Shown: piece after piece, positions 1-64,000 of the stretch | Numbering within the stretch: the first letter of the stretch is position 1 | Layout: every line of letters starts with the position of its first letter | Source of the DNA: Spinellus fusiger | Lineage: Eukaryota > Mucoromycota > Mucoromycetes > Mucorales > Phycomycetaceae | NCBI GenBank assembly: GCA_025094145.1 | Contig: JALLLS010000002.1 | Span: 62,001 to 126,000, forward strand | DNA: 64,000 nucleotides | Direction of reading: 5' to 3' | Notes under the pieces: model-generated | What the model was told of the DNA's origin: nothing | Databases searched by the model: none | What the model saw: the letters and a program-made list of their open reading frames with translations, nothing else | Translations under genes and position numbers: made by a program

Positions 1-1670
1 ACAACAGGTCAGATTCTACACACAACAGGTCAGGCAGAAAGGCGTCTTCTATCAGACCTACTCTTAGGGTTAGGTGAGATGAGGAAAAGGTGAACACTAT
101 GTGCTGTTATTTTGTGTGTGTGTATTGGTGGATAGATTCTTTATTGGTTCAGCCGACACACTCTACTATGCTAAAGGTTTTTTTTTTTAAATGAATAAAT
201 TAAAAAAGAAAGGATATGGGCAGTCACATAAGAGAAAAGGTACAAGGTGTGATGTGCTATGACGTAGCACAGGTAGGAAACAATACAAGTAAATAAGATA
301 TACTCTTTTATTGATCGTAGTGTTTGTTCTTATTTATACTGTTCTATAATACCACAGCATTGTCTTTTATAAGGTCAATGGCTTATACTAAGGCCATAAC
401 TCTTCATTGATCTTAACCACCGTTCTGGTTGAGCTCATCGCTCTCAACAAAGGGCAGTCACGGGACCACGGGCTTCGGATGGGGGAGTGGGTGGTGATGT
501 GACATGAGATGGCACTGCACCTTTCTTCTGCAGTGGAGCCGAGAGAGAGAAAGAGAAAAAGCATATTGTATTTAGAAAGTGGGGCCTCATTGTGTGTTCC
601 TTGTGATCCCTGATTGGACAGACTCCTGACTACACATCATCACTGGCTGACATAGCTATAAGATCAATTGACTAAAGGCATAATAAAATTAAGTCAACAA
701 GTTTCATTTCCACCTGATAGAATAATAGAGGTGCTGCACTCAGTAGTAAAGTTGTTCACATGCCATCCAATGAGGTTTGTCTCTTTCTCCATGCCCTCCT
801 TTTTTCTTCTTTCATTGTACCCTCTGTTGACTTTCTACTGCATAACAAAGCAAGACCATGCTGTAGTCTTGTTGTTGTAATACAAAAAGTCCATTCTATC
901 CTTGGCTAGAATAGAATGTTGATCTTGCTTTTTGTTTTCCACCAATAGCATCATACTAAGAATGCACTGGTTCAGGAAAAAAGCGTGGTTGTGTTGTATA
1001 TATTGTGCTGCCCTTTAACATACGCGTCGATTTCTTGGACGAGATGTTCTAATAACAGTACACCTCTACAAGAAGAGAACAAAAAACAGCAAGGAAGAGT
1101 TTCCCCAGTGTCTAGTTTTCTTCTAGTTGAGGCAGGGGTTTATTCTGTGTTCGGCCTTACGATACCAGTCTATAGACTAGAGAGAAAATAAAGGTACCAA
1201 GATTTCGAACAGTAGGGTTGGATAAAGAGGTGGTGGTTCGGGTAGGTAGGTGGGTGTGGATAGAGAGACAAACACTGAAGATACACTGGTTTCGAACCTT
1301 TTACGGCATCATCCTTGTGCAGCACACACATATATATATATACAGACTGCTTACCTTTATTTTACAAAGAGAATAAAGAAACACCTTGACAAACAAAAAA
1401 TAATATTCTAAAGAAGAGTCTATTTTGAAAGAACAAAGAGAAAGAGAGAGAGAGTAAACAACGCGTCATTCTAGATTCAACACCAGCCCTCAAACATAGA
1501 TTGGTAATCCACGCTTGTGATTGGCTCGCTCGACAGAGGAATCACTCCACACCCCACGGCTCGAGTAAGAATAACCTTCCTCCTCCTCTTCCTCTAATAT
1601 AACAGTCACACCAAGCCACTTCCTTTGACGTCCTGGTCTCTTTCTCTCTTGTTCCCCCTGTCTCTTCCCC
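1..1670. other. Intergenic / unresolved left edge
   Basis: No gene could be supported here. The sequence is AT-rich with short purine and TG runs. A GC-richer island at about 420-545 is open in several frames on both strands, but none gives a recognisable protein. It could be the last exon of a minus-strand gene, since AATAAA-like signals lie to its left at about 300-320, or a relic. The first 30 bases contain a short imperfect direct repeat around ACAACAGGTCAG. Confidence 0.4.
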
Positions 1671-2478
1671 ATGTCACTGTTGTCTCGCTCATGCCCACGC
1701 ATTCAGGGCTTCTCTGTGGCTCTAAACACTACAAGCAAGGTAAAAGGCCCCTTTGTTTTCAGGAAAGCTCAATAGCCCCAGAGATATGCCCATAAAAAGG
1801 CGTCTATTCAGGTCAAGCTGAATGAATATATAGAGGGCCTTGGTCTGGAAGGTAATAACAGTCTCCAAGTGCACTTGTCTCAACCCAATGTATAGGTGAG
1901 GTGGTGTCTGTCCGAGGTAAGTAGTAGTCTACCAGCCACTGTTTTCTTTTTGCTATAGGACTGACCCACACACACACCTTTATGATACACACCAGCTGGA
2001 TTGATGCGCAACATTCTCTACCCTGCCAACAAGGCCACCTACATCCAGGTGTACAAGGGAACACGCAACCGACAGTGGGAAGAAGAGCAACTGAACCAGC
2101 CCACCCTCACAACACAGGTATATGTCCTTGGCTACCTATCCTTGGTTACATCACCAAGGCCTTGCTGACCTGTGCTTCTAGGCCCCCTCACTGCTGTCCA
2201 AGCGCAAAGAATCCGCCAGTCTGTTCAAGAAGATGACTCAGTTGAGTGCATTAACCTTTAAGCGTGCCATCATCCCTGGCTCCATCAACACCTTTGGCTC
2301 TGTCACCACAGACGACGTTCTTCTTAAACTGGCAGAACAAGAGATCCAGCTGGACCGACAGACAGTGGTGCTGCACTCCAACAGTGGCCGAATCAAGACC
2401 CTAGGAGAACATCTTGTTACTGTTACGAGTGGCCACCAATCCGTGACTCTCAAAGTAGTAGTGGAGGCAGCACACTAA
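1671..2478 (+). CDS. MRPL9: Mitochondrial large-subunit ribosomal protein bL9m
   Basis: Five exons: 1671-1739, 1812-1851, 1896-1916, 1996-2117, 2182-2478, giving about 159 aa. The first exon encodes a Ser/Arg-rich N-terminus (MSLLSRS...) typical of a mitochondrial presequence. Exons 2-4 give the bL9 N-terminal signature: a Gly-x-Gly-x-x-Gly-Glu-Val-Val turn, then an Arg-Asn-x-Leu-x-Pro motif (MRNILYPANKATY). Exon 5 holds the C-terminal bL9 domain (FGSVTTDDV, IKTLGEH, TLKVVVE). Known of the family: bL9 binds 23S-type rRNA at the base of the L1 stalk. The phases of all four introns agree (0, 1, 1, 0). The start is the only ATG that gives a targeting-like leader. The LRR gene follows on the same strand 98 bp downstream. 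Confidence 0.85.
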
Positions 2479-2576
2479 GTAGCATCATGTCCAAAAATAG
2501 ACATTTTCCATTTGTGTTATTTCTTCTCCTGAACAAATAATAACAAACACTTCTTTCTTTTGTTGTGTTGTTTCCC

Positions 2577-4102
2577 ATGGGACAGGGCACAAGTAAAATA
2601 GATGGGGGGCTTACCTTTGGCTATCTCACTTCAACAGTCACTTCTAAAGTCATGGCCCCTCATGATCGGCTAGTGACTCATCCCGCCCTATATGGCCTTG
2701 ACTGCCATGAGACGTCTTCTTCTGGCCCTTCAGAACAACTTGTACAAGACCTGGACTATATCGATACCACCTACTATGCCACCACGCGTTCTTCTCTCTC
2801 TGCAGCCACAGTCACAGACACAGTCACCGATACCACCACCACCATAGCAACAGCAACCACAGCAACCACTACCACAGCAACCACTACCATAGAAACCACA
2901 GCGTCTCGGCTAGATGTTGCTGCTGTGTCCAAGGCCTCACGAGACGGACAGCTGCTGGAGGTGCATCTCTCCTACCGCTCGATTGCTGTTCTCAGTCCAT
3001 GCATTGGCCTCCTCACCATGATACGTAAACTTGACCTGTAAGTACTCTCTCTCCATCCACAGACAGTCCTCACAGTGTTAGTTCCTGCAACTCTCTTTCG
3101 ACTCTCCCTGATACGATTGGCTACCTTGTCCATCTTGAAGAACTCCTACTGGTCAATAATGCCATGACAGACATTCCAGACACCGTCAGCTACCTCACCC
3201 GCTTGACGGTCCTGGACCTCGCCCACAACCACCTCACCCACCTGCATCCATGCATTGGCCATCTCAAACAGCTACGGACCCTGGGACTGTCGAACAACCA
3301 ACTGACCCGGCTCCCCGAAGACATTGGCCATCTCACCCACCTGACAGCCCTGGACCTTGCCCACAACCACCTCACCCGCCTGCCTGCTGAAATCTCTCAG
3401 CTGTCCTTCCTGCGTCGACTGTCACTGGAGGGCTGTCCACTCGACACCCACCTGAGCTATGCCCTGGCCTCCTCCCCGCCCAGTCTAAAAGAACTGTGTG
3501 CCAGACACATGGTACGTGCACAGCCGCCCTCCCACTATGCCCCCCTGCTGCCGAGCCACTTGATCCACTATCTGTCCTGTGCCAAGATGTGTACGTTCTG
3601 CCATGGTCCTTACTTCACTAGCTATGTTGTGCGCGGGCGTTTGATGGAGCGACCCGATGTCACCCTGCCCCTTGAGTACCGTCTGTGCTGTGCTCACTGG
3701 AGAGATGAGGACGACCGGCTGCTCGCCATGTTCTCCCAGGCCTCCCCCTCCCACTCCCTTCCTCGGTACAGGAGCCATCTCCAGCCACTGCCTGCTCTCG
3801 AGGTGCCTGTGGAGAACACCACGCGCGGCCTTCAGCACCGGTCTCACCCTGGGGCAGTGCCTTCTGTCTCTGCTGACACAGAGAACAATGAAGTCGTAGG
3901 AGAGGGATCACAGAGAGTGTCTGGCGTGTCTGGCGTGTCTGGTGTGTCTGGTGTGTCTGGCGTGTCTGGTGTGGCCGGTGTGGCCGGTGTGGCTGGTGTG
4001 TCTGGCTGGAAGGTGCAGCGGCTAAAGAAAGTCATGAACAGAAATCAGTCTGGGTTTCTTACCCTGAGCCATTTGAAGCGATCAGCTGCTTCCCAAGGAT
4101 AG
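2577..4102 (+). CDS. Leucine-rich-repeat protein with putative N-myristoylation site
   Basis: Two exons, 2577-3037 and 3082-4102, give about 493 aa. The first ATG yields MGQGTSK, which fits the N-myristoylation rule (Gly2, Ser6), so membrane attachment is inferred. Residues about 75-110 are a Thr/Ala low-complexity tract. About six LRRs of the 23-residue SHOC2/Ras-suppressor type follow (repeating LxxLDLAHNxLTxLPxxIGxL), and the 44-nt intron is removed inside one repeat. After the LRRs comes a Cys segment (CAKMCTFC ... CCAHW), a possible zinc-binding knuckle seen in some LRR proteins. Next is a tandem Gly-Val-Ser/Ala repeat from a 9-nt minisatellite, then a Lys/Arg-rich tail. Exact function is unknown; LRR proteins of this kind act as scaffolds. 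An antisense open frame over the repeats is a codon-bias shadow. Confidence 0.75.
3921..4005 (+). repeat. 9-nt coding minisatellite (Ser-Gly-Val / Ala-Gly-Val)
   Basis: About nine copies of a 9-nt unit (consensus GTGTCTGGC/T, later GTGGCCGGT) lie in frame within the LRR gene and encode a Ser/Ala-Gly-Val array. The count is likely variable between strains because unit length is a multiple of three. Confidence 0.8.
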
Positions 4103-4691
4103 ATTCCGCCTAAAGAAGTATCCATGGTTGATATTCCAAGGGTAGGATGGGCATCTATGTCTATGTCTATGTCTGTGTCTGTGCCTGTGTTTGTGTTCGT
4201 GTCTGTGCCTGTGTCTGTGCCTGTGTTTGTGCCTGTGTTTGTGTTTGTGTCTTTGTCTGTGCGTCTTTTTTTTTGTATATTGTTTTTTAACCTTTTTTTG
4301 TATTAAAGGCCTTTTGTGTGTGTGTGTGTGCGTGCGTGATTTCTTGCTGTCTTTTATATAATTGTTGGTGTGTGTTCTTTAGAGTGTCCAAGGCCAGTGA
4401 GCTTATGGAGTGTGAAGGGTACTGTAACTCATTGTAACTCATTGTAACTCATTGTAACTCATTGTAACTCATTGTAACTCATTGTAACTCATTGTAATTC
4501 ATTGTAATTCATTGTAATTCATTGTAATGTCCAATGCAAATGCATACCCTTGTACGTCACTGCAGATATCTCGCTTCCACAAACCCAGCCAATTTGAAGT
4601 CACGTCTCTATTGACACTGCTTCTGTCGCAGCTTGTTTTTTTTTCTTCCTCTATTTGGATTTCAGTGCAATACTCCACCTCCACAGGCAAC
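4103..4691. repeat. Spacer with hexanucleotide and 10-bp tandem repeats
   Basis: The spacer between the LRR and kinesin genes contains a TCTATG/TCTGTG-type run (about 4157-4260), a TG run (about 4313-4335) and a clean 10-bp array with unit GTAACTCATT, about ten copies, at about 4424-4528. The last three units change to GTAATTCATT, which suggests ordered expansion. An open frame through the first run is a repeat artefact. Confidence 0.75.
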
Positions 4692-8072
<3,381 letters not shown>

Positions 8073-8238
8073 TTTTATCCTGATCATTTCCAGTCCAAAG
8101 CATACACCATGTGTTGTAATAAATTTATTGTATATGAACTACCAATGTATATGAGGTTGAATCAGAGTGGAGTGGAGTGGGGTGGGGTGGAGTGATATAA
8201 AGAGTGGCATGGCTGTCTTATAACCTATAATATCTTGT
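8073..8238. other. 3' flank of kinesin gene
   Basis: Contains an AATAAA-type signal soon after the stop (about 8117-8125) and a GGAGTGGAGTGGGG purine run. No gene seen. Confidence 0.5.
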
Positions 8239-8256
8239 CATGGAAGAAAAAGATAT
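8239..8256. repeat. LINE target-site duplication, left copy
   Basis: The 18-bp sequence CATGGAAGAAAAAGATAT here is identical to the copy at 13564-13581. The two bracket the LINE exactly: its A-rich 3' end meets this copy and its 5' end meets the other. This is the expected product of target-primed reverse transcription. Confidence 0.85.
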
Positions 8257-11200
8257 TTTTTGTAAGGATTTAGTTTTATTTAAATCTTTTAGCAACGGAC
8301 ACACGTCACACTGAGCGGTGATGCCGTGAGGGAACTGGTAGAAGGAGAATAACTATGTAGAACCAGGAATTAAATATATACACTTAGTCAACAGCGTCTC
8401 TTTCTCTGAGGAAGAGAGAAACAGCTGTAAAAGAAGAAGAAATGATCATAGAAGAAGAGAAAGGAATGTCATCGAAAATCAATCGCCAATGGGCACGCCA
8501 CAGTTCACCAAGCACACTGCCAATGATCTGAGAGCTTCTAATATCTAATGGGTCGGGAGGGAGCTTAAGAGAGAAAATGTGAGATAGAACATCGGATTGC
8601 TTGGGCGGACAGGAAGAGAAAAAATGATTATAGAGAGCACACCACACAGGCCACTTGGCTGGACACTGTACTAGAAAGTGCTCAATAGTGTCAGTAAATT
8701 GAGAGCAGACTTGACACTGTGGTGACGGGAGAAATGTTGGTGAAATATGGTGAAGTAAGGATGCATGGGGAAGCTTAAATTGTAGTGCTCGATACCAAAT
8801 GTTGCGGCCGACATGACTAATTGGAAATTTCCAAAAGTCAAGCCAAAGAGCAGAAGAGATATGAGGGACAGTAGGTGTGAGTGCAATACTTGCAGAAAGA
8901 AAGCGATAAGTACTTCTGGTCATTCCAGTAAGCTTTGGTGAGGCAAAAAGAGCCGTAACAAGGGGAGTTGCATCCACTACTCCAAGAATACCATCATGAT
9001 TTCCATAGGGATGAGAAGGTGGAAGACATACTCTGGCAAAAGAATGCCGAGATATTGTCTGAAAGGATATAACGGAACGGAAATAGGAAGAGATGAGACG
9101 AATGCCCACAGATCTAGCAGGAAGGCTGCGTTGACATAGATGGCCCACCAGGGGATTAAATTCATAGGCATCTCGTACTAGTAGTTTGGTGTGGCCTGGG
9201 CGGTATACTGGCGGATCAAGAGGAGAAGGAAAGGAGACCGATAGCAGGGGAAGCGTAAGGAGAGTAGCAGGAGAGAGAAAAACATCATCTGTGATAGATG
9301 GAAGATGGGAGAAAGCACGAAACAGAAGTGTAAAAATAGAGAAAGGCTCTTTGATAGAGTATGTTCTCAGCAGAGGAAAGAAAAAAGGAAGGCGATGATC
9401 TTGTATGCCAGTACAGGCAGCAAGAATCTCTTGAGCAAGGAACGAGATGGGCAGGGCAGGCAATGGAGGGTACAGTAGTAGTGGTATTAGCCAGCGTAGT
9501 TGAAGGGCAGATTGTTGGACATAAGGATCCAATATTCCAAGACCACCACTGGCCCGAGGAAGACATAGAGTGGAAAATGCAATAGGAGGAAACATCCGCT
9601 TCATCAGAAACTTGCTAATGATAGACTGGAGTGATTGAAAGAAAGTACGAGGAAGAGGTGTGATGCGGATGACATGCCAAAGAGTAGAGAGAATGAGAGT
9701 GTTAACAATGGTGGCTCTGCCACGAACTGAAAGAAAACGTTGGCTGTGTATATTGGTGGCGGATCTTATCTTTCCAAGTAGTTGTGCGCAGGTAGATTGC
9801 CGTTGCTGTCGAGAACAAATGAGTGGATACCCAAGGTAGACCAAAGCAGTAGGGCAAGTATTGTCAAACCAAGCTGTAATCCCTGCCTCAATGAGCAATG
9901 GCTGCCATTCAGGAAGAGGACATCCAGAGAGAGAGAAAGCATGAGTTTTTTGAAGGTTCATCCTGGCATTGGATGCCTGTCCATATATTCTTAAGTGGTG
10001 TAGTATCCGTTCCAAGTCTACTGGATCCTGAAGAAAGACAACTACATCATCAGCATAAGCTAGAACACGAAGAGAAGATGTGGGAGGAGGGGTGACTGAT
10101 GGTGACAGAACAGGAGGAAGAAAACCTTTGAACGAGGTGTCTTGCAGCACACTCAACAGAAAAGGCTCCAGAACAAGATTAAAAAGAACAGGGGAAAGAG
10201 GATCACCCTGTCGAAGACCACGACTTTGCCTAACTGGTTGTGAGAGATGTCCATTGACATTGATGCGAATGCGAGTAGAGAAGAAAAGAGCAGTGATGCT
10301 ATCTACAAGAGATCGCGGAAAAGAAAAAGCTAGTAGTGTCTTGGTGAGCCAGGACGGGTGAACTCTATCATACGCCTTTTCTTGATCAAGAAGAAGGCCT
10401 ATTGCTGCTGAATTCGTATTCTTTGCACGTTCCATGGCCAGACGAACCAAGATTCCATTATCAGCAATAAATCGTCCAGGAAGAAAGCCGGTTTGACAAG
10501 GATTAATACAAGTACGAGCTACTTTAACCATCCTTCCATTGACCAAACGAGTGAATACTTTCGCATCACAGTTGATCAAAGAGATGGGTCGCCAATTCTT
10601 CAAAGTAGAGAGATCACTTTTCTTGGGCAAAAGGCACATGCTAGTTTCCTGCCAAGAAGGAGGGAAAAGAGCAGACAAGAGAGCATCGTTGTAGACCTGA
10701 CATACAAGACTGGCATAGTCTTGCCGCCTGAATACTAAATCCAGAATCCCATATGGCAATCCATCTGGGCCAGGGCTACTGCACCAAGGAGCACGCCGAA
10801 CACCCTGTTGGATGTCCTCAATAGTGAGTGGTACCAGAAGATCCTCTTGTTGTTGGGCACTTATCTTTCTGTCATCTGGTATCTGTCCAAGCAGAGTGTT
10901 GACTGAGTCTTCCTCAGTTATCTCTGGTGTGAACAGAGTGGTATAGAAGGCCTGTGCGGCTTCTGTCATAGTAGAAGGAGTGTCACATAATGCATTAGTG
11001 GTAGGATGATGAAGGGGCGGTACTGTTCGTTGAGTTTGTCGTGTCTGGATTGTGGCTTTAAGGTACCCAGGGGATTTCTCGCCCTGTTCCCGCCAATGTT
11101 TCCCAGCACGTAAAGCAGCAATATCCACTGTTTCCTGTTGAAGTTCAGCGATCTCTCTATTCAGTATGGCAAGTGTTGATGTTCTTAGGTCTGTAGGAGG

Positions 11201-13563
11201 ACAACTGCGAAGAAAGTGATTGAGTTTACTCTGTAGTTCTCGAAGCTTGCGCTCTTTCCATGGTTTGTGTCGACGTCCAAAAGACTTGGCTACTCCACTA
11301 ACCGTTGATTTTACCTGCTCCCATTGTTCTTGAGGAGAGGATGAAAGGTCTAACAACGGCAAAAGATTGCTAAGGTGTGTGTCTAACTTTTGACAGAAGT
11401 GTTTGTTGCGAGTGAGAAGGGGGTTAGCTCTCCAAAGGCCTCGTCCACTCTTAGGAGAGATTAAACGAAGGGAAAAGGAGAGTAAAGCATGATCTGTCCA
11501 GGCAGGATTAGTAAAGTCCACAGTGGACTCAACCAAATTGTCAGAGAGAGAGAAGTATAGGCATAGTCAATAGTTGACATAATCTTGTCATTATGACGGA
11601 AGGTAGGCATAGGTGTAGAGCCTGTGGGTGTCATACAATCCACAAACCGTTCTTTTAGCATATCATGCCAGCCAGCTGGAGCATTGCTTTGAGAATTGGG
11701 ACGGGCATAAGAGAAGTTGAAATCCCCCATCAAAAGAAGACGATTGTAACAGTCATCTAAATCCGAAAAGGGGGCCGAGCGAAGGAGAGATGTATAGAAG
11801 GAATGTCGAAGGGTATATGAATGAGAAGGAGCATATAATACCATAATGTAAAATGGAATAAAGTATTCACTAGCATGGGAGACTCGAGCAAGAATAGCCT
11901 TGTCATCTTCAGGAATCGGAATACGTTCCAATATGACTTGTGGGGTGAATGATACAATACCGCAGCTGTAAGTCCAAAGGGAGGAATGGGCACAAAATTG
12001 TGAGTGAAGTTGTGATTGTAAGGAAGGTGTGGAAGCGTGTGTTTCTTGTAAGGCAAGAATATGAGCATCTTGGCTGCGTAAGTGTCGAATGAGATGGGAA
12101 CGTTTTTTAGGATCAGATATTTTGGCCAGGCTGTTGCAATTAAGACTTGCAACTTTGATAATGGTAGATTTCTCTATCATTAAAGATTAAGTCTAAAAGG
12201 CTTCCCGGCATGACGGGGAGGGTTGGTACGGGAAGGAACTACAGATGTCAAGGACTTGAATCCTTTGGAAACACCTCTACTTGTGGTGGTCTTTGCTATC
12301 GACTTGAGTGTTGGTGTAGATACACTCGACTTATTATTACGCAGTGCCCGTCCAATTGACTGTGAGGTGCGTGGTGAGAGGTGAGGGAACTCTTCTGCCA
12401 TTGTGCTGGCAGTGGACTGGTATGAGATTACCGAGTCTGCTGAGCCCATCTCTGACTCTGTAGACATGGAGGCCTCTACCTCAGGCGGACTGGCCAAGAC
12501 TAAGGTAGTATTTGTCTGCTTTTCTGATGCAGGCAGGAGTACCGTGGGTGCCAGTGGTGTATTCTCTGAGGAGATATCTACACTCTCCTCTGATACTGTA
12601 GGCGATATCATAGGCTCAGACATAACCTGTTCTTCCAGACGTGGCAAGGTCTGGTGAGAAGGAGCTGGTGTACGTCCTCCTTTGCTGTTGTTGTGGTGGT
12701 GGCTGTGGGATTGAGCTCCAATTGGCTTCTCTGGGCAAGAAGTAGCAATATGGCCTGGCTTTAGGCACTTCCAGCATCTGCACTGTCTACTGGGTCTTTG
12801 GGGGCACTAGTTTCTGTCATGTCCATGTTCATGACAATACCTACACCATGTGGGCATGTCATTCCACATGGCATGAAAGCCATCAGAAGTGTTCATCCAC
12901 GGAATGAGATGAGTAAGAGGATCAATGTCTTGTCCTTGTTGGGGATCAATGTCCATAATGGCATACCCAGTACCCATGTATGACTGAGTCTTGGGCTCAC
13001 GACACAGGCCAACGTCCAGAATGCGACCAAAAGGCTGCAGACTCTGACGCATGCCATGAAGTAGATCAGGAATGTCCATGAATGGAAGACGAGATAGGTT
13101 CAGGCGGGTGATATTGGTGGATCGGTCTTCTGCACGAGAAGCAAGAATGACAGTGTTATCTTTTTCAAATAACAGTCCTTCATCACAAGCACGGGAGATC
13201 TCATCCTGGAGTTCAGGGTGAAAGTTAACCTCACATAGATGCTTGGGTCCTTCTTTGGGGAAGATAGTACCCCGGCGAAGAGGGTACTGAGCAGTAATCA
13301 GCTCCAAGAGCTGAAGTTGTGTTTCTGAGCGACTCGAGACGTCAAAAATGACACTTCCAGGAGAACGACCATTTCTCTAGATGAGAGTCTGTAGGACCTT
13401 ACGTCCAGTTGATGAAGTTGTAATGAGCTTGTCATTATGAACTAATGATTCGCGCTGGTTCGATACCACTCGGGCCCAAGTGCGAGAAGGTGCATGTTGG
13501 GTGTTGGGTGGGTGGGTGGTGTTTGCCTGAAGCAGGTGGTTCCTGAGTGTTAGCGGAGAAAGC
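8257..13563 (-). mobile_element. L1-like non-LTR retrotransposon (LINE)
   Basis: A 5.3-kb element on the minus strand, with ORF1 (zinc knuckles), ORF2 (AP endonuclease, reverse transcriptase, C-terminal Cys/His motif), a short 3' UTR ending in ACAAAAA and an 18-bp perfect target duplication. ORF1 has two in-frame amber codons and a frameshift, and ORF2 has one frameshift, so this copy is probably dead although the RT frame is intact. The 5' end starts inside or just at ORF1, which suggests slight 5' truncation. Known: L1-like elements (Grem-LINE1 of Mucoromycotina) sit near Mucor centromeres; membership of that family is inference. The reverse strand is open over long stretches, but those frames are shadows. 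Confidence 0.9.
8384..12180 (-). pseudogene. LINE ORF2: endonuclease / reverse transcriptase, one frameshift
   Basis: The first part (12180-about 11540) is the AP-endonuclease-like domain, with the LQETHAS glutamate, GDFNF and, after the shift, WTDHALL as the catalytic Asp-His. The second part (about 11550-8384, over 1000 codons open) has RT motifs in order: LLPKKSDLSTLKNWRPISL, LLLDQEKAYDRV, SRGLRQGDPLSPVLFNL and the catalytic YADD. It ends with a Cys-x2-Cys...His-x4-Cys motif (CQVCSQFTDTIEHFLVQC) of the zf-RVT type. The frame change falls in a (TC)n tract at about 11541-11552 and looks like a 1-nt slip. No RNase H domain was seen. Start ATG 12180-12178 overlaps the ORF1 stop as TAATG. Confidence 0.88.
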
Positions 13564-13566
13564 CAT
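12180..13566 (-). pseudogene. LINE ORF1: RNA-binding protein with CCHC zinc knuckles, broken
   Basis: The frame runs from the ATG at 13566 to TAA at 12182-12180. Interruptions are a frameshift at about 13480-13500, an amber codon at 13379-13377 and another at 12809-12807. The second amber lies between two knuckles: WCRYCHEHGHD upstream and CWKCLKPGHIATSC downstream. The C-terminal third is Ser/Thr-rich, then basic. Apart from the breaks, the sequence stays in one frame for more than 1 kb. ORF1 proteins of this type coat the element RNA. The ATG lies within the target duplication (13564-13566), so the native start may have been lost. Confidence 0.8.
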
Positions 13567-13581
13567 GGAAGAAAAAGATAT
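13564..13581. repeat. LINE target-site duplication, right copy
   Basis: Identical 18 of 18 to 8239-8256. It marks the 5' junction of the minus-strand LINE. Confidence 0.85.
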
Positions 13582-15450
13582 ATGTTCGCTTGTCTATTTT
13601 ACTGTTATGACTTCTTTTTTATAGTAATAATAAGTTGTATCGTCATCTCAAGGATAGACATCATGGAGTATATCGGCTTGTTGGCTGTATTCTTCTAATC
13701 AGGCTTCTTTTTTATTATTATTTTCTACAGAAGAATGACAAGTGATTGATGATGCTTATGTTTACCCTGTTATTCAGTTTTTGCTTCTTGTTCTTTCCAC
13801 ACTATGAACATATTATCTGACCTGTGAGTTTCATGTGATCAGATCAAGTCTACATTGCCAAAATGTAGTTCTCCGTGGTTCAGGCAAGATACAGTTGAAG
13901 TTCAAACATCTCAACTATTTCAGATGGCCATTTCCCATGATAGACCATCCACTGACTCCAAATCTATCTTACTATTTGTATTTACATCCCAGTTCTATCA
14001 TTTATTGGCTTGGATCTCAAGAACTGTATAGAAGAATTGGGTGCTCCTGATGTTTGGATTCTATAAATATAAAAATGTGCATCTATGAACATTCTATTGG
14101 TCATTATAAACCGTTAGGAGAAGATCATCCAATGGGTTCAATTGAAACATTGGATAGACGAGAGAAAGGTAGTGAGATCATAGAATAAACAGAGAGTAGT
14201 CTATCTGTTGGCTCTAGAACATGACTGGATCCATACAAAGATATTTGGCAGATAAATCCATGTTTTATGGTATTTAGGCTTACAATGGAAATCATCCATC
14301 TGGTTTACTATTTACCATGATTGTACTTGGACACAGTGTATCTACTTATTTTAGAATATTAGTCATTAGATTCTTATAACTTATGCAGATATTAGTATAC
14401 TAAATTTCTAGTTTTAGAGTACTAAAGAACATCAGCAGCCTGAACTGCATGAGGCAATAAATGAAGTTGAAAATATTCTAAAAACTAAAAGCCCCCCTGT
14501 CTTTTTATTATTATTATTCAATATTAAAATACAATACTGTTTTTGTTGACCAGACTATAGATAAACACTGTTGCTTTTGTATTCATTTGTAAACAGTTTC
14601 ATGTGCTTTTATTCACCCAACATTACTCATCTGTTTGATATGAATTTTACTAGAACTAAGAACCTTATCAGCTTCTCCTCACCTATACGTACAGGCACAG
14701 ACACGGACACGAACACAGACACAGACACCTCAAAAACTCGTACCAACATGTGCACACGTCCATTGTTAGCTAAACATTGATGGATGGGGTACTTTGCATG
14801 CTAAATAGGAGTATCTTTACCATTTATTTTTATATTTTATATAATTACTGAAAAATTACTTTTTTTTAAGAAGGGTGAATCCGGCTAATTGATTGGTTGG
14901 TGCATAATGCACAATCACCCTCATTAAATGTGTTTAATATTTGTTGGGAAGCATGGTGATAAAAGGGAAAAAAGAGACTTATTCATATTGTATGAAGCAC
15001 GTTTTTCTTTATAGATGTTGTAAGGTCAACATAATATATCATATGGATATTCAGAATATTATATTTGTGGGGAATAGGACAAGACAAAAGATAGAAGATT
15101 ATTGGGCATTTATTGCCTGATTATGACCGGATTAAGGTTGGCTGTAATTGAGAGGAAAAAGGCCTATAGTTTAAAGTAGTATTAGAAAGAACCCATTTGC
15201 CTCATACAATCAACTGAAATTGGGAATATTGAAGTTTGAAGTGGATGTATGTAGAAACACCATTATCAGCCACTGTAATCAGTTGGAGTTTGGATATTTT
15301 TATGTAAAGCACACTCTGGCCCTGACTGCAAAACACAAAAAGAAATGACTTTTTTAGGCTAATGAACATATCAATTGGACAAACAACCAATAGAAAGGCT
15401 TCATCTAGTCTGATAAGTCAACATAAATTATGAAAGGGAATGATAGAGAT
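13582..15450. other. AT-rich gene-poor stretch with degraded coding-like segments
   Basis: No intact gene. About 13835-14180 keeps codon-like texture (a segment reading ELGAPDVWIL is interrupted by stops and shifts) and may be a relic, but it is not recognised. A short run of CACAGACACGGACAC-type repeats lies at about 14695-14730. The rest is AT-rich without support for a gene. Confidence 0.4.
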
Positions 15451-15499
15451 GCCTGTGTCATTAAAATAATTAGATAACTTTATGATCCTAATCCTATTG

Positions 15500-15829
15500 T
15501 TTCAACAACGTAGTTTGGTGGCGGTGGTGTGATGTTTTAGAGTTGTTTTTAGGCTAATGGATCTGGCTTATTAGTTCTTATTAGTAGCACTGTAAACCAA
15601 GACGAATACATCATTGTTTTAGTTAGTGAGTTCCATCCTTGGTTTATGGAATTTCATCAGAAAGAGGACAGCGAGTTTCTGTTACAAGAAGAGGGTGATA
15701 GCTGTCATACTGGGGCCTATGTCAGAGGGTGGAAAGTTAGTATTGAACTTGCACAACGATGATCTCAGAGTATGACAGACAGATGTCAGGCTGTCATTGA
15801 TGCCAAAGAAGGCCATACAAAGTATTAAC
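15500..15829 (+). pseudogene. Tc1/mariner transposase relic with internal deletion
   Basis: The translation keeps pieces of a Tc1-type DDE transposase: a GGGG-V-M glycine run with a Cys-Phe, a STVNQDEYI segment, GDSCHTG in place of the second catalytic Asp motif, and the C-terminus MTDRCQAVIDAKEGH followed by a stop. It is clearly related to the longer copy at 51190-52195, which has TVNQDIYV, GAGCHTGG and MKDRCQAVIDTKGG. About 200 bp that would carry the third catalytic residue (SPDLNPIEHLW in the other copy) are missing. Stops and shifts interrupt the rest. The 3' flank ends in a shared ATTCAATTGAGT block at about 15975-15986. Confidence 0.75.
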
Positions 15830-15989
15830 TATATTATTATTTTATTTTCAATCATTAAAGATATTAAGTTTTGTTGAGCTTAAGTCTGAAGCTTCTAAAT
15901 CAAATTTAAAGTGTTTTATTTTATGTTGAACATGTCTTATCTATTTCGTCCTGATCTTTATATTCAAAGGTATTCAATTCAATTGAGTA

Positions 15990-16709
15990 TGGCTGTATTT
16001 ACACTTTCTTTAACAAGTATGTTTATCCTAATTATATACTTAATAACTTTTCTTTATTAAACCATCCTCAAAATAGATATACAGGCTGTTATAAGTATGG
16101 TTATTTGCGCAAAAGTCATTATGATTGTCTAAATAATAATAGAAACCAGCCAGAAAGTAGAGACATTGTGATATGACCAAAAAATGGTAGCATACTGCAA
16201 AGAATGAATAAAATGAATCAGTCATACAATCCTATGAGATATTTACTTCTCCTTCCTATAGGATAAGCTTTATATTTGAATAAAGTGTATTGATCTTTCA
16301 GAGATAATATAAAAGCACAACAGCCTGCATTAGAATGTATGCCTTTTGGTGTTGATTTCTGCCAAGTTTTTCTATTTGTAGTAATCATTAAAGTATAAAA
16401 GAAATATAAAAGAATAACAAACAAGTTGAATAAATAAGAGCAGAGTTAATTGCACGTTAACTAAACCAAATACCTTTGGACCTAAGAAGCCATTGACAAC
16501 ATCATAATATCAATGGATAATAAATAATAGCTGACACTAATCAATGTTACTAATAAAATAACTATTTATTTCCTCTTTCTTATTGTATTCTTATCATTTC
16601 TTTCTGAACTAAAGGTGTTATGCAGCCAACAAGATACGAATAAAGTAAAGAAAATACAACATGCCTATAGAATCAACCTAGAGTTCTTACATGTGTTTGA
16701 TTTTTATAG
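15990..16709. other. AT-rich spacer
   Basis: No gene supported. The end of this stretch (TTTTTATAG at 16701-16709) looks like a splice acceptor for the following TnpB/Fanzor-like relic, so upstream exons of that element may be degraded within it. Confidence 0.4.
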
Positions 16710-17261
16710 GAGACTGATGAAAGGCCTATAGCAAGTTATTCAGTTGCGAATCCTACCAGAGTAATGGCAATAAAGGGAAAAGGCATGTGGAGGATGTTGA
16801 AGAAAGAAGGACTCAGACTCTATCTTATCAATGAATTCAAAATATCAAGCCTGTGTCCTGGGTGCAAGTTCTCACCTTTGGAAACAGTTAAACATGTCAA
16901 GAACCCCAGGCCCTATCAACGAACAAAAATGCCCAAAGTTAAATGGTATGGTCTTCTCAGGTCATTTCTTCTTAATTCTATATCAAAAAAGAAACTCAAC
17001 TTTTTCTCTCTTCAAATAGGTGTTCAAACCAATATTATATGAACAAGACATTGAGGATTTGAAAATCGTGATCTAGCTGCTACATTGAACTTTAGACATA
17101 TTCTAATGTCTCAAAGGGAAAATAGTACCCGCCCAGAGCGCTTTTGTAGATATAACAAAAGAAAACATGACTCCAAAGATACAACTAGAACCAAGAAAAT
17201 GTCCAAGATTTCTGGTTTATCCTTCTCCTCCCCAGTTATCGCTGGAGCCTCGGTTGACTAA
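16710..17261 (+). pseudogene. TnpB/Fanzor-type RNA-guided nuclease relic, C-terminal part
   Basis: Read across an intron (16961-17019, GTCATT...AATAG), the protein contains INEFKISSLCPGC, the RuvC-adjacent Glu plus first half of the zinc ribbon. A second Cys segment (LLRCSNQYYM) follows, then NRDLAATLNFRHI, the NRD-x-A-A-x-N motif that supplies the last RuvC aspartate in TnpB and Fanzor proteins. It ends in a basic tail and TAA at 17259-17261. A 1-nt insertion and stop lie just before NRD (TTTGAAAATCG where TTTGGAATCG is expected), and the second ribbon Cys pair has lost a Cys (Y in place of C). No N-terminal half is visible. Known: Fanzors are eukaryotic relatives of TnpB that cut DNA guided by RNA from the element's 3' end. 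Inactive here. Confidence 0.75.
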
Positions 17262-17358
17262 CTGACGGAAACCCATGATACAGATAGACTATCTAAAAAC
17301 ATAATGAAGTGTATCTTATTGAATTTTTTCATGCAAAGAGACATTATAATGTCTAGTA
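17213..17358 (+). repeat. 3' end of TnpB/Fanzor element (conserved block, copy A)
   Basis: A block covering the last codons and 3' flank of the relic. It matches the reverse complement of about 50518-50668 at roughly 85 percent by eye, including the core GCTGGAGCC, ACTGACGGAAACCCATG and the terminal palindrome AGACATTATAATGTCT. Homology stops soon after the palindrome, so this marks the element's end. In known Fanzor/TnpB systems this position encodes the guide RNA scaffold; that role here is inference. Confidence 0.7.
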
Positions 17359-17359
17359 G

Positions 17360-18585
17360 ACAAGAGACTGAAACTGTACTATAAGAGTAAGGCCATGGAA
17401 ATAATCAATAGATACAATTCTAATGTCTTGAAGAAAACATTAATATAAAAAAAAGACTATGAGTGGGTAAAATACAAGAAAAGTTCCATCCAATAGCTAG
17501 TAGGATCTTCCTTGGACAAACCATGTTTTATTTGAAACTATAATAAACTCTATGTCTTTGTCAACTATGGCTTGTTTGATTTCTAAAGAGACTGGGTATT
17601 ACCTCTCGTGAAACCATCAATGAATTGCTATTATTACCAGTAAGTCCTTAAAGTAGTATTGTTGATTAGTGCTGAGTGTTTTGTGAGTTAGTGCATCGTG
17701 GAAGACTACGCTAGTACTAACAAGCACGCTTGTCTCTTTCAAGTCACACTGTAGACTCTTCTTATTCATAGAACTTATTCATAGAACTACAGAGAAGACT
17801 CATTACTACTAAAATAAGGTGGTATCCTATCATATGAGCATAGGGATATAAGAGTGAAAAAGACTAAATATAGTATTGAGATCATATCCAACAAGTTTTA
17901 GAAAACTCAATATTTAAATCCAACCAAGTTTAAACTTGCTTGAAGAAGACCAATCGGATAAAAAGCCTGCTATCTACCACACAACTGTCATTGGAGACTT
18001 GTTGAGTACCGAAGAATGAAATAATCTGATAGTTCAATAGTAGATTTATTGTTAGTGGATACAAGTATCCTATATGGATATGAGTGTCATCATTTATTCT
18101 ATCTAATGTTTGTTGTTTTTAAATGAAATACTTTTATTGAACATCTTACACATGTTGGTTTTATTATTATCAGTAAAAGGATTAGATAGTATGTCAATGG
18201 TATTCAAGATGTTATAGTCATATAAATTAATGTAAAGTGATAACTGTAAAGGAAAATTACTTCCTTCTTTTGGTAGGTCGACTACTGACAGCCAAGAAAG
18301 CTTTCTTTCTTTTGGAACCTGTGGAGGAAGCTGTATTGTTTGTACATAAAATCACTCTGATCTTTTTATTTTATTTTCATGCAAACCATCAAGAATAAAG
18401 TGACCCTAAGCAAGTAACCATAAGTTTTCAAATGTTGATTTCCTTTTATATATACCCTATCTTAATAGTGTTGTGACTTCATGAATCCATTAGATAGAAA
18501 CACAAAAAAATTCAATAGATACATAGAGATGTATGGACAATACAAAACAGTGGTTTTATTGTAAGGTTGATTAGTAACTACTCTC
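17360..18585. other. AT-rich spacer
   Basis: No gene or clear relic seen. Confidence 0.4.
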
Positions 18586-18830
18586 TAATTGAATTGACTT
18601 ATTCGTATGGGGTCTAACATTGTCCTCCTGTAGTTAGTAACTGACTCCAGGGTTTAGGAGAGAGAGAATTACTTAAGTTCATGGCAGTACACTTATCCCA
18701 AGACATCAATGTACTTGTTGGAGTTTATTCTACCTTCCACTATAATCCATCTCCCAACATCCTCCTCAATAAAACAGCCTATACCATCACTCCATCACCT
18801 CCAAAGTTCCTTGATTATAGGACATTCTTA
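18586..18830 (-). pseudogene. Mariner/Tc1-type transposase relic, second family
   Basis: On the minus strand, with shifts and stops, the translation shows the DDE transposase core: GGDGVMV, then CFIEEDVGRWIIVEGRINSN followed by KYIDVL, and further on a QEDNVRPHT segment matching the second catalytic Asp motif (QDNxPxHT). It is distinct from the copies at 15.5 and 51.2 kb, whose equivalent positions read GAGCHTG/GDSCHTG. Only about 240 bp remain. Confidence 0.6.
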
Positions 18831-18834
18831 GAAT

Positions 18835-21800
18835 AGTGCAGACATTATAAAAAAGAATTTTTATCGAAAAAAAAAGAAACAGTGTATGTTATCTTTTAAT
18901 ATAAAAATATCCCGGAATTTAAGAAAACTATATTACTTTTGTCGGGTCACTTTATAAAAATAGAAATGGTAAACTCAAGTCGACCTATTGTAAACATATA
19001 TGGATACTTGACATTCAGGTCAATAGATACTATTTTATTTTATCATTCATCATTTTTATAGTACATTTAAGCTTTCTCAGAGATATGGAATGCCACTATT
19101 CAAAAGGATCTCCTATAGTTTGTACCTCATAAGAGGAAAAATGTCTAGAAAGTTATGAAAAATAAAAGTACAAAGCATAATAGATAAAAACTACCGCCAC
19201 TAAATAAAGAATAAGAGAAAACCTATAGATCAGTGGGAATGCTTTTCATTTTCATCAACAACAATAGTCATCATAGATTAATGATCAAGGAACTATCTCT
19301 CTCTCTGTGTGTGTGTGTGTACGTTTTGTATATGAGAAAATCATGGCTATTAATGAGCGCACTATGTCTTCTTCAAGGCAATAAATCTAATCATTGGAAT
19401 AAAATGACATATATCAACCCCAGCTTGGATAGGCTTGCTAGTATTATGAGTGATAGATATTTCAAAATGTACTATTGATGGATCTTATTTACTTTCACTA
19501 ATATATAATAAGCATGCTCTTATTATTTCTATCATTTATTCATAGCTATTATAATCACTACGGATGAGTGACTATACATTAGATTATGACAGGTAGATTA
19601 GTATAAACAATGTTATCAGTCATCATAAAATAAATATAGATAGATAGATAAACGCCCACATAGATTAATTCTAGCTACCAGTAAATATAAATTACCATTA
19701 GATCTGCAGTAGTGAAATAAATAAGTATTAGTAGATGGTAGCATATATTAAGTAAATTGTAATCTAAAAGTATATAGTAGTGTGAGTGAGTGATGAATAG
19801 AATATAGATTTGTGAACCACTTGAAGATATATCTTGCTATTATCAACTCTTCATTGTACCCACCTTTTCTTTGGAGCTTAGCTATTCTATTCATTATTCT
19901 ATTTATGATTGGCCGATGTGTGCTTTATACATAATACTATTTCCAAGCATTTACCCTTTCCTTTAAGATAAACTTTTTCATGGATATCAATCCCGTGACT
20001 TTTAGAAGAACAGTGTTGATACTAGTGTATTAGTAGCGAACAGTGAATATATTCCGAAATTGTTATTTTGGGGGGAAAGCAATATATGTATCTATTTTAA
20101 TAGAAATGTTTAAATAAAGAGTTTTTACCTTCACTGTTGCATAAAAATAAAACATAGACAAAAGCTTATTATTTGATTTACCACTACTCAATCATAACTA
20201 CCGCACTATTGATAATGATGTATTATTGATAGGTTTGCGGAAGATAACACAATGGAATAAAACTTAGTTATTTCATTCAAATAACACTATTCTATAGGCA
20301 ACATAAGATATAGAATTGATGGCAAAAGCAGAGCCTTTTATTTATTTATTTATTAATAAAGAGAGATTATCTGATACATAAATAGACCTTTCAGACTGTA
20401 TCTATCAAATAGGACATTAATGATTTTCATTACGTAAACCAACGATTTTCAATAATGCTTTTCCCGTAGTGTTACTTAATCACTGCATCTGTCTCCTGCA
20501 CAATGGTATGTTGATTGCCTTCAAGATCAAGCATTTTTATGTACTCTTATGTATAAATCTAGGGGGCAAGGGGTTTTAAAAAGAGGAGAATAGGAAGAAA
20601 TATCAGAATTTAATATGCAAATGGCATGGTATCAAAGTAATCAATGCCTCCAAGAGTAAGAAATAAAATCAAGTCATGCAGCTCCTGAAAACTAATGTAC
20701 ATCAATCTCCGAATACATTACGCAACAAGGCTAGTAAAAAAAATCCTGAAATACGCAAGTATGGCTCACATCACCCTGTAGCCAATTTCAGTAGTTATTT
20801 ATTTTATTTACATAATTTTGATCATTAGGTAACCGACTTATTATTACAAAATATAAAAAAAAATAGATAAAGTCTTTATATTATTAATTATTTCTCAATC
20901 ACTACTAGCATGCCTTTAAAAGAAATGCAGACCAGAGGTCCTATGTTTTTTTATTTTTTATTTTTATTTTATTTTTATTTTAAAAAAAATCATTCGTATC
21001 ATCTGTTTTCTCATGATTAAGAAGATCAGGACGTCACCCATACCAAGAGACATACTAAAGATCTCCCTGCTTAAAAGCTTAGTCTTTTGGCTATAATATT
21101 AACTACTCCTTCTTTTATACACTTTTTTAGCTAAAAATCCAAGAGTTTACAGCTAGTGCATAGGATATGTCTAATAGTTTTCAGATAGTGAAATGTCTCC
21201 TGGATAATAAAAATGGTAGCAAGGAAAGCACATGATGATGTATATTATGGTTGAGAACCTTATCCCTCAAGCACTGGACCTTGGCTCTACTTTTTGTTTT
21301 TGCCCCATAGGTAGATCGTAAAAAAATAGCATTCTTTATGCTCCTTGTCTATTTCAGATAACTTTTTTTTCTTATACCATGTGTATTTTGTAACTTTTTA
21401 TTTTCAGCAAGTCTACACATGCTTCTTGTATCTCCTCAAATAGATTGCTACTTTATTAGAGTAGAAATACGCTTCAGCCAATACTAAGTATCTTGGCATT
21501 TCTTTCATATCCTGTATATATGTATATTTATGGATGGTCTTATTATAATTATAATGGCTGTACCTTTTTATTCTCTCTGATTAAAACCAAAGCATACATA
21601 GGGTGATATTTTGTGTGTAATCTTTATGCCTCAGAAGAGCTTAACTCTCTATTGGCAGTATCTTTTTTTTTGTTATTGAAAAATAAAAAATAAAAATAAA
21701 AATAAAAAATTAGAAATCAATGCCTGCCCTGAATCCTCATTGAATTACATTTGTGGTACTATGTCAGAGATAGCTTTAGTCAATTTTAATGTTGTTACCA

Positions 21801-22765
21801 CTTGTCTTGTGTGGAGAGCACAAAAATGCAAATACTTTTTAGAAAGGACATATTGATAGCACACCCTTATGTAGTTGTACAAGAGTGGCCTATTGCACTT
21901 GTCATCCATAGGAATTGTCGAAATGAGCTGTGATCACCTGAACATTAAGCCCATTCTACAGTGCTAAAAAGGTATCAATGCGTAGCATCATTAGTGACTT
22001 GGCTAGCTTCGGTTCTATTTCCTCTCGTTTGACTTCAAAAGATGGCCCAACAAGACCTCTTGTCAGTTTGAAAATAAGGTAGATCAGCCTGACAATAAAA
22101 ATGTATCAACAGAGAATACACGCTTTTTACTATCATCACTTTTTGGTCTGAGAGTAAAATAGTATCCCATATGCTTTGCTGCCACTTTGCTTTAACCAAT
22201 AGATTGAACCGAGACAGACTATCAAGCAAATGGAGATATGCAGAGAGCTGAACAGTGCTGAGAACACGTGAAATCAGTGTTCTCTCTCTGTGTGTATGGG
22301 TATCTTACCTTTATTTTATAGAAAAGGGTAGCCTGTTTATGACATAGTGTCCATCATGTCTACAGTGAGAGCAGAATGTAAAAGTATACAAGTACATAGT
22401 ACGTAGCAGGTGTAGGGCGCATACATTGCATAGTCTGTAATGTAGAGATACTCAGTGATTAAGTAAATGCACCGCCTATGTGTTGCAAATAGTCATAATT
22501 TACTGTTCCCTCGTGTTTCCTGTTTCTTCTGTCACTTCTATTTGCCCCAGCTCCTTAACATTACCCCCTTTCCTTTTCTATATCTATATTTTTTTATCTC
22601 TTCTCCCCTATTTGGGTTAAACAAGAAAAGAGAAAATGATAGTGTCATGGCAGTTGTATGTGGATGGAGTGATGATAGTCTATTGATATTATCAAAAAGC
22701 ACTTGTCCAAGAATATATATAGTTTTCTTGTCTTAATGAAAATACAAAGCCTTTACTATTCTCAT

Positions 22766-22807
<42 letters not shown>

Positions 22808-23249
22808 TTACTATTACTATTACTATTGCTATTACTATTACTATTATTTAAATAAAAAAAAAGACATTCCACTCCACTCGATATTTAGCATCGCATTACA
22901 AATCACTCTGTAAAATTGTAGTCCTTTGAAACATATATTGGTTAAGATGTAATTAATGAATAGTTGCAATGAGAAATAAACAAAGAATATTTGATAAAAG
23001 GGAATCTAGAACAGGCAAAACAGAGAAATAAAGAGAGGGAAAGAAAGATGGAGAAAAACAAAGGTAAATATACAGATGTGAAAGAGAAAAAGATATACAG
23101 AAAAGAATAAAGAGCTTATTCCTCAATACTATCTCCGTTTTATATGATATCATCCCTTGAATGACTATGGTGTAAGTGAGAATAGCAATGTGAGTAGGAA
23201 GAAGATTTGTTGGTGATAGAAGTGTGAGTCCAGCTGCTTATATTATTCT
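18835..23249. other. AT-rich gene-poor stretch
   Basis: No gene supported over 4.4 kb. It holds poly(A)/poly(T) runs and ATTT runs (20335-20360, 20945-20990, 21660-21710). A weak possibly transposase-like segment at about 21960-22230 is too degraded to call. The trinucleotide array at 22767-22847 is listed separately. Confidence 0.4.
22767..22847. repeat. Microsatellite (AAT)n then (ACTATT)n
   Basis: About thirteen AAT units run directly into a six-base ACTATT array, a compound microsatellite in non-coding DNA. Confidence 0.85.
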
Positions 23250-23543
23250 TTAGCATAGGACTCGGCTCGATTTCATAGCGGAGCTTGCTTCCAAGTGATT
23301 ATGTCCGCAACTAGAAGAGGTTGGCTCACAACCAGACTCTGGTTCAAGCTCTTCATAGGCAGGAAAAGAAAAGTAAAGATCTTCAAAGGGACTGCTTGAT
23401 TGTCTATTTTCGTCACTGCTTGATTGTTCAGTTCGACAGGGTGGGGCATTCTCCTCTGTAGGCGACATCAACAAAAGCAATTGGCGAACAAAGAAAGGGA
23501 GCGAGTTACGACGACTGTATTTGTCGGTGTGATGAATGGCCAT
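23250..23543 (-). CDS. Candidate small protein, 97 aa, unknown
   Basis: I do not recognise this protein. The frame starts at ATG 23543 and ends at 23250. Reasons to believe it: a TATA-like box (TATAAATATAAG on the minus strand) at about 23652-23664, roughly 110 bp upstream; a CT-rich leader just before the ATG; and base composition richer in GC than its surroundings. The N-terminal third is basic and hydrophobic (RRNSLPFFVRQLLLLM). The remainder is Ser/Glu-rich with several cysteines. The frame stays open upstream of this ATG into the CT-rich leader, which I take as untranslated. It is the only gene candidate in the 15-kb gene-poor stretch. It could also be a chance frame. Confidence 0.4.
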   Translation of the reverse strand: MAIHHTDKYSRRNSLPFFVRQLLLLMSPTEENAPPCRTEQSSSDENRQSSSPFEDLYFSFPAYEELEPESGCEPTSSSCGHNHLEASSAMKSSRVLC

Positions 23544-23651
23544 GGTGAAGAGTGAAGGGTGAAGAGCGAAAATCAGGTTACAAAAGTGGGTGGAGAAAGA
23601 GAAAGAAAGAAATAAAGATTGACTTTTTCTCAAGGCAGACACAAGTGAGAG

Positions 23652-23664
23652 CTTATATTTATAT
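23652..23664 (-). promoter_or_regulatory. TATA-like box upstream of candidate small gene
   Basis: TATAAATATAAG reads on the minus strand about 110 bp upstream of the ATG at 23543, followed by a pyrimidine-rich leader. Confidence 0.35.
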
Positions 23665-23679
23665 CAATTACACCACTCA

Positions 23680-26600
23680 TATTTCTATGCTCTCCCTTTC
23701 CCCCAGGCAAATATGTGTCCATCGGTCCGGGTCCCGATCCAACCTGCTCAGTTAGTAAGCACTCTCTAGATGGATAGATAATAAAGCCAATTCATTCTGA
23801 TAACAATCAAGTGGAGAGGACATTGTGCAAGTGTGAAAGTAGTTGGGGTAGAATTCACTGTTGAGACATGCTTTAAAAGACATCCAGTCTTACTACTACT
23901 ACTACTACTTTATTTATTTATTTATAGACAAGGTTGGTGTATTTCACCACACTTCTTTAAAGAATAGACTTCAAGGCAAAGTTTATTCAGCATCAAGTTG
24001 CAAGACCAACCCTACGTTTTTCTTCTGTCATGGCTCTGTCCCACTAATGCCTGCCCTTTTCTCTTTTCTCTACAAGTTAATACTATCCTTTGTACACCCA
24101 AGCTCTTCTCTCCCACGTTTTTGACAAACACATGCCTAAGGAGAATATTTTGAGAACTGTTGACTTTCTGAGGGTCAATGGTAGACTTGAGAATGACTGT
24201 GCTTATTCATAGGAGGCTTAACACTTTAAACACTTCTCGTGTGATATACCATGTGAAAAATAATAATACAATAATTTAGTTAGAAAGTAGGCTGGCGATT
24301 AGAATAAACTGGTTACGAACCAAATTCGCGATGTGCCAAGTTTCATGGAAAGACTTTTTGCTTTTCTTTGGTTTTTTATTTTTATTTTTATTATTTATTT
24401 AGTTTATCATACTACCTTGCAAGAATAGGGATCTACTGTTGTTTCTGCTAATGAGAGTCACTCTAATTTTTATTTTATTCTACACAAGACAGCATGGCTG
24501 GAGAGCAGCTGATAATGACACACTGGAGCATCTGGATGAGATATCGGATCATTTCTGGCACAGTAATACTCCTATTTTGAAATAATGTCCAGACACTATT
24601 CGTGGATTGCCTGGTGCTGCCTATCTTTCCATTCAATCGCTTGACGTCAAATGATTTAGTCTAGGTATGGTAAGTATCCGCCTCTTTATATATATATATA
24701 TATATATTCTTTTTTATTTACTTGTCATCATGGTACAAAGGAAAGTCTGTGGTGCTTTCAACTGTAGTCATGATGGTGTGTCACTGCAATACTAATGGGG
24801 GGGAAAGAGTGGGGGCGGGGCTTTTTCCTTCTTTTTTCTTTTCTTTTTCTTTTTTTTTATAATTCTTATTTGAAAAATGAAAAATGAAAAATGGAAAATG
24901 GAAAATGGAAAATGGCAAAGACAAGAAAAAATATAAGGCAACAACAGTACTGAAAAACAGATTCATTATGATAATGCTGAAATTGTCAAGCAATCCGTTG
25001 AACCCATCACTTGATATCTGGCAGTTTATTCTACAAGATGACTTGCTTTAAACAAATGACAATTATCTACATATCTAAAGAAAAGGTTTCCTTATAAAGA
25101 TACTTTAGCAATCTAGCTTTAAACACTCTGTTTGCCTAGCTCAAGGGCTTACAAGGCGTTGCGTATGTTTAAATTGAAGAGCCAAAGTTTAACTTATTTG
25201 CTCAAGCTTAGAAAGCAGAGTCTAGGCACTAAAAAAGGACATGATCGAACAAAGATAAATATTCATTGACATTGTTGTTTTCAAAATGGCATATTTATCA
25301 TTGACAAGTTTGATGACTGTTTCATAATAAAGTAACCCACTCTTTAGAATTTTATTACAACTTTCATATGGTGAAAATAAAATAAAATAAAATCATAACA
25401 TTAACTATTCTGCATTACATATTTTGAAATCTTCTTTAAATGGTAAATAGGTTGTGTTCTACTGTCGGATAATTGTTATGGACTGCATAATTGTATCTAC
25501 TTACCAGTGTCCAGAGAACAATAAGGCCCAACTTCTCTTGTACTATCACAGTTTATTTACTTTGCCATTCCCAGTCATTTTCACATTGCAACGATCATGG
25601 AACACTTTACTTTGAGTCGTTATTATAATACATGAGGTATTTCACATTCTGGATGAAACTTGAAACTTATTTGTACAATTAAAATGCATTTCATATTCTC
25701 TCAAGCTGAAATGACTATTGATGTAGACTAAGAGTTTCTTTGGCATATCTAGAAATGGCAATAGGACTTCTTTTTGTACAAAAGAGGATAAAGAAAATGT
25801 AATTTATCGCTCATAGTATGACAGCTAAAATGGAATACATTTGATTTCTGGTTGTGACAATAGATTCTTTCTATCTATCTATTTATCTATTTATCTATCT
25901 ATCTATCATGATAAATATGGATAACAATAAAGTAACTATCACAGTTCCCCCTTTGCTAGGCAAATACCGTGTATAGGTTGAGCAGAACTCTGCCTCATAC
26001 TGATATCCTTGACATTAAGGATAAACCATCATAATACCAAAGAAGAACTATCCCCTTTACAGTCATTGTCCATTAGTAATTTGGAGTATGGAAAGAATGA
26101 TAAATCGATAATATTATTATATTCAATTGTATATATTTATCTTGATCAACTAAGTGGAGCAGTAGTCAAATTCAACTCTACAAGATAAAAATAGACCTTA
26201 ATAGATAAAATTTCAAAAAAGACATTCATCTATATGGATGATACTTTGGGATTTTCACAAAGATATGTTGATAAAATGAAATTAACCAAGCACTTTAATG
26301 ATAATGAAGGTTCAAGATGTCACTCTAATGAATTTCTTAAATAAACAAACAAGCAAAAAGTGTATTGTTCTTATGAAACTACTGTTTTAAATCTATATCT
26401 ATCTATCTATCCATCTATCCATCTATATTGTTTATAAGCCATCATTAAACACTATGATCTTTTCATTACTTGTAATAACAATTATAATATCCAACAATAG
26501 ATGATGTCTAAATTTACTTTTGTTGATCCGACTCTCCTTTGATCAAACTAATAAATACTGTTTTGCCCCAAATGCACATGGTATCTCTAAGGAATGGGAG

Positions 26601-28442
26601 CTCTTGAATGTAGTGTCGGATGATGTGATTGGATTTTGCAACATCATTTTGACAAAAGGTGTAAATAAGCACGGAGCAAGTAAAGATGAAGTATGCATTG
26701 GTTTCTTTCTGTTTCCATAACTACTTAGCTTTATGGTGGAATGAGACAATCATTACAAAAACAAAGAGATATCAGTTAGTAGCTATTCTTTGACACTAAC
26801 AATAGGCCCAGGCATTTATTTTAAAGAAAGTAAGGGCTAATATGAAGAGCAACACAAAATACCAAATTGCGTTTAAACTACAATCTGATGTATCATAGTA
26901 CAATCTTTCATCTTGATGGGAAATAAAAAATAAAATAAAAACATAGTCCACAAAGTACTGTTTTTGACTTTTTGTAAATTAGTAGAGATGAATAATTTAA
27001 ACACTAAAACTTTAATTTATTTTCTTCTATTTCCAAGCAATTCTATTTTGTAAATTCTATGTTTACTGTGGAATGACTTAGAATCTACGACAAGAAAACC
27101 CGTCTTTTATCCAAAGTAGAAGTGATTCTCAAGCAAATAGAATAAACACTGTGGTTGGGGCATAAAATAGAAATGGAGACAAATCCCTATGACAACTGTC
27201 TTTGAATCTATCATTGGACTCATGTTCCATTCCATGAAATAATATGGGCCATAGTGTCTTTATAAAACTATACTAAGTTTTGACTAGGAAAGATCCCATT
27301 GAGTTATTTCTCATCGATCTCTATAAGATCATCTGATTCTTGAGAAAAATAATGAAAATTGATGATGATAAAATAGTGATGATAACAATAATGATAACAA
27401 TGACGATCATGATAATGGTAGTAATAGTGGGCCATCAATACTCTTATTGGATCATTGTTAAACTAATCATCTATCTTTTCAATAGAAATGAAGTAGAGTT
27501 ATATCAAGATAAGATGGTGGGGCTGCTATAAGAAGGTTGACTCCATAAATGTGTTTAAGAGTTTTTCTTATTCTTTTTCATTAACACAATGTTACCTACC
27601 CAACAAAAGAAAACTTAATATATATAAACATCAGACTATGATTGTGTAGTACATTAAAGTTGTAATTGTAAATCTAGTGTTCTATCGAAGTCTTGGACGA
27701 CCTGCATTGTAATTTGACATGAACAGACACTCCCACCCCCTTTCTCTCTGCGTACGTCACATTGAGATTCTACACGGATATCACTCCATGATTTCTAACT
27801 GTCCTGAGCTATGATATTATTTCTTTGTGAATCATCCAATCAATGATGCACTTCACAATAGACTGATAGGCTATGACAAACACGATGGAGAGTGCTCTCC
27901 TTTCTCTTTTTCTCTCTTTGCAATGACCAGTCATACACTATATACGTACAGGTTCAGGCAGTGGAGGATAGATTATCCAATGCTATAAAATATCTTCTTC
28001 TTTTCTTCAGGATATATACATACACCACAATGTTATGATAAATAGAATGTCATCAGCCTCACGATCTGTAAACATAGAGCATCGGAACATCACATTGAAT
28101 ATCAACCACCCAAAATCCAAATATTAATAATAGAATGTAAGAAAGTTTTCCACTAAAAGATGCATAGCCTTTTCTCTTCCCCTACATTTGTAGCTTTCTC
28201 TATCTTGCTATTGACACCTCTCTACTGATGATTGCATACAGATACCAACCAATAGCATCAATAATTGCGTCACAGCACAAGTCAACTTGTAAAGTGCTTA
28301 AAGCAGAACAATGCAAAGACAAGCTCAAGAAGAGAAAACATTGTCTGTTTATCTTGAATTCTACTTGAATAAAAAACAAACCCTCATCCTTGATCGAATT
28401 GTTGGCTATTTCTTTTTCTTTTCTGTCCCACCCAACTAGACA
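23680..28442. other. AT-rich gene-poor stretch
   Basis: No intact gene in 4.7 kb. It contains a 7-bp purine repeat (GAAAAAT/GGAAAAT) at about 24872-24915, CTAT runs at 25872-25908 and 26390-26425, and the degraded coding fragment at 24484-24650, listed separately. The last 50 bp form the CT-rich leader of the MFS gene. Confidence 0.4.
24484..24650 (+). pseudogene. Degraded coding fragment, unknown family
   Basis: A 55-codon frame reads RQHGWRAADNDTLEHLDEI, then SDHFWHSNTPILK, a TAA, then CPDTIRGLPGAAYLSIQSLD in the same frame before another stop. The protein-like composition and GC content stand out against AT-rich surroundings. It follows an AG that could be a splice acceptor (about 24489). 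The source protein is not recognised, so this is called a relic only because of texture and the single interrupting stop. Confidence 0.4.
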
Positions 28443-30824
28443 ATGCACGAGCCATCTATCCGAGAATCCCTTCCTTCTGCCTCGCTCAATGGGATGACAT
28501 CTATTCCTCACTCTCCTTCGACACAGTCACTTTCAATCGCTCGATCTAATAACGATTTATTATCTAATGAGCACACAACTGTAAATACAAACTCAAAAGG
28601 TGCTCTTCCAAAATCATCCTCTCTTGCTCGTCTATCAGCAGTTGCACAGAAGCGGATTTCTATCCGACCACCTGTCAATAACGATCCACGCCTGTACTCC
28701 AAGGGAAAGAAGCGTTGGATTCTAGCCTGTCTTGCTCTTGGATCCTCTCTGAATGGACTTTGTTCCACAATTTATGTAAGCTAAGCTACTCCTGTTTTCA
28801 CTCCCAACTTATTCACAATCCTAGTTTCCTGCTTTACCTTATATTGCAAAAGATCTCAACACAGATGCAGTTGGGATGTCATTAACCACATCTCTTTTTA
28901 TTTTATTTGGTGGTATTGGTGTGAGTATATATTTACTTATTGCAAGAGGTATTAGGATTAGAGTACATCTATCCCTGTTTATTCATATAGACATCCGGTC
29001 TATTGATTGTATATCTACTGATTTATATCTTGTTCAATGGTGCTATCTCTAGCCAATCCTATGGGCCTCCATGTCAGATTTTTATCATATTAGAAGGTAA
29101 ATAAGAAAGTGGAATGATTTAATAACTACGGCTTTAGAAGTCTTTACCTTAGCTCTTTAATTATATTTATTGTTGCTTCTGTGGGATGTGGTCTAGTGAA
29201 TAATGCTTGGGTGTTGGTTGTTATGCGTTGTATTCAATCTATAGGCACATCAGGTAAACTATAGTTTTTTATCATTATTATTGTGTACAACATTTCTTCT
29301 CATTCTCTTGTCATCAGTCACCAATTCTGTGGGCGCAGGTAATAAATAGAAACTAACAAAGATAGATAGTAAACAAAGAAAATAGCGCAGTCTCCCTGTA
29401 GCTAAAGAGGTTATCCATTAAAGTAAATAACTCGTTTCTGTATTACTCTAGGAACTGTCTCTGATTGCTGGAAGGTTACTGAAAGAGGTTCAGCGTTCAG
29501 TATCTTATTTGTTGGACAGTTCTTTGGACCTTTAATTGGTAATGCCTATTTTCAACAAGATCGTTGAAACGGGTGTGCTATTTCTCACTCACTCACTCAC
29601 ACATTTACTTGCACGCCTATTCTCTTTTTAGGTCCTATCATAGGAGGTGGAATTACTACACTTTTTGGATGGCGGTCTACCTTTTGGTTTTGTGTAGGCT
29701 ATGGCACATTCCTATTTTGTTTTCTCTTTGTATTCTTACCAGAAACCTACCGTGTTGAGCATGTATGGGATACACCCTTCCCCACCAGCAACAATCTTGC
29801 ACATCTCTCTAAAGAATCAGGTGGAAACCAAAAAGAGAATAAGGATATAAATATAGAAGCAGGATATACATCTGTAGAAGACGATACTTCAGATCATGAT
29901 GCAAATATTATGGAAAAACCGCCTACACGGATCCTTAACCCTTTCAAGAGTATCACCATGTTGAAGCACCTCTTTGTTTTGCTTATAGCAATACAAACTG
30001 GTATATGTTTTGGCACAATGTTTACCATAGAAACTATCATCCCTGATCTTTATCAAAACACATATCAGTTTAAATCATGGCAAACAGGCAAGAAAAGACC
30101 ATCATGTATTCTTATTTAACCTTTATTTTTCTGTGGGGGGTACAACAATAGGATTGAGTTTTATCGGTGCTGGTGTAGGAAACCTTATTGGATCTTATGT
30201 ATCAGGAAGACTGTCAGATTATTTGCTAAAGCGATCCAGACAACAGCGTGGTGGGGAGTGCAAAGTAGAAGACAGAATCACTCTGAATGCATGGTAACAT
30301 AATCTATACTCTATTTACCCTTTTGAAGTTGATGAAGGATTCTAAACTATAGAGGTCTTAACTACATCTAGGCCTGGTGGATATATTCTTGTTCCTCTTG
30401 GTGTGTTGCTTTTCGGATGGAGTGTTTATGCAAAACTCACTGTATGGTCCTCCATTGTTGGATTTTCCATTGTTTGTTTTGGGATGAGTCAAGGTAAATG
30501 GGCTGCCTTTTATTTATTCTAGTTTGGTAAGTAATAGGGAGATATTCACGAATTTGTTCCGTAGTCTATTCTGCTGGTTCTGCTTATTTAGTGGATGCTA
30601 TTCCTGGAAAAGGTGCTTCCGTTACAGCTGCTTCAAATCTTCTTCGTATGGTGATGGCTTGCATACTCAGTTTAATAGCGCATCCAGTAGTTGGCTCCAT
30701 TGGCCCAGGTTATCTTGCAACCATTCTTGCTTCTCTTAATATCATAGGCATGAGCTGTTTTGTTATAGTGAAACTCAAAGGTTCAACATTGAGAAAAAGA
30801 GCCGATATCAAGACAAGACCTTAG
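28443..30824 (+). CDS. Major facilitator superfamily transporter (DHA1/drug:H+ antiporter-like)
   Basis: Ten exons: 28443-28775, 28825-28920, 29053-29096, 29141-29253, 29318-29338, 29452-29538, 29632-30087, 30152-30293, 30372-30493, 30565-30824, giving about 557 aa. A Ser-rich cytosolic N-terminus (about 95 aa) precedes twelve expected membrane segments. Family marks are FPALPYIAKDLN at the end of helix 1, a weak motif A (WASMSDFYHIRS) after helix 2, and the antiporter motif region (GQFFGPLIGPIIGGGITTLF) followed by GWRSTFWF. A long central loop follows helix 6. It resembles fungal Tpo1/Qdr/Flr1-type exporters; the substrate cannot be read. Exon 5 is a 21-nt microexon, and the intron after exon 7 begins with GC, not GT (ACAG/GCAAGA), with phases that close only if it is used. 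Confidence 0.87.
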
Positions 30825-31763
30825 ATATATTTCTTTCATAATGTCTGCCTCATTCTTTGTATTGTATTTAGACTGTCATGTCAATAGTGATTAAAAAATA
30901 TTGTTTTTATGTCAATACATAATGTACTTGTTGTTGATATTATCTGTTTAAACACAAAGCCTATAGCTACAACTTTTCTATAGATATAGCTATTCTATAG
31001 ATATGTGTGTATGTATGTAAAAAGGGGATCTCTTGGATTTATCACTCATTGTATTTAATAAACTGAACTGTTTATTTTCTTATGAGTGTGTTTCATTCGC
31101 TCAGTGGTAAGGAGTTCTGCAATACACTACTCACATTATTGCTATTTTCATGACCTGGTTTGATGTCTACACCAGATAGGTCACACTCCATCTCTTTTAT
31201 AGACTATGTATTTACACAACCAAACTCAAATCGAGGAGGCATGACTGTTTATTTAGAACTAGTTAATTATTGTTCACCGCATTGATAACTGTTTTTGATA
31301 ACAAGAATCACTATTTCTAATAATACAATCATGCATAAATCAATAAAGTAGATCTCTGTAGGAACACTTACTTGAAAAGTTTGACCCTGGCCAATAAAAT
31401 CCTGCCTCAATTTTATAGAAAACTAGAAAACAGCATGTAGTAATAACACTATTTCCATGCTTTCAAGAAGATGAAAGGGTTATTCTATCCACTGTACCTT
31501 TATTACACGTTTTTTCGTGAGACTTGAGTCCTCGAAGATCACTAAGAATCGAACTTCATGGAGTGCGTTTATGCTGTGGTACAATGGAAAGAGTGTGTGG
31601 TTGAGGAGACACTCAATAAATACATAGCTCACCCTACTATGGACATATAGGTTTAGCTCTATTATCCAATGATTCAGTCATTGCGCTCTTTCTCTCACAT
31701 ATGGCAACATCGCTGTTTAACACATAAAATGAATACAGCAGGGCTTAGGCTCAACTCTTTATC
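30825..31763. other. Intergenic
   Basis: AATAAA-like 3' signals lie after the transporter. A weak B-box-like GTTCGATTC on the minus strand near 31548 has no matching tRNA structure. No gene seen. Confidence 0.45.
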
Positions 31764-33030
31764 ATGTCTCTTGTTGACGCCTCTTTTTCTGTACCCTCAA
31801 GTGTCTCTCATGAGGCAGACAATTTCAGCTCCTCTGAACTTCAGGAGAGTCATGTAAACCAAGCATTTCCAAGTATTATTGACGGTCCCTCTGCTTGGGA
31901 TGGCAAGGATATGGAACAACACCCTGAAAAGTGGATTTATCATATTACCCCAGAAGACATCAACGACATGGATCAAGGATTGAGGCATTTCAATTCTCTT
32001 TCTATTCCTTTGGTATACTATCACTTGATAAAGAGTATTAGGAAATCTATTCATTTTCTAATAATAATAATAATAATAATAAAACTGTTACAGATAGACA
32101 TTTCACCCGAAACATTTCCATTGGGGGATTTTGCGCATACTATTTGTAGTTTCCAGAAAGAGTTCTTCCGTGGAAAAGGATTCACACTTCTTCGGGGATT
32201 TCCTATTGCGCTGTATGATCCTAAAGACCAGATTGCTATTTTTATGGGTATTGGCACCTACATTGGTAAGCTACAGTCTACTCAGTTGTTCAAATAGACC
32301 AACACACTAGCTAGGGACTCTCAAGGCACAAAACGCAAAGGGACATGTCCTTGGCCACATCAAGGATCTTACATAGGGATCAACTACCAAATGGGTGTAT
32401 AATGCAGAAGACCCTACAACGCGTATTTATGCCACACGCAAGGCCCAACCTTTTCATGTGGACGAAGCCGATGTCGTTGGACTGCTGTGTCTTTCAGAAG
32501 GCACACAGGGTGGACTGAGTTCTATTATATCTTCCCACACCCTTTACAATCGTCTGTCTGAGCTGCGTCCTGATATTGTTGCACTCTTAAAACAGTCGTG
32601 GTTATGGGATAAAAAGAATGAACATTTGCCTGGAGAAAAGCCATACACAGCGATGTCTCCTATTCAATTCCATCATGGAAACCTCTTTACCTTCTGGGGT
32701 CCTCATTTCTTTGAAACAGTCACTCGGCTTCCTGGTGTTACTGTAGATCCTAAGAAGTTTGAGGCCATGCGATATATCCAACGTCTATGTGAGCAAGAGG
32801 CATTGAATATGAAGCTTCAAGTAGGAGACATCCAGTTACTACAGAACTATCAGATTCTACATGCTCGTACTGCCTACAAGGATGAGCCAGGACAGACACG
32901 CCATCTTCTTCGTCTTTGGCTTATGGTGGAGGAGAAGGAAGTTCGATGGAAGATGCCTGAGGGCCAAGAAGATGTTAACTATAGCTATCATTCTCTTGCA
33001 GTACCTGTGGTTCCTTTACAGGCGGAATAA
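31764..33030 (+). CDS. TauD/TfdA-type Fe(II)/2-oxoglutarate dioxygenase, with internal amber codon
   Basis: Three exons: 31764-32012, 32094-32265, 32315-33030, about 378 codons. Iron-binding residues are visible: HVD in FHVDEADVVGL, the distal His in LQNYQILHAR, and the 2-oxoglutarate-binding Arg in RHLLRLWL. N-terminal FFRGKGFTLLRGFP and AKGHVLGHIKDL also fit the family. TAG at 32374-32376 interrupts the frame right after GHIKDLT, yet the frame continues unchanged for more than 200 codons on the far side. No GT-AG intron of workable size removes it. It is therefore an allele-specific nonsense, a sequence error, read-through, or a young pseudogene. Fungal relatives hydroxylate small carboxylic substrates; the substrate here is unknown. 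The stop is 236 bp from the convergent Apd1-like gene. Confidence 0.75.
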
Positions 33031-33266
33031 CTCCATTACCCCTTCTTTTTAATCAATCACACACACTTTCTCTCTCTCTCTCGTTGAATAAAAACAACAA
33101 TCTCATAAGTAATATAAGTAACAATAATAGATATAGACAAAATTACCAGTTCTGTTTTGTTTTACTCTCTCTCTCTCTCAGAATAAACACACCCTAACCA
33201 CTCTCTACTATCGACTATTTGCTATCAATTATTTACTATCGACTGGCGACTATCAAATAACACAAT

Positions 33267-34379
33267 CTACCACTGAATTCTTTCACAATTTGACTGGTCA
33301 TAACTATGTGACATTGCACCACGATAGAGATCCTTCAACACCTTTCCTTTCAGTAATGTTTCTTCTATAATCGCTTTGCAGTGGCAGGTATTGACACGAC
33401 CGTACCAAATTCCCCGTGTACCATTATGCGTTACACAAATAACATTACCGGCAAATTTATGACCTGCAAAAGTGCTACTATCAGTCCAACCAGTCCATCT
33501 CTCACAGATAAATAATAACAATAACAATAACAATAATAAAAAGCCTCCTATACTGCCTCTCACTCCAAACAAAAACACAACTTCTTGCTTACCTCCAATA
33601 TGGCTCACCATGAAAATAGCAGTCCCGCCTTCTCCCTCACAAATATCCTTTTCTCTCAGGATATCATCAAATTCACGCTGTAAGATAGGTGCTGTTATAC
33701 CACATCGTTTGTCTCTCTTCTTGTGTGAGCAAATCAAAATCATTGACTCATATGGGTTTTTGTGTACTACCATGTCTCCACACTTTTCACTGCCATAGGA
33801 CTCAATGTTGGTGGGACCAGTGGGCAAAGGGGTATCCAGAAAGAGGGAATAAAAGGCAGCCGCATCTTTAAATGTGACATTGGAAACAATAATGTTATCT
33901 GGCAGAAGAATGACGTCGTGTGCATTGGGAAGAGTGGAGTGAGATGCCAACATGGAGGTGTTTGTGATGATAACTCTACTACTTGGAGGAGAGGCATTGG
34001 ATACACGGGAAAGATGAGCCGCTAATGTGTCTACATCATCTTCAATGCTTGACGGCCAATCTGACTGACCAGTGCTAATAAGAACATGGCGGCTGTAGGG
34101 CTTCATTGTACCAAGGAGAGAGGATTCAAGATCAAAGGACAGATAGGAAGGGTATTGTTTATGATCATCACAGACAAGTGGACAGGTAGAACATGGATCC
34201 TCGGCAATAAGGTCCACAGGGGGGATTTGGTCCATGTCTATGGCTTCCTTGTCTTTTTTGCTCTTGTCTTTCTTGTCTTTCTTGTCTTTCTTTACTACAC
34301 TGCTATTGTCGGGGATACTTGCAGTGTCGGATCCCTCTTCCTTCATAAGAGACTTCAATTGTTGGAATATAAACGACAT
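33267..34379 (-). CDS. Apd1-like sucrase/ferredoxin-like protein (thioredoxin-fold Fe-S)
   Basis: Two exons, 34379-33593 and 33463-33267, give 327 aa. After a Lys-rich acidic/basic N-terminal tract (residues about 28-45), the Apd1/Aim32 family features appear in order: CSTCPLVCDDH, SYGSEKCGDMVVHKNP, CSHKKRDKRCG, then HIGGHKFAGN across the splice and WYGRVNTCHC. Known: this family binds a 2Fe-2S cluster with mixed Cys and His ligands in the C-terminal thioredoxin-like domain; the His pair in HxGGHxxAGN is present. The 129-nt intron has no in-frame stop, so an unspliced reading gives a false poly-leucine segment. It is divergent from the ING gene, with a 404-bp shared upstream region. Confidence 0.85.
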   Translation of the reverse strand: MSFIFQQLKSLMKEEGSDTASIPDNSSVVKKDKKDKKDKSKKDKEAIDMDQIPPVDLIAEDPCSTCPLVCDDHKQYPSYLSFDLESSLLGTMKPYSRHVLISTGQSDWPSSIEDDVDTLAAHLSRVSNASPPSSRVIITNTSMLASHSTLPNAHDVILLPDNIIVSNVTFKDAAAFYSLFLDTPLPTGPTNIESYGSEKCGDMVVHKNPYESMILICSHKKRDKRCGITAPILQREFDDILREKDICEGEGGTAIFMVSHIGGKQEVVFLFGVRGSIGGFLLLLLLLLLFICERWTGWTDSSTFAGHKFAGNVICVTHNGTRGIWYGRVNTCHCKAIIEETLLKGKVLKDLYRGAMSHSYDQSNCERIQW

Positions 34380-34783
34380 ACTAAGAAATCTTCAGAATAG
34401 GAAAACAACCTCCTTTTATATTCTAGTAAGAGAAAAGAGACAGATAAAATAAAAGAGAAAGAAAGATAAAATAAGAAAAAGAGAGAGAATATCTTAGGAT
34501 CTATCAAACTATAAAACGAGAGAAAAGAAAGAATTGAAAAAAAAAACAGTACTTAATCAGATTCTCTCTGAACCCATAAAAGGAAACCGATGAGCTTATT
34601 GTTATGGAAACTCCATCTGATAACTCTGTCAATACTGGTTGTTCATCAAGGACGTAGCATCATTGTATTGGCGCTGTTTGAATAGGCCACTCACCTCCTT
34701 CCTATCCACCCCCCGAAATAAGTCCGAGTAAAAGTCCAAGATACCAGTCACTGACGGGTGTAAACTGTAGTTTACACTTTCTC
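34380..34783. promoter_or_regulatory. Shared upstream region of divergent Apd1-like and ING genes
   Basis: 404 bp separate the two divergent starts. The Apd1 side is purine-rich on the plus strand (a CT-rich leader for that gene), and a short inverted repeat GTAAACTGTAGTTTAC lies at about 34760-34775, just before the ING start. No defined factor site is claimed. Confidence 0.35.
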
Positions 34784-36007
34784 ATGTCCTTTTCTGAAGA
34801 GCCGATCGTTTACCTGAATGACTATACAGGAAGTAGGCATAGTCTAGGCACACTTTTTAAAAGTGTGGCACTAAAGACACTGAATAGCTACAGAAGTATT
34901 GCCCTTGGAACTACAGCGTAGCTTTACACTTATCCGTCAACTGGACGAGAGTGCTGAAGGTAGACACTCCCTATACGCCCTACAGCCCGTCAGCCAATAC
35001 AAGGAAAGAAAAGAGACTTATTGTACCTCGTAGATTTAATGGAAAAAGTGGCTACAGAGTCCTTTAGAATTGCTGGAATTCAAACTGTGCTTTCATCCAA
35101 AGAACGTCAAGAACAGTTGGTTGGGATTGGAGAGCTACTGAACCAGGTGTTAAAGAAGGGAGAAGAGAAGTTTGCACTCACAAAATCAATCTATGACACT
35201 GTAAGAATACTTTTCTATGTGCATATCTATCTATCTATCGATGTCTACATACTTCCTGGGTGAAATGTAACATGGACAATATCTACTTGTTATTGATGAG
35301 CAGGTGGATAGACACTGTACACGTCTCGACAATGATCTGAGCAAATTTGAGAATGCAAAATATAGTGGCACAACATTGGTATTTGATCCAGTGAATATGT
35401 CAAGAGCACACACAGAAGACAAAGACATGGGCAATGGAAAGTGACTCTACAGAAACAAAGACAAAAACAAAAGAATAGAAGTGGTTCCCTCATACTTACA
35501 CAAGAGACATGCATAGATAGAGCACACGTTCAAGAAAAGGCAGTGGCTAAACCAGAGAAGAAATCTAACCGAGGAAAAAAGAGAAAGAACATAGTCCATG
35601 AAAAAGAGAAGCAGGAAGAACCACAAGAAGAGCCACAGGGAGACTATCTCTCCACAGAAGATGCCAAACATCATGCTGAAGCGTAAGTCAACAAAAAGAT
35701 GTGTGTATTGGTATTGGTATTGAATATGGGAATTGGATGGATTAGTGCTATTTCATTGAGCCAGCTTCCCATTGATCCCAACGAGCCTCTTTATTGCTAC
35801 TGCCAGCAAGTATCCTTTGGTGAAATGGTGGCGTGTGATAATGAAGAGGTAGGTTGTCGTGGAGAATAATGGCATTAACCCTTTGTTTAGTGTGATATTG
35901 AATGGTTCCATATTGAGTGTGTTGGTCTTAAAGTGCCACCCAAGGGAAAATGGTACTGCAAGAACTGTGGTATAGACACAAAGGAAAAACAAAGAAGACT
36001 ACTGTGA
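34784..36007 (+). CDS. ING-family protein with C-terminal PHD finger
   Basis: Seven exons: 34784-34832, 34888-34959, 35034-35200, 35304-35390, 35453-35682, 35746-35848, 35891-36007, giving 274 aa. The N-terminal ING domain is clear ([10 protein letters not shown], then [20 protein letters not shown]). A basic Lys/Arg linker leads to the PHD finger: [20 protein letters not shown], then [20 protein letters not shown] and NCG, with all Cys4-His-Cys3 ligands and the aromatic position before the first Cys. Known: ING PHD fingers read H3K4me3 and recruit HAT or HDAC complexes. Exon phases all close. The stop is 15 bp from the convergent cyclin H stop. Which yeast homologue (Yng1, Yng2 or Pho23) it matches was not decided. 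Confidence 0.9.
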
Positions 36008-36022
36008 TGTTTATTATTTTAC

Positions 36023-37458
36023 TCATGCTATGATGGCCTCTTCTTCCTTTCTGGCCTTTTTCTTTCTTCGCTGTTCATTGTCTCGTTCTCTTTCAGCTGC
36101 ACGCTTCTTATAACTAGAGGAGTACATAAGAAAGAAAGAAAAGAAAAAGAGTTAACAAGTGTCGTCTTATCCAATAAGGCAGGCCCATGCAGTAGAGAGG
36201 ATGGACTTACAGAACTGAGTTGGGGTTTTTTGCTGGATTCATACATATACGCAGCCGGTAATCCACTTGAGTTGCCTGCTCTTTAGTCACTGCAATGGCC
36301 TCTTGTAGCATCTTGTTAATAGCCTTCAAGATGTCTTTTAATGCATCTGCTTCTTCTCCGAACTGCTCTTCTATGTATCTAATGCTCAATATAGCAACTC
36401 CATTCTTGCACTCCTTCTTACTTGTAAATGGCAGGTTTAAGGCCTGTCCCTTTACCAGCAATCACAAAGGCTGTCAATGCTAGCTGAGATGGCATATAGA
36501 TAAACGGCAAATCTGTAAGCAGCATTTCTCCAATGACAGGCCCTACTTTGGCATAGGTCTCTTTGAGCTGCTTTATCTCCATTCCAGCTGACTAGTAGAA
36601 TGAGCCGACTTGTATAAAGTCAACACTACCTGCATGTCCAAAAAGAATCCATACGCTGGTCTGTAGGGATGATGTACGTAATATTCAAACTTAAGTCCTT
36701 GGGAGACGGTGAATTCCAAGTCAAGCACACTGGCTGTAGAGGGTAGCTTGAGGTTTCTACCAAAATCATCAATGGAAACACGCTCACTCTCAGACTTGGT
36801 AGCAAGAAATAAGCATGTCAATCTGTAGACATGGATAAGCCATCCAATAAAAGTACAGCTTTTCTTATTTCAAATGCACAGGCTTACAGTATATCTTTGG
36901 GATGGTAGTCCATGACTGTATTATGGAGAAAGAAGCGCTTCATATAGATAACAGCTGTTGCCTAAGAACAAGGCCAGTTTAAAAGTCTTAATTCTATAGT
37001 GTATTAAGACCATTTCCTTATTACCATGACCATTTCAGTAAACTTCAAGTGTTTACAAATGCCTTGAAGCTGCTTCTCATAAAACCCACACAAGGCAAGT
37101 TCGTCCTGTACAGACAGATAGTGGGGCTCACTCTGGGCCCTCTCCTTTTGTGCTCCCGACGTATTCTTAGGTCCGTTGTAGGTTTGGTTTATAGTGAGAG
37201 ATAGAAATTCATTCAGCAAACGACATCTCCTATGGCCCATAGTGGCAAAACAGGTGGGTTTTGTCAATAGCACACTACCAGTTCTTCCTGGAAGTTCTTC
37301 TGAACACGTTGCACTGCAGCCTCGTTACTTGATGTGCGAATATCTCTCAATTGTTTAGAGTTCATTCTCCAGTGTCTAAACTGTGATGACTCTTCATATA
37401 CCGGTCTAAGCACGGGTGTTTTTTCTGTAGGCAGTGGTTCGGTTACTGTGGGCTCCAT
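36023..37458 (-). CDS. CCL1: Cyclin H (TFIIH / CDK-activating kinase regulatory subunit)
   Basis: Seven exons: 37458-37274, 37229-37025, 36961-36888, 36822-36630, 36591-36456, 36397-36211, 36113-36023, giving 356 aa. Cyclin H marks are FRHW near residue 27, the first cyclin-box segment (FYEKQLQGICKHLKF), then AVIYMKRFFLHNTVMDYHPK with DILLTCLFLATKSE. The second fold reads FEYYVHHPYRPAYGFFLDMQ and later LPFIYMPSQLALTAFVIA. The C-terminus is a basic/acidic charged helix. Known: partners CDK7 and MAT1, phosphorylating CDKs and the RNA polymerase II CTD. The 38-nt intron (36629-36592) is unusually short, and the exact boundaries of exons 1/2 and 4/5 are the least certain. A TCACGTGA palindrome lies 55 bp upstream. 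Confidence 0.85.
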
Positions 37459-37512
37459 AGTGTGCTACTGCTGAAAGACGGCTCCAATAAAAAACAAAAA
37501 TGGCTCTCTGTA

Positions 37513-37520
37513 TCACGTGA
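37513..37520. promoter_or_regulatory. E-box palindrome TCACGTGA upstream of cyclin H
   Basis: The 8-bp palindrome sits about 55 bp before the cyclin H start and matches the core site of Cbf1/bHLH-type factors. A functional role is inference. Confidence 0.3.
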
Positions 37521-39891
37521 CTGCGACAGAAGAAAAGGGGAAAGAAAAAAGTACAGTTCAAAGTATTTTATTGTTATTGTAAGATAGTCTACTTGAACAT
37601 GTCGTCTCTAAAGATGGCTATGGGTAGAGAATGACTCTATATCTTTTTTTTTATTAATATATATATATTCTATTGGGAGTTTAATATACAAGGAATTGAA
37701 TTTATTTACAATGGTATTGACTGTAATTCATAAAAAGATGCCTACAGCGATCATCCACTGTCTTCAATCAAATGCAGTAGAAGACCTTTAGTGCAAATAG
37801 AATAGAATAAGATGGAATAAAAACGGCATACAAGAATAAAGACAATGGCTAATATTTTATATACTACATAGATCATAACACGGGTTCATTTATTATAAAA
37901 TAGCCAGAAATGTAAAATAAGCAGAAATATCATAAAAAATGATGAAAATAAAAAGCAATTGTCACTTTCTTTTACCCTTCAATCTTTTTTCCATCTCTTT
38001 ATAAACATACACGATAGAGAATAAAAGAAACTTTCTTATTTAATGGATATTTCTATAATATACTTTCAAGGGAGTTTATTAAAGCACATCACTTACGCCT
38101 GAATCCCACAAGTTGGGGCAAGGACTATAAATCTACTAGTCCAGAAAGTGTATGAAAACCTCTCGATTTTAATACCGAAAGGAAGAGCTTGAGTCTCCGG
38201 AGTTTAGCGTTCTCGAACGCTGTGACGAATGCCTCGTTCTTGAATGTGCAAGCCACAGACCTTTCTGGATCAAACTCCAGTCAAGCTTATGAGTCCGATT
38301 GATTCTGTATCAAGTGAATTATTCGGAATTATGTCTTGTCATAGTTCAACTTTACATAAAATAATTGAAAATAAAACAAAAAGTAGATGGATGCTTCAAG
38401 AGTACTTGATAGTAATAAGAGAAGAATTAAGCACTTTATTAAAGAAGTGTATATTCAATACAATACACTATCAACTGAATGCATGCTCTTTTGTTTATTT
38501 ATTCAAGACATAACTGTAGTTGATAATAAGAAAAACATTTCATTGATCTACGACATGTTTGCCCCTGGTATAATATTGAAAAGATGAAAGTACAAAAGAG
38601 ATATTTATTAGCCTATAGAAATAGGAAGAAATGACACAAGAGTCGTTCTTTTTGTCGTTTATGAAATCAAATAAAGGTGGCATTTTTATCGTTTTAATTC
38701 AATCTGACAGGATGGCTTATGCTCTTTTTATGATGATGAAGTATATCTTTTTCTCTTCTCTACAAGACTGATATTTTATTATTATTATTCTGGAGCAACG
38801 AATGGATGGCAAGAGTTGTTGCACTTCTCATACGCTGAGTGAATATTCCCAGATATAGGATAATATTGAACTTTAATTATAACTATAATTGTACCTGTGG
38901 CTGTTTTAAGAACATACCCTTTCATAGGAAGGGGTGATTTATAAGTATGTTAGTCTTGTATGAGTTTTACTAAGCACTCATAAGGTAGCTTATAGGCCAG
39001 TCTATAGGCCAGTCTGTAGGCCAGTCTATATGTCAGTCTGTAGGACGAATACATGGCAGATGCCTTTTTCTCCCTAAACTACAAGCTATTCATCATTACT
39101 CATTACTCATTTGCTTTTACTTTTACTTTTTGCATGTGTTCTTTCTCAATCATGTCTTTTTCATTTATCCATCATCCAATCCATCATCTATAATAATAAG
39201 AACACTTACCATAAAATAATAAAAGGAGAATGAGGAAACACATCCATTAGCGCATTACCGGAGCTCTTCAGTCACTCTGCACTTACAAGGAGAGACTCAT
39301 CTGTGCAACCTACTGAGATATTTCAGATGCCTGGGTTGCTTTATCAATACAAACATCGTGTCATTGGTGTCATGAATTAGCAATTTTTAATAGGGGTGTG
39401 ATCATACAATAAGACCAGGCAATGAGAATCTCCATGTGATTGTCCCTAATAACAACACTCTGAATCTGACAATAGTCACAAAAAATGACTTGATCATTGA
39501 ATTCTACTCAAAGGAAAAGACTATCTTCATCAGCTTAAAGAATAGGAAAATAACATAGAATAGATAGGAAGAAATACACAAGTTATAAAGGAACACAGAG
39601 AAGAAGAAAAAAAGAAAAAAAAGAAAAAAAAGCAGTAAAAGATGGTGGATCTTCTACCTTTTTGTATGACGCAAAGTACGGCATAAAAGTGACCAAACCC
39701 TATTTCATCCTTCATTAATTTATAGCTACCGGAATAAAAGGCGTTCCTTTTGACCTTTGACGGTTGGCTTTTTCTTTGTATCTCTTTTTCTCTTCTTCTT
39801 ATATAGTTTTATTTTTTCATTTATTCTTCACTCTATCTATTTTTAAGAAAAGTTCTGTCAGTAGTGATAAGACAGTCAGAACACTCCAAAC
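37521..39891. other. Intergenic, with one GC-richer island
   Basis: 2.4 kb without a supported gene. Most is AT-rich. About 38085-38290 is a GC-richer island with a perfect hairpin (AGCGTTC TC GAACGCT at about 38207-38222) and a 51-codon minus-strand frame (see findings). A 12-bp tandem repeat (TATAGGCCAGTC, about four or five units) lies at about 38990-39046. The pyrimidine-rich leader of the peptidase gene begins at about 39770. Confidence 0.45.
38990..39046. repeat. 12-bp tandem repeat
   Basis: Four to five imperfect units of TATAGGCCAGTC / TGTAGGCCAGTC. Confidence 0.75.
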
Positions 39892-42778
39892 ATGACTCAG
39901 GGTTATTCTTCTCTATCTAACAAGAGTGATATTGAAAGAGCACAAATTCAGTATAAACAAGATCCATGGTACCACAGGCCTATTGAGTGGTGGAAGGAAC
40001 AATGGAATGGAGACGAACACAAGTCTCTAATCAATAGCAGAACTGGTACATTTGAACTGCCTCGAAGAAACACCTTTAGAACCGTTGTGACTGTAGTCTC
40101 TATTATTCTTGGTGTGCTGTCTCTTGGTGTTCTTGCTAGTCTTGCTATTTTGAATGGTAAGAACATGGCCTATTTACTGTCTGTGAATTGTAAAATGAGA
40201 TGTCTGTCGATGGCTATGAATTCAAGGGGAGAATTCTCATTCTCGTTCTCATTCACATTTCTATTCACATTCTCATTCTCATTCTTCTATTTTGGTTATC
40301 TTTTATTATTACTATAGGAAAAACCAACAAAAGAATCCCAACAGCAGCAGAGACCTACATTCTAACCCATGCATCTGCCAATAATACACACCAGTACCTT
40401 AAGCAGTACGCATCAGAAACACATATTGCTGGGTCAAATAATGATAAAAAACAAGCAGAGTGGACTCGAGACAAATTCATTGAGTTTGGCATTGACACAG
40501 AAATCGCAACTTATTGGCCGTTATTAAACTACCCTACTCAACACCGCCTGGCAGTTGTCTCTGGGCCAAAAGAATTCCATTATGAGGCTTCTCTTACTGA
40601 GGATATTGTTGACGAGGACCCAACAAGCAAAGAACAAAATGCTGTTCCTGCATTTCACGGTAAGAGTGGAGTCAGCTTTTTCTTTTTCTTTTTTTTCTTT
40701 TTTTTCTACTTTGCATAGTGACTAATTGTGTCCTTAGGCTACTCCAAGAACGGGAGTGCTACTGGTCCAGTGGTGTATGCAAACTATGGGCGTCCGGAGG
40801 ATTTTGAGTATCTGTTGAAAAAGGGTATCAGGTTGAATGGTACTATTGCTTTGATGCGTTATGGCGGTATTTTCCGTGGTCTCAAGGTCAAGGCAGCTGA
40901 GGATTATGGCTGTATTGGTGCCTTGATTTACTCTGATCCAATAGATGATGGACCTGTTGGTAAAGAGGACTCCAAGTCATCTCCTGCTAAGGCTTATCCA
41001 GAAGGACCCTGGTAAGTTTATCTTTTTTTTTTGTTTCTTATTTATTTATTTGTTTATTTCATTGACTTATCTCTGGCTGTGCGATGTAGGCGATCTTCCT
41101 CTTCTATTCAACGTGGATCTGTTCTCTACCTTTCTTTAGGCACAGGAGATCCATTGACACCCGATGAGCCTGCTACTCAAAACGCCACTCGTATTAAAAT
41201 GGAGGACACAAACGTACTTCCTTCTATTCCCTCTCTACCTCTTTCATGGAAAGATGCTCTTCCATTATTGAAAGCAACTCAGGGACATGGTGTATACCGT
41301 AAAAACAACTGGATGGGTGGATTAGAAGGTGTGGATTACTTCTCTGGACCTTCAGAAGGAGATGTCAATATGGTGAATGGTGTAGAGTACAAGATTACAC
41401 CTATATGGAATGTTATTGGTCGTATTGAGGGTTCAGAAGAGCCTGACAGTGCTATTATTCTTGGTAAGTGATCTCAGTACCATGCATTGGTCTATAGACC
41501 AATGTCTATAGACATTGGACAAGTATAGTGTGGAAGGTCTCATAATAATATAGGCAATCATCGTGACTCATGGGTGTATGGCGCTACTGATCCTTCTTCT
41601 GGATCTGCTACTATGGTAAGTAAATAAATAGAGAGGATTATGAGTGAATATCTATCTTGGAAAGAGGGTTCCTGGGATTACTATTTTTTGTTTAAAAGAG
41701 AGAGAGAAAAAAAGAAGAAAAAAGATATCAACCCTTATCTCTTTTTTAGCTTGAGCTTGCACGCCTATTTGGTGAGCTTCTTAAATCAGGATGGCGTCCC
41801 AAGAGAACCATCATACTTGCATCTTGGGATGGTGAAGAATATGGCATGGTTGGATCAACAGAATGGGCTGAAGAACACAAATCATGGCTCAGTAAAAATG
41901 GCGCTGCCTATATCAATGTGGATCTTAGTGTTACTGGTTCTCACTTCTCTGCTTCTGCAAGTCCCTCCTTGTCCAGACTTTTGTATGAAGTGACTCAGGC
42001 AGTCACCGATCCTAACACTGGAAGCAGTGTTTATGATGCCTGGAATGCTCTTCCGAAACCAAAAGACATCGTGTCTAACAAGCCTTATGTTGGCCAGCTT
42101 GGTTCTGGTTCAGACTTTGTTCCTTTCCTAGACTACCTTGGTATTGCTAGTGTTGACATGTCATTCTTGGGTGATTACGGTGTCTATCACAGCAACTATG
42201 ATAGCATTCACTGGTTGGAGAAGTTTGGTGATCCTACCTTCAAGTACCACGAGACAATGGTCAAAATATGGGGTCTTGTTGCTCTTCGTCTGGCTGATGA
42301 TCTCATCATTCCTATTCATGCTTTGGATTATACAGCTGAACTTGACAGATATGTCAGTATTCTCAACAAGTATTCCTACCCACACGTCTTCCCCTACCTT
42401 GAGAAGGCTGTGGGTAAGATGGCCGAATCAGCACATATCTTCCATGAGGAGTTAAACAAGGCAGAAGAACAGTTGACCCAATATATGAGTGTATCAAGTG
42501 AAAAGGTCCCTGTTGCCTTGAAACAGTCGATTAACTCTATTAACAAACGCCTTATCAATCTTGAGCGTGGATTCCTTGATCCTGAGGGAATTAAAGGAAG
42601 AACTTGGTTCAAGCACGTCATTTATGCACCTGGACTGTGGACTGGCTATTCTTCACAAGTATTCCCTGCTATCATTGATGGTTTGGACTCTAAAAACACT
42701 GATCTGACTCGCCATGCTGAAGAGCGTGCTATCAAAAGCATTCTACATGGAGCAAAGAAGCTCAAGCGTGAACCATGA
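39892..42778 (+). CDS. Glutamate carboxypeptidase II / transferrin-receptor-like M28 metallopeptidase
   Basis: Six exons: 39892-40156, 40318-40659, 40738-41011, 41090-41463, 41554-41615, 41750-42778, giving 781 aa. It is type II membrane topology: a short basic cytosolic tail, one membrane helix (about residues 65-88), then a PA domain (about 190-340) and the M28 peptidase core. Zinc ligands are all present: His in GNHRDSW, Asp in GATDPSSG, catalytic Glu plus ligand Glu in SWDGEEYG, Asp in YINVDLS, His in GVYHSNYDS. The transferrin-receptor-like dimerisation domain closes the protein. Known relatives include GCPII and the yeast vacuolar proteins Vps70 and Tre1/Tre2. Because the active site is complete, peptidase activity is likely; the substrate is unknown. 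Likely location is vacuolar or plasma membrane (inference). Confidence 0.92.
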
Positions 42779-43381
42779 TCTTTTTGTTTTTTGTTTTTTT
42801 TTGTTTTTTTTTCTTTCTTCCTCCATCTTTTACATATCCTCTCTCCTCTTTTATGAAACATCATTGTCCTTGAAGTGACATGATTGACTTTTTATTTTGA
42901 TTTAAAAAAGAAAAAAGAAAACTTATATTATTATATACCATCTTGTATTCAATTCTTTGTGATATAGTGTACTTGTTTTCTTATTATCATAATAAATATG
43001 CAACATATACATATCTTTATGTTGAACTGATGACAGCTGTCTTATCACTCTATTCAATACCATGAATGAACACAAAAGGCCCTACACTTTGTCAGAAAAA
43101 AAGAAGCCAATGAGTTCAATATAAAAAGATAAAGTGCATCTACTTGTTGACAAATGGATAGCCATTAGATATAGGCTTTTGTTAATGGTATTGGTACCTA
43201 CAGCTGTAAGGTAATGGATTCAGCATTTGGAATCCTCTATTAAAATACTAATAATAAAATAATAAAATAATAAAATAATAATAAACATGTGTATATTCCA
43301 TCCACCCTTTGAAATAGCCACACTGTGTAAATAACCTCTTTATTGGCTCAAATGACTTTACAAAATAGAGACCAACATGCA
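42779..43381. other. Intergenic, convergent 3' ends
   Basis: A poly(T) run follows the peptidase stop, with AATAA-type signals and a short AATAAA-rich repeat at 43247-43285. No gene seen. Confidence 0.45.
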
Positions 43382-44080
43382 CTACTTCTCAAATTGCATA
43401 TGACAGACGCCACTGACAATAGCAGTAGGTTTTGATAAGCGAAACCCATTCAATTGCTCCGTCACTTGTTGAATAAGCTTTTGTTGTGCTTGACTGTCTG
43501 GACGCTGCTGTCCCTTTTTATTCACAATCTCCACTTTGACTTTATTGCCCTTTTCCAGGAACTGAATGGCTCTTCCAAGCTTATGCTCCATGTCGTGAGG
43601 AGACACATTCCAGCCAAATGTAATCTCTTTCAGGATGGACTCAGGTGTCACCTGCTTCTTCTTTGATGCCTTTTGTTTCTCAAACACTGCTTTTTTATCA
43701 AACATGCGGCAGACAGGATTTGGCTTGGCTGTAGGGTCGACTTCAATCAGAAAGTACTTTGTTCTGTCAAGACGACGCAGTGCATCAGTAAGCCGGGTAC
43801 GCTCAAACACCTTCCCAGCGTCATCGACAAGAGTAATAAACCGGGCAGTGATTTCCTCGTCGCGTCTGGATCGGCCTATGGGTGCTGGTGGAGTGTGCGC
43901 GGGTGTGTGGGTTGCTGTTTGTGGTGTGCGTGTAAGTGGACCTGGTCTAGGAATACCAAAGGTGGGAGGTCGAATACTCTCCACTCCTCCATAAGCACGA
44001 ACACATTGTACAGGGCGAATATGCCTTGTTAGAAGTAAGGCAGGTAAGCCCCGTAGCGATGATCTCCATTGTCTGTTCAT
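43382..44080 (-). CDS. Mitochondrial translation initiation factor IF3
   Basis: Single exon, 232 aa. The N-terminus (MNRQWRSSLRGLPALLLTRH) is a mitochondrial presequence, followed by a Pro/Thr-rich linker. The IF3 N-domain reads RRDEEITARFITLVDDAGKV. The C-domain reads KEITFGWNVSPHDMEHKLGR, then AIQFLEKGNKVKVEI. Known: IF3 binds the small mitochondrial subunit and keeps it apart from the large subunit during initiation. It lacks introns, unlike most neighbours. Same strand as panB, with 0.74 kb between. Confidence 0.88.
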   Translation of the reverse strand: MNRQWRSSLRGLPALLLTRHIRPVQCVRAYGGVESIRPPTFGIPRPGPLTRTPQTATHTPAHTPPAPIGRSRRDEEITARFITLVDDAGKVFERTRLTDALRRLDRTKYFLIEVDPTAKPNPVCRMFDKKAVFEKQKASKKKQVTPESILKEITFGWNVSPHDMEHKLGRAIQFLEKGNKVKVEIVNKKGQQRPDSQAQQKLIQQVTEQLNGFRLSKPTAIVSGVCHMQFEK

Positions 44081-44817
44081 TTTCTACAGGAGTCCTCTTT
44101 TGCCCTACTTTTCATCCAGTGTTTGCTCTATGCCTGTTCAAAATGCAGTCACATAAGGTAGGCATAAAAAAAACCCCCCTTCATTTCACTGCCCTCCCTG
44201 TAGGATACTTTCCACAGCAACTGCAAAGACACTGTTTGCCTATTCCTACACTATAAATAATCACAACAACACTAAAAATAAAAGAAATCACTCACCTTGG
44301 GAAAATGCCCTTTTTAGGACTGACAGTAAAGAAAGAAAATGATGGTACTATAGACTCTCTTGTCATGGAAATTCACTGTATTTAGGCTTCTTTCTTGAAT
44401 GACACTTCAGTACCACTTTTAACAGTCTTCTTTTCCCCCTTGGATTCCAACACCCAGATAAATACAAGCCATTGGGACTTTCCTTTTTGGTCAATACACA
44501 TTCATCTTTCACTTGACAGCACAGTATCGAAACTCAGCATGGACACTGTGTAGATCAGTGACACCCGAAAAAAATAAAATAGGCAGACTATAAAAGGTGT
44601 CCCCTTATCTATAAAAATAAAAAAAAAGAACATGCCCCACAATGGTACAGGTCCAATGCTAAGGAGTGACCTTTTCACTCTCTCAAGACATAGACGTATG
44701 CAATAATTCAAAGACAAGTAGTGACACATGGGTAGGAAGTATTATATATGTATATAAATATAAAATAAAAAGGTCTATCTTTATGCTAATGATTCTCTTA
44801 CAAAAAAAACAAGTTAA
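44081..44817. other. Intergenic between IF3 and panB
   Basis: Upstream region of the IF3 gene and 3' flank of panB. No gene seen. Confidence 0.45.
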
Positions 44818-46271
44818 TCAAGGTAGGGCTTGCTTCAACTCCTCGATTTCATTGGAATGATCGCAATCTTTCTGTTTTTCTTGTTCCATTTTATGGAATC
44901 TTTCTAATTGACGTGCATCAATGGGATATGTATTGGAGATGGCTGGGAATTGTCTAGATTTGACTTCTTCATGGTATTGAGTCAAAGCCTGAGTCATGAT
45001 TTGATGGAGGTTTGCATATTGCTTTGTGAACCTAGAATAGAATATTAAATCAACGAGAAATATGTATAAATAAATGTATAAATAAGTAAATAAGTAAATA
45101 AATAAATGAATAAATAAATAAATGAATAAATAAATAAAAGAAGCACCTACTTTGGTACGAAACGGTCAAAAATACCAAGGGCATCATTCAGGACCAACAC
45201 TTGTCCTGAGCAATGAACACCAGCACCAATGCCAATGGTAGGGATACTTAAGCGCTGAGTAATATGGTGGGCAACCTCAGCAGGAATGGCCTCAAGAACA
45301 ACACCAAAGGCACCTGCTTCTTGCAATGCCAGGGCATCCTCCAATAGACTCTGTGCTTGTTCTGCTGTTTTGCCTTGGACTTTGAATCCACCCATGGAGG
45401 CTTGTCTTTGAGGTGTCAGTCCAATATGTGCCAAGACAGGAATACCAATGCTAGTAATTCTACGAACAGTCTCGGCCATTTCTTTGCCTCCTTCTAGTTT
45501 CACAGCCTAGATATATAATAATATAAATAATATAAATAATAATATAAATAATAATATAAATAATAATATAAATAAGAAAGGGAACGTCAATGTCTGTTGT
45601 TCTTTTCTTTCTTCTTTCTAGAAGCAATGAAATAATAGAAAGTAAATAAGTAAATAGAGAGACTTACCGCTGCATTGACTTCTTTCATACAACGAATGGC
45701 TGAACGAACAGCATCTAAGGGAGATGTCTCGTAACTGCCAAAGGTTAAATCAATGACTAGAAATGAACTCTTGTTGCCTCTTCCTACTGCTCTAGCATGA
45801 TGGAGTATTTCCTAGGACTGTTAATGACTTCAAAAAAGACCAGTGTGACTTACATCCATGGTCAATGGGTTTGTAGAGTCATAGCCAAGAGACACCATGG
45901 CAAGGGAGTCACCCACTAAGCACATGTCAATACCGGACCGGTCTACCATAAGACCAGAAGGGTAGTCGTGTGCAGTCATCATGGAGATGGGCTCGCCTTG
46001 TTTGTACATGCGTTGGATTGTTTTTATTGTTACTCTGGGTCCTGGTGACACTGTTAGTTGTCATGTCACACACACACACACACACACACACACAAAGACC
46101 CCTACGTGTGATCGATGCATTAGCTGTGGAGGGTTCTCGGGGTGGACTTGAGTAAGCACGCAGCGTCATTCTTGAGACCAATGAGGCAGCTGGACTTATA
46201 GAACGTATAGAACGATGAAGATGGGGTGTGACTGTTCTTGCTGCAATAAGACAAGTGCGTGTAAAGAACAT
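44818..46271 (-). CDS. panB: Ketopantoate hydroxymethyltransferase (3-methyl-2-oxobutanoate hydroxymethyltransferase)
   Basis: Five exons: 46271-46100, 46050-45854, 45811-45668, 45506-45151, 45031-44818, giving 360 aa. It catalyses the first committed step of pantothenate synthesis: methylene-THF plus 2-oxoisovalerate to ketopantoate. Visible motifs are MTAHDYPSG, the metal-binding [21 protein letters not shown] (substrate Lys), HIGLTPQ and the catalytic-Glu region [10 protein letters not shown], then IGIGAG. The first about 45 residues are Arg/Ser-rich without acidic residues, so mitochondrial import is likely. Intron 1 contains a (CA)n microsatellite (46067-46094), and introns 3 and 4 contain ATAA/ATAAT repeats. 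Confidence 0.92.
46067..46094. repeat. (CA)n microsatellite in panB intron 1
   Basis: About fourteen CA units fill over half of a 49-nt intron, leaving little room for other splice signals. Confidence 0.9.
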
Positions 46272-49176
46272 TGTATGCTTGTATTTATGTGTAGAGAAAG
46301 AAAGAGAAAAAAAACAGAGGCATCTCTTTTATTTCTACAATGGGAGTACAGGCACAGAAATAGGGTTTAGCAGTCCGCTTGACATTTGTCCTCTTAGGAT
46401 TTGGATCTAATGAAAGGAGTCACAGAAGTAGAGATAAGGCCATCTTAGAAGACTACATTAGCCTCACAACATATATTTATATAGATATTTATATAGATAT
46501 AGATATAGATACTTATATATAAATATATTCATAAAGAGCTCCAAATGTCTATGTAGCAACGGTTATTTTAATCTTATCCTCTAGTTAAATACTATAGCCT
46601 ACAACAAACAATCACACTTGAAGAGTATTTGTGGGCTATTCTGCTCCATCTATCACAGTGAACACCTCTCTGGTGTATGGATACCATACCACTATAGATC
46701 CAATGGATGTATGAATAGGCACATCATCTGAACCTTTTACTTATTTATTTTTCCTTTGATGTCTTTTCTTTTCCCGAGATCATAGGAGAGGAAGCTGAAC
46801 AGAGAGTGAATTAGGCTGGTTAGATCAGTACCTTGAGAGTATGGTTCTGCTACAGTTCTATGCCCAATAAAAGACAAAGTATCTAAAAACTCATAGCATA
46901 ATCCTATACTTAATAGACTCTATAGACATAGGCACACCATCTCAAGAACCTTTTTTAATCTACAGTCATAAACTACAGTTACTTGTCTTGAATCGCACTC
47001 TACACCTATCAGATACCTACAAAATATCAGTCTGTGGATATTTAAATATCATGACTAATCTTAAAAGTGTAATAGTGTATATCATATTCTGAAGAAGAAG
47101 AAAAATGTGTGTTATGAGTTAGGAGAAAGTATTAACTTAATAACATGAAAAGCTTATTGAACAAGAAACTATTATGGTTGCTACTGTTATAATTCGAGTC
47201 TTGGGGTTGGGAGAACCTGAAAGTGATTGATATAGAATCTAGTGCGGTATTCAACCCCATTCTTCATAGATCTAAACTAAACCTACCTGCACAAATAGAT
47301 TAATAGAATTGTAGATAGAGTATAGCGTAACCCAAACAGACGGAGAGTAATTATTCTCACAATAGCAAGGGATATCAAGATGATGTAAACAACTAATAAG
47401 AGACAAGAAATAGATATACATGCAGGACACAAGATACAATAATACAGTAACATAGTGATATAGCATCACAGCTAGTTCAAAGGAAGAAGTAGAGGCCAAA
47501 ACAAAACAAAAGATTACAATTTAAGAAAATACAATCTCGACATTGTTAAATGCCTTTCTGCTATGATTCTTATAACAATAGATCCCATCAACATCTCCAA
47601 CTAGTGAATATGTCTGCACTAAGACTATAACATGAAAGTGGTTTGTACATCATGTTTCTTCTAGACAGGCTATTAGGTTTGAACAGTAGCTACTCATTCT
47701 CTCCTATTTTTCAATATTTGGTCCACAACATCAATGCCATAATCAACTGTACTCATACATTCTCTAACCATATCTTGATCCATTCGCTCTAAAGTGGAGA
47801 TGAAGTATGTCTATATGTTTATGTGTTTTATTTGATTTTTGATTCTTTGATTTTGTCGTACAAAATACATTTGTGATTATCTAATTTCAGTTTTTATCAT
47901 TCTATGTTGTGATTATAAATCAAGAATAAAGTATTAAGAAATTTAACAATACTAACAATTTCTGGCTTTGATCAGCCTGTGAATATCATGAGTGCTGACA
48001 GAAGGATTGAAGTGAAATTAAAAGCTATGGAGATGTAGAGAAGAGATATATAGCATTCTAATGGTTTAGTATTATTAGTATTAAAATTTCTGCCCAATAT
48101 AACTACCTCCAGATTCGATGAACCAAATAATGTATCACTTTACATGAATAAATAGACATGCTTGATAAGATATTAGATCAGAACTGAGTAAGCTGTGTAT
48201 TCTTAAGAGGTCCAAATATAAGGAATGTAGACTGCTTACAATCAACAAATAGATACTACAGGAAGCAATCCTGGTTGTCTTCAGAGTGACTCCATGTTCA
48301 AGAAACCAAGAGTATGGAGGATCACCAAATAGCCCTCGATGTGTAATTAAAGGCAAATAAAATTAATAGGTTAGTACTCGATATATAATACCCGAGTCAT
48401 ATAGAGAAGCCATGGTATCAGCCCACAATAAACGATTTTTAATAGCCCAGATATCTTTAGAATAGAACAGCTGTAAGATAATTGTATGTATTTTGCTAGT
48501 CATTGTGTAAACAGTTACCTGATAAGTATATAATAAATAAATAAAAGACTAAAGTGTACTACACTGCACTGCATTACTCATTTAGAAAGTTCTGTAGTAG
48601 CAGGAAAAACGACTAAAGTATAATAAGGCATTGTACAGCTCTATGCCATCCACATGTTATGATAAATAGTAACTGAAGATAGATAGATTTGCTAACGTAG
48701 TTCTTGATCAGAATATAAATTCAAAAGTCCATATAAACAGAGTGATTAAGACAAGGCACTATGACCAGTACACAGTCCTTTCTAGAAGATAATCATCCTT
48801 AAGCAAAAGAAAAGAAGGAAACTAAATGTAAATTCATTAGAGCAACACTCTAGACTGCCTCTAATACATAGATACACACAGAAGCTATTAGGATGCTTCT
48901 ACTATCATTGGTCATCCATACTAACCTACAACCCTACTTGGCAATGACCTTACAAGGAAAATGAAAGAGCACAACCAAGAATTAGTCATCAATATGAAAG
49001 CGGACATGTTATGCATGTATTTGTAGATAGTATATTTTCTATTGTTTTATTTTAACAAAATGTATTTTCGAGTTAAGAGAAATAAAAGATGTACATTTTC
49101 TATACGACTATCTGTTTTATAGACACAGTAAATGCATGTCAGGAAGACTACACATCTACATATACAATAACATGTT
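46272..49176. other. Gene-free AT-rich stretch
   Basis: 2.9 kb with no supported gene. AGATAT runs lie at 46480-46520. A minus-strand frame at 48135-48356 is not protein-like enough to call. Confidence 0.45.
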
Positions 49177-50192
49177 TTAAATATCATCCATGCCAAATTG
49201 ACCTCCAAGTGTGATCTTTTCTCCAGGATTGAAAGCAGGCATTCCCATATAAGGACAAGTAGAACAACGGAAAGCATCTCCAAGAGCACAGCTACCACAG
49301 CCACCCACCTTTTTGGCAATGGGATCTACCTCCACCACCTCATCCTCCATGTCATCCTCCAGATCAAGGGAAACAATACCAGCATTCTCCTCGTCTGCTC
49401 TTCCACATGTGCAATTCTTACATGCCTTTCGCTTTCCATCTGTCAATTCACAATCATCGGGTCTTGTGAGTGAGGCCTTTGATGGCTTCACCAAGTCATC
49501 TTCATCCAAGAGAGTATCTTCATCCTCAAGTCCATCATCCTCTGCCATTGTCCATACAGCCTTCTTGGCGGCCTGAGCTGGCTTATTGAATCGAAGTGTC
49601 ATCTTCTGTCCCACTTCATAGGCAGGCTTCTTTGCCTCTACATGCACCCATCCGAATTTCCCTGATAGCCTTTCCACTGCTTGTTCCACCCGAGTGGCAC
49701 CCCACAATGTGAAAAAGGTAGCAAGACGTTGGTCAGATACAGTCTCTACAGTAGCAATAACATCAACAAAACCAGCCAACTTAAGCATAGACACTAATTC
49801 GTGCTGTTGGCGAGTGACAGGACACACTGTATTATCGAGACTGACAAGAACAATAGGCTCCTCCAGTACCAAGTGGCCGCCCGCCTTGAGAGTAGAAAGG
49901 TATCGAGAGAGAATAGCAGGTGCATGGACAGACACAGACGGTGTCAATAGGTTAGAGTGAATAGTATCGTAGGTTGACTTTGGCAAAGGAGCTTCAAAAA
50001 AAAGTAAGTTTCTTGTCTTTTGCTACTGGACTTACCATCAGCTACTCTTTCAAACAGTTCAAAGGCAATCGATCCGTTGGGTCCTGCTTGTTCAACAGCC
50101 GCAGTCTTTGTTTTTGTCCACAGCTCTTGTTCTACAGTGGAGGCTGCAACAATAAGAGTTGATTTTTCAGGTTGAATAGTCAATACTACCAT
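49177..50192 (-). CDS. DRE2: Dre2 / anamorsin (CIAPIN1), cytosolic Fe-S assembly electron carrier
   Basis: Two exons, 50192-50036 and 49991-49177, give 323 aa. A SAM-methyltransferase-like N-terminal domain (about 1-165) and acidic linker precede two Cys motifs: CELTDGKRKACKNCTCG (2Fe-2S site) and CGSCALGDAFRCSTCPYMG (twin CX2C), then GMPAFNPGEKI. All ligand cysteines are present. Known: with Tah18, Dre2 donates electrons to cytosolic Fe-S cluster assembly and to ribonucleotide-reductase cofactor formation. The intron is 44 nt, and an open frame upstream of the start is a shadow. Confidence 0.94.
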
Positions 50193-50515
50193 AGTGGCGT
50201 AGGTGGTGATAGTAAATATAGAGTGGGGAGAGGAGAAGTAGCAGTAAAAAGTAACAGCACCAGGGCAAAAATAATAATAGGGCAGCTTGTTTTGAAAATG
50301 CTGAGTCATCCAATCATACTTATCCAATCCAATCACGCACCACCAGCAAGGAAAAAGAAAGAAACTTGGTGGCGTGATGTCTAATGTCCTATCCAATGAA
50401 CTGCATACATTAAAACTAAACTATAGATAGTATGGACAATACTCTCGTATTATTGGTTGTGTTATATATACTATGTTATGATACCTCTTAATAGTGCTGT
50501 TTTATTGGTGATATA
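50193..50515. other. Upstream region of DRE2
   Basis: No gene. The first 150 bp are the probable DRE2 promoter. Confidence 0.4.
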
Positions 50516-50668
50516 CTAGACATTATAATGTCTTTTTGAATAATAAAATCCAATAAGACACACTATATCACTTTTTAGATAGTTTGCCTGTAGCATGGGT
50601 TTCCGTCAGTGAGTCAACCCAGGCTCCAGCGATCACTGGGAAGAAAAAAGAATGATAAAACAGAAAGC
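50516..50668 (-). mobile_element. Solo 3' end of TnpB/Fanzor element (copy B)
   Basis: Reverse-complement copy of 17213-17358, about 85 percent identical by eye over 150 bp, ending in the same AGACATTATAATGTCT palindrome. No zinc-ribbon coding sequence accompanies it: homology begins about 50 nt before where the ORF stop lies in copy A. It is either a deleted element or a non-autonomous derivative mobilised in trans. Confidence 0.7.
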
Positions 50669-50669
50669 A

Positions 50670-51189
50670 TCTATCTTTTAATCAAAAAAAAAGATAGATA
50701 GAAATACAATAATAAAGAGAACTAAATACTTTTTAATAATGATATTGGAGTGTCAGCTACTATTTATCATCTATTGATATGATAGTGTCGTCAATAGCTT
50801 CTTGGGTTCAAAGGTATTTTGGTTGGTTAAAGTACGATTTATTCTGCTCTTTTTTTATTCAACATCTTTGTCATTTGTTTATTCTTTTATTTTACTCTAA
50901 TTGTTAGTACAGATAGAGTAACTTGGCTTCAATCACCACCAAAAGGCACACATTCTAACACAGGCTGTTGTGCTCTTATACTATCTTCAAAAGATCTATC
51001 CAATACACCACTTAGTATGCAGCCACACAACATTAGAAAGTATACGACCCCCTAATTTATACATTTTTAAACATGATTCTTCCTCTTCTTTTTACCACAG
51101 AATCACATTCCATTAAGCAATCTCAAATGTCAAACGTAGAACCCTCAACTAGAAACTCAAGTGTTTATAATAATCTTGAAGAAAGAGAG
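50670..51189. other. Spacer between Fanzor end and Tc1 relic
   Basis: AT-rich. It probably includes the degraded 5' part of the Tc1 element, but no inverted terminal repeat matching the 3' end was found. Confidence 0.4.
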
Positions 51190-52195
51190 TAATGGGGTGT
51201 TTGTTGGCTTTAAAAAGAAAAATACTCCATGGGTAGCATTTCAAAGGTCATTGGCATTAGCAAGTCCACTGTCCAGAATATTATTAGTAGAATCAAGACT
51301 AATGGTACACTTCTACCAAGACCTAGTTCTGGTGCACCAAAAAAATTAAACTAGAGAGACGTCAGATGACTTGAGGCCATTCTAAGAGGCAACCCATTTG
51401 CCTACTATAACTTCATAAATTTTGAACTTAGGGCACATCAGATAATCATCTGTAGTGCAACATTCATCAAATACATATACCATATTGGGCATGATTCTTA
51501 TTTTAAAGCACACAAGCCAAGGTTGTCTGAAGAAAACATAGGAAGAAAAGACTTTGTTGAGCGAAGGAACGGGTCAATTGGACTCCTGATGACTAGAGAC
51601 GCATTGTATAGTCTGATGAGCCACGGTTTGAAGTAGAGGGTTACCAGGGAAGAGCCAGAGTGATTCGAAAGATAGGAGAGAGGTATAAGGCTGCTCATAT
51701 TATACCTACAGCCAAATAGGGGAAAGGTAGCATAATGATCTGGAGATGTTTCTGGGCGAGTGGATTTGGGCCTTTGGTCTTTGTTGATGGCACTGTAAAT
51801 CAGGACATATATGTCAACATTTTGACAGGAAAATTTCTGTCATGGTTCATTGAATTGAATGAGAAGGAGGATAAGGACTTTATATTCCAATAGGATGGGG
51901 CTGGCTGCCATACAGGTGGCTATACAACATGGTGGAAAAACACACATGTAATTAGGCGCTTTGATTACTGGCCTGCCCAAAGTCCTGATCTCAACCCCAT
52001 TGAACATCTCTGGAGCTGTCTTGATAAGCTTATCAATGACAAGAGGGCCGGTATCAAAAATATCGATGAGCTCAAGACAGCTTTAGAAGAAGCTTGGAGA
52101 AATATCCACGTTGATCTTGCCGAACGTTTAGTTGGCTCAATGAAGGATCGCTGCCAGGCAGTTATTGATACCAAAGGTGGCCCAAAAAAACATTA
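51190..52195 (+). pseudogene. Tc1/mariner transposase pseudogene
   Basis: With stops and shifts ignored, the order is complete. An N-terminal helix-turn-helix reads MGSISKVIGISKSTVQNII, then RIKTNGTLLPRPSSGAPKKL. The first catalytic Asp appears as SDEPRFEVEGYQ, the second region as GAGCHTGGY, and the third as FDYWPAQSPDLNPIEHLWSC. It ends MKDRCQAVIDTKGGPKKH with TAA at 52193-52195. In-frame stops occur in at least five places (for example after GAPKKLN), so it cannot be expressed. A 3' block ATTCAATTGAGTG at about 52399-52411 is shared with the copy at 15.5 kb and probably lies at the element end. Confidence 0.85.
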
Positions 52196-52580
52196 AATAA
52201 AAACATTTTTATATATACATTAATATAGACACTATTTTAAACCAACTTTGTGTTGAATTTGAAGTCATTAGTATGTGATTTGAGGTCATAATATTTATAT
52301 CCGTAAAGCATGTTTTTTTTCAGGATTTCAAAAGAGAAATCGTACCCTTTCTAATGTTGTGTGACTGTATTAAACATTTAGACAAGTATTAAATTCAATT
52401 GAGTGTGTGTGTGTGACTGAAGTATTTAACTGATACAAATATCTTCCCAAAATTCCATTAGTCAATGAAGTAGGCGTATTGGCCATTCTTAAAAAGTGAT
52501 TCTTCATTAATTATATATATTTATATAAAGAGTGTAGCTAGTAAATCTATGTTTTCTATTGGATTGAATTGGACAGTCTC

Positions 52581-55036
52581 TCAATACCCACTAACAACCT
52601 CTGGCTTGGATGCCTTGACCCTTCTTGGTCTATTAGCAATGCTGTGAGTGGCACGCCATGTGGCAGGAAGATGAAATTTGAAGGAAAGTTTAAACAGATA
52701 ATCTGGCAAATCCCAATACTTTTTTTGGATCTCCACTACCTGTCGAAGGGACTGGAAGGCGCCTTGGTTAGGCTTGATGGCTTGGAGGGAGTATGAATAG
52801 TCAAGGGGGGATCGGGAGATGGGCTGGAAGACAGTAACTGTGCTATACTTGCAGAAGCACTATCGGCTAGTGGCTGTAGAGCATAACCTCCTACACCCTA
52901 AGTTTGATTTTCTACCAACAAATAGGGTTTTATGTAGCATTCTTACCTTCCAATGTCAATACAAGTCGGCCATGACAGAGCTCTTTTGCTAAATCATTGA
53001 TCATTTTGGTCATCAAGGCAAATCCACGGGGTGTCACTTTGTACCCTCCAAGCTAATACAGTCATTCACCTTACTGTCTATGAATACACCTTACATGTTC
53101 TGGGTGACCTTCTGCTGCGTCATAGCCTGCAGAAACAAAAATCTAATAGATAAAAAGAGAGAGAAAGAGAGATAAGGAGAGAGAGAAGAAGTATCAGTCA
53201 GTATCTTGTCTACGCTACCATGTCAGGTTTAAACTGGCGTGTAATAGGAAGAATGATATGATAAAATGCCGCCATGAACTCTGTATCTCCCATTGGCTCT
53301 ATATTCATACCATTTCATCAACATACAATGTAAAACAAAACAACATCACTATCCTACCCTAAAGAAAAAGAAGTACTTACTAGGTCTTTCTTCTGAAGCA
53401 CTTAGTGCAATGTTCACATTCCGACCCAAGCCAGAGCCTTCCCCACATTCTTCGGGTGTACCACTATAGGGATAAAAAGTACCTTGGTCCCAACGGTGTA
53501 CAGAGATATACAGCACATTTGGGTTATCGTAGAAAATCTTTTGAGTTCCGTTTCCGTGGCTAGTAAGTAAAACATAATGCAAATGTGCAATACAATTAAG
53601 ATCAGATTCATGAAGCAACATGTAAATAGTCTCACTGCCATGGTGCCTCAGAAAAGAGTTACTTTTTTTTTCTTTCTTTTTTTCTTTTGGCATTTCTCCG
53701 TTGCTTTATAAAGATGCATGGATACATAGACACATAGACACATAGACACATAGATCTATATTATACTCACTGAATGTCCCTAGCCCGACTGTGAATACTA
53801 GCCACAATTCTCTCTTTTTGGAGAAATAAACAACTGACTCTTTTATAACCTTACCAGTCGAGGATCAATACTTTTCGAATGGTGGATGCGTGGGTTTCTA
53901 ATATACTCGCTACAGCCACTGCTACATTGTTGAAGAAGCAGTATCCCATAGCAGCATCTTCTTCAGCATGATGACCTACACTTGGAGTTAGCACTGTTCC
54001 TATGGGCTGTGCTTCTCTCTCTCTCTCTCTTTCTCTCTTTCTCTCTTTCTCTCTTTCTCTCTCTCTTTCTACCTGGCGGTCGGATAAGTGCAAATCCATT
54101 TTGTAGATGACCTTCTACCACTTGATTTGAAAGCTCAATTAAAGCACCAGCTGATACACGCGCAGAATAACTTGAATGGTGGGGGTGGAATGTGGTATCA
54201 ATGGCTTATTTTTAGGTAAGTAAAAAGACAAGAATGTATAACTTCATTTGAGAAGAGAAACACCACGCCAAAGCCTTATGTTGACTCACCTATGCCTAAT
54301 TCACCACAGCTCATCTTGTAAATTAAATCAGGTGGGGTTACAGAGTTGGACGCCATAAGGGGAAAATGGCGGCGCTGAGGATTCCTCTTACTACTTGAGC
54401 TATTCTCGTCTGTTGTTTCAAGTTCAGTCGTTGTTATTGGGTTAAGAAGTGCAGCAATGGATGTGATCTTGTTAGTGTGGGATGAAAAGTAGTTATAAAC
54501 ATGGGCAAATGTATGAACTCTAAGTAGCTCTGCTTGAGTTATCTCTCTGGCTTGTACTCTGCGGAAATATCGTAATAGCCTAATTCTAAGCTCGTGAATC
54601 ATAAGAAAGAGCTAGCTTACCTTTGACTGTGGAGTGTTTCAAGAATAGATGTGATTCGAAGAGGCTGCTCTGGATGAACTCCTCTGTCTCCATGGCATGG
54701 ACAGTCATGAAGGGACATTCTTGTATCATGTACAAGACCTGTAAGGCAAGGGCCTTTGGCATGATCATCATGAAATTCACTGTAATCCTTCCAACTCTCG
54801 TGGCTTTCTTTACCCAAAGGTCCGTATTGCATTTGGAGATGTGGGGGTTGGATATCTTCCTCATCAACCCAATCTGCTTGATCTACAGGCCATCCCTCAA
54901 AATGTACAAAGAAGCATGGATGTCTGGAGCGAGAGAAAATAATCTCAACAATACGAGCACCGTACCACAGTCGCCTCTCTTCTTCCCATTTCACAGCCTC
55001 TACTTGATCTCCCACTTGGTAAGAGAATCGCTCCAT
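52581..55036 (-). CDS. Class II histone deacetylase with N-terminal Tudor/chromo-barrel domain; 1-nt frameshift near C-terminus
   Basis: Ten exons: 55036-54621, 54558-54290, 54204-54073, 53975-53855, 53779-53771 (9-nt microexon), 53559-53381, 53298-53219, 53142-53095, 53052-52947, 52890-52581. Residues about 5-62 form a Tudor-knot-like domain (YQVGDQVEAVKW, WYGARIVEI, FFVHFEGW, ADWVDEEDIQPP). The deacetylase domain follows, with class II marks: GHHAEEDAAMGYCFFNNVAVA, DWDIHHGNGTQ, SVHRWDQGTFYPYSG, SAGYDAAEG and the catalytic Tyr in LEGGYAL. The zinc Asp/His/Asp and the His pair are all present. The last exon loses frame at a run of six G (52805-52810). One extra base gives 556 aa and restores LRQVVEIQKKYW, typical of Hda1/HDAC6-like proteins. 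Confidence 0.85.
53771..53779 (-). other. 9-nt microexon in HDAC gene
   Basis: Exon GGACATTCA, flanked by AG and GT, supplies the Asp-Ile-His part of the active-site motif DIHHGNG across two introns. Phases require it. Confidence 0.75.
54004..54066. repeat. CT-rich microsatellite in HDAC intron
   Basis: A (CT)n/(CTTT) pyrimidine run (GA-rich on the coding strand) in the intron between exons 3 and 4. Confidence 0.85.
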
Positions 55037-58000
55037 AGTATCTAAAGAGGGAAAGACAAAGAATTAGATATCCTATTTAGACTGGGCAGTTTGCTTGGCA
55101 AGTTACTTTCTTTTTGTTTTACGTCTCTTTGGCTGATAGTGTGTAGATTGTAAAGATAGAGTATCCTCGAGTGTATCTTCCGCCTCTCTTTTGGAATAAC
55201 ATCCTGATCTTGTTCTCCTTTCATGGTTTATATTTTCATTGTGTTTTTGTACTTGGACAGATAGGCTCAATGAAAGACTAGTTGGGTGGGATCTTTCAAG
55301 CGATAAGGGCACTGAGGGGACCTTGATGATGCATAGGAAATTGCATTAAAATAATTATCTTATTTTTATTTCTCTTTTCTTACCATGATGATAAGTAGTA
55401 ATTTGATGAATTCTCTTTTCTTTACTTAATTCCTTGTTCTATTCTTGATATATAGAATGGATATCCAAAGAAAAATGAAAATGAAAATGAGAATAGCAAA
55501 TAGCAAATGGTAAATAGCAAATAGCAAATAACAAATAACAAACACATACGAACAATAGTTCAAAATGGAAAGGGGTAGTCTGCGGAGAAGCGTTAACTAA
55601 TAGAGAGAGAGAAAGACAGACAGACAGAAAGCCAAAAGAAAAATCTCTTTTTGAAAGCCAGACCTAAAGTCCACCCCTTCTTTTACTGTTTATAATGCTT
55701 GCTGTTGCTCGGTATACTCTACCTTAAAGGTTGACTTTGTGTGGCTCATGCAACAGACAAGCAATTCAGTGCATTTTTCACAGTGAATACAGTTTCCATA
55801 GTGTGTAGAATTTAATGAAGACTAATTTCTATACAAATGTTATGGTGTTAACCAAAAGAATGAATCCATAGTACCCTCCCATTCCCCCTTCTCACCAAAC
55901 CTTTTGCCTGAGAATATAGCTTGCACAACCTACACCCTCTTTTTTATATATATAAATATATATAAATATATAAAAAGGGGGTCATTGGGTCAATGATAAA
56001 TATATTTGACTTATTCACTCATATTATCACTTGTAATAATAGACTCTGTCAATAAATAGGTAGAATGTATCTTCCATCGACCAATGATAACACATACCTC
56101 TCTCTCTCTTCTCTCTCTCTCTCTTTCTCTCCCTTTTTATATTTAGTTTTTGCTTTTCTTTTTCTTATACTTTTCTTTTTTTCTTTTTTCACCTTTGCCC
56201 TATCATCTAATGCATGTCAATAGGAAGATAGAAGAATAAATCACATAAGATATTTAGCAAAGTCGACAGTTTAAATTTCAATATAGTATCTACATGAATT
56301 ACAATGGGAGAGCAGAAGGGGGGGCAGAAGGGGAGGTGTGGCAGTAATTCATTCTCATCACCATACTTTTATAAAGGTTTAGTTTATTTTTTATCTTGTG
56401 CTCATGGTAGAGTGTCTATTTGAAAAGAGTAGATAGATTTGTTGTTGTTGTTGTTGTTGTTATTGTTATTGTTGATGATGATGATGATCTTACTAATAAT
56501 GTATAGGACATTGAGCCATACTTCAATGGCTAAATACAGCAAAGAATGAAGATAAAACAGATGGATAAAGCCTGAGAATAAGGCCTAGGCACAAAACAGA
56601 AAAAAACAAATAAGCAAATACCAAATAGATATTATTTAGTATGTGGAATCTGTGGCTCTTTTATTGACTCCAACAAAAAGTATCCTCACCAAGATACAAG
56701 CATGCTGAACAAGACAATAGAGTCATGAACAAGGATGTTCGTAACCTCATCACAACATAATTTGATGACTACATCTTAAATGTATCCTAAATGAAATGAG
56801 AAAATATAAAATATTACTGAATATTAGACTGACTCTTCATAATACAGAGAGTGACCTTTAACCCAATGAGATAGTCTCTAAACTTGAAAGGGTTGGCCTC
56901 CAAAGGCTTGTCATAAGACAAAAGAGATCTACAGTAACATATGGAGGGCACACAATAAAGACTCCGTTTATATCTTTAATCTCAATTATTTTATTGCTAT
57001 TCGTACCGTCAAACTGCCACAATAGTTTAGAATATATCTCACAGGATGGCTGGTTTATTGATTGATTTAGTGTCTCAACTATACAAATGAAAACCAAATT
57101 GGCCTATTGAAGGTGTGAATAAACATAATAGTAGAAACGGACAAAGAGAGCCAGTGGGGTGATACAGTCTAAAGTGGTTTTATTCTATAGATGTTGGGTG
57201 TCAGTCACGCATTTGGGCCTAATCATTACCTTTAAAGAAAAGGAGATACAATTAGATAGAAATAGAAAATATATTTAGAAAGCTCCAAGTCTATTTACCT
57301 CATTGCTTCCATAGAAAAAGAGATGACACTTCATATTGACATTATCAATACTGAAAACTAAGTCTTTATTATTATTATTACTTGAATATAGACTGTCTCT
57401 GTTACAGTATCTATAGTAGTAGAAAGAGATGAACTGTACGCTGCCTTTGAGAGTATCCATGGGCTACCTCGATCAACAGATGCCCTTCCATAGGAGAACA
57501 GTAATATTGAAGTATAAATGATAATAAAAGCCAATTTCAATAGGGATATATGAAGAAAGATCAGTCCACTTGACTTTATTCTGGTGTGATCTGAAGCACT
57601 TTGGTTGAGTAAAGAGAAAATAAGGATACTCATTTGTCATAGGTTTGAAATCAACAGTGAGGCACAAGGAATGCTGACATGTTTTCTTTGACTAAGGGTA
57701 TAGGAGTAATCTGTATGTTCACTATTTAGGCTTTTTATCTTATTTTTAAGCCTGAACAAAGTATCAATAATCGGCTATCTTTTAAAATAGTATCATAAAA
57801 GCCAAAGATACAATTTAAAGACGTATCATTGCTGTGAATTAATTCAATGTAAACAAGTCTGGTAATATTATTATATTTCTATTGAACAAGGTTACTATAA
57901 AGCATGAGTGCCTTAGTCAAGTGTTACTACTGAGCAGAGGTCACTTGAAGAGTTACTAAGATTAGAAAGAGATACAAACATAGTAATACAGAAGATTCAG

Positions 58001-59391
58001 CACAATTTCTTATAGAACACCACTATTCTTTGAGTGATGTCAATGTCTTTTCTTTAAAAAATAAATAAAAATAAAGCTGAATTTGTTAGCTATTTCAATC
58101 AACAAAGCCTCTTTCCAATTCTATTAAAAATATGTCTCCTCAGAGCAATGTATTAAAAGAAACCTGATTGTACGTTTGATCATTTTAACCATCGTACTTG
58201 ATTGAAAGAAAATAAGAATATGCTAAAAATAAAAACATGACTGGTGGTCTCACTGACATAAACTTAGTCTTTGGGACACTCTTTATAAGCAAGACTTATG
58301 CCTGTTCATCCTAGAACTAAAACTAATCAATGTAATAGATACTTTAGGCTAGAGAATAAAAAAGTAGTGTGAGTAAGAATAGCTTACTGTTGGTGCTATC
58401 ACTCATGCTATCGACTACAGCTTTGGATTTCAAGTACATATTGGTAGCTACATTGGGTTTTTGTTTTCAAGTTAACAACAAAACGCATTATGAAATCTAG
58501 TTTAAAAATAAATTACAGTCCAGTCTATACCACTTGTAAATACATTAGGTGCATTAAGCAAGAGAAACGACAATGAGAAAACAGTAACCCCTTGTGTTTT
58601 CCCGGGAAACTTTATCAGAAAAATAAAAGGGGTCTATTCATCGTTATTATTGATACTGTGGACATGGAATATAGCATGAAGTATTCCAATGAAAAAGAAA
58701 AGAAAACAAGAAGACTTTAAGGGAATACTTTAGCATTTAATACATAACTCCCTATCCTGCCTACTCTTTTCTCTCTCTCAATATTTCACATTTGTATGAC
58801 TACTGCCTCACAAAATCACTTTAGATAGACTTGGGATCTACATACAATAGGGTTTACAGTGTCTTTAAAGGCAACAAGATATTATTCCCATCTTTTTTTC
58901 ATTGAAAGTATAGTTCTTATACAGAAAATACAGAAGCAAATCTTTATATTATTTGGCAAGTACTACAACAACAAAATCTCACATTCTCTGATCTCTGAAA
59001 TAATATTCTTTTATTTGCCTGTTAAGGGTTTTGTGGTTTTTATCTGGGGAACTCATAAAGGTACTCTATTTTTTGAGGTATCTATAAATATATATATAGT
59101 TTTAGTCTAAAGTATTATATTTGATAGACATTGGATGTTACTATTTGTACACTGAAGATTAGGGGCACTTTATTTGTAAGGGAGCTGTACCATTCACGAT
59201 CTTATAACCACAAGAGATTGGTCTGGATATCAAAATCTTCGGATCTCAGAATATCAAAGAGCTTTTTAAATGACTACAATGTTTTCTTTTTTTCCTACTT
59301 CTTGTTTCTTATCTTATCGCACGCGAGAGAGAAAGAGAGAAAGAGAGAGAGTTGTGTCTCTATAGATCTCATTCATAATACCATTAAAGCA
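55037..59391. other. Gene-free AT-rich stretch
   Basis: 4.4 kb without a supported gene. It contains a 7-bp repeat of AATAGCA type at about 55490-55545, CT runs at 56098-56130, a TTG run at 56440-56470 and ATG/GAT runs. The last 150 bp (purine/pyrimidine-rich) lead into the hydrolase gene. Segments around 57100-57700 have a few longer frames but no recognisable motif. Confidence 0.45.
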
Positions 59392-61290
59392 ATGCTTCAG
59401 TTACTATCTGCCACAGGATACATTACCTTTGTTTCTTTACTCTTTACCTTTTCTTTTTCTGCATACAAGATTGACATCTTCCACACGCTTAGCAAGAAAT
59501 ATGAAGCAGTCTCCCAACAACGAGTACTTTTTAGCCTTCTACACTCTATTGTAGCAGACTTTCCTATTCATTTTCTTGTACTTCAATGCTTGTTTGCATC
59601 TATAACTAGTTTTTTAGGTGGGTTCGGTAAGTTAACAGCGAATAAACACGTACTTGAACTTCTTAAGATTACACTCTTGCTTGGATGAGCTATTATCTAC
59701 TTGGTTATACGAGCACTGTTTTGTGCTTTATTCATGCCTCAAGTTGTATGGCAGGAGAAAAAACTGTGATCAAGGCCATTCGTGAGCAATTGAAAGATGA
59801 AAAACTAATCCAGTCAGTGCCAAATCCATTGAGGTAAAACTCCGTCTATCTTGGTAACAACGTTCCATTTACCTTTGTGTTAGTTGGACACATTTGAAAC
59901 AAATGGTCAACCCTTTCTGGACACCACCCGATATTATTATTTATCCTAACAGTAAGTAAAAGAAGATCAAAATAAAATCCATGAAAATAAATCCTCATGT
60001 ATCTTATCTTCTTCTAATAGTCACCTATGCTACGTTGGAAGAAATCGTGGATGTTGTAACAGATACAAATGATTATCATCAACCCAAGAAATTCACGCTG
60101 GATATCTATGCTTCAAAAAACAGAAAATATGAGGAAAAGAGACCAGTAATGGTATGCAGATCGAATGAAGAAGAAAGGTCGAGTCTCATGTCATTATATA
60201 GATACATATTCATGGTGGTGCGTGGAAATGGGGCAACAAGGATATATTTTATCCTCATGCAAAGTATCTAGTGTCAGAGAGCAATTGGGCAAGTATAAGA
60301 AGATACTCTATTCATTTTGTGTTCATGTACTAATGTATTAGTGTATTAATCTATGTCTATAGATCTTTGTTAATATTGAATATCGAACTGCTCCTAGACA
60401 CCCCTACCCTGCTCAGCTTATTAATATTAAGCGTGCAATTCGATGGGTAAAACAGTCTATTAGAAAATTCGGTGGTGATCCAGATTGTATTGTTCTCTCT
60501 GGTAGGCTGAGTTATTCCTCATTGATAAAGACATTGACTGATGCTGACATTGATTCTCAGGCGATTCTTCTGGTGGCCATCTAGCCTCCATGGCTGGATT
60601 AACAATAAATGATCCATTCTATCAACCAGGTAAGTCAAATAAGAGGACAATGCATCTATTAGGGTCACTTATTTCTACCTAGGCTTTGAGTCCGTGGATA
60701 CTTCTATCATGGGTGTTGTTAGTTTGTATGGCGTGCTAGACCTTCAGACGGCACCTTACATGACAGAATACTTTGCTTACGCTATAGCAATGCAAAAATC
60801 AGGAAAAATAGATTATGATTTTATCAACAGACACTCCCCTATCGAATTGCTTCAAGAATGCAACGATAAGGGTCTGCTGGTACCATTTTTGCTTGTTCAT
60901 GCACAAAATGATATTATAGACACGCCTGAAACAGGAAAGAGATTTAAGCTTTCATATGATAAAAGTAAGTGACACATAGCCCTTATTGACATTAGATTCA
61001 GTTACAATTGTATTTACTTGGTTTATTGTTATTAGTAAACTCTGATGCCCCCGATATGTTGTCTTCTGAATGCAAGATCATTGTTCTTCCGGTAAGAAGC
61101 AGGTTATACATAGAAGAGTGATAATGAAAGAAGAATGAAGAATATATAGAAGAACAGTACTCATGTTCATGAATAGGAAGCACATCATTACACCTATATA
61201 CTTTGGTCTCCCCGCTCTCTTTATGTTTCCAAACTGATACAAATATGGTGTGAAGACATATATAATAGGCAACATAAAAAGGCTCAATAA
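59392..61290 (+). CDS. Membrane-anchored alpha/beta hydrolase (HSL/BD-FAE-like)
   Basis: Ten exons: 59392-59626, 59668-59833, 59884-59951, 60021-60151, 60202-60288, 60363-60501, 60561-60629, 60683-60964, 61036-61091, 61177-61290, giving 448 aa. Two or three N-terminal hydrophobic segments (about 1-115) precede the catalytic domain. It has the oxyanion HGGAW motif (IHIHGGAWKWGNKD), nucleophile elbow GDSSGGH, acid in LLVHAQNDIIDTP, and the His in EAHHYTY in the final exon, so the triad is complete. Known of the family: esterases or lipases with acyl or steryl-ester substrates; the substrate here is unknown. The intron after exon 5 starts GC (TGG/GCAAGT); using the nearby GT shifts the frame. 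Intron 1 is only 41 nt. Confidence 0.87.
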
Positions 61291-63138
61291 ATCAACAAAA
61301 GATAGTGAGGAACTATTCAAGCTTAATAGTTAAATTTTAAAACTGCCTTTTTTATAGCCTCATTCCAGTTTAATCTATTGTTAGTAAAAATAATCGTCAT
61401 TGACAGTATACAAGTTAAGCATTTGCAAAACTAGAGACTAAGGTTTTCTTATCTATCCTATTAGCTGGGAAAAAAATGACAGTAAAAAGAAGACAAAAAA
61501 TAATACTCCCCCATGATTCTTTTCCGGTTTCTTTATTATTAGTAACATTCAAGTCATGAATTACAAGAGTAGATAACTATATGAGTTGATCTGTTCTTGA
61601 TCCTTAAAATCAGCTGTTTTTTAATGCTTTTCAACTGCTCAAGATTTCTAAATGTTTTTTTTAATTGAAGATACATCTTGTTTGATTCAACGTACAGCTT
61701 TAAACTATAGTCTTATAGCTAGCATATGCTTTCAATTTTCAATAAAATAAATTCAGAGAGTCTATAATTGATATTCCATATAAAAAAACTGTAAATTAAA
61801 ATACACTTGATCCAACTTGATTTGAATAAATAGGACAGGTCAGATTTATAACTGAGACTCTGATTGAATACATTCTCACTATAGTCGATTTTTCTTGTTT
61901 ATTTATTTATTACTCTTTATATGCCTAAAAAGAAAGTGATATAAGAATGACTATTTAGAGCGTTGAAATAAACCAAATATAATTGATGTTATGAATTAAG
62001 TAATGATAAACGAACAAAATGTATTGATACTACCTAAAACATATTCTAGATGTGTAAGTATAAATATCAAAAAGAAAATCATCATTAATACATGACTACA
62101 GCTCGGATAAACAAACCAAGATTTTATTAAAGTACACTTTTCTGACTACTTTTTCAAATATGGATCATATCATTCTATCAGATTTTTTTTAAAGAAAAAA
62201 TAGAATCCTTGATGGTGGTAATGTTGCTTATTCTTCTCTTTATAATAGATGCTATGGCTCATGCTGTGGTTATACAGTGTGTTTAGTAAAAGATAAGTTT
62301 ACTACTTTAATTAATTGGATCACTTATATCTTATTCTATTGCTACACAGACAGCCCTCTTTCTAAAATAAACCATGATCTCTCTTTTCAATGATATGTTT
62401 AGCTTGATACCTTTATAATATTCTCTAGATACCAATAGCTAAAGTAGAAAATATCAATTGCTAATTATTTTTAATCATAAACAAATATTCTCCTAAATTA
62501 TACACTTTGTCGTCTTTGGGTTTAACCAAAGGAAATCCGGACAGTTCAAAGAGTAAACAAAGTCTGATCTTTATTGATGGGTCTTTCTCTCTTCTTTTAT
62601 ACTTTTCTAATTGATATTTTCTACTAATAAAAGCTATGGAAAGGCCCCTGTTACTACAGTATCATCCCTGAGATATACGCCTTGCTACTAACTCATCTTC
62701 TACCATGTGGTCCCGTTTAGGCAATTTGTGTTTCTGTTGACTGGGATGATCGATAGTTCTGTTTATGGAAATATGATTATCCGACAACTTTTGTAAATTA
62801 TATATTTCGGTATTTCAAGCTATTCTGAGAAAGACAGCCATTTTCTCACTGCTTTTTACTAAAAAAAATAAGTATAATAATCTCCGACTATGTAATGAGG
62901 ATTAGTAGTTCAAGGTCCAAATCTCTTAGTACACACCTAAAGATCTTTAGGGTATAAAAATAAATAGTCGAGATACAATTGTTTAAAAATGACAAATCGA
63001 TTTGAAAAGGTGTGAAAATAGATTGAGACATATTTATGTTATTTTTTAAACAAATAAAGATTATTATGTAGATTTACCTGTAAATATCTGAATCCTGGAG
63101 GAAACTACCTTCGATGTAGCGATATATAACATGAATAT
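61291..63138. other. AT-rich gene-free stretch
   Basis: 1.85 kb with no supported gene; a few GC-richer patches (62630-62760) give no protein signal. Confidence 0.4.
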
Positions 63139-63860
63139 CTATTCTTCTCGACAGAAGAGAGTTTGTCTGTGGTGACCATTCAAAGCCTCTTCTGTAATTG
63201 TATAGATATTCTTTTCAGCATTCACATCCCTGTTCCAAACAATTCCACAACTTTGGCAAGCGCGGATACTGTTGAAATTTACTAATACCTCGGTGAGATT
63301 ACGTGCGCTACAATTGTGGCGGATCTTTAGAACAAAAAAAGAAAACAGAGTAACTGTTAGAAGAGCTTTTCATATTGGGTAAGAGGTCAATCAGGTTTAC
63401 TCTCGATGTAAAGAACTCATCAACATCAACCATAAGAAGATCTCCATCTTTTTGTCTCTTTTTTTCAATGATTGATATAAAATTCTCGTCAAACCAACAC
63501 GATGACCTTTAAACTTGACAGCATCTTTTACCTTTATTCCTGTGCCATAAGCAACGACTGGTAGTTTGGTAGGATCATACTCCAATCCTTTTAGGTGCCA
63601 ATACCCCTTTTCAATAATAAAACAGTAAAAATAATTAGTTTGAGATGTATTAACGTACTCTCTGTCTGTTTGTGTCGCATTACCCTTGCACTGGCACCTT
63701 CTTTTTGCCTTTGTCTTTGTAACGGATTCATTGGGTTTATTATAGTAAAAGAATATAAAATAGAAACTGACTAACATGTCAGACATAATAAACATACACA
63801 AACACTCACCAGATCACAACTGTTGGTTTATATGCCAGACAAAGGCAAACAAGTTAAAGA
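63139..63860 (-). pseudogene. Second TnpB/Fanzor-type nuclease relic (right edge)
   Basis: On the minus strand the fragment reads, through three probable exons, a basic region KTKAKRRCQCK, then YWHLKGLEYDPTKLPVVAYG and KFKGHRVGLTRILYQSLKKR. Next come DGDLLMVDVDEFFTSR (the Glu-x-x-x-Thr-Ser motif before the zinc ribbon) and, after an intron (GTAAAC...TTCTAAAG), the ribbon CQSCG followed by WNRDVNAEKNIYTI, with a stop at 63141-63139. This is the NRD-x-NA-x-x-NI motif of TnpB/Fanzor. The ribbon's first Cys pair has decayed (HNC), and a 1-nt slip in an A run at about 63445-63460 breaks the frame, so it is a relic. It belongs to a different subfamily from the 16.7-kb copy. The N-terminal half would lie beyond 63860 or the window edge. 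Confidence 0.72.
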
Positions 63861-64000
63861 GGATGGAAGTTATGAAGAACAACAGACAGTGTGGTTGGCA
63901 GGTATTAATATCTGAGCAGAAAAGAATAAATCGAATTTTCACAAGTCATTTGCTTAATCAGAACTACCAAAGTAATGCAGACTATAACAACATTCTAGAA
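63861..64000. other. Right-edge flank
   Basis: Possibly the degraded upstream part of the second TnpB/Fanzor-type relic. Nothing can be called with confidence. Confidence 0.3.

Follow-up and report, generated by a model that had tools for sequence, protein, structure and literature searches.

Fanzor transposons of eukaryotes have several described systems that bear on the element reported here, Fanzor itself being related to the CRISPR nuclease Cas12. PpFz1 from Parasitella parasitica is an already known, characterized relative (PDB 9cf0-9cf3; PMC11423790), with ATN as its TAM. In other Fanzors, the wRNA is produced from the right end of the element and the guide is the sequence past that end; in characterized TnpBs, the guide RNA likewise comes from the right end (PMC10432273, PMC10711439). 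High copy numbers are also known, as Fanzor transposons reach up to hundreds of copies (PMC10711439). Bao and Jurka defined Fanzor1 by the motif D-X(125,275)-[TS][TS]-X-X-C4 zinc finger-X(5,50)-RD, described the Mucorales Fanzor1 elements ROr-4, PBl-3, and MCi-4 as MuDr-like with 9-bp duplications, and left the MCi-2 family of Mucor circinelloides unclassified (PMC3627910).

The locus compared with these systems lies in Spinellus fusiger, in a window that denotes the whole 64,000-nucleotide stretch analyzed (G000:C110:62001-126000; the genome comprises 38.08 Mb on 197 contigs). It is very probably a dead, internally deleted Fanzor1 copy of the PpFz1 lineage, belonging to a shortened lineage that multiplied while keeping its ends, was moved in trans, and has a 3' end that would once have supplied, or may still supply, a guide-RNA scaffold. 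Homology to Fanzor1, a large deletion, ends shared among many copies, decay, and an ACT signature beside the insertion sites are all seen in this family. Bacterial TnpB elements of the IS200/IS605 and IS607 types have the same layout, a nuclease gene followed by a scaffold-supplying right end (a role that is putative here), whereas the window's family is a eukaryotic Fanzor1 with a likely intron.

Identity and decay of the window copy

The features of the window copy and of its family in the window are as follows.

14837..17358, plus strand: full extent of the element copy (about 2.5 kb), which is decayed and carries an internal deletion (left-end match at 14837; right end common to 50 distinct copies)
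14837..14860, plus strand: left end, TTATATAATTACTGAAAAAT... (left-end alignment; copies diverge further upstream)
15181..15430, plus strand: relic of a Tc1/mariner-type transposase, HTH part (tblastn with the L016 ORF)
16710..16960, plus strand: Fanzor C-terminal exon piece (tblastn with L026 and L016; motif positions)
16765..16768, plus strand: internal deletion point (L026 matches split at 16765|16768)
16833-16835, plus strand: alternative Glu codon (kept in the window exon piece)
16854-16865, plus strand: CPGC (motif position)
16961..17019, plus strand: likely GT..AG intron, 59 bp (sequence only)
17020..17261, plus strand: second exon, frame broken (three-frame reading; tblastn with L026)
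From 17064, plus strand: NRDLAATLN, RuvC-III (three-frame reading)
17259-17261, plus strand: stop codon (sequence)
17223..17358, plus strand: conserved 3' block, candidate wRNA scaffold (alignments A1 and A2, pair counts, folds)
17339..17354, plus strand: terminal palindrome AGACATTATAATGTCT (sequence; one co-varying pair in 40 copies)
17355..17358, plus strand: AGTA, the final conserved element bases (exact in 43 of 50 copies)
17367..17369, plus strand: flanking ACT, from the 9th base past the element end, a target-site signature (sequence)
50514..51000, minus strand: second family copy, in which no Fanzor coding part is recognizable (palindrome identical to the first copy's, at 50518-50533)

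The original prediction had placed CPGC, NRDLAATLN, the stop codon, and the palindrome correctly. It had also proposed a TnpB-like domain, but the copy's own translation matched no TnpB or Fanzor profile: the raw window translation hit no Pfam family even at E ≤ 1, and its sole NCBIfam match was irrelevant (E = 0.094), so identity depends on relatives. Scans of the window with Rfam at the gathering threshold and for tRNAs gave no match.

The decisive relative is L026 (G000:C110:850600-860599), whose open frame of 663 amino acids aligns with PpFz1 (PDB 9cf0) over residues 11-493 and 509-627 (E = 4.1e-159) and with SpuFz1 of Spizellomyces punctatus (8gkh; E = 7.1e-43), a distant homolog that shares the RuvC-I and alternative-Glu/CP.C motifs. 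Homology to characterized Fz1 proteins thus places the family in Fanzor1 by way of L026. In tblastn searches, window positions 16770-17051 are 69% identical to the L026 C terminus (E = 3.7e-32), positions 17134-17262 are 84% identical to its second exon, and the exon piece is 71% identical to a further relative, L016 (E = 1.1e-59).

The motifs of L026 agree with this assignment. Its RuvC-I reads IDPGRRD (Asp 398), the usual RuvC-II place is occupied by ILGDWS, which has no glutamate, and the alternative glutamate sits in LINEF (Glu 592), ahead of the TS/zinc-ribbon motif. LINEF in both L026 and the window aligns with LIDEF of PpFz1 and LLDEY of SpuFz1, so that the rearranged RuvC-II glutamate of Fanzor1 is present in both copies. 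TSSLCPEC lies 196 residues past Asp 398, within the published range of 125 to 275 (PMC3627910), and the second Cys pair and NRD sit in the next exon. L026 therefore conforms to the Fanzor1 motif, while the window copy has lost the D to its deletion and has a damaged second Cys pair. L026 and PpFz1 share both protein lineage and catalytic layout, yet the stretch between the matched parts measures 93 residues in PpFz1 and 15 in L026, and on that account the cyclophilin-binding FRI insertion of PpFz1 seems to be absent from L026 (PMC11423790).

The nearest named homologs of the Fanzor relative are from Mucorales: Pilaira anomala (49%), Rhizopus, Parasitella, and Gilbertella. Neither L026 (16.4 bits) nor L016 (18.3 bits) reaches the PF07282 cutoff of 26.3 bits, and the profile is a poor test for this lineage because named Mucorales homologs also fall under the cutoff (Parasitella, P0003, 15.8 bits; Pilaira, P0001, 12.1 bits). 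Elsewhere in the window, a host peptidase gene has its nearest named sequence in Rhizopus stolonifer (57%).

The window copy is a relic with a broken frame and, unlike PpFz1, is dead. L026 positions 3041-4704 (1,664 bp) are absent from it at 16765|16768, and through this deletion of about 1.66 kb the RuvC-I part, including the aspartate, is gone. The original prediction of a spliced domain holds for the motifs and the likely GT..AG intron, but splicing over 16961-17019 enters a frame that hits a stop ahead of NRD, and NRD stands in another frame. A genome protein search placed two TGA codons inside the window copy, and in its spliced reading Tyr replaces the latter Cys of zinc pair two. Matches from 18 of the 19 other fetched loci cross the deletion point unsplit and so have the same deletion, a share to be read with the fact that the search query itself carried the deletion and so favors deletion-bearing copies.

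Longer copies seem to drift too. Four of them, with alignments to L026 that cover at least 1-504, have 94 to 96% identity to it in DNA and 89 to 93% in protein, and L026 is not a clean open gene, since its long frame diverges from that of L016 near the C terminus. Across 20 copies of the leftover ORF, 57 of 151, 57 of 150, and 37 of 150 columns vary at codon positions 1, 2, and 3, and variants present in at least 2 of the 20 copies number 27, 27, and 14 (third positions, 14 of 68). Third positions are not enriched, and hence the leftover ORF of the shortened lineage bears no sign of protein-level constraint; the pattern could come from postinsertion decay alone. The third positions in these copies (L009-L028) in fact vary less than the first and second, perhaps through mutational bias. 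Identity is 0.91 to 0.93 in the 3' half versus 0.83 to 0.87 in three upstream regions, with the intron equal to the exons; we do not count this difference as constraint, since the 20 long copies were chosen and ranked for their likeness to the 3' part of the window copy, a choice that skews the deletion share as well as the 3' identity.

A dispersed family, its ends, and its insertion sites

A genome-wide DNA search with 16710-17358 collected many copies: there were 436 candidates, and the best 40 that were scored all lay at 87 to 100% identity, the window included. At the protein level, the L016 C-terminal ORF gave 459 candidates, of which 150 were scored (150 rows, E ≤ 4.1e-27, some copies giving two rows). 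The part missing from the window copy returned 139 candidates as DNA (40 scored, 43 rows, 15 of them spanning the full 1,641-base query) and 449 as protein (79 scored, 84 rows). Copies reduced to the C-terminal part appear to be more numerous than copies with the nuclease core, the counts coming from best-scored rows and being not strictly comparable. The element is thus one that was copied widely, and deletion derivatives are usual for transposons.

A second Fanzor family is present in the genome. A PF07282 search gave 457 candidates, with 147 of the 150 scored rows above the cutoff, and the best rows belong to this different family (L029-L038), which at E ≤ 1e-5 matches neither the L016 nor the L026 copy in DNA and is therefore unusable for covariation. 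One of its copies lies in the window at 62930-64000, 86% identical to L030/L034, and runs past the window edge; its right end has the palindrome CCTAAAGATCTTTAGG at 62936-62951, right before TGTGTA, and sister copies have an imperfect palindrome at the same place. At window positions 47703-47852, weak similarity to the Fanzor N terminus of L026 (41%, E = 6e-4) possibly marks another decayed fragment.

The original prediction described a stop codon followed by a conserved block ending in a palindrome, and that end recurs in distinct copies with unrelated flanks. Right ends were collected from 20 loci (21 ends) and then extended to 50 distinct copies including these. The block is common to all 50 up to ..TCTAGTA, finishing in AGTA in 43, AGTG in 3, and other bases in 4. 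Mean pairwise identity across the 50 is 0.91 in the last 16 bases against 0.31 in the first 40 flank bases, one flank pair having a 21-base stretch in common. The 3' end is a true element boundary. A 16-bp palindrome is not in itself rare, as the window holds six perfect ones besides the (TA)n run, two of which are ends of this Fanzor family, but recurrence in 50 copies exceeds chance. At 41485-41518 the window also has a pair of perfect palindromes of 20 bp, CATTGGTCTATAGACCAATG and CCAATGTCTATAGACATTGG, that overlap each other.

At the left, TTATATAAT-TACTGAAAAATC is common to 15 copies, the window's included, and the sequence outside it differs. Between the two ends there are no terminal inverted repeats beyond chance (the best match is equaled in 46 of 300 shuffles). 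L026:1779-1853 is a tRNA-Phe (GAA) gene, about 30 bases upstream of the point at which the similarity of the L026 copy starts; ARAGORN found no tRNA in the other 19 long loci.

The second copy in the window shows that the ORF and the end can part. At 50514-51000 (minus strand), the last ~140 bases are kept (85% identical to L016), as is an upstream element part (79% identical), and no Fanzor coding sequence is left recognizable. The block without the ORF, which the original prediction had named as counting against it if seen in many unrelated contexts, was found in this one place, but the context is still the same element. The copy is a deletion derivative, because it has the upstream part of that element, and it follows that the 3' end can persist without the ORF. 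A Tc1-type transposase relic at 51379-52012 (plus strand) adjoins it in the opposite orientation. Among other mobile sequences, the window has a non-LTR retrotransposon at 8384-13376 (minus strand) with a 1,060-amino-acid frame (RVT_1, E = 3.6e-35; zf-RVT), an upstream frame that is endonuclease-like by eye, and a weak zinc-knuckle match.

Insertion sites carry a signature. ACT begins 7, 8, or 9 bases past AGTA in 8, 10, and 12 copies, respectively, for 30 of the 50 right flanks, and at neither 6 nor 10; the background is 7.3% in control windows further out (p ~ 1e-21). A smaller ACT peak occurs at offset 15 (6 of 50, against a mean of 0.73 per offset further out). Among 14 copies read at both ends, left and right flanks share at least 8 bases in 3 pairs versus 0.42 in shuffles (p = 0.003), the other 11 pairs having no such repeat, and a clear target duplication is seen only in L023 (9 bases) and L028 (10 bases). 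For the most part, these 14 copies do not follow the 9-bp target duplication expected of a MuDr-type Fanzor element; such an element would fit the repeats of L023 and L028 but is improbable, terminal inverted repeats being absent as well. The ACT signature, the lack of terminal inverted repeats, and the rarity of duplications suggest site-directed insertion. The host ACT(G)(A) 7 to 9 bases out also resembles the ACTGA that the element itself carries about as far into its left end (TTATATAATT-ACTGA), a likeness that site-directed recombination would give.

These observations recall MCi-2, another Mucorales Fanzor described without recognizable inverted repeats, with which we compare the family by description (PMC3627910). 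ATAATT is found at the left junction in the window's family and inside the duplication in MCi-2, and MCi-2A and MCi-2D have 11- to 12-bp duplications, ATAATTNNNN(N), in contrast to 2 clear duplications in 14 copies and ACT at 7 to 9 here. Since one MCi-2 subfamily has a partial Crypton transposase (PMC3627910), it is possible, and we propose it tentatively, that a tyrosine recombinase moves a Crypton-like element akin to MCi-2, inserting it beside ACTGA-like sites that resemble its own left end and producing only apparent duplications when the cores match. The mirrored ACTGA and the missing inverted repeats fit such an element, but the spacer to ACT varies in length (7, 8, or 9), and searches of the genome with GCR1_C and phage-integrase profiles did not recover a mobilizing enzyme: they returned one decayed GCR1_C and two subthreshold integrase matches, none of them in the fetched loci and the nearest at C138:66952-67470, about 6 kb from a copy.

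The 3' block as a candidate guide-RNA scaffold

What stands of the original prediction is that the element is a eukaryotic, OMEGA-type Fanzor in decay and that its 3' end is defined; the guide-RNA scaffold that it marked is a reading carried over from known Fanzors. By its position and its homology to them, the 3' block is a plausible candidate wRNA scaffold; one pair covaries, and the folds equal those of shuffles. Structure prediction, which had been expected to bear on the block, found it no stabler than shuffles: single-sequence fold energies had no excess stability over shuffled sequences (z, 0.11 and -1.18). In alignment A1, made of 40 distinct right ends after partial and identical sequences had been dropped, RNAalifold gave -14 kcal/mol, to which covariation contributed only -0.34 kcal/mol, and left the palindrome unpaired.

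Five small helices (26 pairs) were picked from the same 40 sequences and compared with a shuffle control that ignores relatedness; 96.7% of their cells are paired, as high as in 12 of 500 shuffles, and 5 of the 500 attain their covariation score. Two-sided change occurs in 1 of the 26 pairs, which 218 of 500 shuffles reach. This one changing pair, in the palindrome, is UA in 16 rows, CG in 11, UG in 10, CA in 1, and gapped in 2; in a larger alignment of 48 rows, not all of them as well aligned, 43 of 48 are paired (T..G 12, C..A 2). The alternative stems CCAG/CTGG, CAGTTA/TAACTG, and TCGGTT/AACTGA were also considered; they are mostly kept and were rejected as either too invariant or too often broken.

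It seems to us rather unlikely that the block is a transposition end and nothing else, that is, a recognition sequence for the mobilizing enzyme whose palindrome serves DNA recognition or folding. Any mobilized copy must retain an end, the copy free of Fanzor coding sequence keeps the block together with another element part, RNA folding of the block is no better than that of shuffles, and the RNAalifold consensus has no pairing in the palindrome. However, the varying palindrome pair is T..G in 10 and C..A in only 1 of 38 scored rows, as RNA G-U pairing would allow, and characterized Fanzors and TnpBs draw their guide RNA from this very end (PMC10432273, PMC10711439). The two roles can coexist.

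Movement of the shortened lineage and its meaning

An explanation that we consider quite unlikely is that a Tc1/mariner transposon took Fanzor along as a passenger and owed its movement, with TA duplications, to the Tc1-type transposase upstream: such elements carrying Fanzor are described (PMC3627910), TA lies near both boundaries in AT-rich surroundings, and a Tc1-type relic stands between the left end and the Fanzor in the same orientation (tblastn with the L016 ORF at 15181-15345, 75%, and 15329-15430, 50%; that ORF matches PF01498 at E = 0.0031 and 18.2 bits, under the 31.5 cutoff), but the inverted repeats that Tc1/mariner needs are missing, the matches of L017, L026, and L028 break off at window position 15048 and resume at 16051-16060, omitting the Tc1 part, and TA duplication explains neither the ACT signature nor the 9- to 10-bp repeats of L023 and L028. 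SPu-1 of Spizellomyces punctatus is described with inverted repeats of 33 bp and with TA duplications that are putative (PMC3627910); the window's family differs from it in having no inverted repeats.

We instead propose that, beside a longer relative with the RuvC-I aspartate, rearranged glutamate, and zinc ribbon in its Fanzor frame and RuvC-III in the next exon, a lineage short of most of the coding region (about 1.66 kb) was copied many times with both ends kept. A transposase or recombinase acting in trans most likely moved these shortened copies, and an enzyme recognizing an ACTGA-like sequence may have directed their insertion. The wRNA scaffold would come, or would have come, from the last ~130 bases, with the host sequence that follows AGTA as its guide. 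A further idea, which we regard as improbable, is that the shortened copies form a nonautonomous guide-RNA family, in which each insertion would keep the scaffold and thereby make the host sequence past AGTA a new guide, to be used by a Fanzor that longer copies provide in trans, amounting to a dispersed, self-renewing guide library at sites chosen by an ACT-directed integrase.

A literature search by titles and openings of abstracts, with most subscription papers outside its scope, found no work on shortened guide-bearing Fanzor copies. The ACT signature is new in this family, and it is also less usual that a copy free of coding sequence still has its 3' end. The wider question behind the family is why eukaryotic transposons retain an RNA-guided nuclease. 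Decayed, shortened copies that share a 3' end and sit beside nuclease-bearing ones offer a test bed for the retention of guide ends and for the action of Fanzor in trans. The ACT signature, in turn, gives a handle on the enzyme that moves the element, and the same question stands for MCi-2.
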